Assembly: GCA_003599865.1 (NCBI GenBank)
Contig: QZKS01000095.1
Span: 1 to 55,247 of the forward strand
Direction of reading: 5' to 3'
Length of the DNA stretch: 55,247 bases
Source: Desulfobacteraceae bacterium
GTDB taxonomy: Bacteria > Desulfobacterota > Desulfobacteria > Desulfobacterales > SURF-7
The notes under the pieces: generated by a model
What the model was told of the DNA's origin: nothing
Seen by the model: only the letters and a program-made list of their open reading frames with translations
The model's database searches: none
Part shown: in pieces, positions 1 through 55,247 of the stretch
How the letters are laid out: each line of letters begins with the position of its first letter
Position numbering within the stretch: position 1 is the first letter of the stretch
Made by a program: the position numbers and the translations under genes

Positions 1-624
1 TACCCCCAGCTCGGGAAGTCGATCCGGGTTGCTGTCTTCGAGACAGCGACGGCCATAACCACCACGGGCTTTTCAACAGTCAGCTACGGCAGTTGGAATG
101 CCTTGGGTTTGTTTCTGCTGATCACCCTGATGCTGATTGGCGGGGGAACGTGTTCCACTGCAGGCGGAATCAAACAGTTTCGTATTTATTTATTGTGGAA
201 AATGTTCTGGTGGGAAATCCGGCGCCACCTCATTCCCCGCACCGCAGTACTGGAACGTCCCATCTGGGAAGGGAACAGGCGTATTTTTGTGGATGACGCC
301 AGGATTCGCCAGGTGACGGTCTTTATTTTTTTGTATCTGATGACCTATGTGCTTGGGGTCATGACCTTATGCGCTTGCGGCTACAATCTTGCAGATTCTC
401 TCTTCGAATTCGCTTCTGCCATCGGAACGGTTGGACTTTCGGTTGGCGTAACCACCGCTCAAATGCCGGATGCTGCCTTATGGACTGAAATGATTGCCAT
501 GTTTCTCGGTCGGCTGGAGTTCATCGTTGTGATCGTCAGCCTCCTCAAGATCGGTGGGGACGGCCGGCGAATTTTGGCTCGCGCCGGCCTGCTTTGTAAG
601 CGGTTGGATCGCTTGTCCGGTTAA
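1..624 (+). CDS. TrkH/KtrB-type K+ transporter, C-terminal part
   Basis: The gene enters from the left edge in frame 1 and only its last 207 codons are visible. The translation has the hallmarks of the Trk/Ktr K+-translocating membrane subunit: a selectivity-filter segment TTTGFSTVSYG (about residue 21), the glycine-rich GGGTCSTAGGIK stretch typical of this family, a second filter-like AIGTVGLSVGV, and the closing MFLGRLEFIVVIV helix. These are the last two membrane-pore-membrane repeats of a four-repeat inner-membrane protein that admits K+ together with a cytoplasmic TrkA/KtrA regulator, which would lie outside the window. The protein ends about 25 residues after the last helix. Trk versus Ktr cannot be separated without the N-terminus. 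Confidence 0.9.
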   Translation, partial: YPQLGKSIRVAVFETATAITTTGFSTVSYGSWNALGLFLLITLMLIGGGTCSTAGGIKQFRIYLLWKMFWWEIRRHLIPRTAVLERPIWEGNRRIFVDDARIRQVTVFIFLYLMTYVLGVMTLCACGYNLADSLFEFASAIGTVGLSVGVTTAQMPDAALWTEMIAMFLGRLEFIVVIVSLLKIGGDGRRILARAGLLCKRLDRLSG

Positions 625-877
625 GTTTTATGAACGAATGTTCAGTCTTTCTTTTTCCCTGCATTGAACGATAGTATTGAAATGCTTTTAAATGAGAAGG
701 GCATTTTTTCCCGTTACCGGCGAATGTCGGATATGAATAAAAATTCATTCCATTCTTTAGAGATAAAATCGATCAATAAGGCGACCACTTTGGGGAAAAC
801 AAAAAAAGCATATCAATAACTACCGGAATGACTTGAATATAATTGGATATTTCCGATAATGTATGACTGAATTTTAC

Positions 878-907
878 TTGACAGATAAAATTTAATTTTG
901 TTATAAA
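878..907 (+). promoter_or_regulatory. Sigma70-type promoter of the beta-oxidation operon
   Basis: TTGACA at 878-883 is followed after 18 bases by TATAAA at 902-907, about 75 bases before the ATG at 984. It lies in an AT-rich gap of 359 bases (625-983) in which I see no credible gene and no clear Trk terminator. A ribosome site (aggagg, from about 975) precedes the ATG. Confidence 0.6.
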
Positions 908-983
908 ACTGAACGCGTATTCATTATTTATATGGGCGGCGAATATGGTTTATCTATCATATCATTAATAACAGGAGGAGATT

Positions 984-3407
984 ATGGCTAAACGAATTGA
1001 AAAAGTAGCTGTTATTGGCTCTGGTATCATGGGGAGCGGAATAGCAGCTCTTTGTGCCGGTGCCGGTATCCCGACATTGCTGTTGGACATTGTTCCATTT
1101 GATCTTAAGGATGAAGAAAAAGATAATCCTGCAGCAAGAAACCGGATTGTGAAAGCAGGTATGGATGCGGCTCTGAAAGCAAAACCACCGGTATTTTACA
1201 ACAAAAAGACCGATCTGAACTTGATTGCCACCGGTAACCTTACCGATGATTTTCAGAAACTGGCTGAGTGTGACCTGATTTTTGAGGTTGTTGTCGAGAA
1301 TCTGAAAATTAAACAAGACCTGTTCGCCCGTATTGAAAAAGTGATGAAAAAAGGTGCGGTTATCGCTTCCAATACATCCGGATTGCCCCTTTACAAGATG
1401 GCGGAAGGAAGATCTGAAGAATTCAAGAAACATTTCATGATTCTGCATTTTTTTAATCCGGTCCGATACATGAAAATGCTGGAAATCGTACCGGGTAAGG
1501 ACACCCTTCCTGAAATTACCGAATTTATTGCGAACTGGGGAGAGAAAATACTTGGAAAGGGTATGGTCTGGGCAAAGGATACACCCAACTTTATCGGAAA
1601 CAGAATCGGTATGAACCTGATCTGTAAAACCTTTAAAATGATTGAGAATTCAGATATTATTATGCCGGAAGTCGATGCCTTGTTCGGCCCGAATATGGGG
1701 ATGCCCAGAACAGCGGTATTTGCACTGGCTGACCTTGTTGGTCTGGATACCATCGTTCATGTTGCCGACGGCTCCTATGAAAACCTTCCGGATGATGAAG
1801 CCCGGGATGTATATCAGCTTCCCCAGTATGTCCGCAAAATGATGGAAAAGAAAATGCTGGGAAAGAAAACCAAAGATGCCGGTGGTTTTTATAAAACCGA
1901 AATTGATGCTGCCACATGGGCCAAGAAGAAACTTTATCTGGATCCCAAATCTTTTGCATTCAAAGAATTTGATCGCAAGGCCGTGGTTCCGGCAATTGCC
2001 GATGCAGCCAAAAAAGGCAAGGACCTTGCTGAAAAGCAGAGGATTCTCGTATACGGGGATGATAAATATGCAAAATTTGCATGGGAACTGATTTCCAATC
2101 TGCTGGTTTACTCCGCAAACCGGATTCCGGAAATTTCCGATAACATTATCGGTATCGATAATGCAATGCGCTGGGGTTTTGCATGGGAAGTCGGACCGTT
2201 TGAAATCTGGGATAATATCGGTCTGGAAACATCCGTCAAAAAGATGGAAGCAGGCGGCATGAAAATCCCTGCAAAGATTAAAGCAATGCTGGCAGGCGGA
2301 AACAAGACCTTCTATAAAGTAGAAAACGGAAAAGACATGTATTTTGATTTCGCTTCCAACAGCTACAAAGAAATCAAGTACAGTCCCAAGATGATCTTCC
2401 TGAAGACCCTGAGGGCCGCCAATAAAGTGGTTAAGGCCAATGAATCCGCTTCGTTGATCGATCTGGGTGATGGCGTTTACAATATCGAATTCCATTCCAA
2501 GATGAACGCCCTGAACAAAGCCATGCTCGATTTCATGGAAGAAGCAGCGGATTATGTATTTAAAAACGGCGTGGGAATGGTTATTGGTAATCAGGCGCCG
2601 GGTATGCCGGGTGCATTCTCTGCTGGCGGTGATCTGGCATACATGGGCGGATTGGCCAAGGAAGGCAAATTCTCTGAGATCGATACCTTTATTAAGGGCG
2701 TCCATCGCGGCATCATGGGGATAAAATACAGTAATATACCGGTTGTAGCAGCACCGTATGGACTGACCCTTGGCGGTGGATGTGAAGTATGTCTGGCTTG
2801 CGACAAGATCGTTGCACATACGGATCTGATTATGGGGTTGGTGGAAATCGGCGCCGGACTGGTTCCGGGTGGCTGCGGCATGATGCACCTGTGGCAGCGC
2901 TATATGGACAGCGTGCCGGGAAGTGTAAACCTGGTGGATTATGGCGCATATGTTCTGCCGGCTTTTATGGCCGTTGCCCAGGCAAAGACATCCATGTCTG
3001 CTTCTCAGGCTCGTGATATGGGCTTTTTGCGCCCCACAGACAGAATTATTGCGAATAAAGATTATTTGATCGGGGAAGCCAAGAAGGAGGTTCTCAAGAT
3101 GGTGGATGACGGATATGCACCTCCTGCCAAAAAGAAATATCCTGTAATGGGACAGGCTGCTCAGGGCATGGTCTGGGCGGAGATGTTCAACATGAAGTCC
3201 GGCGGTTTTATTCCTCCTCATATGGAATTTATAGCCAAAAAAGCAATTTACTGCATGTCCGGTGGTGAAGCGCGCCAGGGACAGCTGGTATCCGAGGAAT
3301 ATCTGATGAAGCTGGAGAGGGAAGCCTTTGTTGAATTGTGGAGAACCGAAAATACCCAGAAAATGGCAAACCACATTATGACAACCGGCAAACCCTTGAT
3401 GCTTTAA
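984..3407 (+). CDS. 3-hydroxyacyl-CoA dehydrogenase / enoyl-CoA hydratase fusion (FadN-like order)
   Basis: An 807-residue beta-oxidation enzyme with the dehydrogenase half first and the hydratase half last, the order seen in FadN/YusL rather than in E. coli FadB. The NAD site GSGIMGSGIA lies at about 12-21. The HFFNPV segment (about 155) carries the catalytic His of hydroxyacyl-CoA dehydrogenases and is followed by the partner Glu in MLEIVPG. The C-terminal third is a crotonase domain with FSAGGDL (about 545) for the oxyanion hole and two conserved Glu, in GGGCEVCLACD and LVEIGAGLVPGG. It should hydrate enoyl-CoA and oxidise the resulting 3-hydroxyacyl-CoA. It has a strong SD and lies 29 bases before the thiolase gene, forming a two-gene operon. 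No acyl-CoA dehydrogenase is in the operon. Confidence 0.93.
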   Translation: MAKRIEKVAVIGSGIMGSGIAALCAGAGIPTLLLDIVPFDLKDEEKDNPAARNRIVKAGMDAALKAKPPVFYNKKTDLNLIATGNLTDDFQKLAECDLIFEVVVENLKIKQDLFARIEKVMKKGAVIASNTSGLPLYKMAEGRSEEFKKHFMILHFFNPVRYMKMLEIVPGKDTLPEITEFIANWGEKILGKGMVWAKDTPNFIGNRIGMNLICKTFKMIENSDIIMPEVDALFGPNMGMPRTAVFALADLVGLDTIVHVADGSYENLPDDEARDVYQLPQYVRKMMEKKMLGKKTKDAGGFYKTEIDAATWAKKKLYLDPKSFAFKEFDRKAVVPAIADAAKKGKDLAEKQRILVYGDDKYAKFAWELISNLLVYSANRIPEISDNIIGIDNAMRWGFAWEVGPFEIWDNIGLETSVKKMEAGGMKIPAKIKAMLAGGNKTFYKVENGKDMYFDFASNSYKEIKYSPKMIFLKTLRAANKVVKANESASLIDLGDGVYNIEFHSKMNALNKAMLDFMEEAADYVFKNGVGMVIGNQAPGMPGAFSAGGDLAYMGGLAKEGKFSEIDTFIKGVHRGIMGIKYSNIPVVAAPYGLTLGGGCEVCLACDKIVAHTDLIMGLVEIGAGLVPGGCGMMHLWQRYMDSVPGSVNLVDYGAYVLPAFMAVAQAKTSMSASQARDMGFLRPTDRIIANKDYLIGEAKKEVLKMVDDGYAPPAKKKYPVMGQAAQGMVWAEMFNMKSGGFIPPHMEFIAKKAIYCMSGGEARQGQLVSEEYLMKLEREAFVELWRTENTQKMANHIMTTGKPLML

Positions 3408-3436
3408 TTCAATAACAACAAAAGGAGGAGATCCTT

Positions 3437-4639
3437 ATGAGAGACGCATATATTGTAAGTGCAGTAAGAACACCCGGCTGCAGGAGGAGTAAGGGTGCCC
3501 TGGCTCAGACAAGCCCGGAGAAGCTGATCGTACAGGCATTGAACGGTGCCATTGAAAGAGCAGGTATTGATAAAGGCGTGGTGGATGATCTGATGCTGGG
3601 ATGTTCCTTCCCGGAAGCAGAGCAGGGGCTGAATATCGGAAGAGTCGCCCTTCAGATGGCCGGCTTTCCGGATAATGTTTCCGGTGCAACCGTAAATCGG
3701 TTCTGTGCATCCGGCCTGGAGTCGGTTGCGCAGTCTGCAACAAGAATCATGGCCGGATGGTCTGAAGTCTGTATGGCCGGTGGTGTTGAGTCCATGTCCA
3801 TCGTTCCCATGGGTGGCAATATGCCGAGGCCATTGGCTTCATGGGCCAAAGAAAACCCGGATGTTTACGTATCCATGGGTGTTACCGCAGAAAACGTTGC
3901 CAATCGTTATAAAATCACCCGTGCCCAGCAGGACGAATTTGCGTATCATTCCCAGATGAAGGCTGCTGAAGCTCAGAAAAACGGACATTTTACTGAAATT
4001 ATACCCACCACTGCAGATCGATTCGTGGAAAAAGCAGATGGAACCATTGTCTGTGAAACCTTTGTGCAGACCTTTGATGACGGTGTAAGGCCCACCACTA
4101 TGGAAGGACTGGCCAAGTTGAGAACCGTTTTTGCCGCATTGGGTTCCGTAACCGCCGGTAATTCTTCTCAGACAACCGATGGCGCTGCTGCATCGGTCAT
4201 CATGAGTGGAGATGCGGTTAAGAAATATGGCGTAAAACCGCTTGCCAAGCTGGTATGTTATACCACTGCCGGTTGTAAGGCGGATGAAATGGGCGTCGGA
4301 CCGGCATACGCGATTCCAAAACTTCTGAAGCTTGCCGGTGTGAAGGTAGAAGAAGTCGGGTTGTGGGAACTCAATGAAGCCTTTGCTTCCCAGGCGATTT
4401 ACTCTGCTCAGCAGATCGGCATTGATGATAAAAAATACTGGTCATATGACAGCCCGGATAAAAAGATCAATATCAACGGCGGTGCCATTGCTCTTGGTCA
4501 TCCTCTGGGATGTACCGGTTCAAAATTGCTGGCTACCCTGGTGGCCAATATGCAGAGACTCGGTGTCCGGTATGGCGTTGAGTCCATGTGTATCGGCGGC
4601 GGAATGGGTGCTGCTGCACTGCTTGAGCTCTGCGAATAA
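3437..4639 (+). CDS. fadA: Acetyl-CoA acyltransferase (3-ketoacyl-CoA thiolase)
   Basis: A 400-residue thiolase, normal length for the family, that cleaves 3-ketoacyl-CoA with CoA in the last step of beta-oxidation. The nucleophilic Cys sits in NRFCASGLES (about residue 93), the catalytic His in GHPLGCTG (about 354), and the second Cys in MCIGGGMGAA near the C-terminus; all are intact. The asparagine-bearing ELNEAFASQA segment lies at about 312. The start ATG follows aaaggaggag with good spacing. It is the last gene of the operon and is closed by a strong terminator 32 bases downstream. Together with the upstream fusion enzyme it covers three of the four beta-oxidation steps. Confidence 0.95.
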   Translation: MRDAYIVSAVRTPGCRRSKGALAQTSPEKLIVQALNGAIERAGIDKGVVDDLMLGCSFPEAEQGLNIGRVALQMAGFPDNVSGATVNRFCASGLESVAQSATRIMAGWSEVCMAGGVESMSIVPMGGNMPRPLASWAKENPDVYVSMGVTAENVANRYKITRAQQDEFAYHSQMKAAEAQKNGHFTEIIPTTADRFVEKADGTIVCETFVQTFDDGVRPTTMEGLAKLRTVFAALGSVTAGNSSQTTDGAAASVIMSGDAVKKYGVKPLAKLVCYTTAGCKADEMGVGPAYAIPKLLKLAGVKVEEVGLWELNEAFASQAIYSAQQIGIDDKKYWSYDSPDKKININGGAIALGHPLGCTGSKLLATLVANMQRLGVRYGVESMCIGGGMGAAALLELCE

Positions 4640-4671
4640 TATCAACCGTCGGATGTGTTTCATTTCCGGAA

Positions 4672-4704
4672 GGGGTTGCCCGAAAAGGCAACCCCTTTTC
4701 TTTT
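4672..4704 (+). terminator. Rho-independent terminator after the thiolase gene
   Basis: A perfect 9-bp stem GGGGTTGCC (4672-4680) / GGCAACCCC (4687-4695) with loop CGAAAA is followed by a T-rich tail (ttttctttt). Confidence 0.92.
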
Positions 4705-4795
4705 GTAAATCCGGATTTCATGAGATAAGCGGTCTTCGGAATCATGGTTGATTAAATTTATTGTTAATTCATTTGGTTATTCATTTATAATTCCC

Positions 4796-4824
4796 TTGAC
4801 ACTGTTTTCCCTTTATTGCATACT
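4796..4824 (+). promoter_or_regulatory. Promoter for the GGDEF gene
   Basis: TTGACA at 4796-4801, a 17-base spacer, then CATACT at 4819-4824, about 45 bases before the ATG at 4870. A ribosome site (caggag) lies 8 bases before the ATG. Confidence 0.6.
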
Positions 4825-4869
4825 CCCTTTGATTTGTAAAACAGATGAATCATCCAACAGGAGTATTCC

Positions 4870-7086
4870 ATGATACGCAGAATGAGTATAACATTTCCCA
4901 TCACCGGAATGACGGTTCTGCTCATTTTAAGTATTACATTTTCCTTTTACTACATTCAGGTGAAGGCTCTTCAGGATATCTTCTGGGGAAAGGAGATTAC
5001 CAAGGCGGAGGATATATACTATATTGTTGAAAGCCTGATCAAGCGGGACAGCGCAAATTTGACTGCCTTATCCAAAGCACTGACGGAACACCATGGACTG
5101 AACGAGGGGTTGGGTTACTATACCTCCTCAGGCGGGAATAAAGTTCTCCTGAAAGAGACAATGGACACACTGTTTCCAAAGCTGGATGTTGATATCTTTC
5201 AGGTTTTCGATCAGGATTACCATGCAATCTACAGTGTCACCAAAGATGGCAAGGTCAAAATCGATTTCTCCATGACTGATCTGCAAAAAGTTTCGGATAA
5301 GAATAACAATCTGATTGCCGCTAAAACCGGAAAACAGTGGGCTTTAATTGCGCTTGTTTCCGTTGTGAACCAGGATCGCCGGACTGGAAAACTGGTCATC
5401 GGGAAATGGATTGATGATGATTATGCCAATAAAATTGCCTATGAAACCGAGGTTCATGTTTCATTTGGAACAAAGGATGGTGTGATTGCAAGCTCTATTC
5501 CTGTAAATAGCCGGGGTAAAATCAGCCGTAAGGCATTACAGGAAAGCATTGATGATATTAAGTCAATACGAATGGAGGATGCGGAAAATTTCAAGGTAAG
5601 TCATTATTCGCCGATGGAACTTGCCGGTGAGATTTTCAGCGTGATTGTGGAAATGAATACAAAGCCCAGTTACGTCCTGCTTGAAAAAAATAAAAATCAC
5701 ATATTAAAGATTTCTTTCCTGATTCTTGTCATTTCCATCTCCTTATGGGTTGGTATTGCGTTATATACTTTGAGACCGCTTAAAAATCTCAAGAAAAAAG
5801 CCAAACAGACCGTTCTGGATATATCCGGAGAGGACTTGAAAGAGGATAAGGGAAATGAGATTCTCAGTCTGATTCGCTGTTTTGATAAGATGGTTGAAAC
5901 AGTAGTCAATCATATTTCCGAACGCCGGGATGCTGAGGAAGCGCTGAAAAAGCACAAAGCTGAACTTGAATCACAGGTAGAACAAAGGACCACTGAATTA
6001 AAATCAGCGAATTTGAAACTGATATCGACAATTGATGAGCTGGAAGAAAGGACAAAGCAAACGCAGCTATTTAACCAGTTCGGTGATCTGATCCAGGCCT
6101 GTGACTCCGAAACCGAAACATATGGTCTGTTAATCAAGTTTTGTAAAAAGTTATTCCCTCACGATTCAGGGTATTTAAGTATTTTTGAAAAGACCGGCAA
6201 GGTCATGAGGGTGGTTGCCTCATGGGGGCGTCTTCAGGCAGTCGGAGAAGATTTTAAACCCAGTTCATGCTGGGCCATTCGAAGGGGACATTTGCATTTT
6301 GTAGAGAACCCGGAGGTAGATCCCATATGCCCTCATGTCAAGGGGCATTCCGGTTCACTCTATCTTTGTGCACCTATGATTGCTCAAGGAGAAGTTTTGG
6401 GAATGCTTCATCTTCAGATTCATACAGAGGATGAAAAGCCGGCGGAGGAGGAGATTAAAAAACTGTATTTTTCAAAACAGATCATGGTTACGAGCCTGCT
6501 GGAACACTATGCCCCTCCTCTCACCAACCTGCGTCTGCGGGAAACCCTGAAAATTCAGTCCATACATGACCATCTGACCGGTCTGTATAACAGGCGCTAT
6601 ATGATCGATACGCTGGAGTTTGAAGCCCGACGGGCCAAACGTCATAATACTACCCTGGGCATCATCATGGTGGATGTGGACCATTTCAAGAGGTTCAATG
6701 ATACCTTCGGCCATGAGGTCGGTGATATCGTTCTGCGTGAACTGGGATCTTTCCTGCGTAATAATATCCGTCAGGAGGATATCGCCTGCCGGTACGGCGG
6801 GGAAGAATTTATTCTCATCCTCCCGAGCACATCCCTTGAGAATTCCAGGATGCGGGCAGAGGCGCTCCGGGAAAAAATCGAGAAAAAACTGATGATCAAT
6901 CATTTGAAAAAGATTCATACCATCACCGTATCGTTAGGCGTGGCCGTCTTTCCACTGCATGGAGAAACCATTGAAGAAACCTTGAATGCAGCAGATTCCG
7001 CCCTGTATCTTGCCAAGACAAACGGACGGAATCGTGTGGAAGTCGGAAACGGAAATCACCGGGAAATGCAAATCACTTCTGCATGA
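4870..7086 (+). CDS. Membrane sensor diguanylate cyclase (GGDEF) with HAMP and GAF-like regions
   Basis: A 738-residue inner-membrane signalling protein. There is a TM helix at about 11-29, then a periplasmic Cache/CHASE4-like sensing region to about 275, a second TM at about 278-298, a HAMP-like segment (about 300-350), a coiled coil (about 350-400), and a GAF-like region (about 405-560). The C-terminal GGDEF domain carries DVDHFKRFNDTFGHEVGD and the active loop GGEEF (about 643). An RQED tetrapeptide five residues upstream fits the RxxD inhibitory I-site, so the enzyme should make c-di-GMP from 2 GTP with product inhibition. No EAL domain is present. The stop overlaps the start of the glycosyltransferase gene, so the two are co-transcribed. 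The ligand is unknown. Confidence 0.9.
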   Translation: MIRRMSITFPITGMTVLLILSITFSFYYIQVKALQDIFWGKEITKAEDIYYIVESLIKRDSANLTALSKALTEHHGLNEGLGYYTSSGGNKVLLKETMDTLFPKLDVDIFQVFDQDYHAIYSVTKDGKVKIDFSMTDLQKVSDKNNNLIAAKTGKQWALIALVSVVNQDRRTGKLVIGKWIDDDYANKIAYETEVHVSFGTKDGVIASSIPVNSRGKISRKALQESIDDIKSIRMEDAENFKVSHYSPMELAGEIFSVIVEMNTKPSYVLLEKNKNHILKISFLILVISISLWVGIALYTLRPLKNLKKKAKQTVLDISGEDLKEDKGNEILSLIRCFDKMVETVVNHISERRDAEEALKKHKAELESQVEQRTTELKSANLKLISTIDELEERTKQTQLFNQFGDLIQACDSETETYGLLIKFCKKLFPHDSGYLSIFEKTGKVMRVVASWGRLQAVGEDFKPSSCWAIRRGHLHFVENPEVDPICPHVKGHSGSLYLCAPMIAQGEVLGMLHLQIHTEDEKPAEEEIKKLYFSKQIMVTSLLEHYAPPLTNLRLRETLKIQSIHDHLTGLYNRRYMIDTLEFEARRAKRHNTTLGIIMVDVDHFKRFNDTFGHEVGDIVLRELGSFLRNNIRQEDIACRYGGEEFILILPSTSLENSRMRAEALREKIEKKLMINHLKKIHTITVSLGVAVFPLHGETIEETLNAADSALYLAKTNGRNRVEVGNGNHREMQITSA

Positions 7087-7949
7087 AAAAGCTTGACCAA
7101 AAGCCGGTTGTCAGCGTAATCATTCCGACCTATAACCGGGCATGGATTGTAAAAGAAGCGATCCGGTCGGTTCTTGCCCAGACCTTTCCGGATTATGAAT
7201 TGATTGTCGTGGATGACGGTTCCACAGATAACACGCAGGCCATATTGAGTGAATTTCAGGATGAAATTACGGTGATCCGTCAGAACAATGCAGGGGTTAG
7301 CGCTGCGCGAAATCATGGTGTGGATGCGGCAAAAGGCGAACTGATTGCATTTCTGGATTCTGATGATTTGTGGCTGCCCAATAAGCTGGAAATCCAGGTT
7401 GGGTTTTTTTCCTCAAATCCGGACACGCTGGTCAGCCAGACAGATGAAATCTGGATTCGAAACGGGATTCGCATCCACCCGAAGACATATCATAAAAAAC
7501 CGTCCGGAGATATCTTCCTGCCGTCCCTGTTTCTCTGTCTGGTGAGTCCTTCCGCAGTGATGATGAAAAAAGATTTTTTCGGTCTGATGGGGGGATTTGA
7601 CGAGAGCCTGCCTGCCTGCGAGGATTATGACCTCTGGCTTCGCATTGGATGCCGGTATCCGGTTCCGTTGATTCCGCATCCGCTGGTCATTAAGCGCGGC
7701 GGGCATGAAGATCAGCTATCCCGGTCACCGGGTCTGGATCGCTACCGGATTTTTTCTCTGCACCGACTGTTGGAATCCGGGAATCTGTCTCCGGTTCAAT
7801 TTCGTAAAACCGTTGACGTACTGAATCAGAAAATAGAGATATATGCAAATGGGTGCATGAAAAGGGGAAAGGCGGAAGAAGCAGCCCATATCCGGAGTCT
7901 CGCAAAAAAGGGCGCACTCGCAAAAACCGTCACCGAACCGGGCAAATGA
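7083..7949 (+). CDS. Family 2 glycosyltransferase
   Basis: A 288-residue GT-A fold glycosyltransferase. It opens with VVSVIIPTYNRAWIVKEAI, then VVDDGSTDNT (nucleotide-binding Asp, about residue 42), and FLDSDDLWLPNKLE holding the DxD-type metal site (about 91-95). GGFDESLPACEDYDLWLR contains the ED acid pair typical of GT2 enzymes. There are no membrane segments, so it should act in the cytoplasm on a nucleotide sugar. The acceptor cannot be predicted. Its start shares ATGA with the stop of the GGDEF gene, which suggests translational coupling and that the transferred sugar belongs to a surface polysaccharide under c-di-GMP control (inference). It ends 6 bases before the convergent hrpA gene; I see no hairpin between them. 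Confidence 0.88.
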   Translation: MKKLDQKPVVSVIIPTYNRAWIVKEAIRSVLAQTFPDYELIVVDDGSTDNTQAILSEFQDEITVIRQNNAGVSAARNHGVDAAKGELIAFLDSDDLWLPNKLEIQVGFFSSNPDTLVSQTDEIWIRNGIRIHPKTYHKKPSGDIFLPSLFLCLVSPSAVMMKKDFFGLMGGFDESLPACEDYDLWLRIGCRYPVPLIPHPLVIKRGGHEDQLSRSPGLDRYRIFSLHRLLESGNLSPVQFRKTVDVLNQKIEIYANGCMKRGKAEEAAHIRSLAKKGALAKTVTEPGK

Positions 7950-7955
7950 TTTTAC

Positions 7956-10900
7956 TCACCGGATTCTTTTGATTTCATTGATTTTAAGATCCAGTTTTTT
8001 GGCGGATACGGGAAACGGGGTTTTCAATTCCTGGGCAAAAACAGAAACCTTATACTCCTGCAGCAGCCAGAAAAAATTTTCGATTTCTTTTCTTTTTTCA
8101 TCGGAATCTTCCGGATCCAGTTTGGCAAGGAATTCATTCAAATAATCATCATATTTTTGAACTTCTCCGGCTTTTTTCCGGTCTTTTTCAAAATCGACAC
8201 AAGCCCGCTGCACCCGGAGGCGGATGGCACTCAGATATCTCGGCAGGGCGGACATCTTTTCCGCATCATAGATGGTGATAAAGCGATCCGGCACAAGGCC
8301 TGTCAGCTCTTTCCGGAGTGATTGAGCCAGCGGATGCAGGTGCTTTCCGGTGTTGTTGTTTTCGATATCATATAAACTCGACCGGGTATCGTGGTATGCG
8401 GACAATACGGTAACAACATGATTCAGAAGGATACTGCCATTCGGCAGGATGGTTTTGGAAATGGATTCGGCTTCCCGCAGAAAGTCCTGCCGGGTTCGTA
8501 TGTTTTTAGCACACAATGTATTGGTTATTTTGTCGAACATATTTTCCTTCAGTTGGTCCGGGCCGCCAAAATATGTGGATTGCCGCCGGGCATCACCTGA
8601 AAGCTGCAAATGCTTTTTCAGAAACGCAAAATCCTTTTTCAGGTGAAGCATGAATAAGGCTTTGATACCGGATTTGTGAGATATAACAGCTTTTTTCTCA
8701 TCCGGAAACAATCGGAGACAAATGCTTCCTCCTTCAAGGGAAAGACCGGGATAGATGACCTGAAGGCTGCCGGGCTGATCCGAAAGAGGGATGCTATCCG
8801 GCAGATCATCAAAATTCCAGGCTGTCAGATCTGTTTTTTCCCATCGTTGTTTTGCCTTGCGGAATTCATCTGATGTTGCAGGTTCCGTATTTTTTTCCGA
8901 TTTCAATATCGATTTGTCCCTGCTGCACGATATCACTTTGCCGTTTATACCGGTGATGGCAATTCTCATTTTCAGATGATCCGGAAGATCCTTCTCCGAC
9001 CAGGCGCTTGCCGGTATGTCAATTCCCATTCTGTGATAGATAAACCGGCTGAGGCTGTTGGCCAGGTTGCCGTTTTTTTCATGGGGCATCTCCTTGAGGA
9101 TTGTTTCAACGGTTGCCGCTACCGGTACCAGCTGCTTGCGGTATTCCTTCGGGAGGCTTTTCATCATGATATTGATTTTTTCCCGGAAAAGACCGGGCAC
9201 CATCCAATCCAGCGGCTCTACCGGCAGGGAAGAGGATTGGGAGGAGGGAATCCGGATGGTGATTCCGTCATCATTTTTGCCGGGTCTGAAAGCATAAGAG
9301 CATTCATACCGGTTCTCACCAATATCGATGGCTTCCGGAAACAGGTCAAGCTCGGATTGTTCGGGCAGATATTTATACAGATGCTCGCGGTTCATCCGCA
9401 GAAAAGAGTCACTTCCTCTTTTTTTGATCAAGGATTCCAATGCCTTCAGATCACAGATTCCGGGGAGTCTTTCTTTATAGAATAAAAACAGATCGGTTTC
9501 ATCGATCAGGATATCCCTTCGTCTGAGACGCGCTTCTATCTTTTTGATTTCTTCAAGCTCGGTTCTGTTGTGGTCCATAAAAGAAAACGGGACTTTCAGA
9601 TCATCTCCCATCAGTGCTTCCCGGATAAAGATATCCGAGGCTTCTTCCGGATGGATCCGGCCATAGTAGACGGTTCTTTGCGGAACAATGATGAGTCCGA
9701 ATAAACTGACCTGTTCATTGGCAACGACGGCTCCTCTGGATCTTTCCCAATGCGGGTTTGAATAGGAGCTCTTGCAGCGTGATTTTCCGATTTCTTCCAG
9801 CCAGTCACTGTCAATGGCACCGGCTGTTCTGGCAAACAGCCGGGATGTCTCAACCATCTCAGCAGCGACAATCCATTGTCTGCCCTGACTATAGATCGAG
9901 GAACCCGGAAACAGCATGACTTCCTTATCTTTGGTCGCCTTATACACATTTTTTTCTTTTTTGATGGCGATATTGGATAGAAAACCGCTCAGAACCGATT
10001 TGTGAATGGCGGTATATAAAGGGGAAAACTCCTCCTTTTTATTTCTCGATGCACTAACAGGCGGACGGATTTTTTGATCCGTCATATGGAGTTCGTTTAA
10101 TATGAGATGAATCTGGTGGCAGATATCTCGCCATTCCCGGATTCTTCGAAAAGACAAAAAGTGATTCTTGCAGAACTGTTTTATCCTGCCGCCGGATTTC
10201 TGTTCCGCAATGGCTTTTTCAACCGCATTCCAGATATTCAGAATGGATATGAAATCGGATAGCGGATCGGAAAAGCATGCCTGTGCCTGATCTGCTTCAA
10301 GGGGGTTGTCGGAAGGTCTCTCCCGCGGGTCCTGAATGCTCAGGGCGGATGCAATGATAGTGATCTCTTTCAGGCAATCATACTGATGGGCCTGGATCAG
10401 CATGGAAGAGAGGCGCGGATCCAGCGGCATTTTTGCCATTGTCTTTCCTTTTTCAGTCAAGCGGTATTTTGCATCTTTTTCTCCTTTTTTCATGGAAATG
10501 GCATCCAGTTCAAAGAGCAGATTGTATCCGTCTTTTATACTGGATTCTGACGGGCGGTCAATCAGGGGAAATGTGGAGATGTCACCCAGATTGAGTGAAA
10601 TCATGCGTAGAATGACTTCCGCAAGATTGGCCCGTTTTATTTCCGGTAATGTGAAAAGCTCACGGGCTTCATAATCCTCTTCCGAATATAAACGGATACA
10701 GACACCATTTTCCATTCTACCGCAGCGACCTTTTCTCTGGTCCGCACTGCTTCGGGAAATTGGTACAATGGGAAGGGATGTTGTCCTTGACCGCGGGGAG
10801 TAGTGGGATATTCTGGCAAGGCCGGTATCGACCACATACCGGATTCCCGGGATCGTCAGTGATGTCTCTGCTACATTGGTGGATACGATGATTTTTCGTC

Positions 10901-11945
10901 CGGTTGTTTTCTGAAATATCTTTCGCTGCTCTTTTTCAGACAACCTGGCAAAAAGAGGCAGCACGGTTACCCCGTAATAATCTCTTCCCTGTATCATTTC
11001 GCATGTCTCGCGAATATCCTGTTCGGTCGGCATAAAAACAAGAATGTCTCCAAAAGGATTTCTCTGCTGGATACGGTCAATGGCTTTCACGGCCATTTCC
11101 GTGTAGTGTTCATCTTCTTTTGGATTTTCCATTCCATCTGCCATGTATTGGACTTCCACCGGAAAGATTTTTCCGGAAACGGAAATGATCGGTGCATTGT
11201 CAAATGCCCTGGAAAACTTTTCCGTATCAATGGTCGCAGAGGTGATGATCAGTTTTAAATCGTTTCGTTTTCGGAGAAGGGTTTTCAGTATGCCGAGAAT
11301 AAAATCGATATTTAAACTTCTCTCATGGGCCTCATCCACAATAATCGTGTCATATTCATTCAGAAATCGATCATTCTGGGCTTCCGTCAAAAGGATTCCG
11401 TCGGTCATGATCTTGATAAAACCGTTTTTGGCCGCATGGTCTTGAAACCGTATTTTATACCCAACCGAATTTCCGACATCCTCTCCCATTTCTTCGGCAA
11501 TACGCGCTGCCACGGATACGGCGGCGATGCGTCTCGGCTGGGTGCATCCGATTTTTCCGTACAGCCCCCTTCCGGCTGCAAGACAATATTTCGGAATCTG
11601 AGTGGTTTTCCCCGAACCGGTTTCACCGGAAACGATCAATACCTGATTTTCCTGAAGGGCATGAATGATTTCATCCTGATGGGCGGCAATCGGCAGGGAA
11701 TGAGAAACAGAGATATTCGGCATCGCGGCAATGCGATCCTGCACGATCTTTACCGAATGGGTGATCCGGTTTCGAACCCCGGCAAGCATCTTGGAGATTT
11801 CATTTTCCGGCAAGGATTTTTGGGCGGAACGGATGCGGGCGATTCCCCGAATCACATGAGGCCTGTCCTTGCATAGCATCAGCGGAATTTTTGTCTCAAA
11901 TGATTTTATGCTTTTGTCTATATCGGACAAGGGATGAACGGTCAT
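7956..11945 (-). CDS. hrpA: ATP-dependent RNA helicase HrpA (DEAH box)
   Basis: A 1329-residue DEAH/RHA helicase, close to the about 1300 residues of E. coli HrpA. Motif I is GETGSGKTTQ (about 101), motif II is DEAHERS (about 199), motif III is SATID, and motif VI is QRKGRCGR (about 410). The long C-terminal part (HA2, OB-fold and the extended HrpA-specific region) is present and uninterrupted. HrpA proteins act on RNA and are implicated in resolving stalled ribosomes and in mRNA processing. It is a single gene, convergent with the glycosyltransferase gene and divergent from the hmc operon. No strong SD is visible before the ATG at 11945. Confidence 0.95.
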   Translation of the reverse strand: MTVHPLSDIDKSIKSFETKIPLMLCKDRPHVIRGIARIRSAQKSLPENEISKMLAGVRNRITHSVKIVQDRIAAMPNISVSHSLPIAAHQDEIIHALQENQVLIVSGETGSGKTTQIPKYCLAAGRGLYGKIGCTQPRRIAAVSVAARIAEEMGEDVGNSVGYKIRFQDHAAKNGFIKIMTDGILLTEAQNDRFLNEYDTIIVDEAHERSLNIDFILGILKTLLRKRNDLKLIITSATIDTEKFSRAFDNAPIISVSGKIFPVEVQYMADGMENPKEDEHYTEMAVKAIDRIQQRNPFGDILVFMPTEQDIRETCEMIQGRDYYGVTVLPLFARLSEKEQRKIFQKTTGRKIIVSTNVAETSLTIPGIRYVVDTGLARISHYSPRSRTTSLPIVPISRSSADQRKGRCGRMENGVCIRLYSEEDYEARELFTLPEIKRANLAEVILRMISLNLGDISTFPLIDRPSESSIKDGYNLLFELDAISMKKGEKDAKYRLTEKGKTMAKMPLDPRLSSMLIQAHQYDCLKEITIIASALSIQDPRERPSDNPLEADQAQACFSDPLSDFISILNIWNAVEKAIAEQKSGGRIKQFCKNHFLSFRRIREWRDICHQIHLILNELHMTDQKIRPPVSASRNKKEEFSPLYTAIHKSVLSGFLSNIAIKKEKNVYKATKDKEVMLFPGSSIYSQGRQWIVAAEMVETSRLFARTAGAIDSDWLEEIGKSRCKSSYSNPHWERSRGAVVANEQVSLFGLIIVPQRTVYYGRIHPEEASDIFIREALMGDDLKVPFSFMDHNRTELEEIKKIEARLRRRDILIDETDLFLFYKERLPGICDLKALESLIKKRGSDSFLRMNREHLYKYLPEQSELDLFPEAIDIGENRYECSYAFRPGKNDDGITIRIPSSQSSSLPVEPLDWMVPGLFREKINIMMKSLPKEYRKQLVPVAATVETILKEMPHEKNGNLANSLSRFIYHRMGIDIPASAWSEKDLPDHLKMRIAITGINGKVISCSRDKSILKSEKNTEPATSDEFRKAKQRWEKTDLTAWNFDDLPDSIPLSDQPGSLQVIYPGLSLEGGSICLRLFPDEKKAVISHKSGIKALFMLHLKKDFAFLKKHLQLSGDARRQSTYFGGPDQLKENMFDKITNTLCAKNIRTRQDFLREAESISKTILPNGSILLNHVVTVLSAYHDTRSSLYDIENNNTGKHLHPLAQSLRKELTGLVPDRFITIYDAEKMSALPRYLSAIRLRVQRACVDFEKDRKKAGEVQKYDDYLNEFLAKLDPEDSDEKRKEIENFFWLLQEYKVSVFAQELKTPFPVSAKKLDLKINEIKRIR

Positions 11946-12159
11946 ATTTCGTTTTCAGCCGTATTGATGACATTTATTGATATCCAAAAACAGGGGAACA
12001 CTATACTGAAAATTTTATCAAAAGAAAAGAATCCCTTTTCCCTTCCAAATCATGAAATTTTATAGTAAATAATAAAAAATTTCCAAAATATCATTTTTGA
12101 AGATCGAATCATTGATCATAAAAATAGGATTGACAATATCACTTCTACAGGAATGGAAC

Positions 12160-13716
12160 ATGAAGAATCGAAAACCGTTGTTAAAAAGACTGATATTATT
12201 AATCGTTTTCATTTCGAGTGTATACGGAACATTTGCAACAGCGGATGAAAAGGATCTATCGGTCAAAGAACCGGCAAGATCCGATCTCATATTCATCGAT
12301 TCCATGAAACAATACGGGGCTCTTGAGCGTCCTGTTGTTCCATTCCCCCACGATGCGCATACCGAAGCACTTAAAAAACAGGATAAAGACTGTTCCGCAT
12401 GTCATCTGCAGGACAACAACCGGATGTCTCTGAAATTCAAACACACAACGGAAATAAACAAAAAAGACCTGATGGATCTTTTCCATTCCGCCTGCATCGG
12501 ATGTCACAATGAAACCGCCGCCGCAAGGTTGACCAGCGGACCAAGGGAATGCGGGGGATGCCATCTGAAAACGGAAATACCCTCTTCCCGAACACCCATG
12601 CAATTTGATAAATCTCTTCATTTCCGGCATTCACGTGCTCAGGATAATAAATGCGATGCCTGCCACCATGAATACAGCGAGAAAGAAAAAAAGCTGATCT
12701 ATGTCAAAGGGAAGGAAGGCTCATGCCGGTATTGTCATACGGACAATTCCGAAAAAAAGATATTGCCCATGCCGGCAGCATCTCATGTCGCCTGTATCGA
12801 TTGCCATCGGAAAACCATTGAACAACAGAAAAAAACCGGGCCCGTCACCTGCTATGGATGCCATGATTCGGCAACGCGGAAACAGATTGAGAAAATGGAC
12901 GAGGTTCCAAGATTGGACCGAAATCAGCCGGACAAAGTGTTCATTAAAAAAGGTAAAGACGACAAGGATGGAAGAATGAGCCGGGTGGCGTTTGATCACC
13001 TGTCACATGAAGCAGCCAATGATACCTGCATTCAGTGCCATCACAAGAATCTCGATGCATGCAGTTCCTGTCACACGATCAAGGGAGACAAGACGGGAAA
13101 TTTTGTGAAACTGGAGCAGGCCATGCACAAACCGGAGAATCAATCCAGTTGTATGGGGTGTCATCGAAACCGTCAGCAAGCCATAGAGTGTGCCGGCTGC
13201 CATGCTTTTCCCCGGAACATGGGCACCATGGATGTAACCGCCTGTCAATCCTGTCACCAGCACACCTTATCCGGTGCGAATGAAAAGGATCCATCCGCTT
13301 ACACCCATGAGGCAGCTGCGCGCATTCTCGAAAAAAGGGTTCCCGTTACCAAAACACATGCAGACAAGGATATTCCGGACAAGGTGATGATAGACCATTT
13401 TTCAGATCAGTATAAACCCGTTGAAATGCAGCACCGGAAAATGGTTCATGCCCTGATGGAGGGTATAAAAGATGACAGGCTTGCCGGTTATTTCCATAAA
13501 AGCGAAGATACCATTTGTCAGGGATGTCACCATAACAGTCCGGCTTCCTTGCAGCCGCCGAAATGCGGAAGCTGTCACGGCAAACAGACAGCCGAAAACA
13601 AACTTATATCCAGACCCCATCTGATGGCTGCTTATCATCTTCAATGTATGGAGTGCCACCGTAACATGGGGTTAACAAAGCTGACCGGCTGTACCGGATG
13701 CCATGAAAAGAAATAA
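12160..13716 (+). CDS. hmcA: HmcA, periplasmic 16-haem cytochrome c
   Basis: A 518-residue exported multihaem cytochrome. I chose the ATG at 12160 because it follows caggaa and begins a clear signal peptide (KNRKPLLKRLILLIVFISS, cleavage near ATADE); the frame is open further upstream only from TTG codons. I count exactly 16 CxxCH haem sites, the number known for Desulfovibrio HmcA: CSACH, CIGCH, CGGCH, CDACH, CRYCH, CIDCH, CYGCH, CIQCH, CSSCH, CMGCH, CAGCH, CQSCH, CQGCH, CGSCH, CMECH, CTGCH. Extra His residues are available as distal ligands. In the family it accepts electrons from periplasmic cytochrome c3 and passes them to the membrane part of the Hmc complex. It is the first gene of a six-gene operon. 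Confidence 0.95.
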   Translation: MKNRKPLLKRLILLIVFISSVYGTFATADEKDLSVKEPARSDLIFIDSMKQYGALERPVVPFPHDAHTEALKKQDKDCSACHLQDNNRMSLKFKHTTEINKKDLMDLFHSACIGCHNETAAARLTSGPRECGGCHLKTEIPSSRTPMQFDKSLHFRHSRAQDNKCDACHHEYSEKEKKLIYVKGKEGSCRYCHTDNSEKKILPMPAASHVACIDCHRKTIEQQKKTGPVTCYGCHDSATRKQIEKMDEVPRLDRNQPDKVFIKKGKDDKDGRMSRVAFDHLSHEAANDTCIQCHHKNLDACSSCHTIKGDKTGNFVKLEQAMHKPENQSSCMGCHRNRQQAIECAGCHAFPRNMGTMDVTACQSCHQHTLSGANEKDPSAYTHEAAARILEKRVPVTKTHADKDIPDKVMIDHFSDQYKPVEMQHRKMVHALMEGIKDDRLAGYFHKSEDTICQGCHHNSPASLQPPKCGSCHGKQTAENKLISRPHLMAAYHLQCMECHRNMGLTKLTGCTGCHEKK

Positions 13717-13779
13717 AAACTGCGGAAATATTCATAGTAACCAAAAGAGTCGAACCGGATAAACGATTAGGGGTATGAA

Positions 13780-14925
13780 ATGGGCATATCACGAAGGAAG
13801 TTTTTAGGGTGGATGGGGGCGGCGGGAATGGCTGCCACGGTCGGCAAATCTGCCGCTGCTTCATCTACCGGTCAATTCACCGGCTTTCCCGACAGCAAGG
13901 CTGTGTTGCATGATATCACAAGATGCATCGGCTGCCGATCCTGTGAGGATTCCTGCAATAAGGTGAATGCACTGCCGGGACCGGATCAACCATTTTCCGA
14001 TCTGACTGTTCTGGAAGAAAACAGAAGAACGACAAGCAAGTCTTTTACGGTTGTCAATCAATACAGCAATACCTCAAAACCGGAAAAGCCGGTTTTTCGA
14101 AAAATTCAATGCAATCACTGCCTGGAGCCGGCATGCGCGTCCGTATGCTTTGTCAGAGCATTTACAAAGACACCCGTCGGACCGGTTACCTATGATCCGG
14201 ATGTGTGTGTGGGCTGCCGTTATTGCATGATTGCGTGCCCGTTTGATATTCCAACCTATGAGTATGATGAACCGTTAACGCCCCGGATCATGAAATGTAC
14301 CATGTGTGCTCCTCGAATCGAAGAAGGAAAACTGCCCGGATGCGTATCCGTCTGTCCGACGGAAGCTTTGACATTCGGGAGCCGGAAAGACCTTATTAAG
14401 ATGGCCAGGGAACGGATCCTCAACTATCCGGATCGATATGTCGATCATATTTACGGAGAGAATGAAATGGGGGGGACAAGCTGGCTTTATCTTTCAGGTG
14501 TGCCGTTTCATGAGATCGGGATGCGTGAGGATTTAGGCATTAAGCCGGCACCGGAACTCACGTCCGGTGCACTCGGCATCGTTCCAATGGTTGTCGGTCT
14601 TTGGCCGGTTTTGTTAACCGGTATATACGGAATGACAAAAAGAAAGGAAAAAATTGCATCCAATGAAAAGGCGGCGGCTGTTTCGGACACATTGAAACGT
14701 GCCAACAGCGAAGCCGCAAAGAAACTGGCTGCTGCAATTGAGAAGGAAAGGCTTGACAAGGAGAAGGCCCTGGAAGCAGCAGAAAAACGGAAGGAAAAAG
14801 CGATCCGGGAAGCACTGGAGAAAGCCGCCGCAAAGAAGGAAGAGGATGCCGCCGATTCCCCTGAGCCGGATAACAAGAAAGTACATACTACGGATGATAC
14901 GATGCGATCAGAGGAGGACTCCTGA
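13780..14925 (+). CDS. hmcB: HmcB, TAT-exported four-cluster Fe-S protein with membrane anchor
   Basis: A 381-residue ferredoxin-like subunit. The N-terminus [13 protein letters not shown] is a twin-arginine signal, so the protein is exported folded. Four cysteine groups follow: [11 protein letters not shown] (about 48), [13 protein letters not shown] (about 112), [11 protein letters not shown] (about 145) and [20 protein letters not shown] (about 180), the 4x[4Fe-4S] pattern of DmsB/NrfC-type subunits. One TM helix at about 263-283 anchors it, followed by about 100 residues of Lys/Glu/Ala-rich likely coiled coil that by topology faces the cytoplasm. It links HmcA haems to HmcC. Its stop overlaps the hmcC start by one base (TGATG). 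Confidence 0.93.
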
Positions 14926-16100
14926 TGTCCGGAGAAACGAGCACAGTGAAAAGAACCCTTATCACCCCCTTTAACGTGATTACCGGAATGATTGTTCTGG
15001 TCGGCCTGATGATTACGGTTCTGAGATTTACAAAGGGCCTGGGGGCTGCGACCAATCTGTCCGATTATCATCCCTGGGGCATCTGGATCGGTTTTGATCT
15101 CCTGGTGGGCGTTGCCCTTGCTGCAGGCGGATATGTCACATCGGCAGCGGTTTATATTTTTGGTATGAAGAGATATCATTTCGCGGTCCGGCCTGCGGTA
15201 CTGACCGGCTTTTTAGGTTATCTCTTTGTTGTGGTCGCCCTTCATTATGATCTGGGAAGACCATGGAGACTGCCTTATCCCTTTATCATGGGGTGGGGGA
15301 CGACGTCTTTGCTGTTCGAAGTCGGCCTGTGTGTGGCCTTGTACCTGACGGTTCTGTTTCTGGAGTTCTCACCGGCTCCTCTGGAGTGGCTGGGCTTTAA
15401 AAAAACACGGAATCTTGCCGTCCGGCTGACCATGGTTCTAACCATTTTAGGTGTGGTGCTTTCCACCCTTCATCAGTCTTCTCTTGGTGCGCTGTTTTTG
15501 ATCGCGCCGTCCAAGCTTCATCCCTTATGGTATTCACCCTACCTGCCGGTTTTCTTTTTTGTTTCCAGCATCATCGCAGGACTCTCCATGGTCATGTTCG
15601 AGGGGATGCTTTCTCATCATGCATTTCATGAAAAAATGGATGAAACACACCTTACCGAATCCGATTCCCTGACCATCGGATTCGGTAAGGCAGCCTCCCT
15701 TGTGCTGGCCGGCTATTTTACCATTAAAATCATCGGCGTTGCTGCCGGCAATCATTGGGATCTTTTAACCACACCTTATGGAATATGGTTTCTGGTCGAG
15801 ATCATCGGATTTGTGGCCCTTCCATGTTTTCTGTATGCAGTCGGTGTCAGAGATAAAAACGTAAAATGGATCCGCTATACCGCTGCATGGACTGTTCTTG
15901 GAATTGTGATCAACCGGCTCAACATATCTGTTATTGCATTCAACTGGCACCTGCCGGCCGCGGATCGATATGTCCCTCATTGGATGGAGATCGGCATCTC
16001 CGTTTTTATCGTTACACTCATTATTCTGTTTTACCGTTTTATCGTAACCCGGATGCCCATTCTTTATGAACACCCGGATTACCAGGGAGGGGGACATTAA
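14925..16100 (+). CDS. hmcC: HmcC, NrfD/PsrC-like integral membrane subunit
   Basis: A 391-residue polytopic membrane protein with about ten hydrophobic helices and the NrfD-family look: the YHPWGIWIGFD segment near residue 45, DLGRPWRLPYPF (about 107), and LHQSSLGALFLIAPSK (about 184). NrfD-type subunits bind quinone without haem and pair with four-cluster Fe-S proteins, here HmcB. Length agrees with Desulfovibrio HmcC. It starts by one-base overlap with hmcB and is followed after 4 bases by hmcD, so it sits in the middle of the operon. Confidence 0.93.
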   Translation: MSGETSTVKRTLITPFNVITGMIVLVGLMITVLRFTKGLGAATNLSDYHPWGIWIGFDLLVGVALAAGGYVTSAAVYIFGMKRYHFAVRPAVLTGFLGYLFVVVALHYDLGRPWRLPYPFIMGWGTTSLLFEVGLCVALYLTVLFLEFSPAPLEWLGFKKTRNLAVRLTMVLTILGVVLSTLHQSSLGALFLIAPSKLHPLWYSPYLPVFFFVSSIIAGLSMVMFEGMLSHHAFHEKMDETHLTESDSLTIGFGKAASLVLAGYFTIKIIGVAAGNHWDLLTTPYGIWFLVEIIGFVALPCFLYAVGVRDKNVKWIRYTAAWTVLGIVINRLNISVIAFNWHLPAADRYVPHWMEIGISVFIVTLIILFYRFIVTRMPILYEHPDYQGGGH

Positions 16101-16104
16101 TCAA

Positions 16105-16242
16105 ATGAACGAGACCTTTTATACACTGCATACTTTCATGCTGCATTCCGAAAGCGTAACGTATTTCCTGATGCTTGTTTCGCTGTTGGGAATATTGGGA
16201 TTCTGGCTTTTTTTAACGGCAAGGGATGATGATCATGAATAA
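16105..16242 (+). CDS. hmcD: HmcD, small membrane subunit
   Basis: A 45-codon gene fitting exactly between hmcC and hmcE. It encodes one hydrophobic helix (YFLMLVSLLGILGFWLFLTA, about residues 20-39) with an acidic tail RDDDHE. Desulfovibrio HmcD is a similarly short one-helix protein in the same position, which is the main reason for the name. Ribosome site gggagg(g) lies about 12 bases before the ATG and overlaps the end of hmcC. Its role in the complex is structural at best; no cofactor-binding residue is evident. Confidence 0.85.
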   Translation: MNETFYTLHTFMLHSESVTYFLMLVSLLGILGFWLFLTARDDDHE

Positions 16243-16284
16243 TCCCGATTTTCCTTCACAACAACCATTCCCGGGGAGATCCAT

Positions 16285-16962
16285 ATGTATGATATTGTAA
16301 CCGGTCCATTGGCCTGGCTTTCATTTCTGATTTTTTTTATCGGTATACTGGTTCGATCCATTTTATATATCAGAGGTCTTGACTGGAAACTGGACAGGGT
16401 TACCTATACCAGAAATGTTTCATATGGAATCAAGGGAGCGGTCAAATCGATCTTTTTCTGGCTGATGCCGTTTGGTTCCCAAAGCTGGAGAAACAACCCG
16501 GGGTTTACAGTTCTTGTATTCACGTTTCATATCGGCCTGCTGGTCACGCCGGTTTTTCTTCTGGGTCATAATATCCTGCTTCAGGAAAGATGGGGGGTCG
16601 GCTTTTTCACCATTTCGGAAACGACTGCGGATATCCTGACGATAGCCGTGCTGGTATCCGCGCTGTTTCTTTTATTGAGAAGAGCGGCATTGCCGGAAGT
16701 ACGGATTCTGACAACCCCTTATGATGTTTTACTGCTCTGTATTTCCATTCTTCCATTTCTGACCGGTTTTCTGGCTCATCATCAGGTTTCATCATATAAC
16801 TTCTGGCTGATTGCACACATCATCAGCGGTGAAATCTGGCTGATTGCCGTACCCTTTACAAAACTTTCCCATATTATCCTTTTCTTTATGTCACGCGCGC
16901 AGCTTGGCATGGATTTCGGCATCAAACGCGGCGGAATGAAGGGCGGCGGAATAACATGGTAG
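16285..16962 (+). CDS. hmcE: HmcE, NarI-like cytochrome b subunit
   Basis: A 225-residue integral membrane protein with about five helices, resembling the gamma subunit of nitrate reductase and DsrM. His residues in helices ([16 protein letters not shown] at about 78-93; FLAHHQV at about 162; [10 protein letters not shown] at about 175; KLSHIILFF at about 193) are suitable haem b ligands. It probably exchanges electrons between menaquinone and the cytoplasmic HmcF. A short gap of 42 bases separates it from hmcD, and a ggggag ribosome site precedes the ATG. Length matches Desulfovibrio HmcE closely. Confidence 0.92.
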
Positions 16963-16996
16963 CGGATTAAATTTTTTGGATAACAAGGAAATGAAT

Positions 16997-18379
16997 ATGC
17001 CTGAAGGAACACTCTGCAACAAACAACCTGTGAACACCAAGGAACAGCTTCATGCACTCCTGGCAGATACCCGGGGAACCGTATATTATCAGGAAATGGA
17101 AAAACTGGAGATCGACCGCAATGCATTGTGGGCCAATATCCGGAAGACACTCAAGTCCCGCATGCGTACCTGGCTGGAAATATGTGCCCATTGCGGATTG
17201 TGTGCCGACAGTTGTTTTTTCTACCTTTCCAATAACAAAGATCCCAGGCAGGTACCTTCCTATAAAATTCAGTCGACCCTCGGGGAAATCGTGAAGCGGA
17301 AAGGGGATGTGGATAATGCCTTCATGCGCTATGTCATGGACACTGCCTGGGGAAAATGCACCTGCTGTAACCGCTGCGGGACATATTGCCCGTTCGGTAT
17401 CGATATGGGTGTTATGTTCAGTTATGTGAGAGGGCTTTGTTTTACGCAGGGTTTTGTTCCCTGGGAAATGAAAATCGGGTCCGGCATGCATCGAATCTAT
17501 CGGGCACAGATGGACATCACAACAGAAGACTGGGTTGATACCTGTAAATGGATGGTTGAGGAAAATGAGGATGAGTGGCCGAAACTGGAGATCCCCATTG
17601 ATAAGGAAAACGCCGATATTATTTATACGGTGAATGCACGGGAACCAAAACATTATCCGGAGGATCTTGGCGAGGCAGCGATTCTTTTTCATATTGCCGG
17701 AGAAAACTGGACAGTACCCAGTGATGGATGGGAAGAAACCAGTCTTGCCATGTTTGCGGGCGACTGGGAAGGAAGCCGGCTTCAGGTGGAATCGGTCTAT
17801 GATGCCATTGAAAGGCTGAAACCCAAGAGGATGGTTGTGACGGAATGCGGTCATGCTTACCGGGCAACCGTAATCGAAGGACCGTATTGGACCGGACGCG
17901 CATCCGGCAAGCCTCCTGTTGAAACATTGCATTATGTGGAATGGGTTGCCGATGCCTTGCGAACCGGCAAGCTGAAAATCGACCCGGCCAAAAAAATTAA
18001 GGAGCCCGTAACCTATCAGGATTCATGCAATTATATCCGGAACGCAGGGTTGCGGAAAGATGCGCGGGATATCATGAGTTATATTGCCGAGGATTTCCGG
18101 GAGATGAAACCCTGCGGTGAACACAATTTCTGCTGCGGCGGCGGCGGGGGCCTGAACGGCATCGGTCGTTACCGTGAACAGCGAAATACCGGCCAGAAGG
18201 TGAAACGGGACCAGATCCTGGAAACAGGCGCAAAACTGGTTATAACCCCTTGCCATAACTGCTGGGATGCGGTCCGTGATCTGGAAGAAAACTATAAGAT
18301 CGGCATCCGGTGGTCTTTTTTGAAACCCTTGCTGCTGAATATGGTGATCGTTCCGGACCATCTGAAGCCGGATGAATAA
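16997..18379 (+). CDS. hmcF: HmcF, cytoplasmic HdrD-like Fe-S protein with CCG domain
   Basis: I place the start at the ATG at 16997 because aagga lies 7 bases before it; the frame also contains ATG 16991 and TTG 16976. The 460-residue product has two [4Fe-4S] motifs, [11 protein letters not shown] (about 65) and [11 protein letters not shown] (about 125). The C-terminal half is of the heterodisulfide-reductase D type: one cysteine-rich segment at [12 protein letters not shown] followed by [13 protein letters not shown] and later [10 protein letters not shown], giving one complete CCG module. The first CCG module looks degenerate, with only CGHAYRA. HmcF is the cytoplasmic end of the complex, expected to hand electrons to sulfate reduction or a thiol/disulfide partner. 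Last gene of the operon. Confidence 0.93.
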
Positions 18380-18384
18380 TATCA

Positions 18385-19512
18385 TTACCGGAATGCACAA
18401 TCCACACGGTCCGGAGCAAAATCAACCACCTCGATCCGGTTTTTTCCGAATTTGCGGCCATCAATCTGTTCCGCCAGTTCTTCACTGGTTCCTTTAAATC
18501 GAAGGTCCAGAATCAGCAGCCCTCCTGCTTTGTTCCAGCCCTCTTTCTTGCTGGAAACAACCGCTTTCATGGTTTCAATTTCATTCGCAACCGCTTTATA
18601 CTGTTGAAAGGACTTAACGCCCGATATGTGGAGCTTTAACGGGGCGCCATTGTTCAGGTAATCCTGAAAGGAATTGGTGACGGCATCAACGATATATCCA
18701 TCGGTTGCCTTCTTAACCGTATTCTTGAAGGCAACGGTTGCACCGGTCAGGGGGCTGATATGGGCTGCCACCCCGTTTTTGACGACCGAACCCAAAAGCA
18801 GACCGCTTTGTGATTGAACGACTTTTAATTGCAGACTGGCCTGTATCGATCTCAGGCCGGTACCGGCAACCGCTTCTCCGACATCCTGGGCTACGGCTTT
18901 CCCAACGATTACATATTGCGCGCCGAACAGCAAGCCCAGGCTGGATGCCGCGTCGACGTTACCTGCCAGCGCCTGCCGGGCCTTGTTCTGTTCTTTCACT
19001 TCTTCCACCTGGGCTTTGTCAACCAGCTCAAATCCTTTGGCGGCAAGCTGTGAATTCAGTTCTGTTTCCGCAATCCGCATCATCGGCTTTGTCATATCAA
19101 TATAATCTTCTTCAATCAGCACCATGAGCTTGGGACGCTCCATGCTTTCCAGGAGGATTTTCATGGCCATAAGGTCATCTTTGATTTTATCCAATGAAAC
19201 GGTTGCTTCGATTTTTACAAAGTAATCATTCTTTTTGCTGGTTTCTTCCAGAATTTTATAGCTGGTCACATAGCCGCTGGTTCTGGCCAGAATTTTGTCT
19301 TTTTGAAGGACATAGTTTGAAGATTCGGTTTCCGATTGAATAAACACACCGACGCCTTCTTCAACGGCTGCGCGCTGTGCCTGTCGGATGGCATCGGCCT
19401 TTGACGATACGCTGATTCCTTCGGTGATCACTTTTTTTTCTTTTGAATAGACAAATCCTGCCGTTAAGAACACAACGATCATTCCGGCTACAATACTGTT
19501 TATGATTTTCAT
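18385..19512 (-). CDS. Exported FlgT/LPP20-like protein
   Basis: A 375-residue secreted protein. The ATG at 19512 is preferred because ggagg precedes it and it begins a signal peptide (KIINSIVAGMIVVFLTAGFVYS). The first domain (about 27-110) has KADAIRQAQRAAVEEGVGVFI, characteristic of the N-terminal domain of flagellar assembly protein T and related LPP20 lipoproteins. The middle part (about 125-260) resembles the CsgG/TolB-like fold region (LMVLIEE...LGLLFGAQYVIVGKAVAQ). No lipobox Cys is visible, so it is probably soluble in the periplasm. It runs convergent to hmcF with only 5 bases between stops. No flagellar gene is nearby, so a flagellar role is not implied. Confidence 0.75.
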   Translation of the reverse strand: MKIINSIVAGMIVVFLTAGFVYSKEKKVITEGISVSSKADAIRQAQRAAVEEGVGVFIQSETESSNYVLQKDKILARTSGYVTSYKILEETSKKNDYFVKIEATVSLDKIKDDLMAMKILLESMERPKLMVLIEEDYIDMTKPMMRIAETELNSQLAAKGFELVDKAQVEEVKEQNKARQALAGNVDAASSLGLLFGAQYVIVGKAVAQDVGEAVAGTGLRSIQASLQLKVVQSQSGLLLGSVVKNGVAAHISPLTGATVAFKNTVKKATDGYIVDAVTNSFQDYLNNGAPLKLHISGVKSFQQYKAVANEIETMKAVVSSKKEGWNKAGGLLILDLRFKGTSEELAEQIDGRKFGKNRIEVVDFAPDRVDCAFR

Positions 19513-19730
19513 TCCTGTGGATCCTCCAGTCGGGCAAGTTGCTTTTTCCAGCATTCCTGGCTTATATATAACACTGTATTCCGGGTTAACAAAATTTTCA
19601 GATATTCACAACCCTGCCATGAAGGATAGTGTGAATATCACATCCTTTTTTTGAATATTAAACAGCATTCAGCATAGGGCTCATTGAACAGAATTTCAAG
19701 AGCCATTTTACAATCTGCCATGGAGGTAAC

Positions 19731-20147
19731 ATGAGAAGCTATCGGAAAGAGCTTTGGTTTCAGATCCCGACCCGGCGTGCTTTTATCAATATTACACGGG
19801 ATGTGGAAGAATGTATCAAGGAAAGCCGGGTGAAGGAAGGGCTGGTTCTGGTCAATGCCATGCATATTACCGCATCGGTTTTCATTAATGATGATGAGTC
19901 CGGACTGCACCATGATTATGAAGTCTGGCTGGAAAAGATCGCTCCTCATGAGCCGGTGTCTCAATATCGGCATAATGTGGGGGAGGATAATGCGGATGCC
20001 CACATGAAAAGACAAATCATGGGCCGTGAAGTCGTGGTTGCCATAACCGATGGAAATCTTGATTTTGGGACATGGGAACAGATTTTTTATGGTGAGTTTG
20101 ACGGCAGAAGGCGGAAAAGAGTCCTTGTTAAAATTATCGGGGAGTGA
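19731..20147 (+). CDS. YjbQ/UPF0047 family protein
   Basis: A 138-residue protein of the YjbQ family, of normal length. Conserved features are [20 protein letters not shown], the acidic/His region [33 protein letters not shown] and the C-terminal [17 protein letters not shown]. The His residues of the HxxN/DAHMK motifs form the presumed metal-binding active site. Some members complement thiamine-phosphate synthase mutants, but the natural reaction is not settled. The start has a textbook ggaggt ribosome site. It stands alone, 77 bases before the crotonase gene. Confidence 0.88.
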
Positions 20148-20224
20148 ATCAATGATTGTTTATTTGTGGAAAAACAGTGGAACCCTAATATTATTTTTAA
20201 CTTGAACAGATTGGAGAAAAGGTC

Positions 20225-21040
20225 ATGGAAATATCTACAGCTTTTAGAGAAATACTGTTTACCGAGGACAAGGGAATTGCGATTTTGACATTGAACCGGC
20301 CGGAGATCCGTAATGTGATCACCAGTGCCGAGATGATCGCCGAGCTCGAGATGGTCTGTAACAGGATCAATCAGGATTCCCATATCAAGGTACTGATCAT
20401 CACCGGAAAAGATCCGGCATTTTCTGCCGGAGGAAATATCAAGGACATGGCTGCCAAAGGAAGCATGTTTCAAGGCTCTCCTGTAAAGATCATGGAGAAT
20501 TACAGAAAAAATGTGCAGCGGATTCCCCTTGCGGTTCATGCAGTTGAAGTACCGACAATCGCCGCTGTAAATGGAGCCGCCATCGGAGCCGGATGTGACC
20601 TAGCGTTAATGTGCGATATGCGGGTCGCATCGGAAAAAGCGCTTTTTGGAGAAACTTTCCTGAATCTTGGCCTGATCCCCGGTGATGGCGGGGCGTATTT
20701 TCTGCCAAGGGCCGTCGGAATGGCAAAGGCCTGTGAAATGACGTTTACCGGGGAATTGATCAAGGGGAGGGATGCCCTTGATCTGGGTCTTGTCAATTAT
20801 TGTGTCAGGCATGAACTTCTCATGGAAACAGCAATGGAATTGGCACAAAAAATTGCCTCCAAACCTCCCGAAGCGCTTCGAATGGCCAAACGACTTTTGT
20901 ATATGGGGCAATATCTGACGCTGCCCCATCTGCTGGAACAGTCCGCTTCTTTCCAGGCATTGTGCCATCACACAAAAGATCATATGGAAGCCGTGAATGC
21001 CATGCTGCAAAAAAGAAACCCGGCCTTTACCGGAGAATAA
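20225..21040 (+). CDS. Enoyl-CoA hydratase/isomerase family protein
   Basis: A 271-residue crotonase-fold enzyme. The oxyanion-hole segments are FSAGGNIKDM (about 64) and GAAIGAGCDLALMCD (about 119). At the first catalytic Glu position the sequence has GAGCDLAL, with Asp instead of the hydratase GGGCELA. At the second position it has LGLIPGDGG, with Gly rather than Glu before LGL (FLNLGLIPGDGG). Both hydratase acids are therefore replaced, and a true hydration activity is doubtful; isomerase, hydrolase, lyase or another crotonase reaction is possible. It starts after a gagaaaagg ribosome site. Fatty-acid or aromatic-acid degradation is the likely setting. Confidence 0.85.
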   Translation: MEISTAFREILFTEDKGIAILTLNRPEIRNVITSAEMIAELEMVCNRINQDSHIKVLIITGKDPAFSAGGNIKDMAAKGSMFQGSPVKIMENYRKNVQRIPLAVHAVEVPTIAAVNGAAIGAGCDLALMCDMRVASEKALFGETFLNLGLIPGDGGAYFLPRAVGMAKACEMTFTGELIKGRDALDLGLVNYCVRHELLMETAMELAQKIASKPPEALRMAKRLLYMGQYLTLPHLLEQSASFQALCHHTKDHMEAVNAMLQKRNPAFTGE

Positions 21041-21111
21041 TTTCCACAAGGGGACATGGCATATGAATTACCTTTATATTCAAACACTAGTTACTTGAAT
21101 AATGGATACGA

Positions 21112-21299
21112 TTGGTATATAGATGATATCCATAATCCCATACCAATGTGTGAATCAATTCATGGGTGACGCCTTCCGGTAATAGGGCCACCCAAGTTGT
21201 GCTCATACGGAATTGAATTCCGGGGTTGAGCAAATGATCGGCAAGCCGGCATAAGGTCACATCCGGAAAGCCTGACGGTGAAAAGGCATGAGGAGGTAA
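21112..21299 (+). ncRNA. Structured leader RNA candidate (unclassified)
   Basis: The 260-base gap before the kinase-like gene can fold strongly. Visible helices: TTGGTAT (21112-21118)/ATACCAA (21140-21146). GGGTG (21164-21168) pairs with CACCC (21189-21193), stacked on GCC (21171-21173)/GGC (21186-21188). TGCTCA (21200-21205)/TGAGCA (21227-21232) encloses CGGAAT (21208-21213)/ATTCCG (21217-21222). Two later pairings exclude each other: GTCA (21256-21259)/TGAC (21273-21276), and GCCT (21270-21273)/AGGC (21284-21287). The second ends next to the ribosome site aggagg (21291-21296). This suits a translational switch, but I cannot match it to a known riboswitch. A fragment of a group II intron is an alternative (GTGTG at 21147). 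Confidence 0.4.
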
Positions 21300-21300
21300 A

Positions 21301-22053
21301 TTGCAGAAAAAACAAACTCAGAAAGTTTCCGTCGAACGGAAGGTCTTGGCATTAGATACCCTGGCATCCGGTATTGCACAGGATTTTAATGAGATTCTTG
21401 CAGCCATTATGGGATATGTCGAGATAGCATTGCTTGACAGCCCAAAGGATTCGCCCATTAAGAAAAATCTGAAGCATGCAATGGAAGCTGTCGAAAGAGC
21501 GAAAGATCTTGTTAATGATCTGCAGGTCTTCAGCAGGCAGAAAGAACTGGAACGAAAAAGCTTTCAGATGGGAGGTTCTGTAAAGGATATTCTGAATCGA
21601 TTTCAAAAATCCTTGCCAAAACAAATCACCCTGCAGGAATCCATCATGGCGGATACGGCGTGTGTTTTTGCAAATCCAAAACAGATTCAGCAAATTGTGA
21701 TCAACCTCTGCACCAATGCCTGTAATGCGATGCTTGAGAAAGGAGGGCTGCTATCGGTTACTCTTGAAAGAGTTGACATCGGAGAGAAACATGCGAACAG
21801 TTCTCTAAATGCCGGACCGCATTTCTGCCTTACGGTTTCGGATACTGGAAAGGGAATCGATGAAGAGATCGGAGACCGGATTTTTGATCCCTACTTCACC
21901 ACAACCCATGCCGGAGCAGGATGCGGAATGGGTCTTGCGATAGTGCAAAGCATTGTCGATGCCCTCAATGGTTGTATCGAATGGGAAAGCAATAAGAAAA
22001 CAGGTACGGTTTTTCGTGTATTTTTACCAGTGGATGAAACCGGTCGTCACTGA
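21301..22053 (+). CDS. Histidine-kinase-like protein lacking the phosphoacceptor His
   Basis: A 250-residue protein starting at TTG, supported by aggaggtaaa immediately before it. It consists only of a DHp-like helical hairpin (about 15-85) and a HATPase domain (about 120-245), with no sensor or membrane part. The H-box of this NtrB/HWE-like group is normally GIAHDFNNIL; here it is GIAQDFNEIL, so the phosphorylatable His is Gln27. The ATPase motifs look intact: N box NLCTNACNAM (about 138), G1 DTGKGID (about 181), and G2 GCGMGLAIV (about 205). It should bind ATP but cannot autophosphorylate at the usual site; it could be a decoy or a regulator of another kinase. The next gene begins inside its 3' end. 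Confidence 0.8.
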   Translation: MQKKQTQKVSVERKVLALDTLASGIAQDFNEILAAIMGYVEIALLDSPKDSPIKKNLKHAMEAVERAKDLVNDLQVFSRQKELERKSFQMGGSVKDILNRFQKSLPKQITLQESIMADTACVFANPKQIQQIVINLCTNACNAMLEKGGLLSVTLERVDIGEKHANSSLNAGPHFCLTVSDTGKGIDEEIGDRIFDPYFTTTHAGAGCGMGLAIVQSIVDALNGCIEWESNKKTGTVFRVFLPVDETGRH

Positions 22054-22717
22054 AAACATTGGCAGGCGGGTATGGACCAACGCCTTCAGTCATGCCGTTT
22101 TTTTCAGGATAAGCATATTGATTGCTTGTTTTTCATGCTTGGGAGGATGTGCAGGGTGGAATTATAAACCGGCCAATCCGGACAATATCTGCACGATTTT
22201 TGGGGAAAACGAATACTGGTATAAAACAGCTGAAAAAGCGTTTGCCAGATGGCGTATTCCGATTCCCGTTTTAATGGCGATCATGTATCAGGAATCAAAG
22301 TATCAGTCTGATGCAAAGCCCCCCCGAACCACTTGTTTGTTTTTTTTCCCCGGGCCCCGGCCGTCAAGTGCTTACGGGTACTCTCAGGCTCTTGACGGGA
22401 CCTGGAAAAAATACAAACAGGAGACAGGAAACTGGGGTGCGGATCGGGATGATTTCGGTGATGCGATTGATTTTATCGGGTGGTATTGTCTGAAGAGTCA
22501 TCAGCAGTGCAAAATTGCTGTAAATGATGCCTACAATATGTACCTTGCCTATCATGAAGGGCAGAATGGTTTTTTGCGAAAAACCCATCAAAAGAAAAAC
22601 AACCTGAAAGCGACTGCGAGAGGTGTAAAGCAAAAGGCTGCTATTTATGCTTCACAACTGGCCTCCTGTGAAAAACGATTAAAAGAAAGATGCCGCTGCT
22701 GTCTGTGGCCATTTTAA
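22034..22717 (+). CDS. SLT-type lytic transglycosylase-like lipoprotein
   Basis: The ATG at 22034 lies inside the kinase-like gene (20-base overlap) and gives a 227-residue protein with a lipoprotein signal whose lipobox is CLGGC (about residue 39). The catalytic domain has MAIMYQESKYQSD, where the Glu would be the SLT catalytic acid, followed by a Pro/Phe-rich loop (FFFPGPRP) and SSAYGYSQALDGTWKKY, matching a small SLT subfamily with this insertion. YLAYHEGQNGF resembles the third SLT motif. It should cleave peptidoglycan glycan strands at the outer-membrane inner leaflet. The frame stays open further upstream within the kinase gene, but no ribosome site supports a longer protein. The C-terminus ends in a Cys/Arg cluster (CEKRLKERCRCC). 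Confidence 0.8.
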   Translation: MKPVVTENIGRRVWTNAFSHAVFFRISILIACFSCLGGCAGWNYKPANPDNICTIFGENEYWYKTAEKAFARWRIPIPVLMAIMYQESKYQSDAKPPRTTCLFFFPGPRPSSAYGYSQALDGTWKKYKQETGNWGADRDDFGDAIDFIGWYCLKSHQQCKIAVNDAYNMYLAYHEGQNGFLRKTHQKKNNLKATARGVKQKAAIYASQLASCEKRLKERCRCCLWPF

Positions 22718-22960
22718 CGGCCGATCATTCTTATCGACAGGGCCTTCCTTTTTTTTCACTTGAATTATCGTCAAAAATAGAATAATATCGGTCCTGTTAA
22801 AAAACCGCACTCCATCAGAAATTCAATTGCTGTAAAATCTAACCATATAAAAAAATGCAGTTCGGCATTTTTGTCTAATGATGCGTTTCAACCTGTTGTC
22901 TGGGGGCAGTTCCTGTTTGCCCATTTTGAGAAGGTTCTCACATATCAACTAGGAGGAAGC

Positions 22961-23368
22961 ATGAACATGAAAAAAAGCAAGAAATTGGTTGATCGTCGAA
23001 AGCACAAAAGATTTAAAGTTCCGGCAGATGCATTTGCCATTGTCAAGAATCCCTGTTTTAAGTTAGGGCAAATAGCGGATATGAGTCTGGGGGGGATCTC
23101 TTTTTATTATATCAGTGGTAAGGGATTTTCCAAAAACATTGCGGTTGATATCCTGCTGGCAGATGATGATCTTTATATTGATAACCTTCCGGTAAGCATT
23201 GTCTCGGATGTCAATGTTCACCTGAACGAATCATTGGACAAGACTTCTTTCAAGCGTTGTGGATTGCAATTTGAGAAACTGACTTCCCATCAGCTTTCAA
23301 AGCTGTCCTGTTTCATTCCAAAACAAGACAGCGGCTATTTGCAGGATAAACGTTTTATCTTATTTTAA
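22961..23368 (+). CDS. PilZ domain protein
   Basis: A 135-residue single-domain protein. The ATG at 22961 follows aggaggaagc; upstream in-frame ATGs lack a ribosome site. Both c-di-GMP-binding motifs are present: the RxxxR box in DRRKHKRFKV (about 12-21) and DMSLGG (about 44-49). It should bind c-di-GMP in the cytoplasm and pass the signal to a partner not identifiable here. The 243-base gap upstream (22718-22960) holds no gene I can support. Confidence 0.85.
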   Translation: MNMKKSKKLVDRRKHKRFKVPADAFAIVKNPCFKLGQIADMSLGGISFYYISGKGFSKNIAVDILLADDDLYIDNLPVSIVSDVNVHLNESLDKTSFKRCGLQFEKLTSHQLSKLSCFIPKQDSGYLQDKRFILF

Positions 23369-23624
23369 CAGCTCCAATTTGGCGGGGTGTCGAATTCATC
23401 GTTGACTTCCAGGCCGACCCGAATTAAAATATTCCTGTTCTGATTGTTAACGGCAATTCGACAAGAATCCGCAACGACAGATTCATGATCGCAGATCCTG
23501 TCCTCAGTTCCTTCGCGTTGTTCTCATATCGCCCGGATCCATTATTTCGAGTGAAGTGTAACATTTTTTCAGAAGTGCCTGTTTCCTCCATTCCCGGAGG
23601 ACACCTTACACAAGGAGGTACAAA

Positions 23625-23993
23625 ATGAATGTATCAACCAATCGAAATTTTGCTCGAAGCTACTATGAGGCAGACCTGATGTTTTCGGATAGCAGGAACG
23701 GCGATTATAACAAGGCCAGAATGGTCAACTGCTGTGTCAATGGAATCTGTTTTGAAGCGGACAATGCGCTGCAACCGGGTTTTGACGTCTGCATCAAAAT
23801 GCCGAATCATGAACCGGATATGGAATTCAGTCCGGAAGCTTACAAGATCCTTCGGGGAAGGGTAAAATGGTGTCGGGAACTCGATGAGACATGTCGCTAT
23901 GGAATCGGTGTTCAATTCCATGAATGTTTGAATAAAAGCTTTTTTTGTCCGGCCTTCCCATGGCAGCAGGGCTGGTCAGGCCGCTGTTTTTGA
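23625..23993 (+). CDS. Degenerate PilZ-like protein
   Basis: A 122-residue protein with an excellent start (aaggaggtacaaa ATG). The pattern ARMVNCCVNGICFEADNAL, then a strand-rich core and GRVKWCRELDETCRYGIGVQF, matches the beta-barrel of PilZ domains. The DxSxxG box is replaced by NCCVNG and no RxxxR box is seen near the N-terminus, so c-di-GMP binding is doubtful. The last 25 residues are Phe/Cys/Trp-rich and unlike the family. The 256-base gap before it contains a small hairpin CCTCC/GGAGG just upstream of the real ribosome site. Confidence 0.7.
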   Translation: MNVSTNRNFARSYYEADLMFSDSRNGDYNKARMVNCCVNGICFEADNALQPGFDVCIKMPNHEPDMEFSPEAYKILRGRVKWCRELDETCRYGIGVQFHECLNKSFFCPAFPWQQGWSGRCF

Positions 23994-24062
23994 AAAGGAC
24001 GTTTCCATTTTCTAAGGCATATATTTTGATGAAACCATTCATATAACAGCAACAGGCATGAA

Positions 24063-25001
24063 ATGATGGACACGGATACGATAAAAGGGATCTACGGAAA
24101 AGCAGGTGTGATCCGGAGGGGGCATCGGGCTCAAAAAGGTGTTTTTCAGGGCATTTTGAATGAAAAAGTGAAGAGTAACGGTATTGTTCTCCTTGGCGAA
24201 ATCTCCGGCAGGCATCCTACTGTTTCCCATTTGTTGATGGAGCATCCGGATTACCGGAAATCGTGCTGGAAGATTATTCACTCCGAACAAAATAGCAATA
24301 AATCATATACGAGAATTAAAGAAGGCACCAAAATATATATTCATGAAAGTGACCTTGGTTTATTCTGGGATCATGATACCGAAAATGCTTCTGAAAAGAC
24401 AGTAATTGAACCGGATTCTTTTTCCGAAAAATTCATGCAGGCAGTAAAGCGGAATGTGGGAATGGAATATGACCAGGTGAATTGTTATGAACTCATTATT
24501 CAGGGGCTTAGGCAGCTTGGCTACCGATATGGCGGGTATGGAGGATTGAAGGAAACATTGATGAATATGGCGCTCGAAAGAGGAGAATCCATCAATACCT
24601 ATTTGACCGGAGAAGGGTTGATTGAAGTGTCCGGATCCGGACAATATGTAAAAAAAATGAATAATTTTTCCGATTATGAGAAAGATACGGATGAGATTTT
24701 CAATGAGATATTGCCCCATATTCAACCGGGACAGATCCTTTCTTTTTCCACACCCTCTCAAGGACATACCGGCATTATATCCGGCAAGGAAGGGATGTGG
24801 ACGTATGTAAATTCAGGGATTCTGGACCACGATCTCCGTTCGTCGGCACTGAAAAAGGGTGTTGGAGAGGAGTCGCTGACCTTGGAGATTTTAAATTGGG
24901 TCAGACTGGCTGCCCGTAAAAATGAGCCGCTTGTCCTTACGCTGGGGCATCTTGATGAAAAAAAACTGGAAAAATACAAGATTGTTCCCTGGGAAGCATA
25001 A
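24063..25001 (+). CDS. Putative NlpC/P60-like cysteine hydrolase
   Basis: A 312-residue protein without a signal peptide. The N-terminal 110 residues (HPTVSHLLMEHPDYRKSCW... and TRIKEGTKIYIHES) resemble a LysM-like or substrate-recognition module. The C-terminal half has DQVNCYELIIQGLRQLGYRYGG (about 138), in which the Cys precedes a helix as in NlpC/P60 enzymes, and GQILSFSTPSQGHTGIISG (about 225), in which a His follows a strand. This Cys/His pair is the reason for the call; the third residue is not certain. It starts 70 bases after the degenerate PilZ gene. Function is open: peptidoglycan peptide cleavage or an acyltransfer reaction. Confidence 0.55.
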   Translation: MMDTDTIKGIYGKAGVIRRGHRAQKGVFQGILNEKVKSNGIVLLGEISGRHPTVSHLLMEHPDYRKSCWKIIHSEQNSNKSYTRIKEGTKIYIHESDLGLFWDHDTENASEKTVIEPDSFSEKFMQAVKRNVGMEYDQVNCYELIIQGLRQLGYRYGGYGGLKETLMNMALERGESINTYLTGEGLIEVSGSGQYVKKMNNFSDYEKDTDEIFNEILPHIQPGQILSFSTPSQGHTGIISGKEGMWTYVNSGILDHDLRSSALKKGVGEESLTLEILNWVRLAARKNEPLVLTLGHLDEKKLEKYKIVPWEA

Positions 25002-25028
25002 CTTGTAATGGATCACCGATCAATCCAT

Positions 25029-25484
25029 TCATCTTTTACTGATCAAGGTCTGCAATATATCCTCCTTACCGATAATGCCGACAAGATTGCCCTGTTCCAC
25101 AACCGGCAGGGAATGAAAATTTTTATCCACCATCAATGTGGCGATTTCTTCAATATCCGTATCCGGGGAAACCGTCACCGGATCAGATGTCATTGCATCG
25201 GCGACGGTTGTTGCCGCGATTTTCTGGACGGTTTTTTCAACTTTTTTTAAGGATGTAAAGGGGATATAACCATCCAGAAAGGTAAACAGGGAGGGGATAG
25301 GGATGGTTTTCTGCTGGGCGATCAGATCACTCTGGCAGAGAATCCCGATTACCTTGCCGTCTTTATCCAGCACGGGAACGCCGTTGATATGGTGTTGGAA
25401 CAACAGGTCGGCTGCGTTGATAATTTCCATATCCGGTGAAACCGTAATCACATTTTTTGTCATAATATCTTTTGCTTTCAGCAT
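25029..25484 (-). CDS. Two-CBS-domain protein
   Basis: A 151-residue protein consisting of two CBS repeats: MLKAKDIMTKNVITVSPD... and VADAMTSDPVTVSPDTD..., each with the GxPVxD/LPVV strand (NGVPVLDKDGKVIGIL; HSLPVVEQGNLVGII). The start at 25484 is supported by aaaggagctct. Such modules bind adenine nucleotides and regulate partners. It lies 17 bases downstream of the nitroreductase gene on the same strand and is probably co-transcribed with it. Its stop faces the stop of the NlpC-like gene. Confidence 0.9.
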   Translation of the reverse strand: MLKAKDIMTKNVITVSPDMEIINAADLLFQHHINGVPVLDKDGKVIGILCQSDLIAQQKTIPIPSLFTFLDGYIPFTSLKKVEKTVQKIAATTVADAMTSDPVTVSPDTDIEEIATLMVDKNFHSLPVVEQGNLVGIIGKEDILQTLISKR

Positions 25485-25501
25485 ACAGAGCTCCTTTCCT
25501 A

Positions 25502-26176
25502 TCATCCACGCCAGGTTATGATATGATCAATGGGTTCCCGTTCACTTTGGACCTGATTTGCCGGAAAATCCCAGTCCGGGTATCCGATTGCGATTGCAGC
25601 CGTCAGACGTTTCGAATCCGGGATTCCGGCAACCTTTCGAATCACGTCCGAATACGTAATCCCCTGATTTTCGATGCAGGTGTGCAGGCCATAAGCAAGG
25701 GCAGCCAGGCATATGTTCTGGGTTACGGATCCCACATCAAGATAAGTCCCTTGGATGGACAGTGTTTTTTCTGCAACAATGATGATCGCCGCCGGTGCGT
25801 CAAAGTATCGGAATCCTCGTTCCAGCCATTCCGCCCTTTTGAGCATGTCTTTTCTGGGGATTTCCATCAATGAAAAAAGCTGTTTTGCGATTTCAATCTG
25901 TCTGTTTCGAAATACACTGCCTTTGGGCCGTTCAATCATGAGATGGGACATTTCTTCAGGGGGGAATTCAAAGTTTCTGACCTTTTCCACATTTTTTTGT
26001 CTTAAGGTATCCAGCACTTCTCCCGAGACAACGATAAATTCCCATGGCTGCGTATTTTCAGCAGATGGTGCCCGGCTCGCGATTTCAAGGATTTCCCGTA
26101 TGGTTTTTTTTGGAACCGGAGTGGGTGTGAATTTCCGGATGCTTTTTCTGGTCCTGATGGCTTCTACGATTTCCAT
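25502..26176 (-). CDS. Nitroreductase family protein
   Basis: A 224-residue FMN enzyme of the nitroreductase fold. The start at 26176 follows caggag. Family motifs: IRTRKSIRKFTPTPVPKKT (FMN phosphate-binding Arg residues, about 7-25), ASRAPSAENTQPWEFIVVSG (about 37), and QNICLAALAYGLHTCIENQ (about 150), with AAIAIGYPDWD near the end. It should reduce a quinone, nitro compound or similar acceptor with NAD(P)H. The substrate cannot be told. First gene of a two-gene unit with the CBS protein. Confidence 0.9.
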   Translation of the reverse strand: MEIVEAIRTRKSIRKFTPTPVPKKTIREILEIASRAPSAENTQPWEFIVVSGEVLDTLRQKNVEKVRNFEFPPEEMSHLMIERPKGSVFRNRQIEIAKQLFSLMEIPRKDMLKRAEWLERGFRYFDAPAAIIIVAEKTLSIQGTYLDVGSVTQNICLAALAYGLHTCIENQGITYSDVIRKVAGIPDSKRLTAAIAIGYPDWDFPANQVQSEREPIDHIITWRG

Positions 26177-26322
26177 TGCCAAAACTCCTGAACAGGATTG
26201 CTGTAACACAGTAAGTGGTTCACCGCCATTGTCAAATGAGTGTGTTATCCGGTATTCAGGGTATCAGAAAGGAAGCATGGACGTCTACTGTTTTCTTGGT
26301 GATGTCCTGCGTATGTCCGGCT

Positions 26323-26919
26323 TTATAGATTGATTATTTTGTCCGCGAGTTGCATGGAGGTGATGATATCCAGCATGTTGGTGGTCTGTCCGACTCTTTT
26401 TTGTTCCAGGAGATGAAAATGATTGAGACAGGTACCGCATACAAGGATATGCGTTCCGCACTCTTCAAGATGTTTCAGGTCATTCAGAACCGCAGCGTTT
26501 TCGATGGTGAGCTTGACGCCGTTATTGACAAAGACCAGCCGCCATAGATCAGGACCCATTTCATTCAGGGTTTTCAGGAAGCTGATCATCAGCTTTTCCC
26601 CAAGGTCATCATCACCGTGGCCGATTTTATCTGAACCGATCATGATCAGGATTTTCTGGCGGTCGGTTTTCGGTTGCTGACGAGGCGCGGGTTCGCTGGT
26701 TTCGTTCAGGTTCCTTACTCCCCGCACGTGAAAGTCATTCCCCTGTTTTTCCATAGAAACTTTATACTGTTGTGATTGCAGGAAACGACCGACATTTTGA
26801 CTTGCCGCCTCATTATCGACAATGACGTTAACTGCCTCCGGATGTTCTTTTTCCAGAATGGATTTGGTTTGAATTACCGGTGCCGGGCATGCCAAGCCTT
26901 TGACGTCGATCTCTATCAT
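26323..26919 (-). CDS. yedF: YedF-type selenium/sulfur metabolism protein (TusA + DsrE-like)
   Basis: A 198-residue two-domain protein. The N-terminal TusA-like domain has GLACPAPVIQTK with the CPxP motif whose first Cys carries persulfide (or selenium) sulfur. A Gln/Pro linker follows at about 75-85, then a DsrE-like domain ending in GTHILVCGTCLNHFHLLEQ, with a CGTC pair. This architecture defines the selenium-metabolism protein YedF. It is found in selenoprotein-making organisms, consistent with a sulfate reducer, though no selenoprotein gene is seen here. A methionine start at 26919 follows aggagaaacc. Confidence 0.88.
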   Translation of the reverse strand: MIEIDVKGLACPAPVIQTKSILEKEHPEAVNVIVDNEAASQNVGRFLQSQQYKVSMEKQGNDFHVRGVRNLNETSEPAPRQQPKTDRQKILIMIGSDKIGHGDDDLGEKLMISFLKTLNEMGPDLWRLVFVNNGVKLTIENAAVLNDLKHLEECGTHILVCGTCLNHFHLLEQKRVGQTTNMLDIITSMQLADKIINL

Positions 26920-26972
26920 GGTTTCTCCTGGATGTTTTTTTGCACATTAAAAAGCATAGGATCGGATGGTAT

Positions 26973-27009
26973 GAATTCCGCCTGCTGACTGTTTTATAAA
27001 ACGGAATTC
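26973..27009. promoter_or_regulatory. Nested inverted repeats upstream of yedF
   Basis: GAATTCCG (26973-26980) and CGGAATTC (27002-27009) form a perfect 8-bp inverted repeat. The spacer ends with the 12-bp palindrome GTTTTATAAAAC (26991-27002). They lie 54-90 bases before the yedF start and could be an operator. No clear -35/-10 pair was found around them. Confidence 0.35.
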
Positions 27010-27086
27010 AAAAACGATCCGACTGACCAAAATTGTTATAAACATTTATTGGATAAGTCAATTTGATATATTCTATGGCGGGGAAT

Positions 27087-27117
27087 GATTCTATAGATAT
27101 TATCTATATATAGAATC
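27087..27117. promoter_or_regulatory. AT-rich hairpin/palindrome in a gene-free stretch
   Basis: GATTCTATAGAT (27087-27098), loop ATT, then ATCT (27102-27105), a 4-base bulge, and ATAGAATC (27110-27117) make a 12-bp bulged palindrome. It sits in the 791-base gap 26920-27710, the largest in the window. I find no convincing gene in that gap; short open frames there lack ribosome sites and family features. Confidence 0.3.
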
Positions 27118-27662
27118 GAATTGACGGAGCAATTCATATTTTCGAATGAGATTCGTGCCGGAAGGGGCGGGGGCATTTTTTTTAATCAATTTGAATTCTA
27201 TCGCTCTTTGTGCAATAATGCTTTTCATACAACGAATCATCCAACGGTTTTTCACTGTCCGACCGATTTTGTCCGGAAGTCTGCATTCACATTTTTCATC
27301 CGTTTCGGGTTCCCTGTTCAAGTTGCAATACGATCATGAATCAATATCTGTTTGATTCGTCTGAACAGTTTTCACTGCAAGCAGAAAAAAGACCCATGGA
27401 AAGAAAGCTGGAAACGGTTATGGTCTTACGGGCTTCATTGGTATGCCCATGACTCGGAATGAAAATGCAAGATCCGTATCACAGGATGATGTCTCAAGTT
27501 TATGGTTGATACATATTATGTGCATGGTTTGTACAGGGTTTGTCGGCGGATCATGCAGGATGATTGTCATTCGATAGGCTGAAATGGATGATATCGGGAT
27601 CAAGTCTGGTAGGTTATCCATATGATCAATATTATGGCACGGAGTTTGTTATCCTTGTTATG

Positions 27663-27677
27663 TGTTACTTGGTAACA
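27663..27677. promoter_or_regulatory. Inverted repeat TGTTAC-N3-GTAACA before the small gene at 27711
   Basis: Perfect 6-bp arms TGTTAC (27663-27668) and GTAACA (27672-27677) about 33 bases upstream of the ATG are placed like an operator. Binding protein unknown. Confidence 0.35.
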
Positions 27678-27710
27678 AAAGACCAAAACAATTAAACAGG
27701 AGGTGCGGAA

Positions 27711-27944
27711 ATGGGTGTACGCCAAAACAGGAAATTGAAAAATCATACCTCTGTTGAAAATGTGTATACGGGTGCGGAAAGACGTGAGTATGATGATCCG
27801 GGTTATTTCGGTTATTTTCTTCTCGAAGGCAGGGAAAGGAGATGGTCGGAAAATCTGATTGCCCACAGAATGGAAAAGGCCATCACGGATGTTCTGTCAA
27901 AACTTCATGAATATAAGCATCTTACACCATACGGAATGATGTGA
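27711..27944 (+). CDS. Small charged protein of unknown function
   Basis: A 77-residue protein I do not recognise. It has a strong ribosome site (aacaggaggtgcgga) and its own rho-independent terminator 54 bases after the stop, which makes a genuine single-gene unit likely. The sequence is hydrophilic with a tyrosine/glycine-rich middle (YDDPGYFGYF, about 31-40), a basic patch (EGRERRW) and a helical C-terminal third. No signal peptide, membrane helix or metal-binding cluster is seen. Confidence 0.65.
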   Translation: MGVRQNRKLKNHTSVENVYTGAERREYDDPGYFGYFLLEGRERRWSENLIAHRMEKAITDVLSKLHEYKHLTPYGMM

Positions 27945-27997
27945 TCATTTTCAGATGGTCATAACGGATTCCGGCTCAACAGAATACTACAGGAAAA

Positions 27998-28031
27998 AAC
28001 AGGCGGCAGCTTACCTTGCCGCCTGTTTTTG
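27998..28031 (+). terminator. Rho-independent terminator
   Basis: An 11-bp perfect stem AACAGGCGGCA (27998-28008)/TGCCGCCTGTT (28017-28027) with an 8-base loop is followed by a T run. It closes the gene at 27711-27944. A-rich sequence upstream of the stem may let it work on both strands. Confidence 0.92.
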
Positions 28032-28240
28032 TTCTTTCCATTTTTTTCTGAATCGCTATTGTTTTATGATTTCCTTCGAATCCGTTTAAGCGGTGATTTC
28101 CTATCCTTTCTTCTATTGGTTTTTCTTCCGTGTACGGTCCAAATATCATTTGACATGAAAGAACGGGTATCCTAAAGCAGAAATGAAGGTTATCACTGTC
28201 GGGGTATTATGATGAATGGACTGGGAATAAGGGTTATCAA

Positions 28241-28651
28241 ATGAAAATGGGATGTAAACTGATCGATTTGACGGAGGATACAGCTACCGTACTGTATAAT
28301 GAGCATCATCAACAGGGATCTTTTGTGGAGTTCGAGATTCAATTGCCTGAGGAGATTCTTCTGGATTCTTTTACGATAAACGGCATTGTCACTGCAAGCG
28401 ATCATATCCAGGATAACGGGTCCAGCGGGTACGTAACCAGAATGAAAATCGGGGAACTCTCGGTGGAAAATAAAAAAATACTGTCCGCCTATATTGCCTT
28501 CTTAAAGCAGGAAAAGGAACTGGAAAAAATACATATCGACTATGAAGCGATCCAGGAGGCAATCCTTAAATTCAGTGAGAGTTTTTTTCAGATGGTGTCG
28601 ATTGCGGAACAGCTGAGTGAAAAAACCTCTAAAAAGATTACCCTTCATTAA
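28241..28651 (+). CDS. PilZ-like domain protein with helical tail
   Basis: A 136-residue protein. The first 90 residues have a beta-barrel pattern reminiscent of PilZ-type domains (CKLIDLTEDTATVLYNEH, GSFVEFEIQLPEEI, GYVTRMKIGELS), but neither RxxxR nor DxSxxG is present. The remainder is helical and charged (IAFLKQEKELEKIH...). The start follows taaggg with 7-base spacing. It ends 27 bases before the FAD-protein gene and may be co-transcribed with it. The PilZ relation is a tentative structural guess. Confidence 0.55.
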   Translation: MKMGCKLIDLTEDTATVLYNEHHQQGSFVEFEIQLPEEILLDSFTINGIVTASDHIQDNGSSGYVTRMKIGELSVENKKILSAYIAFLKQEKELEKIHIDYEAIQEAILKFSESFFQMVSIAEQLSEKTSKKITLH

Positions 28652-28678
28652 TCATAATGCAACGTGATGGTAAACAGA

Positions 28679-30064
28679 ATGTCTTCAGAATATGATGTGA
28701 TCATTGTTGGAGGTGGTCCGGCAGGGCTCTTTGCCGCGTATTATCTTTGCGAGCATTCAGACTGCTCCGTACTGCTGATCGAAAAAGGAAAAGGAGTTCT
28801 GAAACGGAAATGTCCGATCAGCAATACACGGGGGTGCCGGAAATGCAAGCCATGCAATATTCTTTCCGGTATCGGAGGGGCAGGGCTTTTCTCCGATGGA
28901 AAACTCAATTTCATTCATAAACTGGGAAAAACCGATTTGACACAGTTTCTGCCTGTTTCCGAGGCAGTTCAACTGATTGATGAAACGGAACAGATATTCA
29001 ACCATTTTGATATGGATGGGCCGATCTATCCTTCGGATATGGATGCGGCGAGACAGATACGAAAACAGGCCAAGATCCGGGGGGTTGATCTTCTGCTGAT
29101 CAAGCAGAAACATCTCGGCAGTGATTTTTTGCCGGGTCATATCGATGGCATGACCGAATATATCAAATCAAAGGGAGTTGTGATTCACACCTCGGAAGAG
29201 GTGAAGGACATCCTGGTGGAAAAAAATGCTGTTAAAGGTTTAATAACAAACCGGAAAGAGTATTTTGCCAAAAATGTAATACTGGCACCCGGCAGGATCG
29301 GTTCAAACTGGATCGTCGACCTGGCTTCCCGGCATAACATTGAGCTCAGTCAACGCGGGATTGAGGTGGGTGTCCGGGTGGAAGTCCATAATGATATCAT
29401 GCAGGATCTCTGTGATGTAATTTATGACCCCACATTTTTTATCCAGACCAACAAATACGATGATGAAACCAGAACCTTCTGCACAAACAAGGGCGGTTTT
29501 GTCACGCAGGAAAGCTACAGCAATTTTGTATGTGTCAATGGCCATGCTTATCGTAACAAGAAGTCCGACAATACAAATTTCGCTTTTCTTTCCAAGGTTG
29601 TGTTAACCGAACCGGTAACCGATAACCAGGCTTATGGCGAGGCCATTGGGAGTCTGGCAACCCTAATCGGCGGTGGCAAACCTCTGCTTCAACGCTTCGG
29701 GGATCTGAAGCGGGGCAGACGCAGCACCTGGAACCGGGTGAAAAAGGGATATATTGAACCCAGCCTGACGGACGTTGTATGCGGCGATATTGCCATGGCC
29801 CTTCCGGAGAGAATCCTGACGAACATCATCGAAGGGCTGAGCAAGCTGAACTGCGTGGTTCCCGGTGTATCCAATGATGAGACACTGATGTATGCTCCGG
29901 AAATTAAATTTTTTGCCACACAATTGAAAACAGACAATGACCTGGAAACCAGGATCAGAGGAATGTATGTGGCCGGAGACGGACCGGGAGTTGCCGGAAA
30001 TATAGTGTCCGCCGGTGCCACTGGATTGATTCCCGCCAAAGCCATCCTCAGAAAGATGTCTTGA
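28679..30064 (+). CDS. FAD-dependent dehydrogenase, COG2509 type
   Basis: About 461 residues from the ATG at 28679 (in-frame GTG 28664 and ATG 28667 are alternatives). The N-terminal DVIIVGGGPAGLFAAYYL is a dinucleotide-binding Rossmann motif followed at the second strand by LLIEKG. The family-specific cysteine-rich insert SNTRGCRKCKPCNILSGIGGAG (about 50-75) and FSDGKLNF follow, and the C-terminus has the FAD-contacting GMYVAGDGPGVAGNIVSAGATG. This is the widespread, biochemically unassigned COG2509 family of soluble flavoproteins. The three closely spaced Cys (C, C, C) could hold a disulfide or metal. Confidence 0.85.
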   Translation: MSSEYDVIIVGGGPAGLFAAYYLCEHSDCSVLLIEKGKGVLKRKCPISNTRGCRKCKPCNILSGIGGAGLFSDGKLNFIHKLGKTDLTQFLPVSEAVQLIDETEQIFNHFDMDGPIYPSDMDAARQIRKQAKIRGVDLLLIKQKHLGSDFLPGHIDGMTEYIKSKGVVIHTSEEVKDILVEKNAVKGLITNRKEYFAKNVILAPGRIGSNWIVDLASRHNIELSQRGIEVGVRVEVHNDIMQDLCDVIYDPTFFIQTNKYDDETRTFCTNKGGFVTQESYSNFVCVNGHAYRNKKSDNTNFAFLSKVVLTEPVTDNQAYGEAIGSLATLIGGGKPLLQRFGDLKRGRRSTWNRVKKGYIEPSLTDVVCGDIAMALPERILTNIIEGLSKLNCVVPGVSNDETLMYAPEIKFFATQLKTDNDLETRIRGMYVAGDGPGVAGNIVSAGATGLIPAKAILRKMS

Positions 30065-30122
30065 ACCGGATACCCTATAACGTTTTTTGTATTTTTTGAT
30101 GTTTGCAGGGCAGGTTAATAAC

Positions 30123-30151
30123 TTGACAAATTGTGATGTTTGAGGTAAACA
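30123..30151 (+). promoter_or_regulatory. Promoter for the small gene at 30214
   Basis: TTGACA (30123-30128), a 17-base spacer, and TAAACA (30146-30151), 63 bases before the ATG at 30214, which has a gggagg ribosome site. Confidence 0.5.
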
Positions 30152-30213
30152 TTGTTAACTGAAAAGAACCACTGTATGGACTTTTCATCAATTATTACGG
30201 GAGGAATGGTTTT

Positions 30214-30432
30214 ATGTCAACACAGGAAAGACGCGCCGGTCAAGACAGGCGATCCGGTATTGACCGGCGCCGGATGCGTCCATTACGACTGAAAAACACC
30301 TATTTCCTGGAGCGCAGGCTGCATCCGACAGACCGAAGATCCGGTCTTGAGCCTAGAACCGGTTGGTCTCGCATTAACAAATGGAGCAGTGCTTATATCG
30401 GTATTGAAGTGGCAGACACATTAAATCGGTAA
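30214..30432 (+). CDS. Small Arg-rich protein of unknown function
   Basis: A 72-residue, very basic protein with two similar halves: ERRAGQDRRSGIDRRR near the N-terminus and LERRLHPTDRRSGLEPR in the middle, each with an RR(S/A)G core separated by about 32 residues. Arg-rich repeats of this style occur in short deltaproteobacterial proteins of unknown role. It has its own promoter and ribosome site. It lies tail to tail with the minus-strand gene at 30448, with 15 bases between stops. It could bind nucleic acid or polyphosphate; this is a guess from charge only. Confidence 0.6.
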   Translation: MSTQERRAGQDRRSGIDRRRMRPLRLKNTYFLERRLHPTDRRSGLEPRTGWSRINKWSSAYIGIEVADTLNR

Positions 30433-30447
30433 CAACATTTTATCCAA

Positions 30448-31086
30448 TCACGTATCTTGTTCCTCCCATATTCGGTTATGCCGTGCAATTTCCCGCTCTT
30501 CTACGGTTTCCACAAAGTGGTCAATATTTTTCATCGCCCGGAATCCTTCATACCCCTCATAAATGAAATCAATGATCCCCCCGACCCCAATCAGGTGGGC
30601 TGCAGTTCGGACGGTTTTGAGGGAAACCGCAACAATCCATTTCTGGCTGAGCCGGTGGAATGTCCGTGTCACTTTGGTGCTTAACCGGATCTGGTAGAGA
30701 CGCTGATTATAATTGTCGAGACTACGGTATACCCTTTCATATTCTTCTTCCGTCAGATCCGGACCGATATTGAGTTTGATCATCTGTTCAACCATACGGT
30801 CGTCCAGATTATCGGTCAGTTCATGCAATTCAATGACTTGACTGACGGCCAATATGATACCCTTATAAATTTTTCCTTTCAGCAGCTTATGGAGTTGTTT
30901 GATACTGGTGTCCCGGAAGGAAAAATCATCCGGTGCATAAAGCTTTTCGAAAAAAAAGACCCCGATTTTGCTATATTCCGGGTTGTTTTTTAAATCCGCA
31001 TAGGTCTGGTTCAGACGATTGGATTGAAAAGCCTGCAGAGCGCGTTTTAATGTTAGGAATTCATCACTTTTTACTGACTTTTTCAT
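30448..31086 (-). CDS. Unknown protein under the palindromic operator (putative storage-granule regulon)
   Basis: A 212-residue, mostly helical protein that I cannot assign. Recognisable segments are LKRALQAFQSNRLNQTYADLKNNPEYSKIGVFF near the N-terminus, FFFEKLYAPDDFSFRDTSI (about 44-62) and a hydrophobic helix with VGGIIDFIYEGYEGFRAM (about 174-191) close to the C-terminus. There is no signal peptide. Its promoter carries the same 17-bp palindromic element as the phasin promoter, with the -10 and start region covered, so it should be co-regulated with the granule coat protein. It lies directly downstream of the phaR gene on the same strand but has its own promoter. Confidence 0.75.
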   Translation of the reverse strand: MKKSVKSDEFLTLKRALQAFQSNRLNQTYADLKNNPEYSKIGVFFFEKLYAPDDFSFRDTSIKQLHKLLKGKIYKGIILAVSQVIELHELTDNLDDRMVEQMIKLNIGPDLTEEEYERVYRSLDNYNQRLYQIRLSTKVTRTFHRLSQKWIVAVSLKTVRTAAHLIGVGGIIDFIYEGYEGFRAMKNIDHFVETVEEREIARHNRIWEEQDT

Positions 31087-31187
31087 TATAACTCATCCAT
31101 GATGGTTTTTTTGAATATTGAATTTATAAACGGTTTCCCGGCGTCATTCAGCTCTGTTCAAAGATGTTTACAGATTGATTTGACTGT

Positions 31188-31232
31188 ATGACGCAATGCG
31201 TTATAGTATGGTAAGGGTCGATCACTTGTCAA
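31188..31232 (-). promoter_or_regulatory. Promoter with PhaR-type operator for the gene 30448-31086
   Basis: On the minus strand, TTGACA (31232-31227), an 18-base spacer and TACTAT (31208-31203) form a promoter. Touching the -10 and covering the start region is ATGACGCAATGCGTTAT (31188-31204), with the perfect 11-bp palindrome core ACGCAATGCGT at 31191-31201. The same 17 bases recur at 33631-33647. Position indicates repression. Confidence 0.7.
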
Positions 31233-31304
31233 GGGGTTTTGCCATTTTTAAGACAACAGGATGGTACTCATTTGAATGATGTTTCCACCGTTAAACAGAT
31301 CAAG

Positions 31305-31877
31305 TCATTGCTTTTTCTTTTTCCGTGGTTGCTCCAGTCGTTCCACTTTTCGATTCAGCTGGTCGATTCTGGCTGCCAGATCTTCCACCTGATCTTTGGA
31401 AGCCAGGTTCATCACACTGAGAACTTCATTCAACCGCCGGTCAATATTATCCTGGATCCAGGTTTTCAGTGTTTCCGTATATCCGACAATCTCGTTTTTC
31501 AGATTCCGGCCTTCCGACTTGGAAAGTTCCTTGTCTTTAACCAGCAGGTTAACCAGTTTATCAACTTCATCTTCCGCCATAGTTAAAGCCCCCTGCCAGA
31601 GGGAGACATATTTTTTTGCGTAATCACTCAAGGTATCGCCACCTTTCCGGAGAAGATCCATTAAAACCTTGGAGGATACAACCTTATCCTGGCTGTTTCT
31701 GTCTCTTGCGATCAGTTGGGACACAATCGATGTGGTCAGGTCTTCGCTTGTCTGATTATCGATAATGGATACTTCCTTGCCGGATTTGATCAGTTTCGCA
31801 AGTTTGTCCATGGATATGTATTTTTTATCCGTGGTGTCATACATTTTTCGATTGGCATATTTTTTTATCTTATGCAT
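31305..31877 (-). CDS. phaR: PhaR, polyhydroxyalkanoate-responsive repressor
   Basis: A 190-residue regulator; the ATG at 31877 follows gggaga and opens directly into the family motif. The N-terminal domain (about 1-60) MHKIKKYANRKMYDTTDKKYI... is the PHB-accumulation regulator DNA-binding domain, with IIDNQTSEDLTTSIVSQLI. The middle part (about 70-130) fits the second PhaR domain, and the C-terminal NLASKDQVEDLAARIDQLNRKVERL is a short hydrophobic module shared with the next two proteins. In the best-studied cases PhaR binds polymer granules and represses phasin genes until granules appear. The gene has its own promoter. Confidence 0.88.
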   Translation of the reverse strand: MHKIKKYANRKMYDTTDKKYISMDKLAKLIKSGKEVSIIDNQTSEDLTTSIVSQLIARDRNSQDKVVSSKVLMDLLRKGGDTLSDYAKKYVSLWQGALTMAEDEVDKLVNLLVKDKELSKSEGRNLKNEIVGYTETLKTWIQDNIDRRLNEVLSVMNLASKDQVEDLAARIDQLNRKVERLEQPRKKKKQ

Positions 31878-31903
31878 ACGATTTTCTCCCATGAGATGAC
31901 ATT

Positions 31904-31949
31904 CTATAACCGACCGGCGTATTCTTGCGTCAAGAAAGACGTTTGTCAA
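31904..31949 (-). promoter_or_regulatory. phaR promoter region with inverted repeat
   Basis: On the minus strand, TTGACG (31933-31928) plus an 18-base spacer and TTATAG (31909-31904) is the better promoter; TTGACA lies upstream at 31949-31944. TTCTTG-CGT-CAAGAA (31922-31936), an inverted repeat, overlaps the proximal -35. It includes TTGCGTCA, part of the element seen at the phasin promoter. Possible autoregulatory site. Confidence 0.4.
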
Positions 31950-32060
31950 TTGTTTATTTGACTGCGATTTTATGGAAGTTTATTTCCGGACGAACACGTC
32001 TGACAGAGAAGTTGTTTACCGAAGAGTTCACCGCTTGTTTTTGAGTGAACCCTACGGTAA

Positions 32061-32108
32061 AAAGCCGGCTGTTTTTATCCCGGTGTTTTTCCCATTCCAG
32101 CCGGCTTT
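32061..32108 (-). terminator. Terminator of the second phaR-like gene
   Basis: Arms AAAGCCGGCTG (32061-32071) and CAGCCGGCTTT (32098-32108) pair perfectly over 11 bp. Read on the minus strand the stem is followed by a short T run, about 65 bases after the stop at 32173. Confidence 0.8.
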
Positions 32109-32172
32109 ACCGGAAGACGGGTAAAGGCATCGTCCCAAACCGGCAGGACCTGCCTTGAGAACCGAATGATAA

Positions 32173-32706
32173 TTATGATTCAAGGGCTTGTTCGGAAACA
32201 CTCAGTTCTTCATTTGCTGTTTCCGGATCTTTCCGGATCTGCTGAACCTGCTGTTCCTGATTCTTTTCCATTTCCTTGATCTGACGGCTGTGCTTCTGTC
32301 CCATTTCTTTTATTTTTTGAGCCTGACGTTTTTCCAGTTCAGCCACCTTATGATTCAGGGCGTCCATGCTGGAGGTCAGCTTTATGATCTGGTCTTTGGT
32401 AGGGAGATTCATCGCACTTAAAATTTTGTTAATTCTGGTATCCAGATTTTTACTGATCCATTTTTTATTGTCATCCACCCACTTCTTGACGGCAACAGTC
32501 TTTTGGCTTGCAGCCTTTTTTGCGGTTTTCCGGGGTTCGGGCAACTGGCTGATCGTTTTCCGGGTGATATCTTTTTCAGTCTTGCTGTCAATAATTTTGA
32601 TTTTTGATTTTTTTGCCAACAGTTTTGCCAGGTCTTCCTTTTTCACATATTTTTTGTTGTCCGTATCATAATAGCGGCCGTTGGCGTACTGCTTGATTGT
32701 TATCAT
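32173..32706 (-). CDS. PhaR-like protein fused to a phasin-type coiled coil
   Basis: A 177-residue protein that begins like PhaR (ITIKQYANGRYYDTDNKKYV... IIDSKTEKDITRKTISQL, about 1-55) but lacks the second PhaR domain. A Lys/Ala-rich linker (about 56-75) leads into WVDDNKKWISKNLDTRINKILSAMNLPTKDQIIKL, the same C-terminal module as PhaR and the neighbouring phasin-like protein. A long Gln/Glu/Lys coiled coil then extends to the end. It could be a granule-bound coat protein that also touches DNA, or a regulator with altered oligomerisation. A GATGAT-N5-ATCATC repeat (32725-32741) lies between its ribosome site and the upstream terminator. Confidence 0.75.
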   Translation of the reverse strand: MITIKQYANGRYYDTDNKKYVKKEDLAKLLAKKSKIKIIDSKTEKDITRKTISQLPEPRKTAKKAASQKTVAVKKWVDDNKKWISKNLDTRINKILSAMNLPTKDQIIKLTSSMDALNHKVAELEKRQAQKIKEMGQKHSRQIKEMEKNQEQQVQQIRKDPETANEELSVSEQALES

Positions 32707-32765
32707 GGTATTCTCCTTCAGCTTGATGATAAGTGATCATCGGTAATCTGTAATTCATCATAAAT

Positions 32766-32807
32766 AAAGCTTCCTGCCGTCATTTTTTCATGATGGCAGG
32801 AAGCTTT
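32766..32807 (-). terminator. Hairpin terminator after the phasin-like gene
   Basis: AAAGCTTCCTGCC (32766-32778) pairs with GGCAGGAAGCTTT (32795-32807) over 13 bp. The stem extends inward through GTCAT/ATGAT with one wobble, giving a very long hairpin. It lies 57 bases after the stop at 32864. The T tract on the minus strand is imperfect (tttattta), so partial read-through into the phaR-like gene is possible. Confidence 0.75.
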
Positions 32808-32863
32808 CATACCTTCTATCCGAAACCGGCAATTTCGGAAAGGATCAGTATTGTCTGAAATGG

Positions 32864-33532
32864 TTATGCAGCATATTGGGTGCTCAAGGTTTCCACTTTT
32901 TTACTCAGGGCCTTCATACTTTGACTCAATTTCTCGATATCCTGTTTGCTCGGCAAATTAAGCTGCTCGGGAATGGCTTTGACACGTTTTTCAATCTTCG
33001 TTTCAATGGATTTTTTACCCGGGATCTTTTTGACCGTTTTTTTGCCGGTCTTCATTATTTCCTCAACAATCAGCCGGGTGTCTTTCTCGATTCCCTGCAG
33101 GAGTTCTTTTCCGTCTTCAATATAGGACTCCATTTTCTTCCGGGTGTCTGTTTTGACATTTTCAAAATATTCTTTCCCGTCATCCAGCAGGTTGTTGATT
33201 GCCTTTCGCGGGTTGCTCTTGGCTTTTTTGGCGAACGACTTTCCGTCTTTCATATAGATGTCAACTTTTTTCCGGGTGTCCTTCCGGGTATCCTCAAGGA
33301 ATTCTCTGCCGTCATCGATCAGACTGTCAATTTTTTTGCGTGGACTCTTCTTGAGGTCCTGAACAAATTCTTTTCCGGTCTTGATTGGTTTTTGAATGAA
33401 TTTTTCATTGAATTCCCTGGCAGTATCCGACAGGTTGCTTTTTACCTCTTCGACAGTTCGAATGGTATAGAATTTGGATTTCTGAGAACTCTTTTTACTG
33501 GTTGTTTTTCCGGTCGCTTTTTTGGTAGCCAT
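32864..33532 (-). CDS. Phasin-like granule coat protein with internal repeats
   Basis: A 222-residue, Lys-rich helical protein. After a basic N-terminus (about 1-20) comes an array of about 20-25-residue repeats with the pattern hydrophobic-DDG-(R/K)-(E/S)-(F/Y)-...-DTRKK: SLIDDGREFLEDTRKDTRKK, IYMKDGKSFAKKAKSNPRKA, LLDDGKEYFENVKTDTRKK, YIEDGKELLQGIEKDTR. The C-terminus LNLPSKQDIEKLSQSMKALSKKVETL is the short module shared with the two PhaR-type neighbours and reminiscent of PhaF/PhaI-type phasins. It would coat PHA or neutral-lipid inclusions in the cytoplasm. Its promoter holds two palindromic operators. Confidence 0.75.
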   Translation of the reverse strand: MATKKATGKTTSKKSSQKSKFYTIRTVEEVKSNLSDTAREFNEKFIQKPIKTGKEFVQDLKKSPRKKIDSLIDDGREFLEDTRKDTRKKVDIYMKDGKSFAKKAKSNPRKAINNLLDDGKEYFENVKTDTRKKMESYIEDGKELLQGIEKDTRLIVEEIMKTGKKTVKKIPGKKSIETKIEKRVKAIPEQLNLPSKQDIEKLSQSMKALSKKVETLSTQYAA

Positions 33533-33600
33533 TTTTTTACCCCCTGATATGTTTTATGGTTAGATTTTTCTTTACTTTTATACTCGTAATCCGGTATTTA

Positions 33601-33656
33601 TTCATAACGCATTGCGTCATGACAACAAATATGACGCAATGCGTTATGAATGTCAA
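33601..33656 (-). promoter_or_regulatory. Phasin promoter with two operator copies in a perfect 20-bp inverted repeat
   Basis: TTCATAACGCATTGCGTCAT (33601-33620) and ATGACGCAATGCGTTATGAA (33631-33650) are exact reverse complements separated by 10 bases. Each has an 11-bp palindromic core (33607-33617, 33634-33644), 27 bp centre to centre. On the minus strand TTGACA (33656-33651) and CATATT (33633-33628) are spaced 17 bases, so one operator fills the spacer and the other covers about +8 to +27. A repressor bound here would block the promoter. The element lies in the divergent gap shared with the acyltransferase operon. Confidence 0.8.
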
Positions 33657-33776
33657 GCGGTTTTTACATTTTTTATTTTTTATTTGCACAACCAATCCTT
33701 GAAATAAGCGTACAATCTGATATTGTAGCGCGTATATTCTCAGACACTTGGCACCCACTATGCGAGGAGGCGTTCA

Positions 33777-35462
33777 ATGGCAGAAAGAATGACAAATGCG
33801 GATAATTTTTGGTTGTGCATGGATGACCCCACCAATTTAATGGTAATTACAGCCTTCATGGAGTTCAAAGAACCCGTCAATTTCAAACGCCTTCAGGCTA
33901 CCATTGACAGCCGCCTTGCCTCATTCCCCAGATTTCAGATGCGGGTTGTAAGACCGAAATCCGGAGTCGGCCTGCCGAGTTGGGAGATGGACCCGAATTA
34001 TGATCCCAGATCCCATGTACAACGAATTGCCTTGCCTTCCCCGGGCGATAAAAAAGATCTTCAGGAGATGATCAGCAACCTGACCATGACGCCCCTTGAT
34101 CTGAACAAGCCGCTATGGCAGATCCATCTGATTGAAAATTACGGTGAGGGAAGCGTTATTTTCTTCCGGATACACCATGCCATTGCAGACGGAATTGCAC
34201 TGGTCTACGTTCTGCTTTCCGCGACAGATTCGGATCCGAACGCACCATGGCCGGACAGCAGCAAGCCGCGCTTGAAAAAGCGTTCGTTGCATATCGGATC
34301 CTTTCTATCGATGGATGCCATGGTCGGATCCATCGGAAACAGCCTGAAAACCACACAGAAGTTCGGTAAAAAAATGATCAGGGAAGTCGAAAAAATGATT
34401 TCCAATACCGAATATCGCAAGAAGGTGGTTCAGACAACCGGCCGCTTTCCCACAGATTTTACCAAAGTGCTGTCCAAACACACGATTATGAGTTCGGATC
34501 CGAATACTCCTTTCAAGGGGAAGCTGGGTGTTCGAAAACTGGTTGCCTGGACCGACCCCATGGAACTCAGCAAGATCAAGTCCGTTGGCAAAGCCATCAG
34601 CATGACAACCCTTAACGATGTCCTGATTGCGACCGTAACCGGCGCGATGCGCCGATATCTTAAAACCCGGCATGTGGCTGTGAATGAACTGGATCTTCGT
34701 GTAACGGTTCCGGTGAATATTCGCAAACCGGGTACGGAGTTCGAGCTGGGTAATAAATTCAGTCTGGTTTTTCTTCCCTTGCCCGTATATCTGGAAGATC
34801 CGGTTCTTCGATTGAAGGAAGTCAAAAGACGTATGGATCATTTAAAAACATCACCGGATCCTTATATCAACTTTGTCTTGCTGAGTACGATTGGGTATCT
34901 TCCGCCGGGACTCGCACAAAAAGCTGCTCAGTTGTTTGGGAATAAGGCCTCCGGAGTCATGACCAATGTTCCGGGACCGCAGCAGCCTTTGTATTTTTCC
35001 GGGAGTAAGATCGAAAATATCATGTTCTGGGTGCCCAGATCCGGAAAAATCGGATTGGGTATCAGCATCCTCAGCTATGACGGTAAGGTTACCGTGGGAA
35101 TTGCTTCAGACGAAAAACTGATGCCGGACCCGGAAGTCCTGCTGGAGGGATTTGAGGAGGAATTCAACTATCTGCTGGAGCTGGTTCAAACCGGAAAAAT
35201 CTATGATGAGCCGCTTGTGCTGCACGATCGGTATAAAGAAGCGCAGGATGCGACGAAAAATCAGAAAGAAGAAGATGATGATTCGCCATCCGATCATCCG
35301 GAAAAGCAATACGGCAGATGCCGGGCGGTCACCAAAAGTGGAAAACCATGCAGAAACAAGGCAGTGAATGATTCCGGGTATTGCAAGGTTCATTCGACCG
35401 TTTCTGAAGAAGGCAGCCAGATCAAAGATGTGGTGCAATTGATGAAGGAGTTGATTGAATGA
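33777..35462 (+). CDS. Wax ester synthase / diacylglycerol acyltransferase (WS/DGAT)
   Basis: A 561-residue acyltransferase of the bacterial WS/DGAT family, which joins acyl-CoA to a fatty alcohol or diacylglycerol to make storage wax ester or triacylglycerol. The active-site motif HHAIADG (HHxxxDG) is at about 126-132. Family segments ERMTNADNFWLCMDD (N-terminus), LNDVLIATVTGAMRRYL (about 283) and GVMTNVPGPQQPLYFSG (about 390) are intact. The C-terminus has an extra domain: an acidic linker, then a C-X9-C-X10-C-X2-H cluster (about 520-545) that looks like a small zinc site. A strong gaggagg precedes the ATG; a TTGAAA-N16-TATTGT promoter is possible at 33699-33726. First gene of a six-gene operon. 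Confidence 0.9.
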   Translation: MAERMTNADNFWLCMDDPTNLMVITAFMEFKEPVNFKRLQATIDSRLASFPRFQMRVVRPKSGVGLPSWEMDPNYDPRSHVQRIALPSPGDKKDLQEMISNLTMTPLDLNKPLWQIHLIENYGEGSVIFFRIHHAIADGIALVYVLLSATDSDPNAPWPDSSKPRLKKRSLHIGSFLSMDAMVGSIGNSLKTTQKFGKKMIREVEKMISNTEYRKKVVQTTGRFPTDFTKVLSKHTIMSSDPNTPFKGKLGVRKLVAWTDPMELSKIKSVGKAISMTTLNDVLIATVTGAMRRYLKTRHVAVNELDLRVTVPVNIRKPGTEFELGNKFSLVFLPLPVYLEDPVLRLKEVKRRMDHLKTSPDPYINFVLLSTIGYLPPGLAQKAAQLFGNKASGVMTNVPGPQQPLYFSGSKIENIMFWVPRSGKIGLGISILSYDGKVTVGIASDEKLMPDPEVLLEGFEEEFNYLLELVQTGKIYDEPLVLHDRYKEAQDATKNQKEEDDDSPSDHPEKQYGRCRAVTKSGKPCRNKAVNDSGYCKVHSTVSEEGSQIKDVVQLMKELIE

Positions 35463-35671
35463 AATCGCTCGATTTTGAACCGATAAAACCGCTTTATACC
35501 GGTTTGAAGGAGAGGGTAGCCAGGATTTATTTTACCCTGGTCAAGTTGCCGTTAATGCTGTTTGCCATTGTTGCCGGGTTTATATTTGAATTTATCCTGG
35601 AATTGCCTTTTATTCTGTTGATTTTTTTCGGCTATCGGTCAAAGAGAAAAAGGATGTTCCCTTTGTCGTGA
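35459..35671 (+). CDS. Small membrane protein of the WS/DGAT operon
   Basis: A 70-residue protein that starts with an ATGA overlap on the acyltransferase stop. It has a short soluble N-terminus (about 1-25), one long or two short hydrophobic helices (LVKLPLMLFAIVAGFIF and ILELPFILLIFFGY, about 27-59), and a basic tail RSKRKRM. The hairpin-like two-helix shape with a proline in each helix is what monolayer or droplet anchors often look like, but I do not recognise the family. Translational coupling to WS/DGAT suggests it helps place that enzyme at the membrane (inference). Confidence 0.7.
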   Translation: MKSLDFEPIKPLYTGLKERVARIYFTLVKLPLMLFAIVAGFIFEFILELPFILLIFFGYRSKRKRMFPLS

Positions 35672-35707
35672 TGGCGGACACTTGATTGAACAGACAACAA
35701 AAATAAT

Positions 35708-35953
35708 ATGATCTTGCCGGATAAAGTTCAAAAAATTGCCGATAACGTTCCGGGGAAATATTATGTAGATATCCGCTGCATCGGTTGTAATGTATGCGCG
35801 GAAATTGCACCTGAAAATTTTCGCTCGGATCTGGAAGAAGGGCACGAATACATTTGCAAACAGCCGACAACCGAAACCGAAGAGGCGTTATGTCTGGAGG
35901 CGATGGAAATTTGTCCTGTCAATGCCATCGGGAATGATGGCGTTTTGGAGTAA
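35708..35953 (+). CDS. 4Fe-4S ferredoxin
   Basis: An 81-residue single-cluster ferredoxin. CIGCNVC (about 25-31) with IAPENFRSD after it, and the distant CP of EICPVNAI (about 69), give the four Cys of one [4Fe-4S] cluster, as in the Pyrococcus/Desulfovibrio ferredoxin I type where the second cluster is lost. It follows the small membrane protein by 36 bases and precedes the reductase genes by 63, without an obvious terminator. It may carry electrons to a reductive step on the acyl chain; the partner is unknown. No good ribosome site is visible. Confidence 0.85.
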   Translation: MILPDKVQKIADNVPGKYYVDIRCIGCNVCAEIAPENFRSDLEEGHEYICKQPTTETEEALCLEAMEICPVNAIGNDGVLE

Positions 35954-36016
35954 AATGTTTGCCAAAAATTCGATTTGAAATCGACTGACTTTCCAATGGA
36001 ACCATAGGAGGAAATC

Positions 36017-38092
36017 GTGAAGCAAATTGTAAGCATCAGCTTAGGGTCAAGCAAAACCGATTATGAGTTTGAGACGGAATTTCTGGGGCAGGATTTTAAC
36101 ATCAAACGCCTGGGCACTGACGGCGACCTGGAAAAAGCGGCGGAGATGCTTTTACAATGGGATAAAAATGCGGATGCGATCGGGCTTGGGGGTGTCAAAT
36201 TCCCGTATGGCATGGGGCCCAGATATCTCAAGAAGAAGCATCTGGACAAGCTGGAAAGACTGGGTGCCCAGATCGAAACTCCGGTTACCATTGGAAGCCG
36301 GTTGCGGGATGTATCGTTTGAATGGTGTCTTCGCTTTATCCAGTATAAGTTCGGTAACTATTTTGACAATGCGAGAGTTCTGTTTCTTTCCGGGATGGAT
36401 AATTACCGGATTGCCAAAGTGATGTCTGAGTTTACCGATAATCTGACCTTTGCCGATCCGATTTTTGAGAATGGGATTGCCAAGTTTTTAGGGTCCCTGA
36501 AAGACCTGAAGAGCTATGCACATGGTGTCCATGAACTTTTACAGTGGATCCCGAGCAAACGCCTTTCTTCTTCCGTGGTTCCATTGAAAGCCTGGAATGA
36601 TTACATCATTAAAAAGGCCATGCAAAAGGCCAATATCATCGTCGTGCCCGGCTACGGTTTTTATCAATATCTGGAAGATGCATCCCTGGAGGAACTGGGG
36701 GGCAAGACCATCATTACACCCACCGCATATGATGATCGTATTGAGTTTTTAAAAGAAAGGGGTGTGGACGTTATCATCGATACCACGCCGAAGATTCTGG
36801 AGAGAGTAGTCGCTCCCAATGTCCTGGAGGCTTTGATCATCGCAGCCCTCGGGAGAAATCGGGATCAGATTCGAAAGGATGATCTTCTGGAAATTATCAG
36901 CAAGCAGAAAATGGACCCAAGGGTTGTCTACCCTTCGGGAAGTCCAAAACGGGTAAACCGTTTCGCTTTTGTGATCCACCCTCTATCCAAGGAGTTTCTT
37001 AAAAAGGACAAGATGGTCGATTTTATGGCCGGCTTCACCCCGCCGGCCTTTCTGGATGCGGTTGAAAAGGTGGTCGCTTATGCACCCCCCTGGGTTTATT
37101 CCCGGGTCACGGGCATCAAATCGCCGACAGGGGCGGAAGCGGAGGGCTGGTTGATTACCGTCGGGGGAACCCCGAAACAGATGCTCGCTCATAATCCGGA
37201 GTTCACCTATAAGCGGTTATTGCAGGCTGCCCGTATGGCCAAAAGAATGGGTGCTCAGATCATGGGACTTGGGGCGTTTACCAAAGTGGTCGGGGATGCC
37301 GGTGTAACGGTTGCCAAAAAAGCGGAAATTCCGATTACCACCGGAAACAGTTACAGCGCTTCCGGCGCCCTGTGGGCCGCTGCCGATGCGGTCCGGAGGA
37401 TGGGGCTTTTGAAGGTGGAGAAGGGCAAACGGATCATTGGAAAAACGATGGTGCTTGGTGCAACCGGTGCCATTGGATCGGTCTGCTGCCGCCTTCTGGC
37501 AAAGGCGTTCAAGGAAGTTTATATGGTCGGGAGAAACACCGCCAAACTGCTGGCCCTTAAAGAATCCATTCTCGAGGAAACCCCTGGTGTGACGATCAAG
37601 GTGACGACAAGGCCGGATCGGTATATTGCGGATATGGATGTCATTGTTACCGCCACATCCGGAGCCGGCAAAACCGTATTGGATATCACCAAGGCAAAAC
37701 CGGGGTGTGTGATCACCGATGTGGCCAGACCCCTGGATCTCTCACCGGAGGACGTTGCCAAACGTCCGGATGTTCTGGTCATTGAATCCGGAGAGATTGA
37801 GCTTCCCGGAAATCCGGAAATGAAAAATATCGGACTTCCCCACAAGGTTGTGTATGCCTGCCTTGCCGAGACCATTGTTCTGGCTCTGGAAGGCCGCTAT
37901 GAAGTGTTTACCATTGGAAGGGATATTGAATGGGAAAAAGTCCGGGAGATCTATAAGATGGGCCTTAAACACGGTATGAAGCTGGCTGCGATTTCCGGTG
38001 TGAACGGCGTATTCAGTGATGAAGACATTCAGAAAGTGAAACAGCTCGCTCTGGAGGCCAGAAAGAAAAACAGGAAAGCCGTTGGTGAATAA
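36017..38092 (+). CDS. Two-domain protein with AAR-like acyl reductase C-terminus (Cys form)
   Basis: A 691-residue protein starting at GTG after aggagg. The N-terminal ~340 residues (ISLGSSKTDYEFETEF..., DAIGLGGVKFPY) are not a family I recognise. The C-terminal ~300 residues resemble cyanobacterial acyl-ACP reductase: GAQIMGLGAFTKVV, TTGNSYSASGALWAA (about 442), the NADPH site LGATGAIGSVCCRLL (about 480), and YACLAETIVLALEGRYEVFTIGR then LKHGMKLAAISG. Cys615 in YACLAE falls where I align the catalytic Cys of AAR. If so it reduces an acyl thioester to fatty aldehyde for wax-ester synthesis by the upstream WS/DGAT. This assignment is motif-based, not tested. Confidence 0.7.
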   Translation: MKQIVSISLGSSKTDYEFETEFLGQDFNIKRLGTDGDLEKAAEMLLQWDKNADAIGLGGVKFPYGMGPRYLKKKHLDKLERLGAQIETPVTIGSRLRDVSFEWCLRFIQYKFGNYFDNARVLFLSGMDNYRIAKVMSEFTDNLTFADPIFENGIAKFLGSLKDLKSYAHGVHELLQWIPSKRLSSSVVPLKAWNDYIIKKAMQKANIIVVPGYGFYQYLEDASLEELGGKTIITPTAYDDRIEFLKERGVDVIIDTTPKILERVVAPNVLEALIIAALGRNRDQIRKDDLLEIISKQKMDPRVVYPSGSPKRVNRFAFVIHPLSKEFLKKDKMVDFMAGFTPPAFLDAVEKVVAYAPPWVYSRVTGIKSPTGAEAEGWLITVGGTPKQMLAHNPEFTYKRLLQAARMAKRMGAQIMGLGAFTKVVGDAGVTVAKKAEIPITTGNSYSASGALWAAADAVRRMGLLKVEKGKRIIGKTMVLGATGAIGSVCCRLLAKAFKEVYMVGRNTAKLLALKESILEETPGVTIKVTTRPDRYIADMDVIVTATSGAGKTVLDITKAKPGCVITDVARPLDLSPEDVAKRPDVLVIESGEIELPGNPEMKNIGLPHKVVYACLAETIVLALEGRYEVFTIGRDIEWEKVREIYKMGLKHGMKLAAISGVNGVFSDEDIQKVKQLALEARKKNRKAVGE

Positions 38093-38171
38093 AGGCGGAA
38101 TGCTCATTTGGACAATGACTTCGGCGACACAATGAATCATACAGCAACTACGGTTTCATGAGGAGATCAAC

Positions 38172-40259
38172 ATGAAGCAGATCATTAATATCAGTTTGGG
38201 TACCAGTAGGGATGATTACGAATTCGAAGCCACTTTTATGGATCAGAAGTTTCTGCTTAAACGGCTTGCTACGGACGGGGATTTTGAGAAAGCCTCAGAC
38301 CTTTTGCTGTCCTGGAACAAAAAAGCCGATGCGATCGGATTGGGGGGGATCAGCTTTCCCTATGAAATCGGCTCAGGAGCCCTGCCGGATAAAAATAGCC
38401 GTGATCTGATGAAGGTCGCCAAACAGATTCAGACGCCTGTCACAAACGGCAATATTCTTCGAAATGTCGGTCAGGAGTGGTCCTTGCGCCATACCCAGTT
38501 CATATTTGGCAATAATTATTTCAACAATGCACGGGTTCTGTTCTTCTCCGGTATGGCAAGTGCAAAGATCGCAAGGGTAATGTCGGAGTATACCGATAAC
38601 ATGCAGTTTGCCGATCCGCTTTTGAAAAATGGAATCCCCCGTCTGATCGGTTCTATCAAAGAATTGGAATTATATGCCGATGGGGTGCATGACATTCTGA
38701 AATGGATGCCGGGAAGAAAATTTGTCACAGAGTTTTCTCCCATGAAAAAAACAAACGACTATCTGTTGCGTAATGCCGTCCGCCAGTCCCATGTTCTGGT
38801 GGTTCCCCATTTTAATTTTTATAAATATCTGAACTGTTTTTCTGCTGAAGATATTGAGGGAAAAATCATCATCACATCCACAGCCTATGAAGACAGGGTC
38901 AATTACCTGAAAGATAAAGGCGTATCCGTTATTATCGATACCACTCCAAAAATATTGGATAAAGTGGTTGGGGTCAGTATACTGGAAGCGCTTTTGTTTT
39001 CGGCATTGGATATTCCTCAAAAAGAGGGCAGCGATGATGATCTGCTGGAGATCATTTCAGAATTGCAGATGGAACCGAGAATCATCTACCCGTCGGGGGA
39101 GAAAAAACGGGTCAATCGATTTGCCTATATCGTATATCCGCTCAGCCAGGAATATTTAAAGAAAATCAAGCCGATTGAAATGATATCCGATTTCGCACCC
39201 AGTGCCATGAACACCGTGGAAAAGATGATGGCCTATTCACCACCCTTTGTATACTCCAAGGTCACCGGCATCAAATCCAAAACCGGAGTGGAAGCCGAAG
39301 GATGGCTGATTGCGCTGGGAGAGACACCGGAACAGATGCAGGCGCACGGTCCTGAGTTTACGACAAAACGCATATTGCAGGCGGCAAAGATCGCCAAAAA
39401 ACTGGGCGCTCAGATCATGGGAATCGGATTGTTGCCAAAGGCCTTGAAAGATGCAAGCATTGAGGTGGCAAAGCATGCGGTCCTTCCCATAACAACCGGA
39501 AACAGTTATGTGGCCTCCACCGCACTTTGGGCGGCTGCGGAAGCGGTCCGGAGGATGGGTTTGACCAGGTTGCAGCCGAATAAGAAATTGAAAGCCAAGA
39601 CCATGGTGATCGGAGCGACAGGAGCTGTTGGATCCATCTGTTCACGTCTTCTGGCAATCGCTTTCGAAGAAGTATATATCGTCAGCAAGAATATGGCCAA
39701 ACTGCTTGCCCTGCAGGAGTCCATTGAGGAGGAAGCCCCGGAGGTGAAACTCAATGTATCGACACGGGCAGACACCCATCTTGATGAAATGGATGTCATT
39801 GTCGCGGCCAGTGCGGAGGCCAAGAATGTGCTGGATATCATGAGGTTGAAGCCGGGTTGTGTGGTTACGGACATTACCCGCCCCATGAGCCTTTCCATGG
39901 ATGACATCGCCAGAAGACCGGACATTCTCGTTATCCGCAGCGGTGAAATTCTTCTGCCCGGGAAACATATCGAAATGAAGGATATCGGCCTGCCGGATCA
40001 GGTCGTATATGCCGGGCTTGCGGAAACCATTATCCTGGCGCTGGAGGGCCGCTTTGAGACATTCACCGTCGGAAGCGACACCCAGTGGGATAAGGTCAGG
40101 GAGATTTATCGGCTGGGTTTAAAGCATGGAATGAAACTGGCTGCCATATCCGGTTTGGATGGTGTGATCAGTGATGATCAGATCGACAGGGTGAAAGAAT
40201 TTGCAGTAAAGGAATTAAAGAAACATGAAAGTAGTAAAAAAGCTTCAAGACGCAAGTAA
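38172..40259 (+). CDS. Paralogue of the AAR-like protein (Gly at the Cys position)
   Basis: A 695-residue tandem duplicate of the previous gene: of the first 59 residues 39 are identical, and the C-terminal halves match throughout. It keeps the TTGNSYVASTALWAA segment and the IGATGAVGSICSRLL nucleotide site. Residue 615 is Gly (YAGLAETIILALEGRF), where the upstream copy has Cys. It may therefore be a non-catalytic partner, a subunit of a heteromer, or an enzyme with another chemistry. The C-terminus is Lys-rich (KKHESSKKASRRK). Its last 35 bases overlap the hydrolase gene. An ATG with a gaggag ribosome site marks the start. Confidence 0.7.
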   Translation: MKQIINISLGTSRDDYEFEATFMDQKFLLKRLATDGDFEKASDLLLSWNKKADAIGLGGISFPYEIGSGALPDKNSRDLMKVAKQIQTPVTNGNILRNVGQEWSLRHTQFIFGNNYFNNARVLFFSGMASAKIARVMSEYTDNMQFADPLLKNGIPRLIGSIKELELYADGVHDILKWMPGRKFVTEFSPMKKTNDYLLRNAVRQSHVLVVPHFNFYKYLNCFSAEDIEGKIIITSTAYEDRVNYLKDKGVSVIIDTTPKILDKVVGVSILEALLFSALDIPQKEGSDDDLLEIISELQMEPRIIYPSGEKKRVNRFAYIVYPLSQEYLKKIKPIEMISDFAPSAMNTVEKMMAYSPPFVYSKVTGIKSKTGVEAEGWLIALGETPEQMQAHGPEFTTKRILQAAKIAKKLGAQIMGIGLLPKALKDASIEVAKHAVLPITTGNSYVASTALWAAAEAVRRMGLTRLQPNKKLKAKTMVIGATGAVGSICSRLLAIAFEEVYIVSKNMAKLLALQESIEEEAPEVKLNVSTRADTHLDEMDVIVAASAEAKNVLDIMRLKPGCVVTDITRPMSLSMDDIARRPDILVIRSGEILLPGKHIEMKDIGLPDQVVYAGLAETIILALEGRFETFTVGSDTQWDKVREIYRLGLKHGMKLAAISGLDGVISDDQIDRVKEFAVKELKKHESSKKASRRK

Positions 40260-41946
40260 ATCCATGATGCGTTTCGTGGTGAATGGAATACCCACAAACC
40301 TGGTCAATGCCGGTTACAACACTTACAGCAAGATTTATAAAGGACAAATCAGTCTGGGATTGCCGGTATCAAAGGAGCTGGTAGTCAGCCAGGAGGAAAT
40401 TCGAAACAGCGCCGTAGGAAAATTGGCGTTGGCGCTCTATCATATCATTCTGCGTGCAACCGATATTCGGATACCACGTGACCAAATCAAGCTGGTGATT
40501 CTGGATGAACTGGCAAAGCAGAGATTGCGGATGACGGAAAATGTGATCCTGCTGAATCAGATCGATCTGAATTATATTGTGCAGCAGCGGTTTAAAATAC
40601 CCAAAAGCTACCTTCCCAATATTTTAACGGAGGCCGGACGTCGCCGGATATTGAAAGAGTCCCTCAGAACAGACAGAATGCCCGCCTATTTTGAGAGCGA
40701 GATCGAAGAGCTGGAGCAGAACGGCCGCGGGAATTATGAAATCGTTTATTATCGGGATTTTACGGAAGAGGGAAAAGAGATCGGATTTCGGCGGCTGGTC
40801 AGCATGGAGGATGTGACCGCCAATGACAATCGGCCTGCGCTGACCCTGGTTCCGGGATTTGCCAACAACAGCAATTGTTTTAATATCAATAACCGGTATT
40901 CCATGGCCAAGGATCTCGCGGATATGGGGTTCTGGGTTTATCTTTTCGATCCGCGAGGGGTCGGGGTGAACGAGGGGCGCTTTGATCCATATTACACCAT
41001 TGATACGATGATTGATTATGATCTGGCAACCGTGGTGCGGTTTATTCATGCACGCAGCCACGGGAAACCGACCATTCTTCTGGGGCACAGCATGGGAGGG
41101 GTGGTTTCTGAGAACATGATCCTGAACTGGGCGCTTCGTGAGCATCTGGATGAGGTTCATATCCTGACCGAAAAACAGAAAAGCATTTTAAACCAGACGC
41201 TGCCGCCTCTGGTGGAGACAGAGCAATATTTAAAAACGGTTCGAGGGGTTATTTCCCTCGGGTCTCCGAAATTTTTCAACCGCAAATCCCATCTTTTTTT
41301 CCCGATTGCATTGTGGCTTAACCATATTTCTCGGATATTCCGTCTCAAGCATGTGCCGGTTCAGGAAATTTCGAAAGTCATGACGGAACTGCCGCTTCTG
41401 AAAGATTTTGTCAGGATCCTGTCCAATCACAATATCGGGGATTTGAATTTTCTGATTTCTCCGGAAAACCATCTGGATGACAAACATTTCGTGGAAAGGT
41501 ATCTGCAGGTTGCCACGGAATCCATTCCGCTCGGACTGGGTTTCCAGTGCCTGAAAGCTGTTTATGACGGTAAAGGCTTCAAACGCATGGATGACAGCCG
41601 TCTGAATTACTCTGAATTGTCTTTCCTGTTTCCGGATAATATCCCGGTATTTCATTTCTGGGGAACAGCCGACCACCTGGCGTCTGTTGACAACCTGAAA
41701 TACAGCGAACTGTATCCCCATCAATACAAGCAAACCTACCATATCAAATCCGTACAGGATTTAAAGAAGATTGAAATTCCCCAGGAACAGAGCCTGCTGA
41801 TTGATTTTGTTATTGAAGGGGCCAATCATATCGATCTGTTATATGGTAAAGCGGCCAGAGACTATATCAATCCCATTATCATGCAGATTGTTGAAAAGGT
41901 CTGGGGTGACTGGGCATATGATACGGAGTTTGCCAAAACAGCGTAG
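40225..41946 (+). CDS. Alpha/beta hydrolase (Ser type) of the storage-lipid operon
   Basis: A 573-residue protein. About 190 helical residues precede a hydrolase domain with LTLVPGFANNSNCF (oxyanion-hole segment, about 210), the nucleophile elbow LGHSMGG (about 290), the Asp in FWGTADHLAS (about 480) and the His in EGANHIDLL (about 533), a complete Ser-Asp-His triad. Length and N-terminal extension recall PhaC-like proteins, but the nucleophile is Ser, not the Cys of PHA synthases. It may be a lipase/depolymerase or thioesterase for the stored ester. It starts inside the preceding gene (35-base overlap); a later ATG at 40264 lacks a ribosome site. Confidence 0.75.
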   Translation: MKVVKKLQDASKSMMRFVVNGIPTNLVNAGYNTYSKIYKGQISLGLPVSKELVVSQEEIRNSAVGKLALALYHIILRATDIRIPRDQIKLVILDELAKQRLRMTENVILLNQIDLNYIVQQRFKIPKSYLPNILTEAGRRRILKESLRTDRMPAYFESEIEELEQNGRGNYEIVYYRDFTEEGKEIGFRRLVSMEDVTANDNRPALTLVPGFANNSNCFNINNRYSMAKDLADMGFWVYLFDPRGVGVNEGRFDPYYTIDTMIDYDLATVVRFIHARSHGKPTILLGHSMGGVVSENMILNWALREHLDEVHILTEKQKSILNQTLPPLVETEQYLKTVRGVISLGSPKFFNRKSHLFFPIALWLNHISRIFRLKHVPVQEISKVMTELPLLKDFVRILSNHNIGDLNFLISPENHLDDKHFVERYLQVATESIPLGLGFQCLKAVYDGKGFKRMDDSRLNYSELSFLFPDNIPVFHFWGTADHLASVDNLKYSELYPHQYKQTYHIKSVQDLKKIEIPQEQSLLIDFVIEGANHIDLLYGKAARDYINPIIMQIVEKVWGDWAYDTEFAKTA

Positions 41947-41969
41947 CGGAAATATGCCCATCCATAGCG

Positions 41970-42422
41970 TTACCATTTCAGTGTCCGGATATTCCGGATC
42001 ACCTTCTGGGCAATGTCCCCGATAATCGGCATCTTCCAGAAAAAGGGGATGGTGAGTCCGATATCCAGGATGGATGACCTGTTGGCGGGAGGTGAAGATC
42101 GGTCTTTGCTTCCCGTTTTTTTTTCCGGCATGACGGCATCCAGGGAAAGATGAAATCGAAAACCAAGACGTTCCATTGTGGAACCGGGCTTTCCGGAATC
42201 CGCCGGCAAGGCTGCAATTTTTTCTTTGAACGGGCCATCGAAAGAGGGTTCCTCTTCGATATGATCCATAATCTCAAAGGCGGTATCAATTTTTTGGGAA
42301 GAATTCCGGGATACTGTTTTTGCTGCTTTTTTCGTCCGTTTCCGATCTTGCGGTCGGGGATTGTTTTTCTTCAGATTTTCCGCTGTTTCAGCGAGTTTTT
42401 TTCTTTTTCTTGGGACCGCCAT
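41970..42422 (-). CDS. Basic protein with hydrophobic C-terminus, possible partner of the ParA-like ATPase
   Basis: A 150-residue protein starting at 42422 (ggag 7 bases before the ATG), overlapping the ParA-like gene by 35 bases. The first ~40 residues are Lys/Arg-rich (AVPRKRKKLAETAENLKK, DRKRTKKAAKTV), the middle is low-complexity and acidic/polar, and the last 35 residues (SILDIGLTIPFFWKMPIIGDIAQKVIR) could form an amphipathic or membrane-associating segment. I recognise no family. In ParA-type positioning pairs the partner often carries a basic N-terminus that stimulates the ATPase; together with the overlap this suggests such a role, with the C-terminus attaching to the cargo. Confidence 0.65.
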   Translation of the reverse strand: MAVPRKRKKLAETAENLKKNNPRPQDRKRTKKAAKTVSRNSSQKIDTAFEIMDHIEEEPSFDGPFKEKIAALPADSGKPGSTMERLGFRFHLSLDAVMPEKKTGSKDRSSPPANRSSILDIGLTIPFFWKMPIIGDIAQKVIRNIRTLKW

Positions 42423-43137
42423 TATTTGTCTCCAGCAAAAAAGTGATGTTTTTTGAAATTTCTTCAATATCCGCAACCGCGCGTGATGCCTGATAGGAAA
42501 ACCGTTTGTTCTGTTCGACCGATAAGGCGTATTCCTTCAGGTTCATGCCGTCCCGGTTGAAGTTTTCATAGACCGACCGATGGGGATAGACAACTTCCAT
42601 ACACTCCACATGACTGGGAAGGATGTCTGTAAAATATCCAATGACATTTCCGGTATTGGATTGTGGATGGATAAAGGATGGAAGCACATAAAAGGTCTTT
42701 CGTTTTTTGGGGGCGATGTTCGTGATTTCCCTGATGATCGGATACAGATTATCGGCAAATGCCAGCTCATCATTGGTGGATGTGCGCATGGGGATGATGA
42801 CAAGATCCGAAGATGCACAGGCAAAACGAGTATGGAGCTTGCCGGTGCTCTCGCCCGGAATGTCCATGATGATCAATTCATTATGCGCGGCAATGGTTTT
42901 GATGCTGTTTTGAAAAACTTCTTTCTGTGTGCTTGAAATGTGATGAAAAGAAACCTTTCCGGAAGCAAGACCTTCTTCTTCTCTCTGGATCCACCAGTTT
43001 TTCAGACTGCCCTGCGGGTCCAGTTCCACCAGCGCAATCGACCTGAACTTGCTGTTGATCTGTTGCGAGAATGCCGTGTTAAGGGCCAGTGTGCTTTTCC
43101 CGGTTCCGCCTTTTGTTTGAACAAAGCTTACAATCAT
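42388..43137 (-). CDS. ParA/MinD-family ATPase
   Basis: A 249-residue ATPase of the ParA family. The deviant Walker A box is KGGTGKST (about 9-16), with the signature Lys; switch I is ELDPQGSLKNWW (about 38) and Walker B is LIIMDIPG (about 88). The Lys/Arg-rich C-terminal tail (GGPKKKKKTR) could aid nonspecific DNA binding. No ParB or parS-like sequence is seen, and the gene is not beside a replication origin, so it is an orphan ParA of the cargo-positioning sort. It is followed by an overlapping basic-protein gene on the same strand and converges on the storage-lipid operon. Confidence 0.88.
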   Translation of the reverse strand: MIVSFVQTKGGTGKSTLALNTAFSQQINSKFRSIALVELDPQGSLKNWWIQREEEGLASGKVSFHHISSTQKEVFQNSIKTIAAHNELIIMDIPGESTGKLHTRFACASSDLVIIPMRTSTNDELAFADNLYPIIREITNIAPKKRKTFYVLPSFIHPQSNTGNVIGYFTDILPSHVECMEVVYPHRSVYENFNRDGMNLKEYALSVEQNKRFSYQASRAVADIEEISKNITFLLETNNGGPKKKKKTR

Positions 43138-43287
43138 AGGGGCAATTTCCTGAGATTCCGGTCTTGAATCAATTGATATACATCCGTCGAATCCGTGAAA
43201 ACAATATAGACGATACTGTCAAGCTGGAAATTTCCGTCACGGTAATAAATAATCTTGAGTGTGTCAAGAATGAAAGAAACCGTATTT

Positions 43288-44139
43288 TTATATCTCAATA
43301 TTTCCTGAAAAAACAGTATGTGCAGGTCCGGTCTTGTAAATATGATTGGAATGCCGATCCCATTCGATGAAAAGGTCTCCGCCGTCCAGGTGGACAAGTG
43401 CCTGAGCAGCTGCTTTCCGGTTTAAATTGGCGGCTACGAGCGCTGCACAGGCACCTGTACCGCAGGCAAGCGTTACGCCCGCGCCTCTTTCCCAGACCTT
43501 CATTTTCAGTTCCTTGTCGGAAATGACCTCAATAAATTCAACATTGGTTTTTTCCGGAAAGAGATCGCAGTTTTCGATCAGGGGGCCAAGACGGGTTACG
43601 GGTGCGGTATCTAGAGAATCCACAAAAATGACGGCATGGGGATTTCCCATGGATATGGCGGTAATGATTATTTTTTGGCCGGCAACTTCGATCTCTTCCG
43701 CTATCGCCTTTGACCGGGTGGAATGAAACGGTATATCCGGCGGATTCAGTACAGGTTGTCCCATATCCACTTTTACGGAATTGATTTTTCCGTTGTGGTC
43801 AAGTAGGAGCTTGGGAATAATTTTTCCGGCAAGTGTTTCCACCGTGAACTCATCCTTTTGGATGATCTTTTTTTCGTAAGCGAGTTTGGCAAAACACCGC
43901 ATTCCGTTTCCGCACATCTGGGCCTCACTTCCATCGGAATTGAATATCCTGAAACCCAGATCACAAACCTGAGAATGCAGGATCAGAATGATTCCATCCG
44001 CTCCGATACCAAATCTCCGGTCGCAGAGTCTTTTCGATAACGCATGGTAATGAATTTTTTCCGCTATATGATGATCCCGATCATCCATGAGAATAAAATC
44101 ATTTCCAATACCTTCCATTTTTGTGAATTCAATCTGCAT
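43288..44139 (-). CDS. dapF: Diaminopimelate epimerase
   Basis: A 283-residue enzyme that interconverts LL- and meso-diaminopimelate for lysine and peptidoglycan synthesis. The start at 44139 (ggaggaatc before it) gives the proper N-terminus MQIEFTKMEGIGNDF; the frame is open further upstream but unlike the family. Both catalytic Cys are present, in AQMCGNGMRC (about 75) and TLACGTGACAA (about 223), with the usual Asn and Glu around them. DapF commonly has about 275 residues. It is divergent from the flavoprotein gene at 44381. Confidence 0.95.
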   Translation of the reverse strand: MQIEFTKMEGIGNDFILMDDRDHHIAEKIHYHALSKRLCDRRFGIGADGIILILHSQVCDLGFRIFNSDGSEAQMCGNGMRCFAKLAYEKKIIQKDEFTVETLAGKIIPKLLLDHNGKINSVKVDMGQPVLNPPDIPFHSTRSKAIAEEIEVAGQKIIITAISMGNPHAVIFVDSLDTAPVTRLGPLIENCDLFPEKTNVEFIEVISDKELKMKVWERGAGVTLACGTGACAALVAANLNRKAAAQALVHLDGGDLFIEWDRHSNHIYKTGPAHTVFSGNIEI

Positions 44140-44380
44140 GATTCCTCCGGCACTATCGGGGCGTTCGAACATTATTGTCTGAAGTTTTGTTATCAGAAAG
44201 AGAACAAAGTCTCCAGCGAAATAAATTACATTTCCGCGGGAATGAGAAAGACCGGACAATATTGATTCCGTCAACGTTTTAAAAAAATGATGGCAGTCGG
44301 CGGAATCTTGCGATATAGTCTTTTGCCACAAATGATTATCAATCAATTTTATTCCCCATTCGACCCGGAAAAGGAGGACC

Positions 44381-45343
44381 ATGTTTCAAACAGCGTTGAC
44401 CGAGAGACTCGGGATTCAATATCCCATTGTCGGCGGCACCATGATGTCCATTTCAACCGCCGATTTTGTCGCGGCCATATCCGAGGCCGGAGGGCTTGGG
44501 ATACTGGCTTCGGCAATTTATCAATCCAGGGAGGAATTTGCGATTGCCGTGGATCGGATTCAGGAACTGACCGATAGACCATTTGCGGTGAACATCAATC
44601 TGTTCCCCAGCATGCGCCCCATCAACAACAATGATTATCTGGATGTTCTGATCGACAAGGGGGTGAAAATTGTGGAGACCTCCGGACACTCCGCTCCGGT
44701 CGATCTGTGCAAACGGTTTAAAGACGCGGGGATGACCTGGATTCATAAGTGTGTGGGAATACGGTATGCCCTGAAAGTGGAATCCATGGGAGCGGATATG
44801 GTTACGGTGGTGGGATATGAAAATGGGGGGGCAACCGGAAAGCTGGATATCGGAACACTTGTCCTGATTCCGGCGGTCAAGGATGCTGTCGGCATTCCGG
44901 TAATCGGAGGCGGCGGTGTTGCCGATGGCCGTGGTGTCGCGGCTGTGCTTTCCCTGGGTGCAGACGGGGTGATTATGGGAACCCGATTCCTGTTGACAAA
45001 AGAATGTCCGATACATGACAACCTGAAACAGGCGCTTCTGAATGCATCTGAACTGGATACCATGCTGATCATGCGATCCATTGATGCAACCCATCGGGTC
45101 TGGAGAAATACCGCTGCACAAAAATGTGCGGATAAAGAAGCATCCGGCGCGGATTTGATGGAGATATTGCCGATTGTTGCCGGTGATCAGGCGCGAAAAA
45201 TGTATCGGGAAGGCGATCTGGATGCCGGCGTAATATCCGTAGGACAAGGGGTTGGCCTGATCCATGATATCCCGACAGTGAAAGAACTGATGGAACAGAT
45301 TATGGCGCAGGCAAAAGAAACGGTCATGCGGCTTACGGCATGA
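44381..45343 (+). CDS. Nitronate monooxygenase / FabK-like flavoprotein
   Basis: A 320-residue TIM-barrel FMN protein of the 2-nitropropane dioxygenase family. Characteristic parts: LGIQYPIVGGTMM (N-terminus), AISEAGGLGILAS (about 30), NINLFPSM (about 69), VGYENGGATGK (about 146, phosphate loop), and VIGGGGVADGRGVAAVLSLGADGVIMGTRF (about 175). NMO oxidises nitronates; FabK relatives reduce enoyl-ACP. In this neighbourhood either is possible. A typical active-site His is uncertain here (TSGHSAPVDL is a candidate, about 105). The start has aaggagg three bases before the ATG, closer than usual. Its stop overlaps the larE start. Confidence 0.82.
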   Translation: MFQTALTERLGIQYPIVGGTMMSISTADFVAAISEAGGLGILASAIYQSREEFAIAVDRIQELTDRPFAVNINLFPSMRPINNNDYLDVLIDKGVKIVETSGHSAPVDLCKRFKDAGMTWIHKCVGIRYALKVESMGADMVTVVGYENGGATGKLDIGTLVLIPAVKDAVGIPVIGGGGVADGRGVAAVLSLGADGVIMGTRFLLTKECPIHDNLKQALLNASELDTMLIMRSIDATHRVWRNTAAQKCADKEASGADLMEILPIVAGDQARKMYREGDLDAGVISVGQGVGLIHDIPTVKELMEQIMAQAKETVMRLTA

Positions 45344-46221
45344 TCACATGGCAATGGATCCATGAGGAGCAATCGATTTCCGTGAAGAGTTTACAGCAAA
45401 AACAGGATGCCCTGACGGATATTCTCCGGAAATTTGATTCACTGATGATCGCGTTTTCCGGGGGTGTGGACAGCACTTTTCTTCTCTCCGTTGCCGGCGA
45501 GGTTCTGAAGGAAAAGGTCACGGCCGTTACATCATTATCCATTGTTCATCCGAAAAAGGAGTTCGAGAATGCCCGCCGGATTGCGGAAACGCTCGGAGTG
45601 AACTGGATTGCTGTCGATACGGATGAAATGCGGCTGCCTGAATTTAAGGCCAATCAACCGGATCGTTGCTATGTATGCAAACGGAATCTGTTTCAGGTAT
45701 TACAAGAAAAGGCTTTGGAAATGGGGATTCAGGCCATATGTCATGGCGCCAATGTGGATGATCTCGACGATATCCGTCCCGGATTTGCCGCGGCAACGGA
45801 ATATGGGATTCATGCCCCGTTGATCGACGCCGGACTGACAAAAGCCGATATCCGGCAGCTTTCCAGAGACAGGGGACTTTCCACATGGGATAAGCCGGCA
45901 ATGGCGTGCCTGGCTACACGAATTCCTTTTGGAACCACAATAAAAAAAGATATGCTCCGGATGATCGAGTCGGCTGAGCAGATTCTTCATGCTGCGGGTT
46001 TTACGGGAAGCCGGGTGCGGCATCACGGGAAGATTGCCCGAATCGAAATTCCAAAGACGGAGTTCGGTCGTTTGATCCAGCCGGAAATCCTGTCCGGCAT
46101 TGTTCCGGCAATCCAAAAAATCGGATTTCCCTATGTTGCCCTGGACCTGGAAGGATATCGCCAGGGCAGCATGAACCAGCCCACGGAAACCGGCCCACCG
46201 GCCAGCGGGCTAACCGGCTAA
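45340..46221 (+). CDS. larE: LarE, sulfur transferase for the nickel-pincer cofactor (three-Cys type)
   Basis: A 293-residue PP-loop ATPase with SGGVDSTF (about 40) and downstream LarE motifs KEFENARRIAETLG, VDTDEMRLPEF and CHGANVDDLDDIRPG. LarE delivers sulfur to a pyridinium dicarboxylate adenylate during cofactor assembly of lactate racemase-like enzymes. Three Cys, in RCYVCK and MACLATR, fit the [4Fe-4S]-type LarE (as in Thermotoga) in which sulfur is carried on the cluster, rather than the single-Cys sacrificial type. No larB/larC is nearby. The start ATGA overlaps the previous stop; GTG 45382 would give a more typical N-terminus. The last 13 residues are encoded by a repeat. Confidence 0.9.
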   Translation: MITWQWIHEEQSISVKSLQQKQDALTDILRKFDSLMIAFSGGVDSTFLLSVAGEVLKEKVTAVTSLSIVHPKKEFENARRIAETLGVNWIAVDTDEMRLPEFKANQPDRCYVCKRNLFQVLQEKALEMGIQAICHGANVDDLDDIRPGFAAATEYGIHAPLIDAGLTKADIRQLSRDRGLSTWDKPAMACLATRIPFGTTIKKDMLRMIESAEQILHAAGFTGSRVRHHGKIARIEIPKTEFGRLIQPEILSGIVPAIQKIGFPYVALDLEGYRQGSMNQPTETGPPASGLTG

Positions 46222-46238
46222 CGGGCCCACCGGCCCAC
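46190..46238. repeat. Short GC-rich repeat tract at the 3' end of larE
   Basis: GGCCCACCGGCC occurs twice (46192-46203 and 46224-46235), 32 bases apart, with GGCTAACCGGCTAACGGG between. The tract is far richer in G and C than its surroundings and is partly self-complementary. It encodes the Pro/Gly/Thr tail of LarE and its stop codon. It looks like a short mobile or REP-like element; it could also act as a terminator. Confidence 0.55.
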
Positions 46239-46260
46239 TTTTTCAGGAGACAGGAATTCC

Positions 46261-47316
46261 ATGAAGAAGATTTTATTATGGCTTGTTTCATTTTTGTTGC
46301 TGTCATGCGGCATCCGGCAACCGCTTCCCGAGTATGACAAACAGCGTAACTGCTATCCCATAGAAATTGCCGCAGGCCCTGAAGATTTTGTACTGGATCG
46401 ATGGCACACACAGCCTCGCCTGATCATTTCATCGCATGAGCGCCGTGAACCGGCACGGTATGGCGATATTTATTCCTATGACATCACTACAGGATATTCG
46501 GAAAAAATGAAGCGAACCGGTGAACCTTCCGATCTTGCGGCATTTCAGCCTCATGGAATGGACATCCGGCAGGCAGACGGGGAGACGTTCCTGTATGTTA
46601 TTCTGCATGATCTGTATTACCGGTCCGTGAGAGATGAAAATGGGATTGCTGTTTACCGCATTTCCGGCAATGAATTGATATTTCAGGAGCTGCTGGTCGA
46701 TATGGTGTACCTGTGGTCTCCAAACGACATATCGGTGCTTGAAAATGGTGAAATTTATGCCACCAATGACTATCGCAGCGAGTTTGATGTGTATTTCCGG
46801 AAAAAGACTTCCGAGGTGGTTCACTATTCGCCTGAGGAAAAAAGCTGGTCTGTCGTCGTATCGGATCTTTCATTTGCCAATGGTGTCCTGGCTTTGCCGG
46901 ATCGCGTTTATGTGGCGGCAACCAGAAGTGATAAACTGATGGCATATCCTCGAAACCAGGACGGCAAGCTGGGAACGGGACGACAGATTGCGCAGATAAA
47001 GGGCCTTGATAATATCATGCCGTACGGCGAAAAAATCATTGTAACCGCTCATTTTGACGATCTGGCTTTTTTTCGGCACCATAAGGATAAGGATGTCCCC
47101 GCACCATCCGTCGTTTTTCTGATTCATCCCGATGACCTGCATCCGGATGAATCAAAGGCGGTTGTGTATGCCGATGAAGGGAGGCAGATCAGTGCGGCAT
47201 CCACCGCTTTTGTTTTTCAGGATAAATTGTATGTCTCTCAGGTGTTCGGGACCAAGATACTGGTATGCGATGCAATTGATCTTAGCGTTTCGCATGAATC
47301 GAAGACAACCCCTTAG
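46261..47316 (+). CDS. Paraoxonase/arylesterase-like lipoprotein (beta-propeller)
   Basis: A 351-residue lipoprotein: signal KKILLWLVSFLLLSCG with lipobox Cys at about 16, and no Asp directly after it, so outer-membrane sorting is plausible. The propeller shows paraoxonase-type landmarks: PHGMDIRQADGETFLYVILHD (about 100), WSPNDISVLENGEIYATNDY (about 152), and FANGVLALPDRVYVAATRSD (about 201), in which Asn/Asp residues would bind the catalytic calcium. Paraoxonases hydrolyse lactones and aryl esters; a quorum-quenching or detoxifying lactonase role is possible. It follows larE by 39 bases after the GC-rich repeat. Confidence 0.8.
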   Translation: MKKILLWLVSFLLLSCGIRQPLPEYDKQRNCYPIEIAAGPEDFVLDRWHTQPRLIISSHERREPARYGDIYSYDITTGYSEKMKRTGEPSDLAAFQPHGMDIRQADGETFLYVILHDLYYRSVRDENGIAVYRISGNELIFQELLVDMVYLWSPNDISVLENGEIYATNDYRSEFDVYFRKKTSEVVHYSPEEKSWSVVVSDLSFANGVLALPDRVYVAATRSDKLMAYPRNQDGKLGTGRQIAQIKGLDNIMPYGEKIIVTAHFDDLAFFRHHKDKDVPAPSVVFLIHPDDLHPDESKAVVYADEGRQISAASTAFVFQDKLYVSQVFGTKILVCDAIDLSVSHESKTTP

Positions 47317-47391
47317 AGATACTCGTGCAGGTTTTTATAAATTGTGATTTGGAATTAAATTGCCGATGATGTTTTTGAAAATCGTAACGTA

Positions 47392-47565
47392 TTAATGGAC
47401 AACCTTACGATCCTTTGCTGTCTGATCAATGAACAGATGAATATTGATCAGGGATTTTTGATGTAACTCACTTCCTGCCTTATTATTCTGTCTGTCGGTA
47501 AAAATATGCATGACACGATTCCAGATCAGATGATCGATGTCTGTTTTGTTCTGTTGTTCCGCCAT
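47392..47565 (-). CDS. Small unknown protein
   Basis: A 57-residue hydrophilic protein (MAEQQNKTDIDHLIWNR...). I chose the ATG at 47565 because gagagg lies 9 bases upstream on that strand; the frame continues to 47937 but overlaps the SH3-protein gene there and reads as low-quality sequence. No family, signal or membrane segment is recognised. The 311 bases between it and the gene at 47877 hold no other supported gene. Confidence 0.4.
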   Translation of the reverse strand: MAEQQNKTDIDHLIWNRVMHIFTDRQNNKAGSELHQKSLINIHLFIDQTAKDRKVVH

Positions 47566-47876
47566 AGTTTCCATCCTCTCCGCACAGGTTCGAATTTTCC
47601 GTCTATTGATGTAAATAACAAAAATTATGCCAATTCCGGCCGGAGAAATGGACGTTACATATCTATTTGAAAATATAGCTATTGTTTCCTTCGGAGAACT
47701 GCCGGATTGCTTTTTTCCATAATCGGGGAGAATGCAAAGTGTCAGAAAAATGACATGTGATTTTGGCATAGGGCTTGACAGGGCCGGGTGGATTAACAAT
47801 AATAGCATACTGAAAATACATTCGATTAAGAATAGATTCGGAAGCTTTTCTTTAAACTCTCCACGGAGGTAGATTG

Positions 47877-48611
47877 ATGAATCGAGCCTGGATGGAAAGA
47901 GCGGTAATTTTTTTTTCAATGATCCTGGTATCTTCATTTCCCATAGATGCTTCAGCAGAAACTCGATATGTTTCAGACATACTCGTTATCACCATGCGTG
48001 CTGAAGAAGATAAGGACTCGGCGGTGATACAGACTCTGCGTTCAAACACACCTCTTGAAGTCCTTGAGGAAACAGAAGAGTACCTGAAAGTAAGAACCGA
48101 AAACAACCAGGAAGGATGGGTAAACAAACGGTATATTACTTCCAGTATCCCAAAGTCCATGATGATCGCAGAACTCGGAGAAAAGATAAACCGTCTTGAA
48201 TTGAATCTTGAAGCGATCAAGAAGGAAAAAAAGCAACTGGAAAATGTATTGGAAGAGAACCGTCAAAATCAAGGTCATTCCATCGGCCAATATCAATCCG
48301 CCATTGAACAGGAGCGAAGGGATGCAAAGAAACTCAATGAAGAATATAAGGATATTTCTGAAAAATATAACCAGCTTCTGAATCAATCCCAAAATGTAAC
48401 CCAGATGGCCCAAAAGATAGAAAAACTGGAAAATGAAAATAGTCGGCTGCAAAACTCGGAAACAAAGAACAGCAAAACAATCGAGAAACTGAAATCCGAA
48501 AAAAATGATTTGTTCCAGACAGGTATTATCCGGTGGTTCATGGCAGGCGCTGCCGTATTGCTGGTGGGTATCCTGCTTGGCAAAATTTCCCGCAAGAAGG
48601 ATTATTACTGA
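47877..48611 (+). CDS. Exported SH3-domain / coiled-coil membrane protein (YgiM type)
   Basis: A 244-residue protein; the ATG at 47877 follows cggaggt by 6 bases. It has a signal peptide (about 1-28), then a bacterial SH3 domain (RYVSDILVITMRAEED... GWVNKRYITSSIP, about 28-95), a long coiled coil (about 98-210) and a C-terminal TM helix (WFMAGAAVLLVGILLG, about 217-232) with a basic tail RKKDYY. This matches the YgiM/TIGR04211 family, envelope proteins of unknown exact role. It is 3 bases upstream of the LOG-family gene and probably co-transcribed. Confidence 0.88.
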   Translation: MNRAWMERAVIFFSMILVSSFPIDASAETRYVSDILVITMRAEEDKDSAVIQTLRSNTPLEVLEETEEYLKVRTENNQEGWVNKRYITSSIPKSMMIAELGEKINRLELNLEAIKKEKKQLENVLEENRQNQGHSIGQYQSAIEQERRDAKKLNEEYKDISEKYNQLLNQSQNVTQMAQKIEKLENENSRLQNSETKNSKTIEKLKSEKNDLFQTGIIRWFMAGAAVLLVGILLGKISRKKDYY

Positions 48612-48614
48612 CCC

Positions 48615-49208
48615 ATGAAAAGGATTTGTGTTTTTTGCGGTTCCAGTTTGGGCAGTTCTTCACTCTATCGGGAATCTGCGACCAAATTGGGAAAGCTGTT
48701 GGCGGAAAATAAAATTGAACTGGTGTATGGAGGAGCCGGTGTAGGACTGATGGGTTGTGTTGCCAATGCGTGTCTTGAGAACGGCGGGGTCGTCATCGGG
48801 GTAATACCGAAAAATCTGGCGGATATGGAAGTTGCCCATGACCGCTTGACCGAGCTCAGAGTTGTCTCGACCATGCATGAACGAAAAGAGGTGATGAGTC
48901 GATTGTCCGACGGATTTCTTTCGCTCCCCGGAGGAATCGGTACACTTGAGGAGACCTTTGAAATGTTCACATGGCTTCAACTGGGACTTCAGGTCAAGCC
49001 CATGGGAATGCTCAATATTTCCGGATTTTATGATGATTTAAAAAATCTGCTGCAACGGATGGTAGCTGAATCATTCCTGCTGGACCAGCATCGAAACATG
49101 TTGCTCATGGAGCCGGATATTGCTGTTTTATTGGAAAAATTGCTTTTATTCAAGCCGGTTAAATTGGACAAATGGTTTGACAGGCAAAAGAATATGGCCT
49201 GTTCCTGA
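48615..49208 (+). CDS. LOG family protein (putative nucleotide phosphoribohydrolase)
   Basis: A 197-residue Rossmann-fold protein. ICVFCGSSLGSSSLYRE at the N-terminus, LVYGGAGVGLMG (about 37), MHERKEVMSRLSDGFLSLPGGIGTLEE (about 87-113) with the family motif PGGxGTxxE are all intact. LOG enzymes release the base from AMP-type or cytokinin riboside 5'-monophosphates; they are often mislabelled lysine decarboxylases. Bacterial members may clear damaged nucleotides. It starts 3 bases after the SH3-protein stop. Confidence 0.93.
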   Translation: MKRICVFCGSSLGSSSLYRESATKLGKLLAENKIELVYGGAGVGLMGCVANACLENGGVVIGVIPKNLADMEVAHDRLTELRVVSTMHERKEVMSRLSDGFLSLPGGIGTLEETFEMFTWLQLGLQVKPMGMLNISGFYDDLKNLLQRMVAESFLLDQHRNMLLMEPDIAVLLEKLLLFKPVKLDKWFDRQKNMACS

Positions 49209-49475
49209 TGCGGCCATATGGCGGAATGGATGCCTGCCTGTCTCAATGCCGAATCAACAATCGCTTATCATATTGAGACCGGTTTTTGTCTCGAACAATT
49301 GAATTGTATTATTCTCATATGTTGTTGCTTTTCTGAAATCATCCATATCTCTTGAATCCCTGTGAACCGGAGTGAATATCCGATTTTTATTTGGTAATAC
49401 CCGTTGTTTTGTGATAGGAGAATTTTTCTAGCATTGATGAAGGTTGAAGCCTACTATAACGCTGAGGGATTGAAT

Positions 49476-50060
49476 ATGATGAACAAGTATATGGTTTTCT
49501 GTGCAGGGGTGATCATATGGACTGTTTTTGCCGGATGTGCTCCGGTTATTGTCGGAGGCGGTGCTGCCGGTGCTTACAAAGTGGCAACCGATGAAAGGAG
49601 CATGGGACAGCTCTGGGATGATTCTGCTATCGAGGCGCGAATCAATCTGGAACTGGTACAATCATCCAAGGTAAATTCCGGCAATATCGATGTGGATGTA
49701 GTGGATGGCATAGTTATTCTAAATGGTCTGGTGGAATCCCTGGAAGAGGCCAAAGAAGCGGAGGCGATTGCAGAGAGGGAACCTCATAAGAAAGGTGTCA
49801 GGAATCAACTGATGATCGGTACGCGAACCTTTGGTCAGGTGATTGATGACAACGTGATCTGGAATAAGATTAAAGGGGCATTGATCAATGAAAAGGGAAT
49901 TCATTCTTTGAACATTGATGTGAATGTTCAAAAGGGGGAGGTCTTTTTAAGTGGTATTCTGGAGAATGAAAATCAGCGGCTCCGGGTGCTTAAAATCGCA
50001 GGAGCCGTTACCGGCGTAAAACAAGTAACGGATAACCTTATGGTGAAGAAAAAAGAATAG
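49476..50060 (+). CDS. Two-BON-domain lipoprotein (OsmY/DolP-like)
   Basis: A 194-residue protein from the ATG at 49476 (gaggga before it). The signal ends in the lipobox VFAGC (about residue 20). Two BON domains follow: SAIEARINLELVQSSKV... GIVILNGLVESLEEAKEAEAIA (about 50-115) and NVIWNKIKGALINEKGIHSLNIDVNVQKGEVFLSGIL (about 125-190). BON lipoproteins bind phospholipid and support outer-membrane integrity. The stretch 49209-49475 before it holds nothing I can support. Confidence 0.88.
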   Translation: MMNKYMVFCAGVIIWTVFAGCAPVIVGGGAAGAYKVATDERSMGQLWDDSAIEARINLELVQSSKVNSGNIDVDVVDGIVILNGLVESLEEAKEAEAIAEREPHKKGVRNQLMIGTRTFGQVIDDNVIWNKIKGALINEKGIHSLNIDVNVQKGEVFLSGILENENQRLRVLKIAGAVTGVKQVTDNLMVKKKE

Positions 50061-50110
50061 ACATCACGGTTCCAATATGTACCCATATATTTCGCAGCAA
50101 GGATCATGGC

Positions 50111-50821
50111 ATGTTTCGTAGTGATTTCGACATTTATCTTCAACCGACCTATTATATCGATAGTGATCATCCGGAAATCGTGGCTTTTGCCGGAGAGAAA
50201 TGTATCAAGAGCCGAGGGGAAAAAGAGCAGGCCATATCTTTATTTTACGCTGTCCGGGATGGCGTGCGATATGATCCCTACAGTATTGAAATGAATCCCA
50301 TATCTTTTAAGGCAAGCGAAACATTGAAACGGAAAAAAGGATATTGTGTGGCAAAAGCCATCCTTCTTGCTTCTCTTGCTCGGGTTATGGGCATTCCAAG
50401 CCGTCTTTGCTTTGCCGATGTCCGGAATCACCTTACCACAGAGCGATTAAAAGAAATGATGAAAACAGATATTTTTGTATTCCATGGATACACAGAGTTG
50501 TATCTTGACGGCAGATGGATCAAGGCCACCCCGACATTTAACAACGATCTTTGTATAAAGTTCGGCGTTTCTCCGCTTGAGTTTGACGGCAAAACCGACT
50601 GTATGCTGCACGAATTCGATGAAAAAGGTCATAAGCATATGGAATATTTAAAGGATCATGGCCAGTTTGCGGATTTGCCGGTTGAGAAAATGTTGATATC
50701 CATGAGGGATGCATATCCCATTTTTTTTCAGGACAGTATCCGGAAAATATATGGGGATTTCGAAAAGGAAGCAGCGGCGGACATGGCCGCAAAATCCGGA
50801 TCAAGATCGAAAGAAAGCTGA
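50111..50821 (+). CDS. Transglutaminase-like protein
   Basis: A 236-residue cytoplasmic-looking protein with the papain-like transglutaminase core. The Cys lies in KKGYCVAKAILLASLARVMGIPSRL (about 76), the His in FVFHGYTELYLDGRWIKATPTFN (about 123). The residue normally supplied as Asp (V-D-P-T) is in KATPTFN here, so the triad's third member is not obvious. Members act as peptidases or amide-forming enzymes. It begins after aaggatcatggc, with 50 bases to the BON gene, and ends 3 bases before the radical SAM gene, forming a likely operon with it. Confidence 0.82.
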   Translation: MFRSDFDIYLQPTYYIDSDHPEIVAFAGEKCIKSRGEKEQAISLFYAVRDGVRYDPYSIEMNPISFKASETLKRKKGYCVAKAILLASLARVMGIPSRLCFADVRNHLTTERLKEMMKTDIFVFHGYTELYLDGRWIKATPTFNNDLCIKFGVSPLEFDGKTDCMLHEFDEKGHKHMEYLKDHGQFADLPVEKMLISMRDAYPIFFQDSIRKIYGDFEKEAAADMAAKSGSRSKES

Positions 50822-50824
50822 TTT

Positions 50825-51703
50825 ATGCGATATGAAGGAAATGTATTTCGGCCTTTCAGCGAGGCCAACAGTTATCTCCTGCAATGCACGATCGGGTGTT
50901 CGCACAACAAGTGCACATTCTGCGGGATGTACAAGGACCGAAAATACCGGATTCGCAGTCTGGATGAGATCCGGACGGATATTCAAATGGCCGGGGATTA
51001 TTACGGGGATCTGGAAAAGGTATTTCTCTGCGATGGGGATGCCATTGATATGGAAACCGATATTCTGATTGAGATCCTTACGGAATTACATGCCGCGTTT
51101 CCTTCTCTCCGGCATGTCGGGTCCTATGTAGGACCGAAGAGTACCTTGCGTAAAACCTCTCGGGAATTGAGTCAGCTCCGTGCTGCGGGATTGACAAAGG
51201 TCTATCTCGGAGTGGAGACAGGCGATGAAAGACTGCTTCAGGAAATTCATAAAGGAGTGACGGCTGCCGAAATGCTGCAAGCGGGAAAAAATCTTGTCGA
51301 TGCAGATATGAATCTGTCTTCCATGGTTTTGCTGGGGATTGCCGGAAGGGGAGAACGCTCGCGTGAGCATGCCATTGCGACTGCTGAGATTACCAATAAC
51401 ATGAAGCCCCGATATCTTGCCGCATTGACCTATACACCGGTTCCCCATACACCGTTGTTTTCCAAAGTGACTTCCGGGCTGTTTGAATTACCCGATCCTT
51501 TTGAAACACTGGAAGAGATGAAGCTTATTTTTGAAAACATTACCATCGACAATCTGAAATTTGTCGGAGCGCATGCTTCCAATTATCTCCCGGTGAGCGG
51601 AACGCTGCAGAAAGACCGGCAAAAAATGCTGGGAATTGTGAATACGGTCCTGCAGACACGAGATATGAGCGCACTCAGAAGCGAGTCAATGCGTGGTTTA
51701 TAG
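50825..51703 (+). CDS. Radical SAM protein with C-X4-C-X2-C motif
   Basis: A 292-residue radical SAM enzyme. The N-terminal MRYEGNVFRPFSEANSYLLQ and IGCSHNKCTFCGMYK are typical of a COG1032-related family; the nearest Cys spacing is C-X4-C-X2-C (or C-X3-C from Cys21), not the usual C-X3-C-X2-C. Further radical SAM strands: LCDGDAIDME, VGSYVGP, KVYLGVETGDERLLQEIHKGVT (about 125-145). The chemistry and substrate are unknown. It directly follows the transglutaminase-like gene with 3 bases between, which may indicate that one acts on a product of the other. Confidence 0.87.
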   Translation: MRYEGNVFRPFSEANSYLLQCTIGCSHNKCTFCGMYKDRKYRIRSLDEIRTDIQMAGDYYGDLEKVFLCDGDAIDMETDILIEILTELHAAFPSLRHVGSYVGPKSTLRKTSRELSQLRAAGLTKVYLGVETGDERLLQEIHKGVTAAEMLQAGKNLVDADMNLSSMVLLGIAGRGERSREHAIATAEITNNMKPRYLAALTYTPVPHTPLFSKVTSGLFELPDPFETLEEMKLIFENITIDNLKFVGAHASNYLPVSGTLQKDRQKMLGIVNTVLQTRDMSALRSESMRGL

Positions 51704-51770
51704 GGGCAGGCATATTACCCTCGATTGAAATTGATATGAAATATACCGTATTTTCTGTTCTTTTTTCTGT

Positions 51771-53522
51771 TTATAATTGATTCAAAACCAGGCCGGTTTC
51801 AAGCGAATAACGCCCGGATACACTCACCAGCTTATCTCCCTGTTGCTGATTGGGATCAATTTTGTGCGCCGGCTCCGATTCGATTCCTTCCCGCGTGCAA
51901 AATATCTTGATGGAAGACGCGGGTTTCATTTTTCCTTTGATGTTGAATTTCATGTTGTTTAACCTGTTTTCGATTTCCGGAAGTTCCTTTTCGATTTCGG
52001 CCAGTCGATGGTTCGCCCCTGAGATTCCGTCCTGAAGCTGCTGCAGGATGAGAAAATTCTTCCGGATAGAGTTGATGACTCTGGATGTGACATTCTGTTT
52101 TTTTAAACGATCCAGTAATATCAATGCATCGCTGAATAGGAATGTCTGAAGGGATTGAATGAGTAGTTTGTAATCCTGAACGTCTACCTGTTGTTGTTTC
52201 TGGGAGGATAATTTTTTTAATTCTTCCACAAGATGGTTTTTAATCTCGATTTGCAGTTTTTTTACTTTTTCCACCCTTTCGGTCAGATTATTTTTATCTT
52301 TTAACAGATGGCTTCTGCTTTCGAATAACGGTTTTCCCAGACAGATATAATTGTCACCGCATATGGATACATTGTTATAGTCCAGGTCTTCCGCTTCCAC
52401 ATTGGTATTCAGGACCAGTCCCCGGCTTCCGGTGAATTCGACTCTGCCGGCAGATAATGTTGAGTCTCTTAATTCACTTCCGATGGAAATACTTCCGTTG
52501 GGGGACGTCAGTTTTGAATTGATGACGATCCGGGTGGTGATATTCCGTGAAGCAAAAACGGTACTCCCGGGTTGGATCTGGTCAAAGATGGCATCACTTT
52601 TGGTGTGAACCTCCCCGCCATTCAGAATATTGACATTGATCTGTCCATCTACCCTTACCTTGAATCCGTTGTTAATCGTTCCGATATTTAAACTGACCGG
52701 ACAGATGAACTCACTTCCGATATTGCCAATGGAGTAATCGATTTCATCCAGTTCGATATTGTCGGTCACATCAATTGCGGAAAATTTTTCATTATTTTTT
52801 GTCAAAACAACCACACCGGTTTTTTTGGATCGGATCAGATAGCCGTCAGGATTTCCCTCCTGGTTGCGCTTTTCGATTCTCTCAACACCTTCGAGCAATT
52901 CAATGTTCATATCCGCGACTGCCGGAACCGGAATTTCGTTTCCGCTGAATGTAATCCCCGGCTTGCCCGGTTTCGCATAATTAATGATCATCAGGTCTTC
53001 ACCTGCTTTTATTGACGGGAAACGGTTAATTTCTCTGAAATCCATTTTCCCATTGGGTAAAATTTTCCCCGGATAATTTTCATGTTCAAAGAAGTATTCC
53101 CGGACATCACCATCCACCCCTTTTACCGGTTGTGTACCGTTGATCGTCAGAATGATTTTTTTGTTGGAAACACTGATGGAGGCATTTCGTTCAATGCCCG
53201 GGAGGGTTTTGCTCCGGAAAGTCTGCTTTAACCGGATTTGGCCTTTGGTTTCATCTATTTTGTGCGGCAGTACAGCAGCGAGTTTTTCCATAAGGGCCGC
53301 AGCGTTGATATCAAAACTTTCGAGCAGTTGCTGAAGCGCTTTGATCAGAACCTGTGTGATGATACCTTCCCGGTCAATTTCAAAAGAGGCATGGATGCCA
53401 TCCTGAGATTGCTTGATCGCGCTGTAAATATTGGTTTCAAGAATATCCGCTTTTGCTTTCAAACGATCAGGAGGCAGTTTTACGCGTGTTATTTCGGTTG
53501 ATTGTTTTGCGTCAGCGGTCAT
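51771..53522 (-). CDS. FapA-family (DUF342) protein
   Basis: A 583-residue cytoplasmic protein. The middle region (about 175-400) is the FapA/DUF342 right-handed beta-helix, with PGITFSGNEIPVP, the GVVVLTKNNEKFSAID region and VNILNGGEVHTKSDAIFDQIQPGSTVFASRNI. It is followed by a long coiled coil (about 415-535) and a short C-terminal beta segment. DUF342 proteins are linked to polysaccharide or flagellar and type IV pilus regulation, but their molecular role is not established. The ATG follows cggggaaaa. It stands alone, with both flanks being long or divergent. Confidence 0.85.
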   Translation of the reverse strand: MTADAKQSTEITRVKLPPDRLKAKADILETNIYSAIKQSQDGIHASFEIDREGIITQVLIKALQQLLESFDINAAALMEKLAAVLPHKIDETKGQIRLKQTFRSKTLPGIERNASISVSNKKIILTINGTQPVKGVDGDVREYFFEHENYPGKILPNGKMDFREINRFPSIKAGEDLMIINYAKPGKPGITFSGNEIPVPAVADMNIELLEGVERIEKRNQEGNPDGYLIRSKKTGVVVLTKNNEKFSAIDVTDNIELDEIDYSIGNIGSEFICPVSLNIGTINNGFKVRVDGQINVNILNGGEVHTKSDAIFDQIQPGSTVFASRNITTRIVINSKLTSPNGSISIGSELRDSTLSAGRVEFTGSRGLVLNTNVEAEDLDYNNVSICGDNYICLGKPLFESRSHLLKDKNNLTERVEKVKKLQIEIKNHLVEELKKLSSQKQQQVDVQDYKLLIQSLQTFLFSDALILLDRLKKQNVTSRVINSIRKNFLILQQLQDGISGANHRLAEIEKELPEIENRLNNMKFNIKGKMKPASSIKIFCTREGIESEPAHKIDPNQQQGDKLVSVSGRYSLETGLVLNQL

Positions 53523-53797
53523 TTTTCCCCGAACCTGTTCCCGGAATTCTTGTCTGGAAGGTGTTGGTATTCTATTTCATGCGATCGTTCGCGGCCGATC
53601 ATGTTTTGAAAAGATAACTTTTTGTAATCTTATATTGTTTACACCCTGTAATCTTCTGATGAGCGATTTTGTGTATCAAAAAACAGGAAGCAATGAATGT
53701 TTGTTCCGTGACTGCATTTTGAACAATTGAATATATGGCAACGTAACCAGCGGGCGCCTCAGTTGAACGTTGATTTACCGGATAAGAGAAAACTGAT

Positions 53798-53812
53798 ATG
53801 ACAATGCGTTAT
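53798..53812. promoter_or_regulatory. Imperfect copy of the ACGCAATGCGT element
   Basis: ATGACAATGCGTTAT differs from ATGACGCAATGCGTTAT (as at 31188 and 33631) only by loss of two bases (GC) in the left half. It lies in the 573-base gap 53523-54095 ahead of the acyltransferase gene. The gap contains no gene I can support. The loss of symmetry makes binding uncertain. Confidence 0.3.
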
Positions 53813-53970
53813 AAATATTACACGATTTTAGCATAAAAGTAAAAGGGTATGTGTTTAAAAACAAGAAGATTGCAAAAAAAACGTTTCATTGACAGATAGG
53901 GTATACCAACCGCATCCTGGTTGTTGCTTTTGAGTCAGCGCCGGAAGGGGTTCTATTACGTTTTGACCAT

Positions 53971-54010
53971 TGTAAAATTTTTGTAAAATATAAAAAAAGG
54001 ACTGTAAAAT
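53971..54010. repeat. Three phased TGTAAAAT direct repeats
   Basis: TGTAAAAT at 53971-53978, 53982-53989 and 54003-54010. Offsets of 11 and 21 bases equal about one and two helical turns, so the copies lie on one face of the DNA. They sit about 85-125 bases before the ATG of the acyltransferase gene and may form an activator site. Confidence 0.4.
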
Positions 54011-54095
54011 TAAATCCATTTCGTTTAGCGTCGGAGTGATATTCAGTGGTGGAACCATTTTAGGGGTGAGCGGATTCACTGGAAGGGAGTTGTGG

Positions 54096-55043
54096 ATGTT
54101 GCATTTTTTACCATGGCGTGTTCGGGGATTCATTACGGCTGTTCTGATGGGAATCAATACGGTTGTGCTGTGCAGTGTGCTTTTGATTGTGGCACTTTTT
54201 AAATTTGTCATTCCATTGGCTGCATGGCAGAGAGCGTGTGAATGGATGCTGATTGGAATTTCTTCATTCTGGGTAAACAACAATGCGCTTGTTTTAAAAC
54301 TGATGCACAGGATTGAATGGAAGGTCAGGGGAATTGAAAATGTTTCCCGGAAGGAATGGTATCTGGTGGTATCCAATCATCAGTCATGGGCGGATATTAT
54401 TGTTCTTCAAACCATTTTTCGGGGTAAAATTCCATTCCTGAAATTTTTTTTAAAAAAGGAATTGATATGGGTTCCGTTTTTAGGACTTGCCTGGTGGGCG
54501 CTGGATTTTCCTTTTATGAAAAGGTACTCTAATGATTTTTTAAAGAAACACCCGAACCTTAAGGGTAAAGATATTGAAATAACAAAAAAAGCATGTCAGA
54601 AATTTAAAACAAAACCGGTTTCGATCATGAATTTCGTGGAAGGTACAAGGTTTACAAAAGCCAAACATGAGAAGCAGAATTCACCTTTCAGGAATCTGTT
54701 ACGACCAAAGGCCGGAGGCATTGCTTTTGTTCTGGGGGCAATGGGGGAATACCTGAACAGCTTGGTGAATGTGACCATTTCATATCCTCAGGGTGCCAAA
54801 AATTTCATTGAATTTATATGCGGCAAGGTAACACATATCGATGTTCAGGTTGAGATTACCCCGATTACGGAAGATCTCCTGGGAGATTATTTCAATGATT
54901 CTGTATACCGGGAGAGGTTTCAGGAATGGGTCAACCGGTTATGGGAGAAAAAGGATCAGGACCTGGATGGGCTTCTTCTGCAACGACGGGAGCAAAGACC
55001 GGAACTTGTCCCGGATGCGATAGCTGCAGAAAGCATCGGTTAA
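54096..55043 (+). CDS. YihG-type lysophospholipid acyltransferase
   Basis: A 315-residue membrane-associated acyltransferase of the PlsC superfamily, length close to E. coli YihG. The ATG at 54096 follows gggag; the open frame begins upstream without a ribosome site. The HX4D motif is NHQSWADIIVLQ (about 102), and the EGTR motif is FVEGTRFTKAK (about 191). PFLKFFLKKELIWVPFLG resembles the LCLAT/YihG subgroup. Two N-terminal hydrophobic helices (about 8-45) anchor it. It would acylate lysophospholipid; a role in cell motility or lipid remodelling is known for YihG-like enzymes only loosely. Confidence 0.87.
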   Translation: MLHFLPWRVRGFITAVLMGINTVVLCSVLLIVALFKFVIPLAAWQRACEWMLIGISSFWVNNNALVLKLMHRIEWKVRGIENVSRKEWYLVVSNHQSWADIIVLQTIFRGKIPFLKFFLKKELIWVPFLGLAWWALDFPFMKRYSNDFLKKHPNLKGKDIEITKKACQKFKTKPVSIMNFVEGTRFTKAKHEKQNSPFRNLLRPKAGGIAFVLGAMGEYLNSLVNVTISYPQGAKNFIEFICGKVTHIDVQVEITPITEDLLGDYFNDSVYRERFQEWVNRLWEKKDQDLDGLLLQRREQRPELVPDAIAAESIG

Positions 55044-55074
55044 TGCTCCGGCATGTATAGCCGAGGCGCAAGAA

Positions 55075-55247
55075 TCACCTTTGAATAGTTCCGCCGGATG
55101 ATGATGCTTCTGCGGATCCCAGAAAAGAACGGATTGTTTCATATAGCTCTTTGGGCTTTTCCATGGGAATCAGGTGGCCTGTACCTTTGATTTCCCTATA
55201 TTGTCCATTCCGGAAGCATGCTGCCGCTTTTTTCAGATCAATAAACG
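55075..55247 (-). CDS. Alpha/beta hydrolase, C-terminal fragment
   Basis: Only the last 57 codons lie in the window; the gene continues beyond the right edge. The frame reads FIDLKKAAACFRNGQYREI, then KGTGHLIPMEKPKELYETI, the typical final His segment (GTGHLIPMEKP) and terminal helix of alpha/beta hydrolases such as haloalkane dehalogenase- or BioH-like enzymes. The His is the catalytic one. The substrate cannot be inferred. It is convergent with the acyltransferase gene, with 31 bases between stops. Confidence 0.75.
   Translation of the reverse strand, partial: FIDLKKAAACFRNGQYREIKGTGHLIPMEKPKELYETIRSFLGSAEASSSGGTIQR

Follow-up and report, generated by a model that had tools for sequence, protein, structure and literature searches.

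When considering the possibility that sulfate-reducer-type anaerobes store wax esters, one question comes first: which enzyme would supply the fatty alcohol? The question is raised by six consecutive genes in a contig of a Desulfobacteraceae bacterium (QZKS01000095.1; hereafter, the window, that is, the whole stretch of 55,247 nucleotides that was analysed), which the initial annotation had read as a self-contained neutral-lipid storage pathway. All six open reading frames are present on the plus strand (Table 1), and the families proposed for them, namely WS/DGAT, ferredoxin, two proteins with AAR-like C-termini and an alpha/beta hydrolase, are borne out by profile matches. The six genes do form a unit, but this unit reaches upstream into the divergent phasin/PhaR genes: it is one half of a larger divergent island, the other half (30448-33532) consisting of an FFLEELY gene, two PhaR-like genes and a phasin-like gene. 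Here we argue, from gene content and with good though not full confidence, that this is a conserved island for storing wax esters (neutral lipids) in Desulfobacterales and that it would use an AAR-type route.

Table 1. Genes and palindromic elements of the divergent island (positions in the window)
Feature	Positions	Strand	Basis or remark
FFLEELY-motif protein, outer end of divergent arm	30448-31086	-	NF047641, 185.8 bits (cut-off 55)
Third ACGCANTGCGT palindrome core	31191-31201		105 bp upstream of the FFLEELY gene
PhaR1, PhaR-like regulator with PHB_acc_N DNA-binding domain	31305-31949	-	PF07879, 71.6 bits
PhaR2, second PhaR-like protein	32173-32706	-	PF07879, 53.8 bits; TIGR01848, 45.3 bits (below cut-off)
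Phasin-like protein, probable droplet coat	32864-33532	-	PF05597, 30.7 bits (gathering threshold 28.8)
Perfect inverted repeat of 21 bp containing two ACGCANTGCGT cores	33600-33651		Divergent phasin/WS gap; probable PhaR-type operator
WS/DGAT	33777-35462	+	ORF list; TIGR02946
70-aa protein, hydrophobic by eye, no family	35459-35671	+	4-nt overlap with WS/DGAT
Single-cluster [4Fe-4S] ferredoxin	35708-35953	+	PF13370 (Fer4_13), 69.4 bits
AAR1, GTG start	36017-38092	+	N-terminal domain plus AAR-like thioester reductase, Cys615
AAR2, AAR1 paralogue (58% identity)	38172-40259	+	Gly in place of the catalytic Cys
Alpha/beta hydrolase, probable ester lipase	40225-41946	+	PF12146; 35-nt overlap with AAR2

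The order WS/DGAT-ferredoxin-AAR1-AAR2-hydrolase recurs in many other contigs of Desulfobacterales, so that the arrangement is not due to chance, although some relatives are rearranged; the divergent island likewise recurs across many Desulfobacterales. Among the 15 AAR2-bearing loci with at least 7 kb of upstream and at least 4.5 kb of downstream sequence (well-flanked loci), WS/DGAT and PhaR1 are found in all 15, the phasin in 14, a ferredoxin directly upstream of AAR1 and the hydrolase in 13 each, the FFLEELY gene and a fusion of an Fe-dependent alcohol dehydrogenase with an SCP2 lipid-binding domain (Fe-ADH::SCP2) in 11 each, and PhaR2 in nine. Taking all 25 AAR2 loci together, WS/DGAT is present in 23, the remaining two being truncated upstream.

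The assignment of AAR1 as an AAR-type acyl reductase, predicted to form aldehydes, is supported by both sequence and modelled structure. The AAR and PigE reductase models match residues ~315-690 of AAR1 and of AAR2 alike. Upon comparison with cyanobacterial AAR, an enzyme of hydrocarbon synthesis in cyanobacteria, residues 315-673 of the predicted AAR1 model fit 6jzq with Z 29.6 (rmsd 3.9, 325 of 345 residues aligned, 25% identity), and Foldseek gives E 1.5e-19 to 6jzy. This half of the protein is structurally closest to AAR and to the carmabin TAD domain (Z ~29), whereas shikimate dehydrogenases reach only Z ~13; together with the presence of the acyl-cysteine, this rules out for AAR1 a shikimate/quinate dehydrogenase identity, which the initial annotation had named as a refuting outcome. 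Specifically, Cys615 aligns with the acyl-accepting C294 of the cyanobacterial enzyme SeAAR and is kept in 42 of the 43 AAR1 sequences, that of the window included, and R635, which aligns with the phosphate-binding R314, is kept in all 43. The sequence set comprised 67 full-length rows, including the two from the window, after removal of those shorter than 640 aa; the tree was built from 55 of 70 rows, 15 rows from named loci being omitted for thinning, and the structure alignment left out the AAR2 proteins of L041 (in-frame stop in the chosen range) and L068 (by choice).

Thus, AAR1 shares with cyanobacterial AAR (SeAAR, PDB 6JZQ; TIGR04058) the fold of the C-terminal half, the GATGxIG loop, the catalytic cysteine and the phosphate-site arginine. 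However, at 25% identity it scores 73.7 bits against TIGR04058 (75.7 in the genome search), far below the family cut-off of 449.7, and is therefore not assigned to that equivalog; moreover, it has WS/DGAT and ferredoxin neighbours, a tandem Cys-less paralogue and an additional N-terminal domain of 310 residues that belongs to no recognised family. The window's copy of this domain matches no Pfam family (other copies give scattered weak matches), no PDB sequence fell under E 0.01 (best 0.042), the plasmid collection contained no match, and no known fold was found in a search that scarcely probed residues 1-310. The closest named model is the PigE/TamH reductase domain of prodiginine and tambjamine synthesis (NF053554 positions 1-363, E 1e-54), which is similarly an AAR-like thioester reductase inside a longer protein, but is fused to an aminotransferase and serves amines, whereas the island protein is fused to an unrelated domain and is encoded beside a wax synthase.

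The distribution of AAR1 across the order follows that of WS/DGAT. Both are found in the identical 15 of 59 genomes, that of the window included (naive Fisher p 2.5e-14), which cover ten family codes; the other 44 contain neither beyond marginal matches. By comparison, the acyl-CoA reductases known from wax-ester synthesis are much more loosely associated with WS/DGAT: AcrB-like proteins (first 20 candidates per genome scored) and FAR-like proteins are each found in 3 of the 15 genomes with WS/DGAT versus 1 of the other 44, and PF00368 in 5 of 15 versus 7 of 44. The PRK07201 profile is the one used for AcrB in PMC11948995.

From gene content, conservation, co-occurrence, residues, predicted fold and the palindromic motif, all read from sequence, we infer every biochemical and regulatory step of the following scheme. 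Cys615 of AAR1 would take over the long acyl chain of acyl-ACP or acyl-CoA and, as homology to AAR and the conserved residues suggest, a fatty aldehyde would be released with NAD(P)H; AAR2, kept beside AAR1 without the acyl-cysteine, would act as a non-acylating partner subunit. The aldehyde would then be reduced to fatty alcohol by the Fe-dependent alcohol dehydrogenase with its SCP2 domain, and WS/DGAT would esterify the alcohol with a second acyl thioester. The resulting droplet would be coated by the phasin-like protein, the PhaR-like proteins, by analogy with PhaR of PHB granules, would sense the droplet and repress the divergent promoter via the ACGCANTGCGT palindrome, and the ester would be mobilised by the alpha/beta hydrolase. 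Such a scheme resembles the wax-ester pathways of Acinetobacter and Marinobacter (Acr1, AcrB, FarA, FcrA plus WS/DGAT) in that WS/DGAT would use an acyl thioester and a fatty alcohol derived from an acyl reductase, but here the reductase is AAR-type and the storage, regulation and hydrolase genes lie in one conserved island. The same chemical logic was engineered in Synechococcus, where AAR, an alcohol dehydrogenase and WS/DGAT yielded wax-ester lipid bodies (PMC3594298); unlike that synthetic pathway, the island is natural and occurs in anaerobes. When cyanobacterial Aar was introduced into A. baylyi, aldehyde was formed, whereas the yield of wax ester was small (PMC5806253). Among the titles and abstract openings of the matches listed, we found no description of this gene combination, which is weak evidence because subscription literature lay mostly outside that scope. 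In this island, an AAR-type acyl reductase is encoded next to WS/DGAT in many anaerobes of the sulfate-reducer type, and wax-ester storage is predicted for various Desulfobacterales, Desulfamplus and an Olavius symbiont among them.

Alternatively, the locus could serve mainly TAG or PHA granules, the AAR-derived aldehyde or alcohol ending up in alkyl-ether lipids of the membrane, in hydrocarbons or in some other product. Related sulfate reducers contain ether lipids, WS/DGAT enzymes can use diacylglycerol, and the genome of the window encodes a PHA synthase, so that the phasin and PhaR, whose families are named for PHA, may serve that polymer. In addition, AAR1 lacks an adjacent WS/DGAT in some genomes: none lies within 8 kb in SAR324 (L069), in a gammaproteobacterial locus (L070) or in Desulfonema magnum (L067), where the catalytic cysteine is replaced by serine, nor within ~6-8 kb on either side in two of the 15 genomes with both genes (G043, L056; G035, L059), and three genomes have extra Cys-bearing AAR copies with no WS/DGAT match in the flanking stretch compared. 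We nevertheless consider this explanation unlikely, inasmuch as neither TAG nor PHA needs an acyl reductase, whereas AAR1 and WS/DGAT co-occur exactly in the 59 genomes, often in one operon.

Within the wax-ester scheme, the reduction of the aldehyde deserves particular attention: PMC11948995 describes the fatty aldehyde reductase of the two-step bacterial route as unknown, and PMC5806253 describes it as uncharacterised. The initial annotation saw no gene for it, and indeed no dehydrogenase gene was seen in the island of the window, but many relatives carry Fe-ADH::SCP2 in theirs, and this protein is probably, judging by gene content, the missing enzyme. The 610-aa fusion is absent from the genome of the window, which has a weaker counterpart on a different contig, where Fe-ADH and SCP2-like proteins (46-47% identity) are encoded by split genes adjoining an aldehyde:ferredoxin oxidoreductase-like gene. 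Similar Fe-ADH and SCP2-like matches, on separate contigs, are found in a genome with neither WS/DGAT nor AAR1 (G002), so the split genes are not tied to wax.

The rival candidate for this step is AAR2. Both paralogues carry the AAR-like C-terminal half, as had been claimed, but none of the 24 AAR2 sequences has the catalytic cysteine (Gly in 23, Ser in one) or the arginine equivalent to R635 (Ser in 18, Thr in four, Ala in two); these losses rule out two active reductases, and with the acyl-cysteine gone the island has no second canonical one. At the same time, the GxxGxxG glycines of the dinucleotide loop are kept in all 24, the AAR2 sequences form a single clade (SH-aLRT 100), and dN/dS versus L032 is 0.072 (0.044 for the C-terminal domain), indicating purifying selection; the clade and this ratio rule out a decaying copy. 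Most likely, as these residues suggest, AAR2 is a non-acylating partner subunit. That it is itself an aldehyde reductase, binding free aldehyde and converting it to alcohol so that the pair would take acyl thioester to alcohol, would fit all of these features, the WS/DGAT companion of AAR2 loci and the want of a visible dehydrogenase gene in the window's island. Yet, this seems improbable: Fe-ADH::SCP2 accompanies AAR2 in the 11 well-flanked loci mentioned above, so that AAR2 is no simple substitute for it, the loss of R635 argues against the use of NADPH, and no precedent was found. Quite doubtful, too, is an obligate two-subunit alcohol-forming enzyme, in which the aldehyde made at the cysteine of AAR1 would be passed to AAR2 and reduced with ferredoxin as the electron source; were it true, the wax-ester route would possess a four-electron reductase of its own, derived from a duplicated AAR. 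In any case, Fe-ADH::SCP2, with AAR2 as its rival, can be named as a specific candidate for the aldehyde reduction.

The pathway is self-contained only approximately, because other candidate fatty acyl-CoA reductases, Fe-ADH and SCP2-like genes lie elsewhere in the genome; what stands is a neutral-lipid, most likely wax-ester, locus with an AAR-type reductase. The genome of the window encodes AcrB (NF005539, 644.8 bits, above the cut-off of 549) together with a FAR-like protein and a member of the HMGR/FcrA family, so that AAR1 is not necessarily the source of fatty alcohol. These enzymes could supply the alcohol while AAR1, AAR2 and ferredoxin convert aldehyde to acyl thioester during wax breakdown or else detoxify aldehydes, with the hydrolase at the operon end freeing alcohol and the row of Fe-ADH, SCP2-like and oxidoreductase-like genes at hand, but this is the least probable reading, given that eight of the 15 genomes with WS/DGAT have no AcrB-like, FAR-like or PF00368 match at the thresholds used (AcrB: first 20 candidates per genome) and that characterised AAR-family enzymes run in the reducing direction (PMC7089970, PMC9594044).

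The divergent arm points to a regulatory link with storage granules. PhaR1, the true start of which is probably an internal ATG, has the PF07879 domain but reaches only 72.4 bits against TIGR01848 (equivalog cut-off 109.45); the phasin-like protein passes PF05597 marginally and does not reach the cut-off of TIGR01837 (35.4 versus 94.7 bits). The inverted repeat between the two arms is retained in L032, where changes in one half are matched by changes in the other. The ACGCANTGCGT motif was observed 14 times versus 0.33 expected in 626,814 bases, the related loci not being independent, and 12 of the 14 sites are at promoters of island genes; a sigma-70 scan, which gave 22 versus 12.0 expected (sd 3.6), was given no weight. 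By analogy, the island is probably regulated through this conserved palindrome as a predicted operator. The PHB granule system similarly combines a PhaR-type DNA-binding domain, a phasin-like protein and a GCA/TGC-rich palindrome at the phasin promoter, but here the divergent partner is WS/DGAT rather than PHA synthase, and the palindrome core is GCA-N-TGC as compared to the published Bradyrhizobium consensus TGCRNYGCASMA. This would be a PhaR-type circuit for neutral lipid, not for PHB.

As for the remaining proteins, the 70-aa protein has no Pfam or NCBIfam match, and its tblastn matches among 45 loci are confined to L031-L034. The hydrolase, a probable ester lipase with Hydrolase_4/Abhydrolase_1 matches, has a candidate triad S289-D483-H535, all three positions being invariant in 21 sequences; the best fold match of its predicted model is lysosomal acid lipase (6v7n), and with a pLDDT of 65 the model is too weak for a substrate to be assigned from it. 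WS/DGAT passes TIGR02946 (382.2 bits, cut-off 309.95) as the sole match in the genome of the window; such an enzyme could make TAG instead of wax ester. Its HHxxxDG motif, which reads HHAIADG, is shared by 24 of 25 near-full-length homologues; only the distant second WS of L058 lacks the motif. At its C-terminus (about residues 515-541, DUF5763 match), there is a CCCH knuckle, which is also found in relatives.

The gene for the acyl-ACP reductase (AAR)-like protein AAR1 was found in 15 of 59 genomes of the order (our own included), and a WS/DGAT gene in the identical 15, which cover ten family codes (naive Fisher p 2.5e-14, uncorrected for shared ancestry). AAR1 is full-length in 14 of these; G004 has two pieces at contig ends and a full-length copy of the type of AAR2, the neighboring paralogue. 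The WS/DGAT of G003 is represented by fragments only, and marginal matches in G024 (WS, 2.7e-5; AAR, 2.1e-9) and G028 (WS, 1e-4) were scored as absent. In seven of the 15, all drafts (G017, G035, G043, G048, G049, G050, G054), the two genes lie on separate contigs, and no WS was found within ~6-8 kb on either side of AAR1 in the stretches L056 (G043) and L059 (G035). Three types of known or candidate wax-ester acyl reductase follow WS/DGAT much less closely than AAR1 does: AcrB-like and FAR-like proteins, sought with our own genome's proteins at E 1e-40 and 1e-20, respectively (for AcrB, with at most 20 first-look candidates per genome scored), were each found in 3/15 WS-positive vs 1/44 WS-negative genomes (p 0.047 for either), and the HMGR/FcrA family in 5/15 vs 7/44 (p 0.26). 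At these thresholds, eight of the 15 WS-positive genomes had none of the three; SDR-type Acr1 was left out because its family is too broad. Our own genome also carries a PHA synthase gene.

The initial annotation had described a possible six-gene wax-ester operon, and all six ORFs are found in place; the island is bigger, however, since it includes a divergent arm with phasin-like, PhaR-like and FFLEELY genes. The WS/DGAT, the sole TIGR02946 match in the 5.0-Mb genome, is followed by genes for a 70-aa protein with no family match, a single-cluster ferredoxin, AAR1, AAR2 and an alpha/beta hydrolase. The hydrolase residues S289, D483 and H535, unchanged across 21 sequences, are a candidate catalytic triad.

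Features of the window and of other contigs of the same genome (L-numbers denote contig stretches)
Feature	Location	Strand	Remarks
Divergent arm opposite WS/DGAT	30448-33532	-	phasin-like gene, two PhaR-type DNA-binding-domain genes, FFLEELY-family gene
WS/DGAT	33777-35462	+	TIGR02946, 382 bits (curated cut-off 310)
CCCH zinc-knuckle-like motif (DUF5763-like)	about residues 515-541 of WS/DGAT		
AAR1	36017-38092	+	691 aa
AAR2	38172-40259	+	695 aa
Consecutive genes: Fe-ADH, SCP2-like, aldehyde:ferredoxin oxidoreductase-like	L104:5382-9023		contig C27
FAR-like protein	L115:2714-4384	-	
AcrB	L116:5571-7592		above NCBIfam cut-off
HMGR-family protein	L117:3286-4566		might be FcrA

A contig scan for relatives yielded 45 loci, by title nearly all from Desulfobacterales or uncultured deltaproteobacteria; a SAR324 MAG and a gammaproteobacterial MAG are also among them. 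AAR2 is encoded in 25 of them, and in the 15 of these that are well flanked (at least 7 kb upstream and at least 4.5 kb downstream) the operon is conserved, with WS in 15/15 and the hydrolase in 13/15, as are the divergent genes: the first PhaR-like regulator in 15/15, phasin in 14/15, FFLEELY in 11/15 and the second PhaR-like regulator in 9/15. The ferredoxin gene directly precedes AAR1 in 13/15, and Fe-ADH::SCP2, a fusion of an iron-containing alcohol dehydrogenase with an SCP2 lipid-binding domain (610 aa in L056), occurs in 11/15. Among the 12 AAR2-less loci with more than 2.5 kb downstream, some of which end early upstream, an adjacent WS was seen in 1/12, ferredoxin in 7/12 and an Fe-ADH::SCP2 match in 3/12, one (L062) at just 37% identity. 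The gene order differs between loci: L038 and L063 have the phasin gene on the ferredoxin-AAR1 side, with WS several kb upstream, whereas in L049 and L058 WS and AAR1 are separated by the Fe-ADH::SCP2 gene. The proteins encoded in the SAR324 and gammaproteobacterial MAGs (L069, L070) are of the AAR1 type, have both the N-terminal domain and the Cys, and were possibly acquired by transfer; no further island gene was matched within 18 kb.

The C-terminal half of AAR1 matches the PigE model (E 1e-54) better than the AAR model (1.7e-20, far under the AAR cut-off), and a family search with residues 1-310 found none. In an AlphaFold model (pLDDT 81), residues 315-673 match two structures equally well: cyanobacterial AAR (Z 29.6; 325 residues aligned at 25% identity, rmsd 3.9) and the carmabin TAD domain (9e4s; Z 29.5). 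Glutamyl-tRNA reductase (Z 14.0) and shikimate dehydrogenase (Z 13.1) come next. In the alignment, Cys615 corresponds to C294 of Synechococcus AAR, the residue reported to bear the acyl chain (PMC7089970); 42 of 43 AAR1 sequences have Cys here, and 43/43 have Arg at R635, the counterpart of the phosphate-binding R314. The exceptional Ser is found in Desulfonema magnum (L067:8001-10085), with no WS or ferredoxin match within 18 kb. TamH, an AAR-like fusion, is reported to be active on an ACP-bound substrate with NADH but inactive with acyl-CoA or NADPH (PMC9594044). Extra Cys-bearing AAR copies outside the AAR2 clade occur in G001, G006 and G054 (L079:10389-12440, L080:8849-10918 on the minus strand and L081:3131-5158 on the minus strand), with no WS match in these stretches.

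Of the two proteins initially noted for AAR-like C-termini, AAR1 has the acyl site, but AAR2 lacks it: the catalytic position is Cys in 0/24 AAR2 sequences (Gly in 23, Ser in 1) and that of R635 is Arg in 0/24 (Ser 18, Thr 4, Ala 2), with the dinucleotide-loop glycines retained. AAR2 forms a single clade (SH-aLRT 100; quick tree, 18 of 55 rows) and is under strong purifying selection, with dN/dS against L032 of 0.072 (0.044 for the C-terminal domain) and 0.045 for AAR1, rough values given dS above 1. AAR2 is therefore maintained although it has no means of using the canonical covalent mechanism; it may be a partner subunit.

No aldehyde reductase had been evident in the initial annotation, and our own genome lacks the Fe-ADH::SCP2 fusion, but relatives carry one within the island. 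It adjoins the pair formed by ferredoxin and AAR1 in L053, L056 and L059; many AAR2 loci have it at another place in the cluster, and in several of these the Fe-ADH gene passes the end of the stretch, with the SCP2 part beyond view. The best match in our own genome is a separate Fe-ADH gene (46%) on contig C27, with an SCP2-like gene (47%) starting 26 nt after it and an aldehyde:ferredoxin oxidoreductase-like gene, scoring under the family cut-off, farther 3'. The first two look like a split counterpart of the fusion; such genes are not wax-specific, since G002, with no WS or AAR1, has comparable matches on separate contigs.

In the simplest account of the island, AAR1 would reduce an acyl thioester to the aldehyde, Fe-ADH::SCP2 or another reductase would yield the alcohol, and WS/DGAT would turn it into wax ester, with the phasin as droplet coat, PhaR-type proteins providing feedback and the hydrolase serving mobilisation. 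The same chemical logic underlies engineered Synechococcus, where AAR, alcohol dehydrogenase and WS/DGAT are reported to give wax-ester lipid bodies (PMC3594298). Acinetobacter with cyanobacterial Aar reportedly made aldehyde and little wax ester, which was blamed on too little flux reaching the aldehyde reductase (PMC5806253) and speaks against easy transfer of the route; a dedicated, clustered reductase might remedy this. The kind of pathway is already known; for this combination of enzymes, which comes with the strictly cysteine-less paralogue AAR2, no description was found among the literature matches listed. In a 2023 survey of the genomic context of WS/DGAT genes (PMC10351704), the main text contains no 'Desulfo-' word. 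PMC11948995 describes the aldehyde reductase in the Acr1 route as unknown and has a single mention of Desulfobacteraceae, concerning a WS/DGAT from an ANME MAG that it regards as cross-contamination.

The divergent gap contains a perfect 21-bp inverted repeat (arms 33600-33620 and 33631-33651) with two ACGCANTGCGT cores; it is retained in L032, where changes in one arm are matched in the other. A third core lies 105 bp 5' of the FFLEELY gene, and no fourth was found in the window with one mismatch allowed. The three copies observed are all exact, against 0.96 expected when one mismatch is tolerated; since 8/100 shuffles also reach three, the window alone is, by this control, weak evidence for enrichment. 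Across the 45 loci (626,814 bases), 14 exact copies occur in 10 loci (0.33 expected; 0-2 for each of eight permuted palindromes), 12 of them at island-gene promoters; the loci are related, so that these copies are not independent, and most loci have no exact copy. The pattern resembles, and is not identical to, TGCRNYGCASMA, reported as bound by Bradyrhizobium PhaR (PMC6201568), and the PhaR-like proteins may bind the ACGCANTGCGT palindrome.

The CCCH knuckle of these WS/DGATs lies C-terminally, outside both Pfam WS/DGAT domains. Of 25 near-full-length homologues, 19 show it in a pattern search and three more (L034, L045, L071) by eye; it was not seen in L037, in L068 or in the second, distant WS of L058. 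In the window WS and in the four tails inspected (L034, L045, L068, L071), the knuckle region is followed by a DVxQ(I/L)M tail. Distant second WS/DGATs (25-27% identity), in which a pattern scan found no exact HHxxxDG, lie 3' of AAR2 in L049 (8328-9617) and L058 (10941-12278). A ParA-like gene, named by eye, is located 3' of the operon (42388-43137), is present in L032 too, and directly follows AAR1 in L064 and L065. At the start of the window (984-4639), genes resembling, by eye, those for the beta-oxidation hydroxyacyl-CoA dehydrogenase and thiolase are found.
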